NCBI RefSeq assembly: GCF_028583425.1
Contig: NC_072800.1
Coordinates: 9,065,001 to 9,129,000, forward strand
Length of the DNA stretch: 64,000 nt
From: Eublepharis macularius
Taxonomy: Eukaryota; Chordata; Lepidosauria; Squamata; Eublepharidae
Direction of reading: 5' to 3'
In this document: positions 1 through 64,000 of the stretch, in pieces
Layout of the letters: the number at the start of each line of letters is the position of its first letter
Position numbering within the stretch: position 1 is the first letter of the stretch
Program-made: the position numbers and the translations under genes
Notes under the pieces: generated by a model
What the model saw: the letters and a program-made list of their open reading frames with translations, nothing else
What the model was told of the DNA's origin: nothing
Databases searched by the model: none

Positions 1-860
1 AATGGCCGCCTGCTTTAGCCGGAGAGACCAGGAAATGGCTCAGGAAGCTTGTTACCCTTCTAGGTATTTGACAGCGCTGCTGTTTCTGCAATCCCAAACT
101 GGTAGCAGAAATGGAGACATATAGAAGTCCTGGCGTAACCTCTGGGGTGAGTTTTACTTGGTGGCTCACAGTATGTAGGTAGATGTTTTAATCTAGTTTC
201 CCAATACTGGATGCAGTTTGGAAAAAAATCCTGGCTATTATTTCTGCTGCTTTCATATTTGAGTTTTTCTCTTTATCAGTTTAACATGCAAGCAATTTAT
301 GAGAGAAATAATGGGCTTATTCAACTTGCTGAAAAAAGGTGGGCACAAATCCAACATTTCAGAAATCTTAAGAATGATTTAATATTTGGTCTAATTTTAA
401 TCATCTTGAGATTCATGTAGTTCTTTGCTTCTAAAGAAAATGTCTGTACTGAATATTTGAGCAAACAAATAGAAGGTCTTAAGTAACCTGCTGTTTAATA
501 ATCGATTATCATGAGTCCTGTATGTCGCCCACAGATGTGTTCTAGCCAGGAGTGTCCTAATCGCCCTGATGTCACAGTGTGGCTTGGGAGGCAGAGATGT
601 GTCAGCTCATCTAATGTGATGTTGCTGAGAGACTGGGCAGCTGAATACTAAGAAATGTTGAACAAGTCTTAAAATGAAAATTTTGAGACTGTGAGCAGCT
701 TTTGTTAAACTGAATTTAACAAAATTCTCCCTGCAAATGGGCTCACAGCGGATTTACATCAGAAATTTAAAACATGGTAGCAACCATAAAATACAGCATA
801 AACAGGCAGCTCATATTTGCACTTAGGGCCAATGGACAGGGCAGTTAAAAATTCATCCAG
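1..860. other. BAG1 intron DNA, nothing recognised
   Basis: AT-rich unique-looking DNA. I looked for the BAG1 exon encoding the first part of the ubiquitin-like domain and did not find it; the small open frames have no recognisable similarity. Confidence 0.5.
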
Positions 861-889
861 TGTAGAGTTGGCACATATCCGCGCCCCCC

Positions 890-1096
890 CCCCTCCCTGG
901 GAAGGGCCCGTTGGGTAGCTCATCTGCCTCAACCCCCATAAGCCTGGCAGAACATTTCTATCTTACAGCCCCGGCAAAATGATAGCGGATCTTGTTGAGA
1001 CCGGGCCTCCAGAGACAGAGAGTTCCACCAGCTAGGTGCCAGAACCAAGAAGGTCCTGGCCCTGGTTGAGGCAAGACGAACCTCCTTGCGGCCAGG
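890..1096 (-). mobile_element. LINE ORF2 C-terminus fragment
   Basis: The minus strand reads FLVLAPSWWNSLSLEARSQQ and on to FCRGCKIEMFCQAYG, the WNSLP..R...F...K..LF signature at the C-terminus of Jockey-group LINE reverse transcriptases. The same family is seen at 9350-9466. It is cut off at its upstream end by the LTR starting at 1097. Confidence 0.6.
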
Positions 1097-3515
1097 TGTC
1101 AGTCCTTGGCAGGTGGAATCCCCAAGTTCTCCACAGCAAACTCGCAGGTGTATTGGTTGAAGTAACTTTATTAGAGATTCAGCAAGTTCAAGGTGCTCAG
1201 ACATGTGCATTGGCAGAAGTGACGTAACTGGGGTTGGTGTTATTTATTGGGAACGTTCCTGTCATCAGGATAAGGGCTGTTAAAGTTTTTGGGTGTGAAA
1301 GAGCCAGGAGGTTGTCAGGTAGAAGGTAGGTTTAGTCTAGACAGAACGAAGAATGAAATCATCTCAGTTCCCAAGAAAGACACATTTTGAGCTGGCTGCA
1401 GCCAGCCTTCAAGGACACTTGCTGGAGGCAGCAGGGAAAGAGAAAGTAAATACTTGTGAGATAACCCACTGCCTTAACATCAATAAGAAACTTCTCATGC
1501 CCTCAGAGGACCAGTACGTAATACAGAATACATTCGTGGCAGATATGAACACAGAATACATTCATGGCAGATATGCAGACAGGCATATATGGCAAACTAC
1601 CCTCCCCAAGAAGGTCTCCCCCCTCACATTGACCCCGGTTTGTTAGGGTAAGCCTTGTGAAATTTGTTTACAAGTTTTGGGGCTTTTACCCATTCCCTCT
1701 GACTTTCATCAAAATGCATCCAACAAATTAAATAAAACATTTCTCCCCGTTTCCATTTTGAGTCCAGGATTCCTTTCACTTCATGGTGCAGTGGTCTGTC
1801 CACCACGGCGGGGGGGGGGGGGGCTCTGCAGTCCGGGTGCCACTTATCAGGCAGGGGAGCTTTTTTCAGATGGCTGAAATGAAATATCGGGTGAACATTC
1901 TTTAAATTCTTGGGTCGATTTACCTCTACAGTCACTTCATTGATTATTTTCTTGACCTGAAATGGATCTAAGAATTTCCACCCCAGTTTTTTACTAGGTT
2001 GCTCCCCTCTGAGATGTTTAGTGGAGATGTACACATGATCTCCCACTTGTAATTTCCAAGGGATGGACCTTTTTTTGTCTGTGTATTTTTTGTAATCCTC
2101 TTTAGCTTTTTCCGGAGTCTTTTTAATTATCTCCCGTTGGGTTGTTAAGTTAGACCACCATTCTCACAGATCCCCTGGCTTGTGGTTAGCTGGGGTTTTC
2201 AGAAATGGCATTGCTGTGCCCTCATATCCATGGGCTATCATGAAGGGGGAGGCCCCCATGGAGCTATGTACCGAGTTGTTATAACAATATTCTGCAAAAC
2301 CTAGAAAATCAGTCCAGTTGTCCTGCTGGTAATTTATGTAGCATCTTAAGAATTGTTCCAGCACTTGATTAACTCTTTCTGTTTGCCCATCGGTCTCAGG
2401 ATGATGGGTGGAGCTAATGCCTTGTTCGATCCCTGCTACTTGCATTAGCTCCCGCCAGAAGTTGGCAACGAACTGGACTCCCCTATCGGAAATTACCTTA
2501 TTCGGAAATGAGTGCATTCTGACCACGTGTAGCATAAAGAGGGAGGCTAGTCTACTTGTGGTTGGAATTTTGGAGCATGGAATGAAATGAACTTGCTTAG
2601 AGAACAAATCAACCACCGCTAAAATTACAGTTTTTCCCTTCGAAAGGGGGAGGTCAGTAATAAAGTCCATTGAGATCACAGCTCATGGGTGAGAGGGGGT
2701 TTCTAAGAGCTGTAGTAGACCAGGTGGTTTTCCCCGTCTGCTTTTCCCCATCAAACACACTTGGCGAGTTGATACATACTGAGAAATGTCCCTTCTCATG
2801 TTTGGCCACCAAAATTGTCTCTGTTCCAGATGCAATGTTTTCAGATACCCAAAGTGGCCAGCCAACTTGGAATCATGACACTGTTTCAACACCTCCCTTC
2901 TTAAACTGGCTGGAATATACAATTTACCTTGTCGGTACCATCCTCCCCCCTCTCCCTCTGTAGTTCGTCTTTGGGTAGGGCGTCTCCCTCTTTCTCTGCT
3001 TCTTCTTTGACTCTTTCCTCCCAGTTCATGAAGGGAGCATTTTGCTTTAATTGTTTGGCTTGGCTCCTGGTGGTTACTGCCGCCCCCCCCCCCCAATTGA
3101 GCTGGCGAAAACATTGTGTCTATCACTTGCTCTCTCTGGCTCTCATGTTGGGGCATGCGCAAGAGGGCATCTGCCAGGAAGTTAGATTTACAAGGGAGGT
3201 GCTTTAGTGTAAAATTAAGCTTGGAGAAGAACTCCACCCAACATAGGTGTTTGGCACCAAGTTTGTGCGGGGTGCGCAGTGCCTGTAAATTTTTATGTTC
3301 AGTCTAGACTTCAAATGGCACTTTAGCACCCTACAACCAATGTCTCCAGGTACACAAAGCCAGTTAGACTGCTAAAGTTTCTTTATCCCATACCACCCCA
3401 TGGTGTTCAGCTTCAGAATTTTTTTTTTGACACATAGGCACAGGGGTGCAATTTCCCATCATCCATCTGCTTGCAAAATAACACTCCCCCCAATTGACAC
3501 CAGGGATCACCAGTA
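1097..3515 (-). mobile_element. Ty3/Gypsy chromovirus fossil, truncated
   Basis: A minus-strand LTR retroelement remnant. Its 3' LTR is at about 1097-1594 (TG...CA ends). Next come, in minus order from the right, part of RNase H (about 3515-3080), the integrase zinc-binding and core region (about 3100-2165) and an integrase C-terminus with a chromodomain-like end (2046-1624). Gag, protease, reverse transcriptase and the 5' LTR are absent, and the remaining part has several breaks. It is an old, dead copy inserted in a LINE tail within a BAG1 intron. Confidence 0.85.
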
Positions 3516-3529
3516 GTGCTAGTGCATGT

Positions 3530-3680
3530 ATTTATTTATTCAGAAAATTTCTATGCCACCTCTCCGGATAACATATTTGAAGCAGATTGCAAAGTAAAAC
3601 ATGCTGGAAACATCAACACCTATTTAAAAGCCCAGCCTTAAAGGTTCGCCCAGAGCATAAAAACAGCAGAAAGTGAGTCA
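3530..3680. repeat. Dispersed repeat tail (SINE/LINE 3' end-like)
   Basis: The stretch around TTTATTTATTCAGAAAATTT with CTATGCCACCTCTCC resembles the common squamate repeat tail that encodes a TATAAATxGCCxC-like 3' end in reverse. Fragmentary; family not fixed. Confidence 0.35.
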
Positions 3681-3895
3681 GAAAACAGTTCTAGCGAGAC
3701 CACACACAGCAGGCATTGCCCGGGCTTTTAGGTAAGACTTTGAGGACCCAAAATCAGCTGAGAAGCTTTTAAATCTTTTAACTAAAGCAGAGGTTATGTT
3801 CGTGTGTGTAGGAAATTTGAATTATTTTTGACTTGATTAAATGCAAAAAACCCATTGTTTTGGAGTTTCTGAAATCATTTTTCCTCCCCTTTTAG

Positions 3896-3978
3896 GAAAA
3901 TCCCTGAAAGAAATGGAACAGCCATTGTCAGTGTTTGGCGTGAAAAATGGTTGTAAAGTTATGCTGATTGGGAAAAGG
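3896..3978 (+). CDS. BAG1: BAG1 exon (end of ubiquitin-like domain)
   Basis: Acceptor TTTTAG precedes and donor GTAACT follows. It starts in phase 1 (Gly codon split) and encodes [20 protein letters not shown] followed by VMLIGKR, the last strands of the ubiquitin-like domain. It corresponds to the third of seven exons in human BAG1. Confidence 0.95.
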
Positions 3979-6900
3979 GTAACTTTCCTTTTATGAAGGG
4001 GTTATTTCATTTTATTGGTGTTCAGTCAGTGACAATTGTAGAATATGTCTAGAGAAATTTGCCAGACGTGAGCCGTTGTCTTTCCCTCTGTGATTGGCAG
4101 GGAATCTGGGCCTTTCTCCAGCACAGGGCGCGCACAGCCCTTCCTTACTCACTTTTTTTGCTAATTGAGAGAAAGAAAAGATAAAATAGATTGTGCAGGT
4201 GATCAATAAAAGACAGTGAAATATGAGCCTGACCTGTAGTAGGATTATTTATTAATGTTTATTAGTCATTTATGTAGCCCGAGCTGTGCAGATGTGGCTG
4301 ACAATGTGCTTTTGTGTATAGGTGGTAGTAGTTGGCTACGCAGGGATTTGCCCTTCAGTCTTCCATGTTGTGTCCATTGGTTGTGAGAGAAATGAGCAGG
4401 ATGTGGCCTTCCACTCTTCCTCTCTTCTCGGGGCAGTGGGAGGGTGGGGGGGGGAAATGACATTGCACTTCAGGCTAGCATGACATCTGGGCAAAATCCT
4501 GGAGATGACATAGGTTAATGCTCTAGACACTCTGTGGTAATACTGTAGAGTTGCTAGAGCTTTGGTCGACATGCTGACACCATGTCCTTGTTTTGCCTGA
4601 ATGTGGCATTGGCAGGTAACCCAACATCATTCTGCCCTTTGCCCCGCCACAGAAGCTCCTTGGGATGCTGAGCCGCTGCCTAGATGGAAAGGGGGCAAAG
4701 AAGAGCCTTCTCTTCTGCTTCCTTTGTTATTTTATTTCCTGATTTACTGGCATTAAATGCCTTTTAAAAAATGGCGCCAAGGCTTGCTTTCTTCAGTGGG
4801 TTTGCATACGTAACTTCATTTAGGTTCTCCCCTTTCTTTACTTTATGCATTTCCCATTCTCTTTTCTGTCATCTTTCTTCTCCTTTCCCTACTTCTTTTG
4901 TCTTGTTCCTGTCTTATTACAGTGTCTTAATTGCCTTTCTGAAAGTTATATAAGGCTATAAACAAATCTTCTTGAAAATAATGAAACAACTAATGCAAAA
5001 ACAAAATCATATGATTTTTACTTATTTGACGTTTCTTGCCCATCAATCTTTGTGATTTTAGGTTTCTGCCATGTTTAAAATATTTGCTCTTCCCCCACCA
5101 AATAAAAATGATTCCGTGCAAAGCACAACATCTAAGATCGCATTTTACCCAACTGCTGTTTTTCTCTTGCATGAGGACATAACAAGTTTGTAGGTAGATA
5201 TAGTGTCAGACTGTAGGAACACCTACCTTCACTATGCTATTTCTCCATTCAAACTGTGAGCCTGTTTCAAAAAGATGAGGTTGCTGAACAAATTTACAAA
5301 GTAGAGAGAGAGGCCAGGATGTTGAACTGAAACAATAATGGACTTCTAGCAGTGTCATCGTAAGAAGAGTTGCACCCTTCTGAAGTCACGGTCTTCGATG
5401 AACTTGGAAGGGAGTAACTCTGCTTAGGCTAGCACTGTAAATCTTTGTTAATTGTGCTTTTAAAACTTTTAAAAATTCAGTGTACTTTTAAAAAAAATAC
5501 TTGAAATCTTAGGTGTGTAAAAGAATATTGTCTTGTTTGAACACGTACAGAACAGTCCTGAAGAAGAGACCGAGTTAAAGAAATTAAAAGATTTGGAGAA
5601 ATCAGCAGAGCAGATAGCCAAAAAAATAGAGGAAGTTAATAAAGAACTTGGAGGTATTCAGAAAGTAAGTTGCTTTTAGTTACAACATTTCACCTTCTAT
5701 ATACTTTTGAACTGCTTGATATAGTTTTAGAATAATTTACTATTGCAGATGGTTGACATGTCTTTGTATTTAAAGGTGCTCTTTCTTTCAAATGCTTCAG
5801 GGTACATTCATGAACTACTTTGAGGGCCTGCTTGGCCAGAAGCGATAAGTCTATAAATATAAAATATAATTAAAATTCCAGAAGTTTGAGTAGGGGTAGG
5901 TAGATTCTTTGTTTTCTGATGAAATTACTCTTTAATATTCACAATTTGAATATACCTACTGTGTTGTGACTGCTTGTCTCACCCATGTAGATTCAATTTT
6001 CTGGTGGTGTTAGAAGGTCAGGAAACCTCAGTTCCTTTTACCTTCCGTGGATTTCAATAAGTCACCCAAGAGAGCTTCTTGGCTTAGTAAATTCTAAACC
6101 ATTTGAGTTCTCTTCTGACTGGGCATTTTTGTTAATTCAGCATTTTAAAACTAAGAAGAGTGCTTTTACATTTTCCAGGAGAAATGCCACCAGAACCTAG
6201 AAATTGGTTTGGCACTGGTAAAACAATTCAAGCAATATTTTCAGTGCATGAGTGCTTAGCCCCACTATTCCCTGCGGCCTCTTTCAATGTGGGATTCTGT
6301 TAAGCTATATTGAAATGTCAATTAGAAATTCCATTCTGTACCAAAATTCAGAAAGAATATTTTGACTCCTGTCCAGTTCTTCCCTTCCCTTATATATTTA
6401 CATTTTTAAAAGAAGCACAATAAATTTAAGGTAGAGTTCAACAAATCCCAGGTGCCAGGTTGCCTTGGAACCTAAAAATCATTGTGGTGCCTAGAAAATA
6501 AAGGAATGATTTTATTGTAATGTGTCTTGGTAGTGGAATGACAAAGCTTGGATCCAACTAGGTTTTCCGTTGTTGAAAAAGAGAGGAAGGGGTTGCCTTT
6601 GACTTTCAAAAAGGGCTATATTTGGGTTCTTGTGACAGAAAAGACAAATGCCACGTGGATCAGGAGCTATAACAAGGAGGGGAATAGGCCAAGATTGAGT
6701 GAAAAAGGTGCTTGGGTACAACCCAAACCTTAATTGTCATTTCACACCAGAATGTTTTCTTGTAACATAAAACTAAATGTGCATGAAATTCTTTTCATTG
6801 CTTGTTTATATGCATTACTTTTACATCATTCAGTGGTGGTGGATAAATTCTTTTCTCAGTTGGCCACTTTCTTTACTGGCTCCAATATTAAATTAAATTA

Positions 6901-9900
6901 TATGTTTACTATGCAAAATTGTGATAGATCACTCTGTATTATTTATCATTTAGAGTGGCTGTCATCCAGTATGCCGTGAATAAAGCTCTTGTACAATAAA
7001 ACACCTATTTTCCTTGCAGGGTTTTTTAGCAAAGAATCTTCAAACTGAAGCTCTTAACCAGTTGGACAAGCGAATAAAGGGAACTGCTGAGCAGTTTATG
7101 AAGATTCTGGAACAGATAGATGCTATTGTGAGTGAATAACTGATCACTGTGTGGAACTTGCCTTGGTTGCCGTGATCATCTCTGCCTGTACACTGATATG
7201 GAAAGTGTGTCCCTGTGTCCCTTCTGGTCTGCGCTGCAGCCTTCAGTACTATTGACTGTGGTACCTTATGAATCACCTTGCTAAGATGGGCTTAGAAGAT
7301 TTACTGTTACGCTGGTTTTGCTACTTCCTTAGGTTGTAGAAGGATGTCCTGGGTTTCATTGGGCCCCTTGGCCACAGATGCATGGGTATCTTGAGTTCAG
7401 TCTTGATCCTCCATGCTTTTTAACATTTATGTGAAGCCCCTACAGGCCTTCCTGACCAAGCAAAGGATTTTTCCCTTCCAGAAGGACTTTGAACTGGACT
7501 GAAATCAGAGCCAGTGCTCTCTGCTTATCGCCTGCCCTGCAGAATCCCCTTTGCTGCTGTGCTGGATCAGCAGCTGCAACAGGAAAACTACACAATTGTG
7601 TAGTTTTCCCAATTTGGGACACACCCCTGGGCCTTCTCTGTATTTTAACATAGCTTTGTAAATGTTACAAAATATTGTTTTGTGTTTTCTGTGTGTGTTA
7701 GCTGCTTTAAGGACCCACTGGGTAGAAATGCCATATAAATACAGAAATAATGTGCCCTGAGTCCCTGAAAACTGTATCAAGAATATGTAGTTTTGTTTCA
7801 TTTTTTGTTACTTGGCTTTGTAACAATAGGGTGGTAACCAACACAAGGTACATATAATCAGAATTGTCCATTTTTTTGGATTAGAAACATGTGAAAAGGA
7901 GACAGTCTCGTAGAGAAATGTCCTCCTCCCCAACAATGAAGGATTTACATATCCATCTGGTGTTAATTGTAATAAAATGACTTTATTAGGCTCATTTGCC
8001 AGCTTTTACTCAAACAAGCCTGTTGAATGCACTTGTAATTTATTACTTTATTTACTTCATTTCTACTCTGCTGTTCTCCCCCAGCGGGGACCCAGAGAAG
8101 CTTACAGCATTCTCCCCTTTTCCCACTTTATTCTCACAATAACAATGCTGCAAGGCAGGTTAGGCTGAGAGAGAGTGGCTGGCCCAAGGTCGCCCAGCAA
8201 GCTTGCATGCACAGTGAGGATTCGAACCTGGATCTCCCAGTTATTAATTACAAGTCCCACCCCCCAAAAGTTGGGATAATGAAATATTAGTTATTTGTTG
8301 ATAGCCCAGCATGTAATCTTGTGTTTGGAGTAATGAATACCAAAACTTGGATGAAGATAAAACTTAATAGTCTTTACTAGAATGACTATTAATTGTATAA
8401 TATTTTATAGAGCTGAGAGAGAGGAGTGCTAAGCTGAAGCCACAATAGAGGGAGCCATCCCAGCATGGCTGCAGTTCATTCTTGGCCTTCCACCTACAGG
8501 CCCAGTGTTGGGGGTGTTTTTCATCCTGGTGAGTAAGTTCTGTGGAGCCAGGTGACCCTTTCTCAGGAGACTTGGAGGCACAGGACTGTGCAGTGTTAGG
8601 GGCACTTAAGCAATTTGTTTTCAGTTAATATGGACAGACTGCAGACCTAGTGGTCGGAGGCTGCATTTAGCAGAGATTGGGGTGGAGCTTTGCAGCATGC
8701 GCAGAACGCATGGAGGGAGCATGTGGCCTAAAATGCAGAGCTTGTGCAGGAGCAGCAGGAGGCAGTGGTGGTCGCATTTTGTATCTGCTGTGTTCTTAAT
8801 AAATTGCATAGCACAGTAGACCATTGCTTTTTGTGGATTCATTACTAGCAGTTGCAGTCCAGTAAAAACCAGTCTCCAGCTGGTTTTTACTCTCTCAGCG
8901 TCATAATCTTACTGTTTTGCTGTTGGGAAGTAGCAGACCCCCTCCCCTGTACCTTGGTATTTGTGGATTTCACCATTCTCGGTGATTCTGGAAACAGATC
9001 TTCCATGTAGGATGATGGTCTACTGTAGAGGTGATTCACTTAGTTTTCCATCCCTAGTTTCCGGTAATTTAATTTAATTTATTGCATTTCTAGCCTGCCC
9101 TTCCCGCAAGTGGGTTCAGGGCGGATAACAACATTAATAATATTAGAATAACATAAAATACAATAAAAAATCAATAATATAATACAAGGTATAAACATTA
9201 AAACCAAATCCAAGTGGTAGTGTGTGGTGTTAATGCATGTCCTCAGGAATTCGTTGGGGTAGAGAGGGCAGATGTTTCAGCTAAACAGCGAACCAAAGCC
9301 AAGGCTACAGCAGAGAGGCCAACCAAGTCACCTGCCCAAGCCTCAGCTAATATAGGTTGGGCAGAAGATCTCCGTCTTACAGGCCTGGTGGAACAAGTTC
9401 CGCAGGTCCCTAGTCTCAACGGAGAGGGAATTCCACCAGGCTGGTGCCAGGGCCGAAAAGGCCCTGTGTCAGGTCTTGCCAGGTACTTTCCCTGATCACT
9501 TCACTGCATCACTCCAGTGTATGAGTTGAAGATTATTTTATTAAGGAAAGATATCAGTTTCACAATACTGCTACATGGTCATTGACCGGAATGCCTAAAA
9601 GCAGGAAAGTCAGTTCAATTACAGGTCACTGTCTCCTCCCCCAGGAGGGGGAAAGTCAGTCAGGAGTTTAGGCGCGCTTCGCCTGGGAAGAAGGGAGGGG
9701 GGAAGGAGAGGAGCACCACTCAGTCTGTGCAGTAGCTTCAGGGACACATTCCCAGTCTCAGCAGGAACTAGGAATCGAAACACTTTGCCTGAAAGAGAAA
9801 CAGTTCGCAACAGATTCACATAGCTCTGGTTCCCTCTGCACTCCCTCAGAGGTACTAAAGCAGAACACACATGAAACAGAAAGCATGAAACATGGCAGAT

Positions 9901-12900
9901 ATCCTGGGAATTATCTGACACCCTGGCCCTGGTCGATGATAGGCAAAAACGTCCTTGGGGCCAGGGACAACCAGAAGATGTTGGTTGGCCGAATGAAGGG
10001 TGAGAGGCGGTCCCGTAGGTATGGGGGTCCCAATCTGTTTAGGGCTTTGAACCTCATACTCAAAAACTCAAACTTGACCCGGAATTCAATTGGTAACCAT
10101 TTAGTTTTTCCATCGGTCTCCTCTTCCCTTACACTATAATTCTGTGCCTAATTCTGAGGCCCATTGAACTTAGCAATGCTTGTTCTTTAGATGTTGTGCC
10201 TTCTTATGAATGCTTACCTGGTGGTAAATCCCACTGTATTGCATTTGCTTGCAACAGGGCTTGTAGCCCAGAAGTTCTGCGCTAGTTGCTTCTGGCCTTG
10301 TATATAGAGCAGCAGCAATCTGAAAAATATGAATTGTCGAGGTGGTTGGAATGACAGCTGCTGTATAGTGGAACAATGAGGGGACTAGGAAAGCTTGCAT
10401 GAGGTTATGGCCAGTGTATGTGACTGACAAACTTCAGAAGGAGGCTTCTTTAAGAGCCAACTAGTTGGTTTCACCACAAGCTTCACAGCAGTTTTATGTC
10501 AGCAGTTTTTTTAAAAAACTGTTTCACCCTGCCCCTCCCACCCCCGCAAGGTGCTTAGGGTGGCACATGTGATTCTCTTCTATCCTTGCAACAACCCTGT
10601 ACAGGGTCATCCATTAAGTTGAGTGAAGATTTGAACCCAGGTCTCCTTTGTTTGATTCTCGCTATCCCACTGGAGGTCTGTTAATGCCCCAAGAGAACAG
10701 TTCCTCCTCCTTTGGGCTCTTGGCTTTCTGGATTGCCCTGTTTAATACTGCATTCAGTAATATTGGTCGGATCAGATGTCCATGCCCTTCCTTCATAATT
10801 TTGGGGGTGTAACTTGTTTTTTGATTAAATGAATATTTTTGCATGATCCGAGTGTAATATTAATATCCAGGTGGTAATTCTTGAACTGTCAATAAGGTAT
10901 TATTTGCACTGGGTCTTTACCTGGAAGCCCACCGAGGTGTGTTCTTACGCAAGCACAGTTAGTATATAATGATCTTCATTAAAATGCTTTATCATTTGAA
11001 AGTCAGTTGTGCTTTAAGGGGTTTGGGGGGGGGGTTGCTTTTCAACTTTCCCTCCCCTCGTTTTGTTAGTATACCTAGGGCTGCTGCTTAACTAGTTCCA
11101 GACAGTGACAGATTGACCCCAAAAGGTCACTCTGTTATATGATCTGTTGCTTTGGGTCCTCCCAATAATTCTAGTGCTTCTAGGGTGGCACCACTGTAAA
11201 AAGTGCCCCATTTTGACCATGCTTTTGTGCAGTCTAGCAGGTAAGAGTAGAAAGCTGTTGGTTTTTAAAATTGAAATCGGCTTTGCTACTGATTTCCTAC
11301 TAAAAAGCATTTTTCAAACATGGTGGCCATAGATTGTTTCAGGAGGGTAGCCATATTGGTCTACAGTAGAACAGCAAGATTTGAGTCTAGTGACACTTTA
11401 AAGACCAATGAGATTTTCATGATATAAGCTTTTGAGAGTCAAAACTTTCTTTGTCACATATTTCATGATGTCTGACAAAGGGAGCTTTAACCCTCGAGAG
11501 CTTATATCCTGGACTCGAATCTTAGTGGCCAGAGAATTTCAGTGATATGCTGACTGGGTTTAATGGTGGCAGTCCTAGGGTGGCAGTCCCTGGCAGTTAG
11601 ATCCCCAAGTCCCTCACAGCAAGCAGGCAGCTGCATTGGTTGAAGACACTTTATTTAGAGATCTATTCAGTTCAGGTATGTACTTATAGATAGAAGCTGG
11701 CAGAAGTGATTATTCAAACAATAGGACTATTGATATAGGGAACGTTTTCCCGCCCTTTGCATTCAGGTGTGAAAACCCAAAATGTTACATGGGAACAAAG
11801 TAGTTTAGTCTAGACAAAGTACAGAGTGGAATCATTCCCTCCTGTGAAAAGACGGATTTCATTACACAGCTGCAGCTTCGGCCCAAGGCCACTCAGAAGT
11901 GAAAGCACGTATTTCTTAGAGATAACAAAGAGGCCACTGGCTCCTCTGGAAATTAGTATTAGCAGTCTAGACACCTTCAGGCGACGTATATAAAATGCAT
12001 AAGATACAGTATTTAACGTTGGCATTATACCAGTATGAGATGCAGTGTAAGATGCAGAACACAATAATGGCATGGATGCTTATATCACTCTCAGTATAAA
12101 ATGCGGACTATAACAGTGGATGCTTGCAGAACACAACAATGGCATGGATGCTGGCATCCATGACAAATGGGACTTACCTCCAGGTAAATTTCATGTTCAT
12201 CTTCGTTCTTCTATGCTGACACACATGGGGACTGCGCAGGCGCAGGCCAGCCGCCGGAGAATTTTCTATAGCTTCTATGGCTCCGAAGGGGGCCGTTTGT
12301 CGCGCGCCTCAGCGACCGTTTTCCCGCCCAAACGGTCACATGCTCCTCCAGCGACCAACGGCCCCTTCCCTCAGTTCTCTTCTTGCCGCCGCTTGGAGAG
12401 AACGTGAGCTTTGTTGCTCGGTGCTTTGTGTGTCTTTTGACTTCTGGATTGATCTTTGGCTTTTGACTTCGGACTTTGGACCTCGACTATTCTTCGGATA
12501 CTGATTTGGACTTTGGATTGGACTCGGTAATTACAACCCGGACTGTTTGACCTCTCTCTAGCGTGCCCCTGAAGATGGCCTCAAAGGCTCTCTTCAAGCA
12601 TTGCCTCCAGTGCCACACGAAAATGGCCAAGACCGATGGCCATGGACTGTGCCTGTTTTGTTTGGGGGAGACCCACAATGTTTCGGCCTGTAAAATTTGC
12701 CAGGGCTTCACCAACAAGGCCCGGCAGGAGCGCAAGGCCCGACTGAACTCCTCCCTGTGGCAGAAGGTCATGTCCGGAGGTACTCCGTTACCTCCCCCCA
12801 AGGCCGGCCCTAGCCCCTCTGCCGGAAGGCAATCAAGAGCTGGCTCAGTGGCTTCCGTGAGGTCGGGGTCGAAATCGCGTCCCCCGAGTGCCTCGGCGTC

Positions 12901-15900
12901 GAAAGCGGCCTCACCGGCGCAGGGTTCGGCACGGCCGCCCCGAAGCGCGTCTTCCACCCGATCGGATCCGAGACCAGCTTCGGAACCGAGGATCGTGGTG
13001 CCGAATCCCCGTTCGGAACCGACGACCAGCCCGATTCCGATCAGAGCGAAGCGGTCGAAGCCGAGGTCCCCTTCGAAGTCGAGGAGCGCATCGGTTCCGA
13101 GGTCTTCTTCGGAGCCACCGGCCAAGAAGAAGAAGGCCAAGCATCACCACCGGTCGCCGCGTCCTGCACCGCAGGAGGATGTCATTGTGCTTCCTCACAC
13201 GCCTTCCCCGGAACTGGAGGGGGTCTTGGAACTGGTGCCGGAACCAATGGCATTCGAGGTGGTGCCGGGCGAGTTTTCCTCGGGGCCGAGCCCGCGGCCA
13301 CGTCTGAGTCGACCATCACCTGCCCGTCGTTCCCCGGGGCCGGAACCGAGCCCACCACCGAGTCGGAGTCGACCATCGCCTGTCCGTCATTCCCCCTCTG
13401 TTACCGGCCGTGAGCGGCGTCGGTCCGGGGAGAGTGTCGGCTCCGACCGTTCCTTTGCGTCCTGACATCGTCAGGCTTCCTACCTTCCCCCACCGTACCA
13501 CTGCCAGTGGGAAGGGGCACCCACCGGGTTCTCCGGATCGGAACCGAGGCCTTCGACGTCGAGGCAAGCGTGGTTCCCCCCACCAATCCAGGGTGAGGAG
13601 TCACGGCTCGGTTCCGAGGAGGAAGACGTGGAGAGCCTGGGGGACTACCATTCCGAGTCCTGGTCCGAGCCTTCACCAGTCGATGACGTGGTGCCGAGCA
13701 CCGGCTCACCATACGAGGACCTGAGGATTTACTCGGACCAGATGGCACGGATGGCTCAGGTGCTGGAGATGGACATCTCCTCAGCAGCCCCCCAGACCAA
13801 GGACAAGCTCCTGAAAAGGATCTACGGAGACAATCCGGCGTCCATCGGCTTCCCCATGCTCGAGGGTATTGAGGAAATCGTGGAAAGGGTGTGGAAGGTG
13901 CCCTGTGACCAGCCTCCGACATCCAAGCGGATCGAGCAGCTCTATAAAATTAAGCAGGGCACCTGGCAAGCGTTGGTGAAACACCCTCCACCATCCTCTC
14001 TGGTCACGGAGGAATTCAACCCCCAGCGTTCAGGCCACACTTCTGTGCCGGCCGACAAGGAGAGCAGGAAGCTTGATGCGCTTGGCAGACGGCAATACAC
14101 GGTTGCTTCGCTGGGCCTTAGGATCGCCAACTACCAGACCATCATGGCTAGTTATCAACTCTATCTCTGGGAGAAGTTGGCGTCCTATGTTGGAGACCTC
14201 CCACCTGAACAGAAGGCGGTGGTATCCCTGCTGCAGACTGAGGCTGTGAGGCTGTCTAAGCAGCAGATGAATGCGGGGAGTCACGCTGCCGACACTGCTG
14301 CACGGGGAATGGCTTCGGCGGTGGTCCTCAGGCGCCACTCCTGGTTGCAGTCGACCGCCCTGTCTCAGGAGGTGCGTTCCAGGGTGGAGAGCATGCCCTT
14401 TGAGGGGGACTCGCTGTTCTCCAAATCCACCGACGAGACCCTGAAAAAGAAGGAGGACAGGCAGACGGCGAGGTCCTTGGGGCTGGCTCCTGCGGACAAG
14501 CCCACCTCCAGGCCACGGTACGCCCCCCTTACCACTACCAGGGCAGATACCAGCAGCAGCGGCCAGGCTACCAGTATCCTGCCTACCCGCAGCGGACCTA
14601 CCCTCCTGCACAGCAACAGAGGAGGCGTAGACCCTTCAAGCCTCGCCCGTCACAGCCGCCGGCCCAGCAGAGAGATCAGCAGGGCGCCGGGAGGCAGTAC
14701 TGACGGGTCGCGCCAGCTGTATCCCCAAATTTTTCGGACAGACTGAGTCCACTCCTCGCTGAGTGGGAGTCAATAACATCTGACTCATGGGTCTTAACAG
14801 TTGTTGAGAAGGGATACGGGCTGGAGTTCGTTGAGCTGCCTAGATGCAGTTCACCCCTGACAGCTGTCAATAATACTATGGTCGAGCTGGATGCGGAGAT
14901 CGTGTCGCTCTTGGCCAAGGGTGCTGTGGAAGAATTGGCCTATGAGGACTCTGTAAGGGGGTTCTTCTCTAGGTTCTTCCTGGTTCCCAAGAAGGATGGG
15001 GGCTTGCGTCCCATTTTAGATCTGAGGGGCCTTAATGCCTTCCTCAAGGTGACCAAATTCAAGATGGTTACATTGGCGGCTGTGATCGCCTTGCTGAAAC
15101 AGGGGGATTGGTTTGCGGTCCTTGACTTGAAGGACACATATTTTCACGTGGGAATACGGGAGGAGCACAGGAAATACCTGAGCTTCGTTTACCGGCAAAG
15201 GGTTTTCCGGTATAAGGTGCTTCCCTTTGGCCTATCCACTGCCCCACGAGTGTTCACGAAATGTGTGGCCCCTGTGGTCTCCTTCCTTCGGGAAGAGGGC
15301 TGTACCATCTTTCCATACCTCGATGACTGGCTCATTGTGGCTGACTCAGAGTCTAGGCTGGTGCAGGACATTGGCTTAGTACTTAGCACTTGTCAACGCC
15401 TGGGGCTCTTGGTAAACTTTGAAAAATCCAAACTAGTGCCCAGCTGCAAGGTTTCCTACATTGGTGCACTGTTGGACTCTGTGGAGGGTAAGGCTCTGCT
15501 CCCCTTGGAGAGAGCTAGGTCCCTAAGGGGTCTTGTGTCCATGTTTAAAAGGAACCGTTTCCAGTCCGTGGGCACTATCCAGTGCTTATTAGGGCATATG
15601 GCAGCGGCCACCTCTGTGGTGCCCTTCGCTAGGCTGCGTATGCGCCCTCTCCAGAACTGGTTTGTGCGGAGGTACGATGCTCAGCAGCACCCTCCGTCCC
15701 TCAAATTCTCTATCCCGAGGGTCATCCTATCCTCCTTGGACTGGTGGCTGTCTGATGACCATTTGTTTAAAGGGACCCCTTTTGTCTGTCAGCATCCTGA
15801 CATCACGGTTACCACTGATGCCTCTCTATTGGGATGGGGGGCTTATTGTGATGAGGTGTGTGTGCAAGATGTCTGGTCTGAGAGGGAAAAGACGCTCCAT

Positions 15901-18900
15901 ATTAATGTGCTTGAACTAAGAGCCATTCGTTTCGCACTTGTGTCCCTTACAGCACTGCTGAAAAATCGCCAGGTGTTGGTGCAGACGGACAACACGACTG
16001 CCATGTACTACGTAAATCAGCAGGGGGGCACAGTGTCCATGGCCCTGTGCCGGGAAGCCACGCTCACTTGGCAGTGGGCAATCAGGAATGGCGTGACAAT
16101 TCGTGCTATACACGTGGCAGGGTCAGACAATGCCCGAGCGGATACCCTGAGCAGGGTCCTTCTGCTGGACCACGAGTGGGAACTGAACGTAGAGTACATT
16201 GGGCCGATCTTTCGGATGTGGGGTCATCCGGATATAGATGTGTTCGCAACTGCAGCGAATACCAAGGCCCAGACATTCTGTTCGAGGGCGGGGAGCGACC
16301 CCCTCTCTATTGGGAATGCCTTCCAGTGTATGTGGACTCAGGGATTGCACTATATGTTTCCCCCGTTCCCTTTGATTCCAAGGGTCCTATGCAAACTGGA
16401 GGCGGACGGGACAGACTGCATCCTGGTGGCCCCGTTTTGGCCCCGGCAGGTTTGGTTCCCAAAGCTCCTACGGATGTCCCAACGGACATATGTCAGTCTG
16501 CCCCCTCGTCAGGACCTCCTTCTGAACGGGGACTTAGTCCATCATGACCCCGGGAAACTGCACCTGACGGCTTGGCGGATCCTTCCTCCCCTGTAGGTTT
16601 TTCGGATCAGGTGAAGAAGGTCCTCTTGAATGCTCGCAGACCATCCACTAGGCGCTCTTATGCGGCCAAGTGGCGCAGGTTCGAAATTTGGGCACTTGCT
16701 AAAGGGGTGGTGCCTGCCAGCAGCCCCCTAGGGGTTGTATTCGATTACTTGTGCCACCTGCGTGACCTGGGCCTGAAGGTTTCCTCTCTTAAGGTCCACC
16801 TTGCGGCTATCTCTGCTGCTCACACCAGAGTTGATGGTGGTACAGTTTTTTCTCACCCTCAATCCCGTCAATTCCTTAAGGGCATGTTCAACCTATACCC
16901 ACCTGTGTCAGCACCGGTACCCCAGTGGTCGCTTTCCCTGGTGCTCTCACAGCTTATGTTGCCTCCGTTCGAACCTCTAGCAACCTGCCCCTTGGACATG
17001 TTATCGTACAAGGTGGCATTCCTGGTGGCCGTAACATCGGCCAGAAGGGTCAGTGAGCTGTCTGCGTTGCGGTCTGACCCTCCCTTCCTTGTGTTTCATC
17101 CGAACAAGGTGGTCCTGCGTCCCTGCCTAGGTTTCCTACCTAAGGTGGTGTCCGCCTTCCATCTCTCGCAGGATATTGCATTGCCTGCGTTTTTTCCTCA
17201 CCCTTCCTCGAAGGGGGAGAAGGCCCTCCATTCCCTAGACTTGAAGAGGGCCATAGCCTATTATCTGGATAGGACGAAAGGATTCCGGTCGAGCCCTCAC
17301 CTGTTTGTGTGCTTTGGGGCCAAGGACAAGGGTAACAGGGCTTCTTCACAGACCCTGTCTAGGTGGATTGTAACGGCCATTAGCAAGGCCTATTCCCTGG
17401 CAGGGGTAGCTTGCCCGCTTCATGTCAGGGCCCACTCCACGCGGTCCCAAGCATCCTCCTCGGCGCTACTCAGAGGTGTGCCCCTGGCTAACATTTGCAA
17501 AGCGGCCACATGGTCCTCTGCAGACACCTTTGTCAGGCACAATGCCATAGATGTCAATGCCGAGCAGGATGTTTCGGTGGCCAAGGCTGTTCTACACTCC
17601 CTTTTTTCCTAAGGGAGTCTTGGAAAGGGTTTCTTGGCGTACCTGCTAGGTACCCTTGAGTGAAAGAGTGTATATATGTATATTTATGTGTCTCTATATA
17701 TATGTAAATATTGGATACTTATTTATCACTACACAGTTTGTATAGATGTATGTATGTATATCTATAGTGTTGTTGTTCTTGTTCTTTAATAAAATTGTGT
17801 TGGATTTCACCCCACCTTCCTTATTGTGTGAAGCTTGGTACACTCCCATGTGTGGAGGCACAGAAGAACGAAGATGAAAACAGGGTTAACATACCTGTAA
17901 CTTATGTTCATCGAGTTCTTCTGTGCTGACACACAACCCTCCCTCCTACCCCGCTGTGAATTCCAATGCACGACACTGTGATGGCTGTAACGGGAATTGG
18001 TGTTTTTAAGGTGTTATGGCTAAGGGTATTGGTCAAGCGGCGGCAAAGGAGAACTGAGGGAAGGGGCCGTTGGTCGCTGGAGGAGCATGTGACCGTTTGG
18101 GCGGGAAAACGGTCGCTGAGGCGCGCGACAAACGGCCCCCTTCGGAGCCATAGAAGCTATAGAAAATTCTCCGGCGGCTGGCCTGCGCCTGCGCAGTCCC
18201 CATGTGTGTCAGCACAGAAGAACTCGATGAACATAAGTTACAGGTATGTTAACCCTGTTTTATAGCAGTCTTGGACATATGATGGTGTCTGTTGAGTCAG
18301 ACCATTAGTCCATATAGCCCACTGTTGTATATACTTAGAAGCAGTGGGTTTCAGGATCTTGGCTACAAACTGTACCCGATCCTGCAGCTGGAGATCCTTT
18401 TAACTGGACAGGCCAGTGTGTGAACCTTCGGACCTTCTGCATGCAAAGTATGTTCTCTGCTACACTCCTGCCATCTAGAAAAAAACTTACTTGAAAAATT
18501 GGACGTTCTGAACTCTTGTGTTAATTTTGAAAATGCCATAGAATTCCTTGTTCTTAGATCCAGAGGAGTTAGCTGTGTTAGTCTGTAGTAGCAAAATCAA
18601 AAAGAGCCCAGCAGCACCACCAAGACCAACCAATTCCACTGCAGCACAAGCCTTCGATAACCACAGCCCTCCATCTGGCGGGGAGGGCTTGTGCTGCAGT
18701 GGAATTATTGAAGGCTTGTGCTGCACTGGAATTGGATGGTCTTGGTGGTGCTGCTGGGCTCTTTTTGATTTTGCTACTACAGACTAACACGGCTAACTCC
18801 TTTGAACCTTTACACAAGCAAACTGATCCCCACATCAAAAGGAGCTGTTTGCATCCCCACATCAAAAGGAGTTGTTTACATCCCTCCTCTCCTCCCCCTC

Positions 18901-21103
18901 CCCTCTCCTCCTCTATATTTGACCAGTTTCTTTCTGCCCTCCATGCATCTGACGAAGAGAACTGTGATTCTTGAAAGCTTATGCTACAATAAAGTTGGTT
19001 AGTCTTAAAGGTGCTGCTGGACTCTTCTTGTTCTTAGAAAACTTGTCTCTTTAGTAGTACATTCTTTTGGCAGGAATTTAAACCATGTACTAGCCCTTTT
19101 AACAACAAACATTTAGAGTTTTATAACAAGCTCAGATATTATGCCGTATGCTCCTTTTATCTGTTTGAAATTCAAATTGAAGAACTAGTCCAGTCAGGCT
19201 GGCCCTGCAAGGCACTGCCGCCACCACCAAGCCCTTAAAGCTCCGAGAGAGGCTTGCCCGAACCCTTCACAGGGCTAGATTATCTCTGTTATGTTAACTA
19301 GGTGTGCATACCTTTTTGTAAATCACAGTAGGTTGCCAACTTCCCCTCTTAAACCTTGAATAGTTGGACAGCATATTCTTGAAGCGAAGATGTTTTTAAA
19401 AATGGAAATACTTAATTTTAGTGTTACTGTTACCTTTTTCTGGACTCTTTAAATGGACTGGTTCCATTTTTTTATTTTAAAAGATTTATATTCAGGGCTG
19501 GTGCCTGAGTTTCTGGTTCCTGAGGCCGGGGGTGGGGGGCAGCATCAGGGCTGTTACCACCCCTGCGCACATGCGTGCGCTCACACCCAGACTACTGCGT
19601 TGCCTCGCACCGCCCTGGCCACCTGCCACACCTGGCCCGCAGCTGTGTTCTAGCAGCGGCAGCAGCAGCACGGGGCAACTTAGAACCGGACCAAACAAGA
19701 CGAGGGTCGCGCAAGTTTTCTTGGGAAATGTAGGAGACGCCTTCCCCTTTCTGCCGCTGCTCACTGCCCCTCTCTGAACGTGTGTGTTTGTGTGGGGGGG
19801 GGGGTGGAGCTCCGAGGCATCCCTTTTTTCTCCTGCCTGTCGCCTCACAAACTGGAAAGGAGTGGAGGAAAAGTGATAAGTTTCTTTTGGGGGACTGAGG
19901 GGGGGATGGGATGGAATAATTCAGAAGAAAGCGAAGGGGAAGGAGAAAGCGGGAAGGACCCAGAGAAACAGCTGTGCCTCAGGGTGTGCGCTTTGAATGA
20001 GCTGCTGAAGACTCAAATCCTTCTTCCAGGCACAAGCCCCCCTCCCCACCCCCGACGCGAGGGCGTCCTGGGAGAGAGCAGCAGCAGCCCACCCCGGAAT
20101 TTTCTTTGGGTGCCCTTGCGTCCAGCAGGCTTGTGCACAGCATTTGGGAGAGGGAACCCAAGCCAGTTACTAACTGCTGTACAGAAGCTTATGGAGACTG
20201 CTAATGATAACAATAATAAAAAGTGCCATCAAGTCATTACCAACTTATGGCACCCCCTCAGGGGGTTTTCATGGCAAGAGATGAGCAGAGGTGGTTTGCC
20301 ATTGTCTTCCTCTGTGTAGCACCCCCGGTGTTCCTTGGTGGTCTCCTGCCCAGGTACTGACCATGGCCAACCCTGCTCAACTTCCAAGCTCTGAATAGTC
20401 AGTGGTGTTTAGGCTGCTCTGTGGAGACTGCAAGTCTGGGTCATTTAATGGATTATTTAATGAGTGAACATCGTACAGTTGTTTCTAATCATCCCCATGC
20501 AGTGCTCACATTGGATTGCAACTGAGGCATGTATTGTGACTCAATTGAACATTTAGATGTGGTGCTTTTGAGCACAGGACTTCTGTTTCTTACAAGACTA
20601 AATATCATCACTCTTGTGGTTTCATTTCTTTTGTCACAGGTTCTCCCAGAGAACTTCAGTGATTGCAAACAGAAGAAGAAGGGGCTAGTGAAAAAGGTTC
20701 AGGTAAGAAATGTGCTAAGACATACTTGACTAAATGCAAAATGGATGTAGAACTTCCAGATTTAAAGGGGAACTATATAATTTCCAAAAGATGCTGCTTC
20801 TACTAAATCCTCAGAAAAAACACACATGGATGGCTCAGGGAGATGCCTCGGAAAATGGACAAGGACTATATACTGTTTTACTGGGTACTGTCTGTTCATG
20901 TAGATATCCTCCTGGGTAATTTCCACAATGTTATAGATGTCAAGTGTAATTACATATGCTTTGTTTTAGCAGTGTTTCATCTCTGCATTTGGATTTATGC
21001 TTGTTTTCAAATTTCTGCAACCCATACTCTTGTATTTGTTCATTGAATGTCCTAGCCGTTGACTTGTACTGTGTAATCTACTTTGTCTCAGTGAGAAAGA
21101 TAT

Positions 21104-21170
<67 letters not shown>

Positions 21171-22651
21171 CGAGGGTGGTAATACTTTAAAAGCAAAACA
21201 AGACTAAATGCACATTTGTCTCAAGAATAAATAGCTGTAGTTGTCCCTGGCAAATGTTTACATAACCTGAAGTGAAAGAGAGGAAACTTGTAATTTCCTT
21301 TAAAATTGTCAAGTCTGGTTTCCAAGTACATGACTCAAGTTCAGTTGAGCCTCTTTACAGGTGTGCAAGGAAATGTGGTGCTCAAAGCAGAGTCTCTGTT
21401 CTTGCAAATGGCATTTCCTGTTCAAGGCGCCGTAAGCTTCTTTGTAAATTTAGGAATGCTTAAAGAAATTGCAGGGCAGTATGAACCTCAGGAACTTGCT
21501 CCCTAGATTCAAAATGTATTTATTGATTTGTATACGTTATTTATAGTCTGCCTTTCTCACTGAGACCCAAGGTGGATCACACAGCATGAGTCAATATGAT
21601 CAACAGCTGGGACATCTAATAGGGTTTGGATAGCAGAAATTTGAAAACAAACAGAAATCTGATGAAACAATGGTAAAACAAATTATAAGCATTTTAACAT
21701 GGTGTGTTAAAAGATGCAAAAATTATACAGCGGGATCCGTTTCATGGGTCTTTAGTGTCCTCATTGCTGTTCAGATCAATGGATGAGAGGGCGTGTTCTT
21801 GGGCTGCATGCAGCCTCCAGTGAGCCACGGAAGTCGGAAGCAAGCCTCAGGAATGCACACGATTGCCACTCTGATGTGAAGTGGATCCCACCCCTGTCAA
21901 CCTTAAATATGTTTAGCATTGCACCAGTACTAACCATGATTAGCACTAACCAAGCTGTATCCTGCCCAGGGCTTGTAAGCCCACTCTCATTTCAACCTCT
22001 TTAAAATCCTGGTTGGCACTGGTGCGGATGATACACAAAATCATGGATAAGCTTACTCTGTACGTTAATAATCCTTGTAGCACAGAGCTTTATGTTTGTT
22101 TTTATTGTTCCCTTCCTTTATCCCTCTTTTTTCTGTATCCCCCTTTTGTTATAATAAAATAAAATATTTTTAAAAATCATGGATAAGCTGGACAAAGGAA
22201 GAGAAGGGAGCAGTCAGAGGTTGTAACAGACTTCTGCTTGTCTGGCGACCAGGACTTGTTTGCTGTTCTCCCTCGCTCCTCCTCTTTTCCTTGGCAAATT
22301 GGACATAGCTTACTACTGGAAAGTTGAAAGGTGGTGTGGGTGGGAGCATCTCTTCCCAATGCTGTCTCTTGATTGGAAAACTCTTGTTACTGGTGCACCA
22401 GCCCTTAGAAGCAAGTTATTTTCGAGTTATTTGTGATTATTTATAATCTAATCCAATAATAAACTGTGCTTGCTGCTGTTCATGTGGTAAAAGTATCACT
22501 CTTGTTTTTTAGATACAGTATTGTGTCGAATCTCCTACTAATTTTTGAATTTTGTTTTCAGGCTTTTCTTGCACAGTGTGATACAGTGGAAGGAAGTATT
22601 GGTCAAGAAATGGATAAGCTACAGTCGAAGAACATGGCTCTGGCAGAATGA
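3896..22651 (+). CDS. BAG1: BAG1, BAG-family HSP70 co-chaperone (3' part, five coding exons)
   Basis: BAG1 binds the HSP70/HSC70 ATPase domain through its C-terminal BAG domain, promotes nucleotide release, and links the chaperone to the proteasome through a ubiquitin-like domain. Joining 3896-3978, 5551-5664, 7020-7127, 20640-20702 and 22562-22651 gives one frame of 151 residues after a split Gly codon, ending in TGA. It matches human BAG1 from GKSLKEM (end of the ubiquitin-like domain) to the terminal NMALAE. Every junction has a GT donor and AG acceptor with matching phase. The BAG helices are encoded from 5551 onward and include [17 protein letters not shown] and [16 protein letters not shown]. 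The first exons (alternative N-termini and most of the ubiquitin-like fold) were not found in 1-3895 and must lie to the left. The fourth intron, 13.5 kb, carries a DIRS-like element. Gene identity is read from the sequence; function is family knowledge. Confidence 0.96.
3979..5550. other. BAG1 intron
   Basis: Host intron between two BAG1 exons. Runs of C/T and poly-G are the only notable composition; no repeat family was recognised with confidence. Confidence 0.5.
5551..5664 (+). CDS. BAG1: BAG1 exon (linker and first BAG helix)
   Basis: 114 nt in phase 0, acceptor ACGTACAG, donor GTAAGT. It encodes [17 protein letters not shown] and on to ELGGIQK, a charged coiled-coil helix aligned with human NSPQEEVELKKLKHLEK. 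Confidence 0.95.
5665..7019. other. BAG1 intron
   Basis: AT-rich intron; nothing recognised beyond simple A/T runs. Confidence 0.5.
7020..7127 (+). CDS. BAG1: BAG1 exon (BAG domain helix)
   Basis: 108 nt in phase 0, acceptor TTGCAG, donor GTGAGT. It encodes [20 protein letters not shown] and then [16 protein letters not shown], matching human [20 protein letters not shown]. Confidence 0.95.
8033..8262 (-). repeat. tRNA-derived SINE, minus orientation
   Basis: In reverse complement this reads a tRNA-like head with GGTTCGAATCC (B-box type) preceded by a GGGAGATCCA block and followed by the CTTGGGCCAGCCACTCTCTC and CCTGCCTTGC blocks typical of squamate tRNA SINEs. Confidence 0.6.
9064..9466 (-). 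mobile_element. LINE 3' end (ORF2 C-terminus and 3' UTR), part 1
   Basis: In minus orientation this half holds [19 protein letters not shown] (C-terminal LINE motif) and then an untranslated tail ending in the repeat GGGCGGATAACAACATTAATAA (reverse view) and AT-rich simple DNA. It is contiguous with 9921-10135 once the LTR between them is set aside. Confidence 0.6.
9467..9920. mobile_element. Solo LTR (chromovirus type) with 5-bp target duplication
   Basis: Starts TGTCAGGTCT and ends TTATCTGACA, flanked on both sides by CCCTG (9462-9466 and 9921-9925). Its outer sequence resembles the LTR at 1097, including the CATGGCAGATAT block at one end. No internal region remains. It interrupts a LINE tail, so it is younger than that LINE. 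Confidence 0.8.
9921..10135 (-). mobile_element. LINE 3' end (ORF2 C-terminus), part 2
   Basis: Minus strand reads [20 protein letters not shown], the conserved block shortly before the C-terminal WNSLP motif of Jockey-group LINE proteins. It continues into part 1 at 9466. Confidence 0.6.
10505..10660 (-). repeat. tRNA SINE fragment, minus orientation
   Basis: Reverse complement carries the GGGTTCAAATCT box-B-like string with the typical CCTGTACAGGGTTGTTGCAA block of squamate SINEs. Diverged. Confidence 0.45.
11336..11535. repeat. Palindromic (snapback) interspersed repeat
   Basis: The left arm AGGGTAGCCATATTGGTCTA...TTTGAGTCTAGTG...AAGCTTTTGAGAGTCAAA pairs with the right arm TTTAACCCTCGAGAGCTTAT...GGACTCGAATC. 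Same family as 18553-18800, 32887-33000 and 59165-59400. No coding capacity. Confidence 0.6.
11567..12165. mobile_element. Solo LTR with 5-bp target duplication
   Basis: Starts TGGCAGTCCT, ends CATCCATGACA, flanked by AATGG at 11562-11566 and 12166-12170. It shares the TTGGTTGAAG and CTTTATTAGAGAT-type block with the LTR at 1097, so it is a relative of the same chromovirus family. No internal part remains. Confidence 0.75.
12171..12395 (+). repeat. DIRS-like element, left inverted terminal repeat
   Basis: Matches the reverse complement of 18033-18260. The shared part includes CTGACACACATGGGGACTGC and the CCGGCGGC...AACGG stretch. Confidence 0.9.
12563..14746 (+). pseudogene. DIRS-like gag-type region
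   Basis: A zinc-knuckle-like N-terminus with paired Cys and His residues ([20 protein letters not shown]), a long Arg/Ser/Pro-rich middle and a conserved helical C-terminal part. This is the usual layout of the first protein of DIRS elements. The region is treated as a fossil with about one break. Confidence 0.8.
14878..16596 (+). mobile_element. DIRS-like reverse transcriptase and RNase H
   Basis: One 572-codon frame. Reverse transcriptase blocks ([29 protein letters not shown] and YLDDWL) are followed by an RNase H part with [13 protein letters not shown] and [17 protein letters not shown]. The order and spacing are those of DIRS-group elements; the frame overlaps the next one by 25 nt, as is common in the group. 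Confidence 0.93.
16572..17612 (+). mobile_element. DIRS-like tyrosine recombinase
   Basis: A 346-codon frame with the N-terminal [14 protein letters not shown] block and the recombinase core motifs SARRVSEL and [14 protein letters not shown] elements use such a recombinase in place of an integrase to insert a circular copy, which fits the lack of a clear target duplication here. Confidence 0.9.
17846..17934 (+). repeat. DIRS internal complementary region
   Basis: Two abutting pieces: about 17848-17879 is the reverse complement of the left end (12196-12227), and 17879-17934 is the reverse complement of the right end (18204-18259). This is the hallmark of DIRS1-type elements, where it templates the circular junction. 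Confidence 0.88.
18033..18260 (-). repeat. DIRS-like element, right inverted terminal repeat
   Basis: The reverse complement matches 12171-12395 with very few differences; the outermost part is repeated in the internal complementary region. Confidence 0.9.
18263..18480 (-). repeat. tRNA-derived SINE, minus orientation
   Basis: Reverse complement has a tRNA-like head with TTTGCATGCAGAAGGTC and then a body with GTCCAGTTAAAAGGATCTCC and GGACTAATGGTCTGACTCAA, a common squamate SINE. It ends against the DIRS right end. Confidence 0.6.
18553..18800. repeat. Long palindromic snapback element
   Basis: Arms of about 65 nt (18569-18632 and 18734-18797) are near-perfect inverted repeats: GTTAGCTGTGTTAGTCTGTA... 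against ...TACTACAGACTAACACGGCT. The centre holds a second, smaller inverted repeat around GGCTTGTGCTGCA. Both strands are open for 80-95 codons by symmetry only. Confidence 0.8.
18830..19030. repeat. Tail of the palindromic repeat family
   Basis: Contains TCTGACGAAGAGAACTGTGA, CTTGAAAGCTTATGCTACAA and TAGTCTTAAAGGTGCTGCTG, the standard half of the same family seen at 32887-33000. Confidence 0.6.
19031..20200. other. BAG1 intron, GC-rich patch at 19500-20160
   Basis: Around 19490-20160 the DNA is GC-rich with GCAGCAGCAGCA and poly-G strings and several overlapping open frames on both strands, none resembling a known protein. It may be part of an unrecognised transposon; no ends were found. 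Confidence 0.35.
20207..20405 (-). repeat. 5S-rRNA-derived SINE, minus orientation
   Basis: Reverse complement reads the 5S-like block AGCTTGGAAGTTGAGCAGGG and GACCACCAAGGAACACC, then the body AATGGCAAACCACCTCTGC and CTTGCCATGAAAACCCCCTG, ending TGACTTGATGGCACTT. It is a diverged SINE, not a 5S rRNA gene. Confidence 0.75.
20640..20702 (+). CDS. BAG1: BAG1 exon (BAG domain)
   Basis: 63 nt in phase 0, acceptor GTCACAG, donor GTAAGA. It encodes [20 protein letters not shown] and Q. It lies 13.5 kb downstream of the previous exon, the interval being filled mostly by mobile elements. Confidence 0.95.
21100..21168. repeat. (TAA)n microsatellite
   Basis: About 22 uninterrupted TAA/ATA units in a BAG1 intron, following a LINE-like GTCTCAGTGAGAAAGATAT tail. 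Confidence 0.95.
21505..21690 (-). repeat. LINE/SINE 3' tail fragment
   Basis: TTTATAGTCTGCCTTTCTCA and CTGAGACCCAAGGTGGATCA is the reverse of the tail seen at 21060-21100, 56620-56670 and 63560-63600; it is a widespread squamate repeat end. Confidence 0.5.
22562..22651 (+). CDS. BAG1: BAG1 terminal coding exon
   Basis: Acceptor TTTTCAG, then [20 protein letters not shown] and QSKNMALAE, stop TGA. Human ends in STNFALAE. The 3' UTR follows; no clear AATAAA was found in the next 1.3 kb, an ATTAAA lies near 23976, and the mRNA end is not fixed. Confidence 0.95.
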   Translation, partial: AFLAQCDTVEGSIGQEMDKLQSKNMALAE

Positions 22652-25072
22652 GGCATCCACTTAAGTAACTAAAAGAAATAATTGCTCTGTGAGCAAGAAG
22701 AAGAGTTTGCTCTTGATTTTGGAGCACCTGTGTTAGTGTTTGAAATTTTATTTTAAGCAGAGTCCAGTAAAATTATTGCATGGTGGTCATTGCTTGCTGG
22801 TTGGTGTGTACTCCTTAAAGTTAAACCTTTTCTTTCCACAAAAAATTTTGCAGTAGTTCTTTAATATATTCAAAACATGCCTCTGCGTGGTCAAATATGT
22901 TTCAGCTAACTACAATAGTACATTTTATAAATCATTTGGAGCAATAAGTAATGTGACTATGATGCTGTTGAGTGTTTGTATGTGTTACTGGATGTAGGAA
23001 AGATTTAAATGCAGCAGAAGTTTTATCTATCTTTCTTTCAGGATGCCTAAATTGGAATGTAGTGTTAGGATGTCTCACATGTCATCTAGTAGCTGTGCAT
23101 CAGTAAGCTTCTTGATTGTAATCTTTACATGGTCATTTGGTGTACATTTGGTGTACATTTGGTATCCTCAAGTACACTCTCTGTTGGAACAGTGATGGGA
23201 ATGTAAATGAATTACCATTCGTCATAAGGAATTTGCCAAACTTTCTTTTCACCTTCAATTGGGCCATAAAGCTGGCTTTTAAGGGCAAAATGAAATGATC
23301 CCTTTAGATAATTATTTATTGAATATTGAAGTATTTGAAGCATATATTTTCTAACGTATAGTTTTAAAGGCAGATATGGCTTCAGGGCTAACGATGGCTG
23401 CCATGTGCTTGTTCTACTTACTTAAAACTAATGTTTAGACCGGCAGTAACAGTGTTTCTCCAAGCACGTAAAGCCTAGACCTGGCAGCTGTAGCTACAGC
23501 ACTACAGAACACAAAGCTTAGTTTAAAAATCCTTGCCAGTTCTCTTGGCTTCCCAACAAATGCGAGTATAGTTATGTCAGTGCCCTCTGTAGCACAATGC
23601 CGGCAGGTACAGTATAAGTGGCAGCAAATGATGTCAAGGATCAAAGTACATAATGGTGTATGTGCTATCCAGATAAAGTAGATACCAGGCTTTGCACTGT
23701 CATAGACTAACAAGTTTTCCACTATATTGTACTCAACTCCTCCTGTCCTCCAGAGTTTTCTTGCTTTAGCAAAATCTGTAGAAACGTATGAAAAGTCAGT
23801 GCAGTCGGTTTTGTTGCACCGGGGGAAAATGGCATTCCATTGCTGCAAAGATCCTAAAAACAAGATGCATTTAATCAAGAAGATATGTTTTGCTTGCATA
23901 ATATAAAATAAGCTGTTGGTGTGTTTTATATCTTCTTTGAATGTTGTGTTAGATAACAATAATGTATCTCATTTATTAAAGATGAGACTTAAACACCTGT
24001 ATTTCAAAGCAATAATACGAATATTTATTTAAAAGTTCGTCATAAATACGGAAAAGAACATTAGGAACTGAAAGCAGGGAAAACTATTTTTCTTTCTGTG
24101 CATGTTTGCCCTTCCATTATAATATTGTCACTTCCATTTTCTTGAGTTTCACATTGCTGGCATCTTTCTTCTGTTGCCTTACTCTTTGAAATGTTTGCTT
24201 GTATTACGATGGTGTTCATGGGAAATGGTTTGCCTCGTATGCACACTTCCAACTACTTCAGATGATGCTAACATGAGCTTTTTGTAGTGCTTCTGAGGGT
24301 CAGAGTAGCTTCTGATGTACATTTCCTCTGTGCAGATATTTTATTTTGCACTCATGAATGTGTTGTTTAACATGTTTGATGCACGAAGGGTTCCATAGCT
24401 ACCAAATTTTCAACAAGTCAAGTTTTATTATTGCGAAGTTTTAACTTCTCTGAACAGTCCTCTAGCGTGTTATTGCCCCATTTTACAGATAGGGAAATTG
24501 AGGTTAACATTTGACTGGTTTCTTTCAGAGACTGATTTCACTGAAAAGATTGAGACACAGCTCCACTGTGAACCAATCAGTGTTGCCTTCATCTTTCTGT
24601 GTGTAAAATGGAGTAATTTTAAATTGAAATATTTAGTATTGTTTAATTACTCTAACCCAGATCTTCTTTTGTATATTGTAAGTCTGGATCAACATGGCTT
24701 TTATTTGATTGCACATCAATCTTAATCGATAGAAATTGCTTTGACAGTGTATGGATATTGAGTTATTGTGAACAAAAATAAGTAAAATAAGATAACTTCT
24801 GGTTTTTTTGTTTCTGGGCTGGTCAGTACTTACATCGGATTAGTATACTGATGTGAAATTGTTTCCCTAGGTAGAGTTTTAAGTAAAGAAAGAATCCTGC
24901 TGAAGAGGCTGATTCCTCTCCTATTGGCCCCCCTTTTCTAGGTACCTAAAGGAGGAATAGCTCTTGCATTTCCCATGGGGATGGAGGACCTGCATGCCAT
25001 CCACCCATAGATGTACCACGGTGCATTTCTGTCTTAGGCTGGTAATGGTTGAAAAGGCCGTGTTAAGGGGGT
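22652..25072. other. BAG1 3' UTR and BAG1-ZNF830 spacer
   Basis: AT-rich, repeat-poor DNA. The first 1.3 kb or more is likely BAG1 3' UTR. A 174-codon frame on the minus strand (23435-23959) has no recognisable similarity and no supporting promoter; a frame of that length is expected by chance in a window this size. Confidence 0.5.
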
Positions 25073-25258
25073 GGAGTTGCCAACTCTAGGTTGGGGAAGC
25101 CCTGGAGATTTGGGAGTGGAAACTGATGAGCAGTTTCATTAGGGTATAATGCCCTGGAGAGCCCAGACTCCCAAGCAATCATTTTTTTCAGGTAGTCTGG
25201 AGATCCGCTGGAATTCTAGGGTATCTCAAGGTCCCAACTGGAGGTTGGCAACCCTTAG
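25073..25258. mobile_element. Miniature inverted-repeat element (GTTGCCAA type)
   Basis: Ends GAGTTGCCAACTCTAGGTTG and CCAACTGGAGGTTGGCAACC are inverted repeats. The interior matches the common squamate element with CCCTGGAGATTTGGGAGTGG and TCATTAGGGTATAATGCC. It ends only about 10-15 nt before the ZNF830 CpG island. Confidence 0.65.
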
Positions 25259-25269
25259 AGTCAGGTGGA

Positions 25270-26110
25270 TGTCTTGGTACGGTGCTCGCGGTTTCATCAA
25301 CGGACGAAACCGGCCAGCTAGTATTATTTTAAACTCTTGGCTCAGCGAGGCACGAAGAGGCCGCCACTTCGTGCCTAAACGGACCTGGTTCCCCGCCCAC
25401 AGACGAGGCTTTCGCTATAAACATAGCAAAGCCTAGAGCGGTATCTCCCCGGACCCTTGCTTATGACGCTATTTAAAAGCGTCCGGTCGCCCAGGTAACG
25501 TCCCCTGCTTCCAGGCTCGCATCTCGCCCCCACAAAAACGCCCTGACATAAAATTGCCGCGATCGTTCCGATGGGTGACGCCACCGCGGCCGCGACGGGA
25601 AGGGCGATGGCGGCGGCCGCCTCGAGCTCGGGGCGGCGGCGGCCGGCGGCGGTGGGGCAGGAGGAGCTGCGGCGCCTCATGAGGGAGAAGCAGCGGCAGA
25701 CGGAGGCCGCCGGGAAGAAGAAGAAGGTCGACTCGCCCTTCGCCAGATATCCTGACCCGCCGCGGCTTCGGCTGCTGCTGAGAGGGAGGGAGGGAGGAGC
25801 CGGGAATCCGCCGGGGCTGCGCAACGCCCTCCCGCTGGCCCCTCGGCGTGGGGCTGGAGCTTCGTGGCGGCGCCTCTCGCCTGCGGCCTTCCTCTCGTCC
25901 CTGGAGACGGCGGGAGGGGCTGGAGCCGGAGCGGCCTCAGGAGGAGAGACCCGGGCTGGGGTCCCCGCTGACGGGGCGCCTCGGCCTCGCCTCCCTCACG
26001 GGGTGGTGGTGAGGGGAAGGGAGGAGGGCAGGATCCTGGGCCCCGCCCCGAGCCGTGGGGGCTCAAATGGGATGGGCTCCTCTCCTGTCTTTTAACTGAG
26101 CAACCATGCG
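25270..26110 (+). promoter_or_regulatory. CpG island and promoter region of ZNF830
   Basis: CpG-dense, GC-rich DNA unlike the AT-rich flanks, covering the 5' UTR, exon 1 and the start of intron 1. TATA-like strings lie at about 25413 (GCTATAAAC) and 25467 (CTATTTAAAAG), the second inside a near palindrome. The transcription start cannot be placed from sequence alone. Confidence 0.7.
25607..25746 (+). CDS. ZNF830: ZNF830 exon 1
   Basis: Encodes [20 protein letters not shown] and [20 protein letters not shown] up to SPFAR, matching human [15 protein letters not shown] and SPFAKY. The exon ends CGCCAG and is followed by ATATCCTGAC; no GT donor lies nearby that keeps the homology. It sits in a CpG island. 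Confidence 0.92.
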
Positions 26111-29100
26111 AGGCGGGTGAGTCCGCGAGGGTGCCCTGGGCGCCCTTTAGTGAGGCTCGTGGCAGACCTTGAATTCTGGGCCCTTCCGCTTGAGTCGGAT
26201 TAAAATAGAAAGGGGTGCGTTTCTGAAGGGAAGCTAGGGCGTGGCCTAGATTTCGTTAATTACTCTGGGCACATATTTCGCCCTCAGAAGCTCCGTTGTC
26301 AACATCTTAAATACATGTTTTAGTTTGAATGCAGAGTGGTGTAAATGGCTTATACGTTATTATAACTACATTTTATTTTCAAGGTACATGTATTTATTTG
26401 TCACCTGCCTTTCCCCCTAAGGTGACTCACTGAAAAGTACCTTATGGTCAGTGTTTTATTGTTGTTGGCATAAAACAAAATCAAAGACACCTAAATTTAA
26501 ATATACAAAATACAATCAGAACTTACATTCTATAGTCTGTAATTCTCATGGTATCTATAGCAATTCAAGCAGTAGGAAACTAAAATTTATTCGTCCAGTA
26601 CCAAAATTGAAAGTCTGCATACTCCCTCACATTGTCTGCTTCTGCAGCAACCTTTCCCTTTCCTAAATCACTGAAAAGCCCTTCCAGATAATTCTGCCTT
26701 ACAGTTCTTGGAAGGGAGCAAGAAGGAGCCGTGCCAGCTTTTTCCATTGAGCCATTCAACAAAAACATAATCGCAAGCAAGATCTGGCAGAGTTTTCAAC
26801 ATTCCCTTGCAAAACAGGGCTTTAAAAGAGTTGTTCTCCAGGATTAGAGTTCTGAGCTGTTTGAGTTTTTTTGCACGGTTTCTTTAACTGAAATTTTTAC
26901 ATATAATAGTTTGGGGAACTTAAGTTGCTCTCTGTGCAGTGTACCTGTGAAGACTGAACTATTGTGGCAAACACATGTTCTTGGAAAACAACACAAAGAG
27001 GTGAGAGGTCATGTTTTGTGTGGTAGTATATTTGTATTTAAGTCTGTGATACTGAAAAAATATAGTATGTGTAGATTTGGCCCTTTCAACTAAGTGATAG
27101 GTTTTATCTAATAGTAATTGGTTAAAAACTTGTTTCATCTGATGTGCTGAATATCTGGATGGCACAAGGGATATCCAGAGAATTCATAAAAAAAATTTGT
27201 TAGTCAAATTATCAGCCCACTTAGCCCGGCATTCAGCAGATAGGATATGTATATATGCTACAGTAAATACATCTAAAGAACCATGAGAGTTTTAGTTGAT
27301 TTTACATAAGAAATGTAGTAAAGAAAATATACAATTTGTAGCCTTGTACTCATTAAGTCTTGGTTGGATTGTCCAGTTTTATTTCTTTATTGTGTAATTT
27401 ATAATTGTTACTAGTTTTATAAATAATATTTTATAGAAGTTAGTTAAAATTTGCAGATTAATTAATATATGAACATTAACTGTTATTTCTTTGTCTAGTA
27501 TACTTGATTTTGTTTCTGTAGCTAAGGCTGCAATCCTATGCACACATACTACAAAATATGTCCTGTTGATCTGAGTGAGACTTACTTTTGATTAAATAAG
27601 CATAGGAAGGGAAATATCCTGTCCCTTTTGGAAATTTCCTTCTCCTATGAATTAATGCTATGAAAAAGCTATAAACTTACTTTTTTAAAAAATAAACATT
27701 TTTAGTCTTCATCATTCTGTAAGGTAAAGTTTGGTGTAGTGTTTAAGAGCAGCAGGACTCTAATCTGGAGAGCCAGGTTTGATTCTCCACTCCTCTGCTT
27801 GTAGCCAACTGGGTGACCTTCGATCAGTCACAGCTCTCTCAGAGCTGTCTCAGCCCCACCCACATCACAGGGTGATTGTCATGAGGATAATAATAACAAC
27901 ACACTTTGTAAACCTATCTGAGAGGGCCTTACCTGTCCTGAAGGGCAGTATATAAATCAAATGTTAATTGTATAAATGTGAAGAACACAGAAATTTCCTT
28001 TCATAAGTGTAGATTTCGTCAGGGTGAAAATAACTAGATGATGGTACTTTTGGATTTTTTACCCCAGTGTTGTGAAATGTACTGAATAAAGGGTAAGTTA
28101 CAGTAATTGCCTTAAACATTATTCCAGAACTTTCTAGGTACTTTAATTTGCTGTGGTTGCCATATTGTATAGTTTGTGGATTAACACTTTTGAGTGTTTT
28201 TTTTAACGCATCTGCAGTTTTAGGCTAAGTTAGGCATAATGCTGGCTTCTTGTTAACTATGTTGAAGAAATAATTGGTGCTGGGAATGCATACATCTTCC
28301 TCCAGACTACTTGGAGGTGAATTCTATCCCTCCTGCCTTTACCTCCCATTGATGGAAATGCCAGAAGCAACCTGTTCAAGGTTCCCCTTTAACTAGTGCC
28401 TGAACCTAGAATTTCATACTGGGTCAGATTCTATGCATGGTAAGCCTGGGTAGGGTTAGCCCCCCATGAGATGGAGATGAGAGGTGGAAGGAGTCTGAGT
28501 TGTTGCAGCTGACTTACAGTCTCCTAATTGGAGTTAAGGGGGACAACATTCAGTCTGGATCAGTCCTTTGTGGCTGAATGAATATAACTGGGAGCTGGAA
28601 TTACCATGGCTGCTGGCACCAGACTTGCCTTCCAGTGTATCCTTGTTAAACGCTGGTCACCAGAATACTCACTCACTCCTGATCTGGGAAGGTAGTGTCA
28701 GAAAATAAAATGGGTCTCTGTGCACTTATCTATGTTGAATTGCATCCTGTTCACGACTGCCCACTTCTCCAGAGTATTCAGGTCTTGTTGAATTTTAACT
28801 GTATCTTCTTGGGTGTTTGCTACTCCTAATTTGTTATCATCAGCAAATTTAATGAGTAGCCCGTTTCCCTCTTCATCCAGATCATTGATAAAAATATTAA
28901 AAAGTACCAGGCCCAAAACCGAGCCCTGTGGCACCCCACTGGACACCTCCCTCCAATCTGATGAAACGCCATTGATCACCACTCTTTGGGTGCGGTCCTC
29001 TAACCAAGTTCCCTATCCACCAAACTGTCCTATAGTCCACTTCGCAGTCTTCCAGTTTACCCATTAGAATGTCATGGGGAACCTTAACAAAAGCTTTACT

Positions 29101-32100
29101 GAAATCCAGGTAAATAAAGCACAGGTATTCATCTTCTGGTTGAAAATTGTCTCCCCAGAAACTTGCACAGTTAAAAGATCTCAAGCAGTCAGTACCGGGC
29201 CCGACTCCTGATGTGTCATCTTCTCTCAAAAGGAAAATTGCAGACACAGAGTTTCCAGAGCAGAAAAAAAGGAAAGGTATAGCCTCACAATGCAGTGTTC
29301 ACGAAACTGTAACCTTTAATTTTTATGTGGCTTTGTTTTTTTGCCTGTCCTAGAAAAATTGATGAAAACAGCAAAATTTGGTGGCAAGTTTTTGTATATG
29401 CAAGCTACGATGTAGATGGATATTGTATTTGCTGGTATTATATATTTCTCTAGCTAGTATAGCTGGTATGTGCCCTAACCTGGATAGCTCAGGCAAGCCC
29501 AATCTCATCAGATCCCAGAAGCTAAGCAGGGTCGGCCTTGGTTAGTAATTGGATGGGAGACCTCCAATGAAAACCAGGGTTGCAGAGGCAGGCAATGGCA
29601 CACCACCTCTGTTAGTCTCTTGCCATGAAAACCCCACCAAGGATCACCTTTATGGCACTCTCCACCACCAGAGCTGGTATGGTAAGTACAGGTCACATGA
29701 ATAATACAAGATCTGCCAGTGTTTGCTGGGAATGTAGAAAAGCATGTAGCTCATGAGCCCAGTGAACTAGGTGGGTCTCAGTGCACTACCAGTCCCAGAT
29801 GTTATCTCATGAAGAGAGCCCGTGTGGTGTAGTGGTAAGAGTATCGGCCTAGGATCTGGAAGTCCAGTGTGAGAATCCCTGCTTTACCATGGAAGCTTGG
29901 TGGGTGACCGTGAGGCAGTCACATATACTCAGCATATCCTACCTCACAGGGTTATTGGAAGAATGAAAATGGAGGAGAGGAGAACAACTTAAGCCAGTTT
30001 GGGTCCCCACTGGGAGGAAAGTCGGGTAAAAGTGAAGCAAATAAACATTAAGAGTGCGTTGCTGGAATTGCCAAGCTTGTGTCCACAGCAGCCTTGTAAA
30101 TGATAAGTTAGGACCAGGTTACCTGTAGTGCACCACTGAAACATCTGCTGTGTGCCAGTGCCATGATGGAGCACCGTAGTTGTGCTTCTCCTTTACCTAA
30201 ACTTAAAGGGCCTGTTCAGGCTTGAAAAAGTTTAAAAATTCCAGAGATGTATGGAGGATCTCTCTCTCTCTCTCTCTCTTAACGACACTAATCCAAGGAA
30301 AGCCATTTAACAAGCCCCTGCACCTCAGTATCTCTCTTGTGAAGTTCATATTTCTAGTGATTTTTGCGGCACAAAACTCTGAAAATGGTGTCTTATTTTT
30401 CAGATCCTGCTGACTGCCCACAGACTGTTGCATCTGGGTAAGCTAGGTATTTTATTGCTAAGTGTGGATGTAAACAAGACACTTTGTCCTCTGCTCAGTA
30501 TGTAAAGTCATTGGGTGGGATCCTGTGGATCTGTTCTGCTTGCATAGACATTTTCCTTCAACAAATAGAGCCTTTCTCAGTGTCTTGCAACAGACTAAGG
30601 CTCCTTTCATCTGAGGAAAATTCCTCCACTAGGACTAGGACAAAAGGCTATTTGAACAGGACTCTCTAATGGTTTGTATGCATGTGGCTTTTGGGACATC
30701 GCCTCAGTTCTACTATAAGCCTTTTGGATGGAGGACCTTTGTCTCATGGTGAGCCCCTGGACACAAGTAACTCATTGCATGGAGATTACCAGCATAGAGG
30801 AGCCATTTAACGTCTCCTCCATGTTGTTTCTTGTGCTGGAGCCCATAACTGCATGTTACACTTAGAGGTAGGTAATATTATGTTAAAAATCCATGTACAT
30901 TATTTCACTAAGCCTTGCAGGAGTCAGTATTATTTCCATATTGCAGATCTGAGGGAGGCTGTGGCTCTTCGGAGCTGGATTTTGAACATTATGGCCTGTG
31001 CAGCTTCCACATGGAGATAATTCCTTATGCAGCTCTTGTTGTTGCAGTGAATGCAAAGGAAATTGTAGTGGCAATGGAGGGTCCACACCAGGGTTCCCGC
31101 GAACATGCACTCCTGCGCTATGGCGCAGGAATTGTCACAACTCAGCGCAGAGTTGAGAAGCCCCAGCGCACGGAATGCGCTGGGTGCTGGAGGAGGAGCC
31201 GCGGCAGGCACCCGCGCTGCCTTTCCCTAGTCCCTCACCAGGCACGGGGAAAGAGCCGCAGCAGGCGCCCGTGCAGCCTTTCCCCGGCCCCTCGCCGGGC
31301 TCTGGAGGAGGCATCGCAGCAGGCGCCTGCGCTGCCTTTCCCCGGCCCCTCGCCGGGCTCTGGAGGAGGCATCGCAGCAGGCGCCCGCGCTGCCTTTCCC
31401 TAGTCCCTCGCCAGGCTCGGGGAAAGAGCCGCAGCAGGCGCCCGTGCAGCCTTTCCCCGGCCCCTCGCCGGGCTCTGGAGGAGGCATCGCAGCAGGCGCC
31501 TGCGCTGCCTTTCCCCGGCCCCTCGCCGGGCTCTGGAGGAGGCATCGCAGCAGGTGCCTGCGCTGCCTTTCCCTGGCCCCTTGCCAGGCTCGGGGAAAGA
31601 GCTGCGGCAGGTGCCCGTGCAGCCTTTCCCTGGCCCCTCACTGGGCTCTGGAAGAGGAGCCGCGGCAGGCGCCCACGCAGCCTTTCCCCAGCCCATCGCT
31701 GGGCTCTGGAAGAGGCACTGCAGCAGCCGCCCGCACGGTCTTTCCCCAGCCCCTTGGAGGAAAGAGCTGCGGCAGGCATCCACGCGGCCTTACTCAGGCC
31801 CGTTGCCGAGTGTGGAAGAGGAGCCATGGTGGGCATCCCCAAGACCTTTCGCCAGCCCGCCAAGCATCCTCTCTGGCCCAGTGCTGGAGGAAAAGGTGGC
31901 GGCAGCAGCGGCAGGCACCCATGCTATTTCTCACCAGCCCACCGAGCAGCCTCTCTGGCCCGGCGTGGGTGCTGGAGGAGGAGGAGGAGGAGGAGGAGAT
32001 GGCAGTGGTGTTTCACACTCCCAGGGTTGCCAGCTCCAGGTAGGGAAATACTCTTTTTGTGTGTGTGTAAATTCACGACTAAGGAAATCTGTTTTACATG

Positions 32101-35100
32101 CACACAAAAAATTAACTTCCTAGTCACAAAGACTTGCATGGCAAGGAAAATTCATGACAGAGCTAGGGTCTGAATCTGGAAATTTTACACGTGCTGGTAA
32201 GACAGGCTGTCCTCTAGTTAAATTACTCCATGGGGAGTGGGGAGCTGCGGCCTCAGTTTTACCAGTATTTTTGTACATCAACGGCATTCTGCTTATATCT
32301 TCAGGGGAGAATAGATCATTGCAATACAGTGTAATAAAACAGAATGGCAAGCAAGGAGAAGGCAGGACTTCAGTGCTGACTTTACGCTTTATGACTTGAT
32401 TTCATTTCAAAGATTCCATGACCAGAACTCACAAAGAGAAAAGGAAAGAGTTTTAAAGCCATGAAGCCTCCAGGGTGACTAAAGGCCAGTTCTAGGCTGT
32501 TCCAATGAGCAGCTCTCAGCTGGAAGCTAAATAGGTGCTCCCCCTGCAAGTTCAGCCAGCTTCCTTCTTCTTTCTGCAGACCTGGCCACAGAAGAGACAG
32601 GAAATGCCAATCGACAGAGCAGAGGTAGAGGGAGGGATGACTGCCCATCACATTCTGTTTAGCATTTGCTTGTGGGCAAAGAGGAACCCTGACTGAAGCT
32701 CATCTGCCTGATGTTGCCCAAAATGCAAAGAAAACTCTGGCAATACACTGATGCCTGTGGAAAGAAATGGTGTCTGAGCCATTTGCAGGCATGCTTCACA
32801 ACACCTTTTTATATAAAACACAGAAGGGAATAGCCAGAGAGTGAGTGCATTGCGGGGCTGGATGGTGCACAATTCTTCTTCTCTGTAGATCCAGAGGAGT
32901 TAGCCGTGTTAGTCTGTAGTTGCAAAATAGTAAAGAGTCCAGTAGCATCTTTAAGACTAACCAACTTTATTGAGGCGTAAGCTTTTGAGAACCACATGCC
33001 TAAGTGGGTGTCATCAGCATATTGATGGCACCCAATACCAATGCCTCAGACAACCTAAATCAAAAGTCTTTTAATCAAATGGATTCTGGTTTTCGAAAAG
33101 GCGCGCTCACAACTTGCACGTTGCTGCTCACAAATTGGATTTCTGGCTCACAACACTGCACCGCTTAGAGGGAACTCCACACAGCAGCTTTCTCTGCAGT
33201 TTCCTTGCTTCAGACCCGTGTGACCAACTTTTCCTCCCCCCTCCATTGGAGAGCTGCCTACCTTCCCATCCTCGTGCATCCAAAGGTGCTTAGACTGTGA
33301 TCTTTTGAAAAAGATTGTACAAAAACAGATTTAGGAAAGATAGCAGGAGAACAGGAGGCAACACAGAAACAGGACAAGTAGAGGGTGAAATCCTGGGGGA
33401 GCTCCTGAAATCAGCGTTGCTATAAGGAAGCTAAGGCAGTGGAAAGAAATCTTTGTCACAACAGTCCTGGATATAAAGGAACTGGAACTGATTCCACATA
33501 TACAAGATGCATGGGTGGGGGGCGTGCCACATGGCAACTTTCTTTTGAAATTGAGGGGGCTGCCGTAGTTTGTCCCAGGCACAGTGTGTGTGCCACTGTA
33601 GAGGACAAGATCATTCCACTGGGCATGTCCAGCCTTTTGGATCCTAGCTTATATTGCGCTGGATCCTGCACTGGCAGGGACCCTTTTTTTTCAGCAGAAG
33701 CAGCAAGGAAAGTCTCCTCCTGCTGCAAAAAAGTACATCTGTTAGCAGAACAGATCTGTCAGCTCCAACTCGGTATGAGTACGTAAAAACATTAAACATT
33801 TTGCCTCTTTCTCCTTAGGCTGCCAGCAGACTTTTTTAGCCAAAAAACCCCAGTGGATGCAGAAAGAGTCTCTTCAAAAGATTCAAGCTGCAGTTTATTG
33901 CTGGGAGACTATGAAGAGGAGGATGAGGAAGAGGATGAAGAGACGGCAGAAACCAAAGACCACAGCAGCAAGCCACCTCTTTCTTCACCTGTCCAAAATA
34001 CAACAACTCCAGACCCTCTTCAGAAAGCAACCTCTGCTGCTGCTGTAGCGTCAGGTAATCTGACAGCTCTCTACAAACACCCCTGTGGCAAGTAATTCAG
34101 TTGCAGGACCTCACTAGCTAGAAAGGTGCAAATCAGACAGTTGGATTAATTTTCTTTTTGAGAGAATTGTGGTAGAACAAGGAAAACTGTTTCCAATTGA
34201 AAAGGGCTTCTGCTTGCTTAACCAAATACTATGATTTTTTTCAGCTGTATTTGCCATGTCAATAGTATAAAATACCTGGGGGGAAAAGCTACCAATTGTC
34301 TGGCTACTATGAAAAGAAGTCGAGTCATTTCAGTCTTGGCAGAAATAGCAGCATTCTTTAAACAGCTCAGTAAAGCCAGAAGTGGATCCGGAGGGATATT
34401 TTATCCAGTCTTACATTATCCAGAACCAGTGTTCAGTAGAAAGCAACCTTGGGGTATTTCCAATAGGGATGTGCAATTTGGGTTCGGTATTCGGTAAAAA
34501 TTACCAAATGTACCTGATTGGGTAAAATTCGGTGTAACTGAACTCTGTTCCTGAATAAATTAAGTTTACTGAATTTATTTGGTAAAATTCAGGAAGTGTG
34601 ACTGCGCTGTTCCTTGCTATTCCTTTCTTAAGGAACAGCAAAGAAACACTGCTTCCCACCTTTTTTTATGAGAAGGGAGGAGGAATGAGTCCGAGGTGAA
34701 AGGGAGGGGGGATCGTGAGTGGCCAATCCTTGAAGCATCTCTTTCTCTGGCCAATGGGATTCTCAAGAAGGAGAGTGCCTTTTTTAAACTGCTGCAAGGA
34801 GTTAAATTAGGAGGCTTGCCTCAGTCAGCCTCAATTTTCCTCTAGCCTGGCCTGCTTGCTGCTGTTGGCTATTGTTGAGAGCCAGTTTGGTGTAGTGGTT
34901 AAGAGCGCGGGACTCTAATCTGGAGAGCCGGGTTTGATTCCCCACTCCTCCACTTGAAGCCAGCTGAGTGACCTTGGGCTAGTCACAGCTCTCTGGAGCT
35001 CTCTCAGCCCCACCCACCTCACAGGGTGTTTTGTTGTGGGGATAATAATGGCATGCTTTGTAAACCGCTCTGAGTGGGCATTAAGTTGTCCTGAAGGGCG

Positions 35101-38100
35101 GTATATAAATCGAATGTTGTTGTTGCTGGCGGCTCTCTTGGCCTGCTTTGGACTGCAACTGGATCCTGCTGCCGAGTGAGTGGAGTGGATTCCTGGCTGT
35201 TGCCTGGTTTGAGAGTCATTAGACTCACTGGGTTCTTTCTCTCTTTGTAGGGAGGGCTTTGGCCTGGTGTCTGGGAGAGTTAGAGGTGGGGGGAAGGGAA
35301 AAGGGTTTTTTTTTAATTTTACATTTCCAAAACTGCTTTTTTTGCTGTGTTTGGGCTTTGTTTGGGCTTTTGCGTAGGGAGGCTTTGGTTTCTGACTTTT
35401 GAAGTTGGTTATATTTACTGTTTTATGTACTGTTTATTTACTGTTTGCTGCTTGTTCTGGGGGTGGGGGGGAGCTGTTTTTCCCTGTTATTGGGCTTTCT
35501 TTACAGAAGTTTGGGGGTTTTTTTTGCTAGGCTCAGTTTTCTGTTGGCATAGAAGTTTAATTTGGTCAGGTGTTCAATTGTTGTTGATCTTCTGGGGAGA
35601 AGTGTTTGTTGGCGTGCTTGATTCAGTTTATTAACTTAACCTAGCGGTGCTTGGGTGTATTTTTGGGGTATCCTGGGAGAGTTGTGCCCCTTCCCATCTT
35701 ATGTAAATATTTCCTTGTGCCATTTCCCCCTTTTTTTTTTGCACTATTCTGTGCACTGCTTGTGCAATACATGCTGATTAGACAACTACATATGCTAAAG
35801 CAAAAACTGGCATTCATTTGTTATTGATGGCATTAACACAGACTGCGGCTTATGCCACCTCTTTGCCTCTGACAGACCCACGTTGGCTGATGCTCCAGGA
35901 TAATGAATGCCATGTAATAGCTTTGCCAAAGGAAAGCTCCTCTGCTGGTGGAATGGATCCCCAGGCTCCAGGCAAAAATTGCGACTCACTACAATCCTCC
36001 CCACTCCCCATCGGATGAAAAAAGCTGCAGGGTGGGGAGCCAGAAAGCAACACTTTTCTTGCTGCTTACTTCCTACTGTGTATAGGATTAATATTTTTAG
36101 TATGGTAGTGAGTTCCTCAAGGTTTGTGTTGTGTGAAAAAAGTACTCTTTTTGTTCATGCTGAACCTGCTGCCAGTCAGTTTCACTGGGTGATCTAAAGA
36201 TAATGAGAGGAATTTCTCTGTCATTTCTACAGTCTTTCCCCCCAGACCTTTAGGTGTGTTTCCTTTCTTGCAGACCTCTTGGAAAACAAAACTGCAGCAG
36301 CTCCTGCAGCTCTGGTCTCTCACTCTGGCTCAATACAGAAAGCAGAAGTACAAGAAAAGATTGTGGAGAGGTAAAGGATCTAAACCGAAAGCTGAATCTT
36401 GTCTGCTTTGAAAGGGTCTAAACATTGTTTGCCTAGTAAAAGTAAGTGAAATGTGATATGGACTCTCTTGTAAATCTGTGTGTATTCTCCATTGTAATCT
36501 GTGTGTATTCTCCATTGTAATCTGAAGTATTGGTTGTTTTCTCAAAGAAGGCGAAGTCTGATGAAATTATTGCATCAGCATGTAGTGTTTCTGTTGTAGT
36601 GTTTCTCTGAAGGAATTAAAAACGTGAGCCCTATGCATTAGCCGAAGATAAACCTTCATTTTAACTTTTCAGGAGAGAGAACACAGCCGAGGCCTTACCA
36701 GAGGGATTTTTTGATGATCCTGAAGTGGATGCAAAGGCAAGTGTGATTTGTTCTGGTGATTTCAGCTCATATTAATAGAGGAATTAATCCAGCTAGCTCA
36801 GTTCTAATAGATTTACATAATCACTGAAAGTCCTTCTTGGTAGCTTTTGGTAAGTGATGCGGTTATGATGCTGATTTTTTGTCAGCCTTTTTTAGAGGGC
36901 TTCTGTGATGTGATACTTTAAGCAAGACTAGTCAGGTTGCTCTTGTATTTCTCATGTGTATTCAGTTTCCTCTAGTCTTACATAATCTCTTAGGAATTTT
37001 TACACATTTCAACGTGTTGACAAATGGAGAGCGTATTGAACACTCCAACTTTTTGAAATGCCATTGACATTTCCAGCTGTATTGCTGGTTCCAGTGACAT
37101 TTCTTCTGTCACTAGGCAAATCCATGTGGGCGTGTGTGTGTTGGTTAGCATTGTAGCCGAATTTGAGAGCCTTCCTCTATAGGAGGGGTGGCCACACTTG
37201 CTTAATGTAAGAGCCACATAGAATAAACATGAGATATTTGAGAGCCACAAGACATGATGCATTGAAGTGACTTCAGAGGAAGAGGCGGGTTTCGGGGAGT
37301 GCCCTGAAAGTGACATCACAGGAAGGGGTGGGGTTTGGGCACAGTATGCTGGAAGTGATGTCATCGGAAGGGGTGGAGCTTGGGAAGGACTCCCATCTGA
37401 CCTTTGACCTGGAAGTGACATTACAAAAAGTGATATCATCCTTGCAAGGCACCACCTCCAAAGTATTCTGGCTCCACCCCCAAAGACCCCAGGTATTTTT
37501 TGAGTTGGACTTGGTAACCCCAATGTTTTATTGAAAATAAGAAATACATGGAAAGAAAGAAGGAAGGAAAAAAGGAAAGGGAGGGAGGGAAAGACATGGA
37601 AAGACAGAAAGGAAGAAAAAGACAGAAAGGAAGACATGGAAAGAAGGAAGGAAAAGACAAAAAAAGAAGATATGGAAAGAAGGAAGGATGAAAAAAGGAA
37701 AGAACGAAAGACAAGGAAGGAAGGCATGGAAAGAAGGAAGGGAAAAAGGAAAGACAAGGAAGGCATGGAAAGATATGGAAGGAAGTAAAGAGGAAGGAAG
37801 AAAGGAAGGGAAAGAAGGAAAGAAATACATGGAAGGAAGGAAGGAAGGAAGACATGGAAAGATGAAGTAAAGAGAAAGGAAGAAAGGGAAAGAAAGATTT
37901 GGAAAGGTATGAAAAGATATAGAAGGAAGTAAAGAGGAAGGAAGGAAGAAAGACATGGAAAGAAGGAAAGGAAGAAATGGAAAGGTATGGAAAGAAGAAA
38001 AGAGGAAGGAAGGAAAGCTTGGAAAGATGGAAAAAAGTAAAAAGGAAGAAAGGCAGGGGAAGGAAGGAAGAAAGAGATGGAAAGAAGGAAAGAGAAAGGA

Positions 38101-41100
38101 AGAAAGAAAAATGGAAAGAAGGAAAGAAAGAGAGATAAAGAAATCAAGGAAGGAAGGATCACAAAAGCGGAGCCACACAATTTTAATGCAAGCACATGTC
38201 CTCTGAAGCAAATACACTCCCTGCCCCTCCATCCCAGCTGAGCTGCACGCACTTATGGGTGAGCCAGTCCTCCGTGCAATGAATGGGGCTTCCGCCCATG
38301 CAAAAGCACCCTAGCGCAAGCTGCACTTCGTGCCATGAGCGGCTGTTGCCAACTGCGCGCTTGCCTACTCAGGAGTAAGCCAGCAAGCAGGAAGTCCTGG
38401 GCCACTTCTGTCTTGGCGCTTCCTCACCGCTTCTTCGCTGCTCTCTTTCCCCTTCCCCCCAAGTGCCCTTCCCGGGCGCTCGCTGCAAGCGCAGGGCTGG
38501 CAAAGCTCGGTGCCTGCAGACGAGTGCCCAGCATGGCAAGGGAGGGTGGGCTGTCCTCGGCCCTGGCCCCGCCCTTTCCTTGCTCCAGCATTGGGAAAGA
38601 AAGGGGAAGCACGGCTGGGTGCCTAGATCGGGAGAGCGGCTGGTCCGCTCTGCCCCTTAAAGGGAGGAGTGAACTTGCAAGCCTCTGGGAGCCGCCAAAT
38701 AAGGCTTGAAGAGCCGCATGCAGCTTGTGAGCCGCCATTTGGCCAACCCTGCTCTATAGGACGCAGACAGAAGAGCTCCTTCTGTTGGAGGAAGGCTTCC
38801 CCCTTGAGTGAGTTGTAAGATTCAGGCCAGTGTCAAGGTGCGGTTTCAAAATGACAACCGGTGCAGTGTTTGTGAGTAATGTATGAATGGCTTGTAATCT
38901 TGCTCGTTGCTGCCAGTAAGCAATGCCCTGGTGCCTCTGCTTGTCTCCTTTCCCATCCCAACAGCCAATACTGGCACAAGGCACACACGGGCAGCTAGAG
39001 AGCCATCTGAGTGCCTCAAAATCTTCTCATATTAAGGAGAGAAACAACACCCCCCCCCCATTTCTGCAGTCCTGCCAGGAGCAGCTGGCTGCTTTAATGA
39101 CTAGTGGTATCTCACTTTCCCGCCTGTGCTTTTTACATCACTTGAGGTTGCTTTTCTTCAGAAGCTCCATAAAGAACCGCTGGGAGTTTTGGCAAACAGG
39201 TTAGTGGTCTCTGTTTTAGGACCTTTCCCTGACTTTGCAGGGAGGTACAGAAAAGTGTTCTTGAGTTAATACTCTGCCTCCTTAAGGGTCACAGCCATAG
39301 GAACTGCATTTCCGAAATATTGCAGCACTTTTTCTAGATTGCCACCTCATTTGTGGAGATTGTGAGCTCCTTAAAGTGGAAACTAGTGTACCTGTGTTTA
39401 CCTAAATGTCCTGGTGAACTGTCGATTGCAGGCAGTATTATGTGTGCTTGGCGATTTCCGTACACAGGCAGGAACTTGGTATTAGGTGCAGAACTCAGTA
39501 CTCTGAGAATCTTGCAACTTCAAACAAAAAAGGAACATTTGCAGAGGTGGGTTTGAAAATGTGCATACAATATCTAGAGTCATCTATGAAGCTAGAACGG
39601 GGAGGCTTGGTAGGATTTCCTATGTCTGCGAGGCGGCTTGCTTCATCCCTCCCAGGGAATGGAGTAGCAGCAGAATAAATTAGGCAATTTAAGCAAATGT
39701 CTGGGAAGTCACAGAACCCGGCTTTCCATGGGACAGAAGGCTTCCCGTTTTGTTTGTTACAATCCTTGATCAGCCAAAGAGAGGATTTCCAAAGGAAGTT
39801 GGCTGCCCTGATAGGAAGACTCCTTCGTGGGTTCTGTGTCGCTTGTTTTGTGCGGTTCCACACACACTGTTGGTCTGTTTGGCATAATTCTAAATGGTCT
39901 GACTAGTGGCACAGTCTGCGCTGGCAGGGTCAGAGTACTGATCTGCATGTTGCACAAAGGGAAGGGGTAGCCTCAGAATGGGAACTGTATCTCTTTAAAC
40001 TGCAGTGCTGGGTTTGTGTGCGCATTTTTGAAGGTTCAACAGCATGGGGAAAATGCAGAAAACTAGCACATCAGGAGGAAAGATTTAGCATAGTCCTGGC
40101 TATGCTAGCTTATGACAAGCAGGGAGAGCTTTACTTGGAAGTGTCTGCAAAAATTGACACTACAGCTGCCACATAACCATCCAGTCTGAAAGAGACTCGT
40201 CCAGCATTCTGTCCATGTAACGTGCAGAATAGATTTTGCCTAACTCGATGGTAGGCGTGACAGAGACTGGGTTAAATCCTGTGGAATGCTCTGCTCCATC
40301 CCCTGCTGAACTGAATAGGTGCACCCACGATTCTGCTGTATTTGCTGTGTCTGTCCTGCTCTTGATTCTGCATCGTTCCTGTTCAGTCCAGTGGGGCTGG
40401 TGCAAGTGAACTTCCCACTGGATTATGTTGTCCTTGTCTGCTGTATCTGCCTGGATATTCTTGCTCTCAGATAAGCACAGGAAGCTCTCAAGTGCAAGGA
40501 GTGGTTAGGTGCTGTTTGTGGTGGCCTCGGTCTGCTGAAGGAATGAATGCTTCCGAAGCGATCTTAATATTAGGAGAAATTCTTTAAAGCAGCTACTGAT
40601 TGAACATCTCAGGAGGAAGATAATTCTTTGTTAGCTTTTATTATTATGAAATATCAATTAAACTTGGAAAAAGACAGACCACAATAGAGAGAGACAAGTG
40701 TTATGTTAGAAATGTAGAAATGACCACAGTAAACAAAACTGATACATGACTGAAGTTTTTTTTTATATATATATATATATAGTGATAAGATTTTGTAAAT
40801 GCTTTACATCATGAAGTACAATTAGTCATTTAGAAGTAAAGTACATCTATGACTTGGATTTACCAGGAAAAAACCAAATGCACAAAATATAGACCTAGTG
40901 TAAATTTGCTACACATCATTCTCTGGACACTGGTGTTCAATGGGTTGAGCCCAAATTGCCACCTAGAAGGTGAAATGGAAACGCTGGCTTCCCCCGCTTG
41001 CTTGTGGCGCTTTTCATGAGGTTTGCACCCGGAGAGTTGCTCTTGACCTTTATGTTCAGCAGCTGAGTAGGTGGTGAGGCAGCCCCAGCTTCTCTTGCCC

Positions 41101-44100
41101 CCCCCCCTCCTATTTCTTATGGCTTCAGATACGACTCCACAGGTAAACCTGGGGCCACCTCTGTCTTCAGTAGTGGATTTGAAGGTAAAAGGTAAATCAT
41201 CTCATTGATGCAGCGTGGCCGTGAGAGGCACAGCTGATCCCGAGCTTACCTTCCATTGCCAGTCTAACAAGGGTCAGTATGGTGTCTGCCTAAACGCTGT
41301 GCTCGTGTTCCCACATGGTGATGTCCTCTTTTGGCTTCCGGCGTTGGAGGTATACCTGAGATCTGGTGGAATAGTGAGGGGTGGGTTAAGTGACAGGAAG
41401 TCTCTGGTTCAGACCTGCTCCAGCCATGAGCTCATGGGGGGAACTGAACCTCTCTGCCTAAGTCTCCCATCTGCAATAGGGATTATATTAATTTTTTCTT
41501 TAAGATAATGTGTGTGAGATGCTCTGAAATATTCTAAAGTTCCATATAAATGCTGAGAGCTGTTAATATACTTATTTAGGTTTCTAAAGGCACGAGTCTT
41601 CTGAAGCATTGCAAAACATGTAAGTTTCTGGAATACACAGGGGTCTCTCACACACACTTTTACAAAATTTTTGCTTTTTTGATGGCTTTTTGGGAACCTC
41701 CCCTTCAGTTGTTCAACCTGTACAGGTAGGGGCATGTTCCTGTCTACTTGTAATCAGTTCTTGCAGCTTAGCATTTTTGTATGAGTTTTGACTGATAAGA
41801 CTGGCCAGATTTTCAATGCTTGTGTTTAAAGCAAAGAAATTAAAGAAGGTATTGCTAAAACCATATATACCACAATTTCTTGCAGTCCTCATAAGTATTA
41901 TCTCTGTGGTCTTTAGAACAGGAAAAGTTGTTGCTGTACCAGAAATGCCAGATCATTCTTAGCATTTCCAAAAAAAAAAAAGTTTAAGCTCTGGCAGCCT
42001 TAACATTTGCACGAAGGCAGAGCAAATTTATTGTTTTAAGTTAGGCTCCCGCCCCCCGCTGCAGATGTGGGCATGCGTTGCCTGTTCCAGAGCATCAGCA
42101 GGGCTTGGCGTCAGAACTCTTTGCTGCAGCATTTAGCAGAAGTAGAATCAAAGGTGGACTTAGAATTGTTGTCGAGAAGTAAGAGTGAAGCATTGGTTTG
42201 TTCTTAGGTCCGAAAGGTTGATGCCCCAAAGGATCAGATGGACAAAGAATGGGATGAATTCCAGAAGGCCATGCGACAAGTCAGCACGGTAAGTCGGTGT
42301 CTTCTGGCTCGAGCGGCTTGCAGAGTGCTGCCGAGTGCAGAACTGGAGCTTAGCGGAATGACTGTGTTTGCTGGCTGCTTGCCTTAATTTTGTGTAAGTT
42401 TACAAAGTGAATTTTAACAGTCTGCCATTCAAGAGTGGCCTGTCTAGCCCTATTCATACTGTGAAATTGATCCTTTTTTGGTAAAAGGCTGTATTCTTCT
42501 AAATCTGTTTTGTGGGACAGTTGGTGGGGGTGGGGGGAGATGGTGAAGATGGCTATGTACTTAACTTTCCTAAATTGATCCATGGACTCTGAATAAAAGG
42601 AGTGCAGTATGTATATGCCACAAAACCTTACTGAAGTGACATTAGGCACCTTTTGTCAATGTCTGTTTGTTTGAACTCTGCATTCGGCTCTATAAAAGTG
42701 TGAACCTGTCAGGTCTCTTGTGTCTTTATGCAAAGAGTCTGTACCTGTTGCAGGAGTTTGGGGGCTTTGTCGTGAATTTTAACAGTCCTCTGTGTGTGTT
42801 TATATTGGCAGATTTCCCTACCCAGTTGCACAAGGGGCTCTGTGGCTTGCCAGTGGGCTGTAGCAGATTCCACTCGGCAGCTTCTCCATTGTTTCTTGTC
42901 TTGGCTTTCAGACAATTCCCATAAATGAATTGTTGGGTGGAAAGTGTTGCAGAGCAGACCATATCCTGTTCCCAAATGTACTTGGTGCTGTCAACACAGC
43001 ACATGTTCATACAAGATCAGTTGTTGGCACGTTGTGTGAACGTGAGTAATCTGCAAGGGCTGTCCTTGGTTACAAGTTGACCATTGGCTGCACAGTATCT
43101 CCAAGACATTCAACCTTGAGAAAGTATATGCTGAAAGATATAACAGGTTAAAATACATTTTGAAATACAGATGAGGTGGTTGACAAATAATAACAAGAGT
43201 TCCTAGGCCTGACTTTTCACTATCATGGTATGTTCATAAAGCATCCTAAGATCTTTTGAATAGAAGCAGGCCCCTCCCTGCCTGTGCTGCGTGCCTTCAT
43301 CAAGTTGAGACTGAATTATGTTTTGAATTTGCTTACATTCTGAAGAACTATGTTAGCTGTAAATTAACATTGGTAATGCCATATCCCTCAGCGGTGGTTA
43401 AGGTGGGAAGAGTGAATCTGCTGTGGAGAGGGACCATAAAGGTTCTTGGCTGGCTCCTGGTCTCATAAATGCAGTTGAGAAGGCCAGCTTGAGTTGAACC
43501 CAGGCCCCCCCGGGTGTAGTTTTCTACATTTTCACAGCCTCTAGTGAGAAGAAGCACCCCACTCCGAGTTAACTCTAAATCCACTCCCCCCACCAGTCTC
43601 TTCCATTGGGAAATAATAAGATCGCTGTCTTTTCTGAGTTAGATTTCAGAAGCTATAATGGCCGAAGAAGATGAGGAAGGGCGACTTGACCGGCAGATTG
43701 GGGAAATTGATGAACAGATGTAAGTAGATAAATCCTGGCTTCCCAAAAATTGGGTTTTCCATAAAGTGGCTCTATTGATTTGTTTCTAAAAAATAAATGT
43801 TCATTTTAACATAACTTACCAATTGTATAATTTTGTTCAAAACTTGATTCATACATTTTTAATTTGCTGATATGCTTTTCAATTACATCAATTGTGTGTT
43901 TAAGAGAAAGATGAAATCAAAGCCTTCCAACAAGACGAAAGGCATGTTAAAGTCTCTCTTGGGCAAGCTGCATGTTCACCATCAGGGGCCACACTGGAAA
44001 TTTAACATGAGCTAATGAGACACAATAATGTCCATAAATTACCATTTCTGTATTGAAGGTTGAGGTAGGCTTAAATTGATCATCACTTCTTAATATCTGG

Positions 44101-46856
44101 CAAATACACAGAGGGCTGGTTCACACCATGTTTAAAAATCCATTAAAAATCTGTTCACAAGTGTTGCAATCTGCATACATCATGTAAGTCAGACAAAACT
44201 GTATAATTTTGCAAGTTTTACTATTCTGTTAGATACTGGAAGGGACACTGAAGCCTCCCCCCATATGAAAATCTAATCCAGCAGCTCCTCTCATTCTGAT
44301 ATTTCATAGCCTTTGCCAACATGCTTTCAAGCATGTCTTTGTAAACATGAAGACTAGAAACTTAAGGAAAGCTAATTTTCTTGGCTGAATCCTTCAGCCA
44401 CAATTGCATCCTGCAGGTCTTTACTGCAAACATCCCGCACTCGTGACATGGAGCCAAGTGATGCAGTCCCAGACTCGAAGGTACTCTAGCATCGGATTAG
44501 TGTGTGGCACCCTGCAGCACGGGTCTGCTGTATACGTTTCTTAGAAACTCCGTATTCCACAAGAACACTTCAGATGCAATAGCTAAGGAGTCCTGGATGG
44601 CATTTGTTTCTGTGACAGATACTTTGATGGGTTTGGTTACCTTTTGGAATTGCAAGAAGAGGAAACGAAAGAGAGCTTAAATTCAACTAAGGTTTTTTTT
44701 AGTACAGTTCACTTTTATATCTGGTCCTGATGGAAAATGCACAAGACTCTAGACTGTGATGAACCTGTATTGTTTTGCCAGATATGATCAAACTGCCCCT
44801 GTTATCCTATAAGTACCAGGCTTAGCAAGGGTAGAATTAACTTTTCCCTAAAAATAAGCAACATACAATTGGTAGGAGGGCCCAGGAATGCTGACACACT
44901 TGGTTCCTCAGCTTTAGAGCACTCCAGTCTGCCTGCTCTACTTCCCTCCCGCCAGCTCCAATGCTTCAGTGAAAACAAGAATATAGTATTGGGGTTTAGG
45001 GGGTTTAGGTTTCTTGTTCCTAAAAGTTCTGGTTTAAAACCCATTTAAGGTCTTGTTTTAAGGTCTTACGACTATCTAAAAAATGATGGAAACGATTTAA
45101 GATGTTCTCCTTCCAGGAACACAAGAGTAAACTACCATTGCAGAAGTCTGATACCTTTATTTTAAGTGTTGTGTTAAATTGGGTCATCTGAAAGCCACTT
45201 ACCATGACCCCTGAACTGTATGACTGCTATACTTTTCTATCCTGTGGCAAGGCAATGTGTTCAGCCTGGCAAAGGAAGTCAAGTTCCTAGCATCCTTAAC
45301 TGTTGCTAGCCTAACATTTTGTTTGTTGACATTCCTTCTGACCTTGGTATGCCATAAAGTTTCTGAATCAAGTCAGTGATACTTGCAGGTTCCTGTCTCT
45401 TCAGTGTTTCATGTGCAATTGATTGTTAAGCCTTAATCATGAACAGGCTAAGCCATAACATTATTCTCACGCTCTTAGGTTAGAAGTGAACCAGAACAGG
45501 ACTGCATTCACAACCCTGTATGTAGGGTTGAATTAAAGTAACATTTATTCTGGATAGTAGAAATACATTGTTTCTGTGTAGGTATTGTTGAGGATCAGAC
45601 ATCAAAAGAAGCAAAATAAAGTAGCCAAAGGTTGATTCCTGGTATGTCCTAAAATCAATAGTTTTTGAACAGTTGCAGAAAAACATTTCCTTGGAAACTT
45701 GGAAAAAGCTCAGTGAGAACCTTTGTGAACTGAGTGAATCCCTAAAACGTGCTCCAGAATCCTTTGTAACGCTTACGGCTTCTGTGGCAGATACGCAGGG
45801 GCTCCAAGGCAGAAGCACATGGAAAATTTCCCCAGAGATACCCAGTCTGAGTCCTGCTGCCTTTTCCTGGACGTGGACATTCGGCCAGACCTACCTTTTA
45901 AGAATCTGCTCTCCGAAAGGACAGAATGAGCAACTGAGGGGATGGAGTGTGTGTGTTTAAAAACCTGTCTCCATAGGCAGTGGAGAGGACCTTGACCAGT
46001 GGTACAAGTTTAAATTGACCTCCCTTAGTTCACAGTGTTTCTGAAGAGCCATAAGGCTTTCCACAAAGATACAAAATCACACGTGAGCGGATGGCTCGGT
46101 TGAAAAATCCTGTAGAATTTTAATACAGATGCATTTTTTCCAGATAATGGCTCCAGAGAAACACAGTCTGCTTAAGCTGGGGAAGAGAGAGGACTGCTTA
46201 CAGAAATGCCTCCTAGAGAGTGCTTTCCATATAGTACTTTTAATCCTGGGTATAATTTTTTTAAATAAAATATGTCGGGGGGGGGGTGGTCTGTAAGAGT
46301 GGAAAGGTAGCAGGTCCACAACATGATATGCCCCCTTGGAAACAAATGTGGCCAATCTGGAAGTGCTGTGGAAGCACAGGAGGAGGCCTCCATAGGAACT
46401 GTGGGGCTGACTGAGAAGGTGGCTGCAGCTCCCCATGGAGGCAGCCTTGGTAGTGACTTATCTGGGCACTGGAACACCAGAGCCTTGCAGAGGTGCTCAG
46501 CTGCTATTTGCCCCCCGTCTCCACCTGCCGCTCATGCCTCCATGATGCTCATACGTAAGAAACAGCAGTTGTGTGAGCATTTCCTCATAAAAACCGGTCC
46601 CCCTTCAAGAACTGTTTCACTTGGCACCCTGTTTTCCCGGAGCATGACCACCGTATTCTTATCTTGCCCTAGTGAATGCTTCCGCCGTGTTGAGCAGCTG
46701 CGTGACCGCCAGGATATCATGAGAGAGAAGCTGAAGGAGGTGATGCGCCTGAGTGCCACCCAAGCCAAAGAGGATGAAGATCTTGGCAGTGAGGATGAAG
46801 GGGAGCTGCAGGATTTGCTCTCTCAGGACTGGAGAGCAAAAGGGACTTTGTTGTAG
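25607..46856 (+). CDS. ZNF830: ZNF830 (CCDC16) zinc-finger protein, ten-exon gene with a U12 intron
   Basis: ZNF830 is a nuclear C2H2/U1-type zinc-finger protein with a C-terminal coiled coil, linked to pre-mRNA splicing and genome stability (family knowledge). Joining 25607-25746, 26901-27000, 29159-29276, 30404-30437, 33819-34054, 36274-36370, 36673-36736, 42208-42288, 43643-43719 and 46673-46856 gives 1131 nt, 376 residues plus TAG, against 372 in human. Visible parts: QEELRRLM at the N-terminus, zinc finger [20 protein letters not shown] then KQH, an acidic stretch [49 protein letters not shown], the coiled coil from [10 protein letters not shown], and the end [11 protein letters not shown]. 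Intron 1 is AT-AC (U12) and intron 7 is GC-AG; the others are GT-AG. The start at 25607 has G at -3 and +4; an upstream in-frame ATG at 25571 has a weak context and would add 12 residues. The gene is intronless in human and mouse. Confidence 0.95.
25747..26900 (+). other. ZNF830 intron 1, AT-AC minor-spliceosome (U12-type) intron
   Basis: The intron starts ATATCCTGAC (U12 AT-AC consensus ATATCCTT) and ends TTCTTTAACTGAAATTTTTAC. Only this cut restores the conserved [17 protein letters not shown] junction. The 5' half continues the CpG island; around 26384-26430 there is a short fragment of a dispersed repeat tail. No other feature is visible. Confidence 0.88.
26880..26889 (+). promoter_or_regulatory. 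U12 branch-point sequence
   Basis: TTCTTTAACT matches the U12 branch consensus TTCCTTAAC(Y) at nearly every base. The branch adenosines at 26886-26887 are 13-14 nt upstream of the last intron base, within the narrow spacing the minor spliceosome uses. Confidence 0.85.
26901..27000 (+). CDS. ZNF830: ZNF830 exon 2 (zinc finger)
   Basis: Starts ATATAATAG after the terminal AC of the U12 intron and encodes [20 protein letters not shown] then [13 protein letters not shown]. The Cys2-His2 spacing is that of U1/matrin-type fingers. Donor GTGAGA, phase 0. Confidence 0.95.
27727..27968 (+). repeat. Sauria-type SINE
   Basis: tRNA-like head (GTAGTGTTTAAGAGCAGCAG, GGTTTGATTCTCC), body with CCTTCGATCAGTCACAGCTC and CAGCCCCACCCACATCACAG, and the BovB-like tail GGGCAGTATATAAATCAAAT. 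In ZNF830 intron 2. Confidence 0.85.
28698..29128 (-). mobile_element. LINE reverse-transcriptase fragment (Jockey group)
   Basis: The minus strand encodes [42 protein letters not shown] and KFADD, the central reverse-transcriptase motifs, with a frame change and a few differences from intact copies. Only about 430 bp is present. Its upstream end lies about 30 nt before ZNF830 exon 3. Confidence 0.85.
29159..29276 (+). CDS. ZNF830: ZNF830 exon 3
   Basis: Acceptor CTCCCCAG. It encodes [20 protein letters not shown] then [20 protein letters not shown], aligned with human KVAELKGAKEASQG and SVKRKAPDADDQDVKRAKA; it includes basic clusters KRK and KKRK. Donor GTATAG, phase 1. Confidence 0.92.
29468..29665 (+). 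repeat. 5S-rRNA-derived SINE
   Basis: CCCAATCTCATCAGATCCCA, GAAGCTAAGCAGGGTCGGCC and TTGGATGGGAGACCTCC follow 5S rRNA closely, then comes the SINE body with GCAATGGCACACCACCTCTG. In ZNF830 intron 3. Confidence 0.85.
29809..30050 (+). repeat. tRNA-derived SINE
   Basis: Head GTGTGGTGTAGTGGTAAGAG and TATCGGCCTAGGATCTGG, body with GGGTGACCGTGAGGCAGTCA and CCTACCTCACAGGGTTATTG, tail GGGTAAAAGTGAAGCAAATA. Confidence 0.8.
30257..30280. repeat. (TC)n microsatellite
   Basis: About ten TC units, just upstream of ZNF830 exon 4 (about 125 nt). Confidence 0.9.
30404..30437 (+). CDS. ZNF830: ZNF830 exon 4 (34-nt microexon)
   Basis: Acceptor TTTTTCAG, donor GTAAGC; phases 1 in and 2 out fit both neighbours and give [12 protein letters not shown]. 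Similarity to human here is weak, so the call rests on splice sites, phase, and the following LPADFF start of exon 5. Confidence 0.75.
31180..31990. repeat. 58-bp GC-rich minisatellite
   Basis: About 11-13 tandem units with a spacing of 57-58 bp, for example TCTGGAGGAGGCATCGCAGC starting at 31301 and 31359. Typical unit parts are CTGCCTTTCCCCGGCCCCTC and GGAAAGAGCCGCAGCAGGCG. Units drift towards the right end and finish in a GGA run (31974-31998). Frames stay open on both strands because the period and composition avoid stops; not a gene. Confidence 0.9.
32887..33005. repeat. Palindromic repeat family, half copy
   Basis: TCCAGAGGAGTTAGCCGTGT then TAGTCTGTAGTTGCAAAATA and AACTTTATTGAGGCGTAAGC; one arm of the family seen whole at 18553. 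Confidence 0.7.
33076..33171. mobile_element. hAT-like terminal segment
   Basis: CGCTCACAACTTGCACGTTG, TGGATTTCTGGCTCACAACA and CTTAGAGGGAAC match the end of a reptile hAT family whose canonical end is TTAGAGGGAACACTG. A possible partner end is CAGGGTTCCCGCGAAC at about 31094; similar but not identical flanks (GTCCACAC and TCCACACA) make the pairing uncertain. Confidence 0.4.
33819..34054 (+). CDS. ZNF830: ZNF830 exon 5 (acidic region)
   Basis: Acceptor TCCTTAG, donor GTAATC. It encodes [20 protein letters not shown] then [16 protein letters not shown], the acidic stretch equivalent to human LLPDYEDEEEEE. This part of the protein is low in complexity and poorly conserved. Confidence 0.9.
34463..34875. 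repeat. Unclassified repeat starting ATAGGGATGTGCA
   Basis: The ATAGGGATGTGCAATTTGGG start and the TTCGGTATTCGGTAAAAATT core resemble a dispersed squamate element. The element may run on past the Sauria SINE to about 35770; the far end was not identified. Confidence 0.35.
34876..35126 (+). repeat. Sauria-type SINE, full length
   Basis: From GAGAGCCAGTTTGGTGTAGT through GGGTTTGATTCCCCACTCCT and CTTGGGCTAGTCACAGCTCT to the BovB-like GGGCGGTATATAAATCGAAT and GTTGTTGTTG. The best-preserved Sauria SINE in the window, so probably the youngest. Confidence 0.92.
36274..36370 (+). CDS. ZNF830: ZNF830 exon 6
   Basis: Acceptor TTCTTGCAG, donor GTAAAG. It encodes [20 protein letters not shown] and [12 protein letters not shown], matching human HSGSIEKAEIHEKVVER. 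Phase 1 in, phase 2 out. Confidence 0.94.
36673..36736 (+). CDS. ZNF830: ZNF830 exon 7, followed by a GC donor
   Basis: Acceptor TTTTCAG. It encodes [20 protein letters not shown] then AK, almost identical to human. The exon ends AAG and the intron starts GCAAGT, the strong form of a GC donor; the next exon starts VRKVD exactly as human DARVRKVD requires. Confidence 0.95.
37183..38751. mobile_element. hAT-type element, 1569 bp, with 8-bp target duplication
   Basis: Ends GAGGGGTGGCCACACTTGCT and ATTTGGCCAACCCTG are inverted repeats (canonical CAGGGGTGGCCAAA). The flanks are exact 8-bp repeats CTCTATAG at 37175-37182 and 38752-38759. The subterminal GAGCCACATAGAATAAA and GAAGAGCCGCATGCAGCTTG are family hallmarks. 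There is no transposase; the interior is replaced by a purine tract and GC-rich DNA. Confidence 0.9.
37533..38155 (+). repeat. Purine-rich (GGAAAGA/GACATGGAAAGAAGGAAG) tract
   Basis: About 620 nt almost entirely A and G on the + strand, built of GGAAG, GAAAG and ACATGGAAAGAAGGAAG units with interruptions. The complementary strand gives long Phe/Leu/Ser-rich frames (up to 420 codons) that are artefacts of the composition. Confidence 0.95.
42208..42288 (+). CDS. ZNF830: ZNF830 exon 8
   Basis: 81 nt in phase 0, acceptor TTCTTAG, donor GTAAGT. It encodes [20 protein letters not shown] and AMRQVST, one of the most conserved blocks of the protein. Confidence 0.96.
42289..43642. other. ZNF830 intron 8
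   Basis: Nothing recognised besides short low-complexity runs; a C-rich block at 43505-43515. Confidence 0.5.
43643..43719 (+). CDS. ZNF830: ZNF830 exon 9
   Basis: Acceptor GAGTTAG, donor GTAAGT, phase 2 out. It encodes [20 protein letters not shown] then EIDEQ, the start of the C-terminal coiled coil. Confidence 0.96.
43720..46672. other. ZNF830 intron 9
   Basis: AT-rich, repeat-poor DNA. Open frames here (for example 46323-46672 leading into the last exon) are intronic read-through, not coding. Confidence 0.5.
46673..46856 (+). CDS. ZNF830: ZNF830 terminal exon
   Basis: Acceptor TTGCCCTAG. It encodes [20 protein letters not shown] through [20 protein letters not shown] and RAKGTLL, then TAG. 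Human ends [17 protein letters not shown]. Confidence 0.97.
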
Positions 46857-48189
46857 CTCCTTGCTAAAGGGAGATCATCTCCTGAGCAATATGACTCGCT
46901 GATCAAGTGGCAGCGTTTCAGTATTTATTGTAAAATGTGTTAACAAGCTTAAAATAGAAAAAAGCAAATGTAAAAATTGTACAATATAAATTTTTATAAA
47001 GTCAGATTTAGCTTTCCTATTAAAATCCATAGAAAATGTGCATTTCCTCTATTAATTGAATGAAGCATGTGATGTATCAGTTGAAAGCCCATCAGTGGGT
47101 TTGTTTTGGTTGGCCCCTGCTGAGCACAATCCTGACGCTTCCTTGGCTGTACCAAGCCGTTGATGGGACTGTGCTACAGATTGGGGGGGGGGGTCTGTGG
47201 TCCCTCCTTTCTCTTGGAAGACAAAATTCCATTTTCTGGCCTTAATCATGTCTGCCCCGACATTAACCAGGGCTCCTTCACCAGGATTTGAAAGTAGGTC
47301 CTGGGGACCAAACAGTTGCATAGTCTAGCATGGTAGAATTTCTGACTTCCATGTTCTGTCAGACTCTTCCAGTTTTAAAAGTGACTTGCCAGAGCCCATT
47401 CAAGGTATTGAATTTCTTTGTGTGCCCATGCTGCTGGTAGTTGGGTCCTGGAAGAGATGCCAGTTACCTTCTGTGCCCGCCAATGGCAGGAAGTGAGCCA
47501 GGGTCCCCAGAAAACTGGCCCCAGGCTTCCTGTTTGGCATGGGGAATTGCTGTTGGGGGAAACTGGTCTAAAATCTCCTTGTTACAGTCCTGTAGAACCT
47601 GACTAGTTCTGAGTCTTCTCCCTTCCGAGACACATACCAAACCTATTTTGGAGTCTTAGGTTTACTGACTGATCACTAGGATGCTGACATCATCACTGTA
47701 ATACATCTAGCCGTGTTCAGTTGCTGAACACTTCTCTCTAATGGATTTCCAAGTACTTAGCTGCTGAGTGATGCTGGCTATCAAGTGGAGTCTATGGAAC
47801 ACCTGTATTTCATCCTGGATGCGGTATTTTTCCTACGTTTGTTTGTGTGGTCAAAACAACTGTGATCAGATTCCATGGTGCAAGGAATGAAAAATGTTGC
47901 TAAATGAAATACTTCTGCATAATTTAAAGGTCCTTAATTTATAAGCAGAAATCCATTTCTTGTAATGGTCAGCTTTGTTGTCAACCTGCACAATAATGAG
48001 AGTTTCATTTTCAAGCATTTTAGACATATCAACTCTGAGCTGGGATTTGGGGGGCACAGAAAATGTGAAACGGTTTGTTCTGCACAGCATCCAACCATAT
48101 ATTAATATTTTCATGTAGGCTTTGGGAGAATGTTAATATGGTCGCAGAATCAGCAAGGCTAATAAAGCAGGCAGAAAAGCCAATGGCAC
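46857..48189. other. ZNF830 3' UTR and spacer
   Basis: The first 170 nt or so is AT-rich 3' UTR. The rest shows nothing recognisable; a poly-G run lies at 47182-47192. Confidence 0.5.
47019..47024 (+). terminator. ATTAAA polyadenylation signal, likely ZNF830
   Basis: ATTAAA lies 163 nt after the ZNF830 stop in an AT-rich 3' UTR, with a GT-rich stretch about 60-70 nt further on. Confidence 0.45.
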
Positions 48190-49600
48190 AAGTAGGAAAA
48201 ATACGTTTATTCAGATCAAAATTCCCTACGTGTTTTGCCGAGAAGTCTTCAGGGGAATCTACAACACAATATAATGAATATTTATAAGTAAAGAGTTCCC
48301 TTAATTAAAAAATAATTTATGAAAGTTATATAATTGACAACATATACAATTGTATGCAATATTAAATGTATAGTTTAAAAACAACTACTTGGAAAAGCAA
48401 CTGTTTAAAACAGCAAGTGCCTATTTCTTCCTTTGGATTGTTTAACGAGAAGAACAAAAATCTCTTTGAGTACAGCAGAGATAACATAACCTGTATCAAG
48501 TGAGTTCTTGAGACAGATTTAACCCTATTGGAACCAGGGTCTGGAGCTGTTTTATATATGTCTCAGTATAGGATGATGAATTCTCTTTTTTTAATTCAGA
48601 AATTGGTGTAATTCTAGAGACAAGCTTAGCCCTTTTGTAACCAGGGTCTGAAGTCTTCATACCCATTTCACTTCTCTTTTTAGTAGCAGTTTCTCATTTT
48701 GACTGGTTAGTTTTAGGACTGCCCAAAAGGTGAAGCCTGATGGGTCACGATTGTTTTCAACAAAATGTTTGGCCAATGGGATGCATATTCTCTTCAATTT
48801 GATATTACTTCTGTGTTCGGCAATAATATATTCTTACTTGTTTTACCAATATAAAGCAGGGGCAAACAGAGAAGATTGCAGCCTCCTGTACTGAGACATA
48901 TTAAACGGCTTATCTTGCTAAATCATCACTTCTGCACTTGTATTCTCATTGAAAGACTATTTAAAGACAAGGCTGGTAAGATTTGCTTCAACAAAAAATT
49001 AAGCTGTGTTTCAATGTTGAGCCAGAACTCATTTGATACGGTTTCATTATCTAATCTGTACTCAAAAGAAATTCTTGTTCTCTTTTTAAACAATCCAAAG
49101 GAAGGAATAGACAGCTGCTGTTGCTGTTTCGGGTAGTTGTTTTTAAACTGTTAACTGACCATTTGATATTTTTAATTATGGGAATGTTATAATTACAAGC
49201 CCTGTGGCGCAGTGTGGTAAGCTGCAGTACTGCAGCCCAAGCTCTGCTCATGACCTGAGTTCGATCCTGGCAGAAGCCGGGTTCATTCAGGTAGCCAGCT
49301 CAAGGTTGACTCAGCCTTCCATCTTTTCGAGGTCGGTAAAATGAGCACCCAGTTTCCTGGGGGTAAAGTGTAGATGACTGGGGAAGGCAATGGCAAACCA
49401 TCCCATAACAAAAAGTCTGCCAAAAAAACATCGTGGTGTGACGTCCCCCCCATGGGTCAGTAATGACTCAGTGCTTGCACAGGGTACTACCTTTATCTTA
49501 TACTTACAACTATTTATTATATTGTGTTGTAGATTCCCCTGAAAAAGCTTTCTTGGCAAAATGTGTAAAGAGTTTTAATCTAAATAAACATATTTTTTGT
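48190..49600 (-). mobile_element. Penelope-like element remnant with inverted arms and GIY-YIG trace
   Basis: Around 48690-48880 the minus strand encodes AIFSVCPC, YIGKTSK and, in a shifted frame, FVENN..PSGFTFW-like sequence, the GIY-YIG endonuclease signature of vertebrate Penelope-like elements. Arms 48195-48520 and 49030-49600 are inverted copies: GGAATCTACAACACAATATA, AGTTTAAAAACAACTAC and TCCTTTGGATTGTTTAA are shared in opposite orientation, and both outer ends carry the GCGAAACGCGT-like block. The reverse transcriptase is gone. A SINE sits inside the right arm. Confidence 0.65.
49187..49498 (+). repeat. tRNA-derived SINE inserted in the Penelope-like element
   Basis: Head GCCCTGTGGCGCAGTGTGGT with GAGTTCGATCCTGG (box B), body CAAGGTTGACTCAGCCTTCC, GGTCGGTAAAATGAGCACCC and GACTGGGGAAGGCAATGGCA, end GCTTGCACAGGG. 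TTACAA flanks both sides. Confidence 0.85.
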
Positions 49601-50700
49601 ACTTGCACCATCTTTTTTTTTTTGCCTGCTCTTTTATCTCTGTGATTGGTGCAGGCCTCTTACATTCCTTCACAAAAGCAACGGGGTAAATGAGATGAAG
49701 TCTGGCAAAAATCATTTGACATCTTGCTTGACAGTGCTAACCTCCATCTGGAAAGTCGAGTTTGCTCCTTGCTTGGGAGAAAACGGAACGTAATTTTTAC
49801 GGAGATACGGTTGCTGCTCTGAGCTCTAAAGCTTAGCCATACAGGAGAGTCTAAAAGCCCTTCTTTTATCTGACACGCAGGATGCTGATCTAGAGTTTCC
49901 CAGGCAAAGGCTGGATGGGGGGGGGGTTGCTTGAAAAATGATCAGTTCTCTCTTGATTCCCGTCTATCTAATGTTATCTGTAGAGCTGAAGGCAATGACT
50001 GCCATCTGAACTGTCATGCGGCCTCTTGCAAGAGGTTTGTAGTAGGCTCAGTGAAATTTGATTTTTCTCTGGTTGCCAGATTTCCCACTTTGTACCACAA
50101 ACTTGTTACTGTCTATTTCAGAACCAGTTTGCTCCTGTGGTGCAGGAGCTCTGCTCTTTCAGAAACAAGTGACTGAAGGGAGAGAGGGTACGTCGTACCT
50201 CTCTTACAACCCTACCAAGACCCTTCTGTACAAGGAGGGATCAGTCTGTGGAAAAGGTACCATTCTTACTGACTTACAGAATGTGAATCTGACGGGCAAC
50301 TGACAAAGAGGAAGCTTTTAAGTTAGAAGTCCCCCAATCTTGCTGAACTTGTAGGAAACAGGTAGCAGCACCATAAAACAGGCTACAGACCATCGCAAAA
50401 CATTGGGAGGTTCCAAGGCAACCATCTTCCTATGATGAAAGTACCCACAAAGGCCCTCCAATGAGAGGAAAGCCTCTATAACAAACTGTATAATGCTCTT
50501 TCCCAATAATCACTGGGGTCTTAATTGCAATGATGTTAAATCTTTAATTGTTACTGAAGAACAAGCCATGTGTCTATGAACTCAGTGGTGACAAAGTTGC
50601 AAAAATAGTGTTTTAAGTGACAAATCAACAACTCTTTTACAAGCAAAGTTAAAAACACAGTGGTTGCATGTATGCACACAAGTTATGATATTTTTCAAAG
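49601..50700. other. Spacer between ZNF830 and the PCBP-like gene
   Basis: No gene or repeat recognised; a poly-G run at 49918-49926. Confidence 0.5.
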
Positions 50701-51971
50701 TCAGGAAAATGTTTTATTTATAAAAACAGCTCATTTCATTTACTGTCAAATCTGCACAGTAGTTTAAAACACCAACAGCCCCTGCTTCATATAGACCCGC
50801 CTGAGCATGAACACCAATAAATTTCCTTTAAAAAATTATTTTGGCTCCACATCATTGAGCTCAAGAGAGTTAACTCAGAACAGTGATGAAAAGCAACATA
50901 GGAGTGAGGAAGCCCAGTTGCTTTGCGAGTAAAAGTATTTATTTTTGAGATCTCAGAATAATCAAGTTAGAAATGGTAGCTATTTCCTCTGCCGATTAGT
51001 CCATAGAAAGCATGGTCTCAGGGGGTTTGGGAAAGTCCTGTCAGGCAGTTCATGCCCTAGAGCATGCTGGGACACATTACTTCAGAAGAGAGCCTGAAAT
51101 GCAGGAACAAAAATCAGGGGGAGACCCTAAAAAAACTTCTTACCATTAAAAACAAAACACAAATATACTGAAAAAACAGCAAGTTCAAACAAATCATTTT
51201 TTTTTAAAACTTCAGTTATAAAATCAGTTACAGTAGATCTGAACAATTTTACAGCAGGTTTTCAGAGCTGTGAAATACCCGAGGTACCTTGACAGTATTT
51301 CCCATCAACCCCCCGCCCCCCTTCAGTATATACAAACGAGCCCGTTTTGGTTAAGTGCAAATTGGTTGTAATGGCAGTTCTGTGATCAGTTACAGTGACG
51401 AAACTTAGTGCAAAGGGACTAAGTAGAGAAAGGGGGAAAGAAAAACGAGAGTACAGATGTGACACAAGATATGGAAATAGTACTTAGCCCTAGACATTTA
51501 AACAACAAACTCTTAAATATTTTTTGTAGGTATTGCATTTGCATTCTGTTCAATTCCCCGTTAAAGCTTTTTGTCCAAGGAGTGCAAAAGTGGATGAACA
51601 TGGCAGGATTGCTGAAGTTTGAAACAGTGTGAGAAAAACAATATTGCGTTGTGGAGCCGGTGTCAAAGCAAGGTAAAGGAAAAATAAAAAGTGAATGGAC
51701 AACAGAAAACGTGATTTTCAGATACCCGCCAACCACACACACAAACTAGTTCCAACAGCTAGTTACCAGCCACTAGATCTCCAAGGCTGTGGTGGCGGCT
51801 TGCAGTTAGAAGTCCTTCCATTGCTAAAACTTTCCCTGGTGGCTCGTTCTGGCATGCCAATTGCCTGCTGCTGATATCTGGATATAGAAGGAGGTGGTTT
51901 GTTTATCTTGGAAGTGCAGCTGCCATTGCTACAGCCATATTTTAAAGGGAATAGACTTGCTGTTGACCTGA

Positions 51972-52150
51972 CCTAGGAGGCCAGGGCTAACCTGAACTCA
52001 TCAGATCCAGGAAGCTAAGCAGGGTTGGCTGTGGTTACTGCTTGGATGGGAGGCCACCAAGGAAGAGCAGACTTGTTATGTAGAGGAAATCAAAGACAAA
52101 CCAGCAGGGGTCGCCATAAGTCAGCTATGACTTGATGGCACTCCATCAGC
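51972..52150 (+). repeat. 5S-rRNA-derived SINE
   Basis: AACTCATCAGATCCAGGAAG, CTAAGCAGGGTTGGCTGTGG and TGGATGGGAGGCCACCAAGG, then the body ending TCAGCTATGACTTGATGGCA. Confidence 0.85.
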
Positions 52151-53284
52151 AAACCTACAGCCAGAGCAACGGACAAGTAGCAGTATCTGCTGCAGACTGA
52201 GGGAGTCAGTGTGGTAGTCTCACCCCTTCCCCCCAAGTTTCTACCTACCCTTTCTGTGTCAACTGTTCTACCGAAGACTTGCTGGGCCCTGCCGGAGAGT
52301 TTGAAGATGGGCACATTCTTGGGTGTGCACCCCTGTCACAGGGACTGCTGAGCCTGCACATTGCCCCAGTTGAACCATGCATGCACCCGCGAATGTAACC
52401 ATCTTCTCCTGTGGTCACAGAGTGGGCAAGCTGCCTTTGGGGGCAGCCTCTTATTGAGAGCCAGAGTGGTGTAGGCCTAGAGAGAGCTGAGTTGGCATCC
52501 TTCCAGTGACTGATCACTGGGGTAATCTTGGGCTAGTGACTCATTCGGCCAAATCTATCCCTTCCCCCACAGGGGTGTCTATGAATGGAGCAGGGGGTAG
52601 GGGAACTACCTCTGCTACCCAAAGCTCCGTGGAAGGAGAGCGGAAGCAGGACATCCCTGAGGAACTCGAGTTCCGTGAATGCAATTTGAAAACTTCAGAT
52701 ATCTGTAAAAGAAGCTCATGAAAACCTGAGTATTTGGACCTGTGGTTTGTTGGTGTCAGCAGGCAGAGGCACAGCTGCTCAGCTGTGCTCCGTAGCAGAA
52801 GCACATGCCATCAGGGACCCGACAGACAGGCCAGGATTTACGGAGTGCAGCTTCTCAGCCATCTGCATTCATTACAGAAGCTCCTCCGCAGGACTGACTC
52901 ACCCCTGGGAGATGAACAGAGGCTGCACACCAGCTGTGCACAATCAATTGGCAACTCTAACCGTTAAATCAATTTACCATAATTTTTTTAAAAACTGAAA
53001 GGAATTCCCACATTTTGTAAATGTAACTAAGGAAAAAAGATGTATTTGATGGCTTTTAGTATATATTGGTGCACAAAAAGGTGATCTTAAAAACTATTCC
53101 ATTGACAGCTGAATGCCATTTTTAAAATACCATTTTTAAAATCACAAATTAGTGTTTCACAGTGTGGTTATATTCTCTGAAATGTTGTGGGTGAAAACAA
53201 TAAAAGTTCAGCCAAATTACTCAACTGGCCGTAGGCCATATTAGCTGTGCTAGGAGGAGTGGGCTGAAGCATTTGCAGCTTCAT

Positions 53285-53475
53285 CAATGGCCATTTCCAC
53301 ACTACTCGCCATCAATTGGAACGCCGTAGAATGTTGCGAAAAAAATGCAGAAGATAGCGTTTTCTCGCGTGAGTTTTGTGCCATGTTGCACAAAACTCGT
53401 GCGAGAAAACGCTATCTTCCGTGTTTTTTTCGCAACGTTCCGCAGCGTTCTGATTGATGGTGGTATGGAAACAGC
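53285..53475. mobile_element. Palindromic miniature element (about 190 bp)
   Basis: Near-complete inverted repeat: GGCCATTTCCACACTACTCG against GGTGGTATGGAAACAGCC at the ends, and AAGATAGCGTTTTCTCGCG against GCGAGAAAACGCTATCTTC inside. A loop of about 25 nt around TTTGTGCCATGTTGCACAAA. AAT flanks both ends. No coding capacity. Confidence 0.8.
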
Positions 53476-53936
53476 CAATATTACAAATTCATAATGGTCT
53501 GTTTTCGCTCTTCTGCTCTTCCTCCCCCTTTTAGGAATTGTAGTTTAGCGAGGCAGCTGACCACTTGAGATTCACGTTTTGCCAAAGACAGCAAACAATT
53601 TGTCAGCTTGTGCTTGGACACTTGAGTAATCTTATTTTAGTTACTTATTTCAAAGCCTGGGGGTTGTAGAACCACTGTCTTACCAGCTGTAATTTAAATA
53701 ACCCAGGAGACTGTTGGAACTAGTTGAAAATTTGTGTCTGAATGTGGGGTAATAGTCATGGAAAGTGGAAGACAATTTGCATTGGCAACAATTTAACACT
53801 AGCAACAGAACAGAAAAATTAGAAACAAAAATACCATATTGTTTCCTTAATGATTATAAATCTACCACAGAATGTTGGTAGAGTTCTGGAGGGGAAAAAA
53901 CCGCATTTGCATTCCCGCCCCCCCTTCCCCAGCCTT

Positions 53937-61891
<7,955 letters not shown>

Positions 61892-62719
61892 CTAGAGTGG
61901 AATGAAGAAAAAGTTCAGGGCAAGAGACAAAACAAGCAGAAACCGTCACACAGCCGAAAGGAGGATCGTCTTGATGGGTTTGTTACTCAAGCAGTGCCGG
62001 CCCTACTATTGGGCTGAGTGAGGTGGCTTCCTGGCGTCTGGTCTAGATAATACAATAATCACAGGGAGATTTCTGCATTCATGGGCTGTATTTGTTCATC
62101 AGAATGTTCGCCATGTGCATTTGCTGGGCTGAGCTGAGAGCCTGTTGCTTCAGGAATTCACACCCAGAACTCCATTATGGTGTCATGCAATCTTTTTAGC
62201 CTGTGGGTATGTTTAGACTGTGCTCCCAGGAATGAGGCTTTCAGTATTAATTGGCCATATACTTCAGATTCCAACCTGTCTAAAAGAATGGAGACTATCT
62301 AGCTGTCTGACACACATCTATGGTTCTCCTTCAATCTGCAGATAGTTTTGGTTTCCCAGGCATGTTTGTACGAAAGCCATGTTTGCAAACATGGGTTTGT
62401 CATACGCACTTTACATGTTATAACAGTATGCTGAAGATAGGTTTAGTGTACATATAAAACTGTAATGGTCCCAGTTGCCGAGGTTGCACAACCTAGTTAT
62501 CAAAGGAGGTATGCCAATCCACAGTTCAGGAAAAAGGGGGGGGGAGCAGCAGCAATTAAATCCAGACCCCAGGTTTTCATGTCTAAATTACACAGCAGTT
62601 AACTTTGCGATGAGACTTTACAAGCACAGCCCAAGCAGCTGGGGTGGGGGATGGAGAGAGAGCACCTGTTTGCAGGTATTTATCCAACTAGGGGAGCTCT
62701 ACATGCAAGACTTTTACAT
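61892..62719. other. PCBP-like intron upstream of KH3, nothing recognised
   Basis: The short exon expected before KH3 in PCBP genes (encoding an ELTIPND-like string) was not found here, so this intron runs past 64000 or that exon is diverged. Confidence 0.4.
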
Positions 62720-62778
62720 TGGTTCCGTGGTCCAGCATCTACTTTGCATGCAGAAGATCCCAGATTCAATCCTCATCA
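62720..62778 (+). repeat. tRNA SINE head, interrupted by a hAT element
   Basis: GGTCCAGCATCTACTTTGCA, TGCAGAAGATCCCAGATTCA and ATCC is the tRNA-like head of the SINE seen in reverse at 18263; the body is cut off by the element starting at about 62780. Confidence 0.55.
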
Positions 62779-62779
62779 T

Positions 62780-63105
62780 CAGGGCTTTTTTCTGGGAAAA
62801 GAGGTGGTGGAACTCAGTGGTTGCCAGCACAGGGGGCAACTCTTGGCGGGAGGTAGTGCCCCTGGGTACCACATGTGCATGCGCAAAGTGCGCACACGCT
62901 CCCAGGACTGCACAATGACGTCACTTTGGGTCAGCTGGAATAAGGGGAGAGTTTTTTAAAGTTTAAATCGCCCTCAGCGAAAATGGTCACATGGCTGGTG
63001 GCCCCGCCCCCTGATCTCCAGACAGAGGGGAGTTTAGATTGCCCTCCACGCCGCTCCAGCTAAACTCCCCTCTGTCTGGAGATTGGAGGTGGGGCCACCT
63101 ACAAA
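62780..63105. mobile_element. hAT snapback element variant with an extra internal segment, right end missing
   Basis: Begins CAGGGCTTTTTTCTGGGAAA and has the same core (GACAGAGGGGAGTTTAGATT and its inverted copy at 63058-63082). It also carries about 130 nt (62830-62960) absent from the other copies, with GCATGCGCAAAGTGCGCACA. No terminal AAAAAGCCCTG follows, so it is truncated on the right. Confidence 0.8.
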
Positions 63106-63633
63106 GCCCTTCATAGCCTAGAAGCCATTTTTCTATAGGACTGCCTCTCTCAATATGGCCCACTAAGACAGATTTGCTTCTGAAAAGGCGACAGTGCAAA
63201 GGGGTAAGATCAACAGCTGCCCGTGCCCATATAAAAACTTCCTCGGGTGTGGCTCCCGCCTGGTGGGGATCAGGAAGGCCCCCGTGTTTTTATTTTTCTG
63301 CAGAATATATAAAAGAGAATGGAGGGCATTATAAAGGGAACAGGGTCACAGTTAAGGTCTGTGAATTTTTAAGTAGCTTTTATTGCTGCACTCATTTTAT
63401 ACATTAACTGTTGTACTGTTCCTCTAATTTTGTAATCTAGGGTTATAGTATTGTTGTGTGAATTATACTGTTTTAGTTCATTGTTCTCTAATTTTGTAGT
63501 TTATTGCATTGTTGGCTACATGTATTATACTATTCTGACTGCACTGTTTTTAACAGAGTCATCTGCTTGAGTCTCAGTGAGAAAGAACTAAAATGAAGTA
63601 GGTACATAAGCAAAGAAACATCTCCTCTTAAAG
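63106..63633. other. PCBP-like intron, mostly repeat tail
   Basis: 63170-63300 resembles a LINE-like piece (AAAAGGCGACAGTGCAAAGG). 63400-63600 is an AT-rich LINE/SINE tail ending GAGTCTCAGTGAGAAAGAAC as at 21060. No gene. Confidence 0.4.
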
Positions 63634-63816
63634 GAGCCAGAGCCAGTTTGGTGTAGTGGTTAAGAGCAGCAGGACTCTAATCTGAAGAACCAAGTATGAT
63701 TCCCCATTCCTCCACTTGAAGCCAGCTGGGTGACCTTGGGTCAGTCACAGCTTCTAGGAGCTCTCTCAGCCCCACCCACCTCACAGGGTGATTATTGTTG
63801 TGGGGATAATAATAAT
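63634..63816 (+). repeat. Sauria-type SINE, 3' end cut by a hAT element
   Basis: GAGCCAGTTTGGTGTAGTGG through TGATTCCCCATTCCTCCACT to GGGTGATTATTGTTGTGGGG, then ATAATAATAAT and the hAT start. Confidence 0.85.
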
Positions 63817-64000
63817 CAGGGATTTTTTTCAGTGGGAACGCGGTGGAACGGAGTTCCGGCACCTCTTAAAAATAGTCACATGGCCGGTGGCCCCGCCCCC
63901 TGATCTCCAGACAGAGGGGAGTTTAGATTTCCCTTCGCGCCTCCGAGCAGCATGGAGGGCAATCTAAACTCCCCTCTGTCTGGAGATCAGGGGGCGTGGC
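63817..64000. mobile_element. hAT snapback MITE, continues past the window
   Basis: Begins CAGGGATTTTTTTCAGTGGG and includes both sides of the central inverted repeat (GGGGAGTTTAGATTTCCC and GAGGGCAATCTAAACTCCCC). The right end lies outside. Confidence 0.88.

Follow-up and report, generated by a model that had tools for sequence, protein, structure and literature searches.

A very probable minor-spliceosome AT-AC intron in ZNF830 of Eublepharis macularius, with the spliced join preserved in a processed pseudogene of the same genome

Intron 1 of ZNF830 (CCDC16) in Eublepharis macularius is almost certainly an intron of the rare U12-type AT-AC class, probably ancestral, that is removed by the minor spliceosome. 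The gene lies within a stretch of 64,000 nucleotides from contig NC_072800.1 (assembly GCF_028583425.1, positions 9,065,001 to 9,129,000, forward strand), hereafter the window; positions are counted from its first letter unless a contig is named. The original prediction of such an intron, read by eye from the letters of the DNA, is borne out by the splice sites and branch distance, by the exon join preserved in a processed copy of the gene, and by the minor snRNA genes matched in the genome, all of which were observed directly. From a single genome, with a pseudogene serving as a natural cDNA, this evidence confirms that the AT-AC intron is in all likelihood a genuine minor intron.

Gene Model and Identity

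The ZNF830 model comprises 10 coding exons on the plus strand (25571 to 46856) that encode 388 amino acids in an intact frame. Splice-site ends are present at all nine junctions, giving one AT-AC, one GC-AG, and seven GT-AG introns. The features are as follows.

25571..25746, plus strand: exon 1, coding part, 176 nt, with a phase 2 end ...GCC AG (translation, processed copy)
25747..26900, plus strand: intron 1, AT-AC, very probably U12-type, 1154 nt (splice sites, matrix scores, processed copy)
25747..25755, plus strand: U12-type 5' splice site ATATCCTGA, 7/8 against ATATCCTT, G at +8
26880..26889, plus strand: U12-type branch site TTCTTTAACT, branch A at 26886 or 26887 (matrix, U12 pairing)
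26901..27000, plus strand: exon 2, C2H2 zinc finger (Pfam, join, processed copy)
29159..29276, plus strand: exon 3 (processed-copy alignment, gene model)
30404..30437, plus strand: exon 4, 34 nt (located only via the processed copy)
33819..34054, plus strand: exon 5 (processed-copy alignment, gene model)
36274..36370, plus strand: exon 6 (processed-copy alignment, gene model)
36673..36736, plus strand: exon 7, then the GC donor AAAG/GCAAGT (processed-copy alignment, gene model)
42208..42288, plus strand: exon 8 (processed-copy alignment, gene model)
43643..43719, plus strand: exon 9 (processed-copy alignment, gene model)
46673..46856, plus strand: exon 10 with the stop codon (processed-copy alignment, Pfam ZNF380_CC)

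A splice-site search for exon 4 yielded two candidates, both of which proved wrong once the processed copy had placed this exon. Intron 7 (36737-42207) combines a GC donor, GATGCAAAG/GCAAGT, with an AG acceptor; its join is confirmed by the processed copy, and ZNF830 therefore carries both AT-AC and GC-AG introns.

Exons 1 and 2 together matched the Pfam families zf-C2H2_jaz (9.2e-6) and zf-met (3e-4), and the joined exons 5-10 matched ZNF380_CC (8.2e-32), which is the pairing of a C2H2 jaz finger with a ZNF380_CC coiled coil expected of ZNF830/CCDC16. Global alignment of the window protein with an approximate human ZNF830 sequence was collinear from end to end, with near-identity from HSGSI to EIDEQIEC and looser agreement outside. 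When probes from this human sequence were searched, the best match fell inside the gene for seven of nine and outside it for two (parts of exon 3 and of exons 4-5). PDB sequence searches with the N-terminal and C-terminal parts of ZNF830 and a neighboring ORF returned no ZNF830 chain (the N-terminal part, at E up to 10, matched six chains, the best being SF3A2 at 0.46); identity therefore rests on Pfam and the approximate human sequence. The original description of the product as a splicing-linked protein is backed by excerpts of a study that treats ZNF830 (CCDC16) as a subunit of the IBC and co-expressed it together with SYF1/XAB2, ISY1, and PPIE (PMC10208982).

Boundaries of Intron 1

Intron 1 begins with ATATCCTGAC (25747-25756) and ends with TTTTTAC at 26900, between an exon 1 that closes with GCCAG at 25746 and an exon 2 that opens with ATATAATAG at 26901; the donor, the TTTTTAC end, and the exon 2 start were thus predicted exactly. 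Joining 25746 to 26901 restores the conserved SPFARYNSLG block. Nine shifts of this join were tried (-3 to +5). Since each boundary is followed by ATAT, five of the shifts (0 to +4) gave identical mRNA, and AT-AC is the only canonical class to be found at the ends of these equivalent joins.

Splice-site pairs of the GT-AG, GC-AG, and AT-AC classes were enumerated with the donor in 25690-25799 and the acceptor in 26850-26944. Within this range, both the frame and the zinc-finger block survived in two GT-AG and 18 GC-AG pairs, but SPFARYNSLG was produced by none of them (0/2 and 0/18, respectively), in line with the prediction that no GT-AG pair restores the conserved join. Three AT-AC pairs kept the frame, the predicted intron among them.

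The transcript might nevertheless use other sites, in which case the AT-AC ends would be an accident of the protein alignment. In-frame GT-AG alternatives do exist (25727-26856 and 25727-26865), and an AT donor with AG at 26909 also keeps the frame, as judged by position. However, the alternative pairs lose part of SPFARYN, and the processed copy described below reads SPFARYNRLGNLSC at the exon 1/exon 2 join, with no extra residues; we consider such an accident extremely unlikely and retain the AT-AC join.

A Processed Pseudogene as Natural cDNA

A protein search of the 2.24-Gb assembly to which the window belongs gave 13 matches, nine in ZNF830 and four at one other place, C11:45,457,537-45,458,687 on the minus strand, which lies on the same chromosome approximately 36 Mb from the parent gene. 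By blastn, this copy (C11:45456500-45459800 examined) aligns in collinear order with parts of each of the ten exons and with the 3' UTR, and 1,132 of 1,258 aligned bases are identical, a count that takes in a short 5' flanking-repeat stretch and a few bases beyond the true edges of exon 4. A 13-bp direct repeat, AGAAAAATGCCAC, borders the copy on both sides, and its end is A-rich; such a combination is the mark of LINE-type retroposition. With its introns absent, a target-site duplication, an A-rich end, and a broken frame, the copy qualifies as an old ZNF830 processed pseudogene, and it provides the strongest of the new evidence. Its exon 2 also contains an extra 26 nt, which resemble a local duplication.

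At the junction of exons 1 and 2, the DNA of the copy reads TTCGCAAGATATAATAGATTGGGG; the join is AAGATATAATAG, as predicted, up to a 4-nt slide, and no sense-strand 15-mers of intron 1 occur at the locus. Because the exons are joined in the copy, a germ-line transcript of an ancestor was spliced at intron 1. The copy thus stands in for RNA evidence indirectly: it reports an ancestral transcript rather than present-day RNA, and it is only by this route, and to within the same slide, that a transcript boundary is placed at 25746/26901.

The presence of two ZNF830-like places in one genome might suggest that it is the processed copy that works and that the window gene is dead, leaving intron 1 unused. 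Such an exchange of roles is exceedingly improbable, however, as the window gene retains an intact frame of 388 codons with splice-site ends at nine junctions, whereas the copy has indels and stops in all three sense frames.

U12-Type Signals and the Minor Spliceosome

The donor of intron 1, ATATCCTG, agrees with the U12-type consensus ATATCCTT at 7/8 positions, as expected of a U12-type donor; ATATCCT is intact, and positions +8/+9 read GA versus TT in the consensus. By itself, the donor motif is uninformative. ATATCCT was observed 11 times in the window versus 6.3 expected, and ATATCCTGAC has 2,974 copies in the genome, fewer than its reversed control (3,682). The branch site TTCTTTAACT resembles TTCCTTAAC, as a U12-type branch site should, and was located at 26880-26889, with candidate branch adenosines (26886 and 26887) 14 and 13 nt before the last base of the intron, the distance originally predicted. 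In U12-type AT-AC introns, the branch adenosine lies about 10-16 nt before the AC end, a range that the AC end and branch distance of intron 1 fit.

A U12 matrix scan, which had been named as a check on the prediction, placed intron 1 well above background; the matrix was a rough one that put assumed weights on the U12 consensus. On this rough matrix, with the site itself counted in each case and both strands included, 12 of 127,982 positions reached the donor score, and two of 6,603 AC sites had a branch score as high 10-16 nt before the AC. If independence is assumed, the joint chance of the donor and branch is ~3e-8, or ~1.4e-7 with the five slides. Among the eight introns of the gene scored (the two flanking exon 4 counted as one), only intron 1 had a positive U12 donor score (8.6 versus -3.2 to -17.4). 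For the branch, it scored 13.9, whereas no other intron exceeded 5.5. What is improbable is the combination of signals where the protein dictates the position, not the donor alone.

Full-length matches above the Rfam cut-offs were found in the genome for U11 (107.8 bits), U12 (143.5 bits), U4atac (111.8 bits), and U6atac (128.7 bits), with only the best candidates scored; an Rfam scan of the window gave no match above gathering scores. The U12 segment AGUAAGGAA forms 9/9 pairs (one G-U) with the branch site around one bulged A. By a crude score, U11 pairing with the intron 1 donor reaches 5.0 (4.5 in the register of the consensus site) versus 6.5 for the consensus, and U6atac pairing reaches 5.0 versus 7.0 for the consensus site; both are weaker because of the GA at +8/+9. 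A second U6atac-like copy (C14:65939859-65939983, 97.9 bits) is without part of the GGAGAGAAGG stretch and is perhaps a dead copy.

In the proposed mechanism, U11 and later U6atac would read the ATATCCT donor, U12 would pair with the branch site and bulge the branch adenosine, and the acceptor would be the AC that follows at the short distance typical of such branches. The other eight introns of ZNF830 (seven GT-AG, one GC-AG) would be expected to use the major spliceosome.

The major spliceosome handles a small number of AT-AC introns, and intron 1 could be one of them, its AT-AC ends notwithstanding; the GA rather than TT at +8/+9 and the U11 and U6atac pairing below that of the consensus site are in keeping with this. 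Against it stand the intact ATATCCT and a U12-like branch site that forms all nine U12 pairs and lies 13-14 nt before the end of the intron. Moreover, recognition of AT-AC introns by the U2-type spliceosome is described as poor (PMC7367187, in excerpt), and intron 1 of the fly gene CG11839/CCDC16/ZNF830 is listed as U12 AT-AC in the excerpted text of Lin et al. (2010; PMC2831892). Removal by the major spliceosome is therefore very unlikely, and we infer that intron 1 is removed by the minor spliceosome. Expression of ZNF830 can, in turn, soundly be expected to depend on this machinery.

Other Features of the Window

A retroelement occupies 12551-17612 (plus strand), with a reverse transcriptase match (RVT_1, 7.6e-24) and, after it, a Phage_integrase match below the cut-off, and we take it to be DIRS-like; the ORF preceding RVT_1 (13466-14746) matches LAP2alpha (6.8e-6). 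Element fragments at 1624-3303 (minus strand) contain an integrase core (6.6e-9), a Tf2-1-like SH3 domain (4.4e-13), and a weak, below-cut-off chromo match, and are presumably gypsy-like. At 53937-54434 (minus strand), a 165-aa open frame rich in Ser, Thr, Pro, and Ala has the look of a coding exon; searches of Pfam and the PDB, each at E 1, gave no match for it. A Pfam scan of 80 of the 175 flank ORFs of at least 62 aa found seven families with one member each at E 0.0012 or weaker, and yielded no names for genes flanking ZNF830.

Gene Location and Retroposition

According to excerpts of Lin et al. (2010; PMC2831892), chickens and frogs have a ZNF830 gene that does contain introns, and the intronless copies of mammals and fish are attributed to retroposition, with repeated intronless capture in mammals and two fish lineages. 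The gene order in cattle is RFFL, LIG3, LOC104969067, ZNF830, and CCT6B (PMC8113768, in excerpt), and RFFL, CCT6B, ZNF830, and LIG3 are named together at a locus on human chromosome 17 (PMC10487930, in excerpt). In the genome of E. macularius, the single match for the LIG3 BRCT domain is on C17 at 19.36 Mb, and the same contig carries a multi-exon CCT6-like gene at 20.46 Mb (11 of 23 matched pieces, each below the family cut-off). ZNF830 is located apart from both, at 9.09 Mb of C11, and no copy of it on C17 emerged when the assembly was searched with the protein; the intronless mammalian gene therefore sits where this animal shows none. These separate places fit the published retroposition account, and in-place intron loss in mammals is disfavored. 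The CCT6 search also matched other chaperonin-like places, and its single best match was an intronless frame on C12 (C12:78646382-78647896; CCT-like, 566 aa open without stops, best TIGR02347 match, below cut-off), a possible retrogene.

One genome thus holds both states of ZNF830, the ancestral minor-intron gene and a dead intronless copy, the latter being the raw material for the replacements published in mammals and fish. On a speculative and improbable extension of this view, the minor spliceosome would gate the output of ZNF830, and with it a subunit of the major-spliceosome complex that includes SYF1/XAB2, wherever the ancestral intron survives; intronless retrocopies would be a selected escape, and the broken copy a failed attempt. 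Carrying intron 1 is probably the ancestral state. The original prediction had framed dependence on the minor spliceosome as a property of this lineage, a framing that does not hold, given that intron 1 of the fly gene has already been published as U12 AT-AC and that mammals and some fish are the exceptions (PMC2831892, in excerpt).

Comparison with Known Introns

A literature search for minor introns in squamates returned none on the subject among the matches listed. CG11839/ZNF830 also appears in a table of fly U12-type intron genes (PMC2952598, in excerpt), and intron 1 of the window gene is not new in kind, its fly counterpart having been published (PMC2831892, in excerpt). Since the fly intron is reported as U12 AT-AC, that of the window is most likely its vertebrate counterpart, matched as the first intron rather than by codon. 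The two share the gene, the first-intron position, the AT-AC ends, and the U12 type, but differ in organism and in the G at donor position +8 of the window gene. Comparison with the intronless ZNF830 of mammals and fish, as excerpted from the same source, reveals the same protein and, in the C11 copy at 45.46 Mb, a likewise spliced-mRNA origin; whereas those retrocopies became the gene in use, here the intron-bearing parent was kept and the copy was broken. Relative to AT-AC U12 introns in general (ATATCCTT donor and TCCTTAAC branch; PMC2831892, in excerpt), intron 1 matches 7/8 positions in the donor and 7/8 in the branch core. It has the AC end and short branch distance in common with them, and departs from them in a T for C in the branch core and the G at +8.
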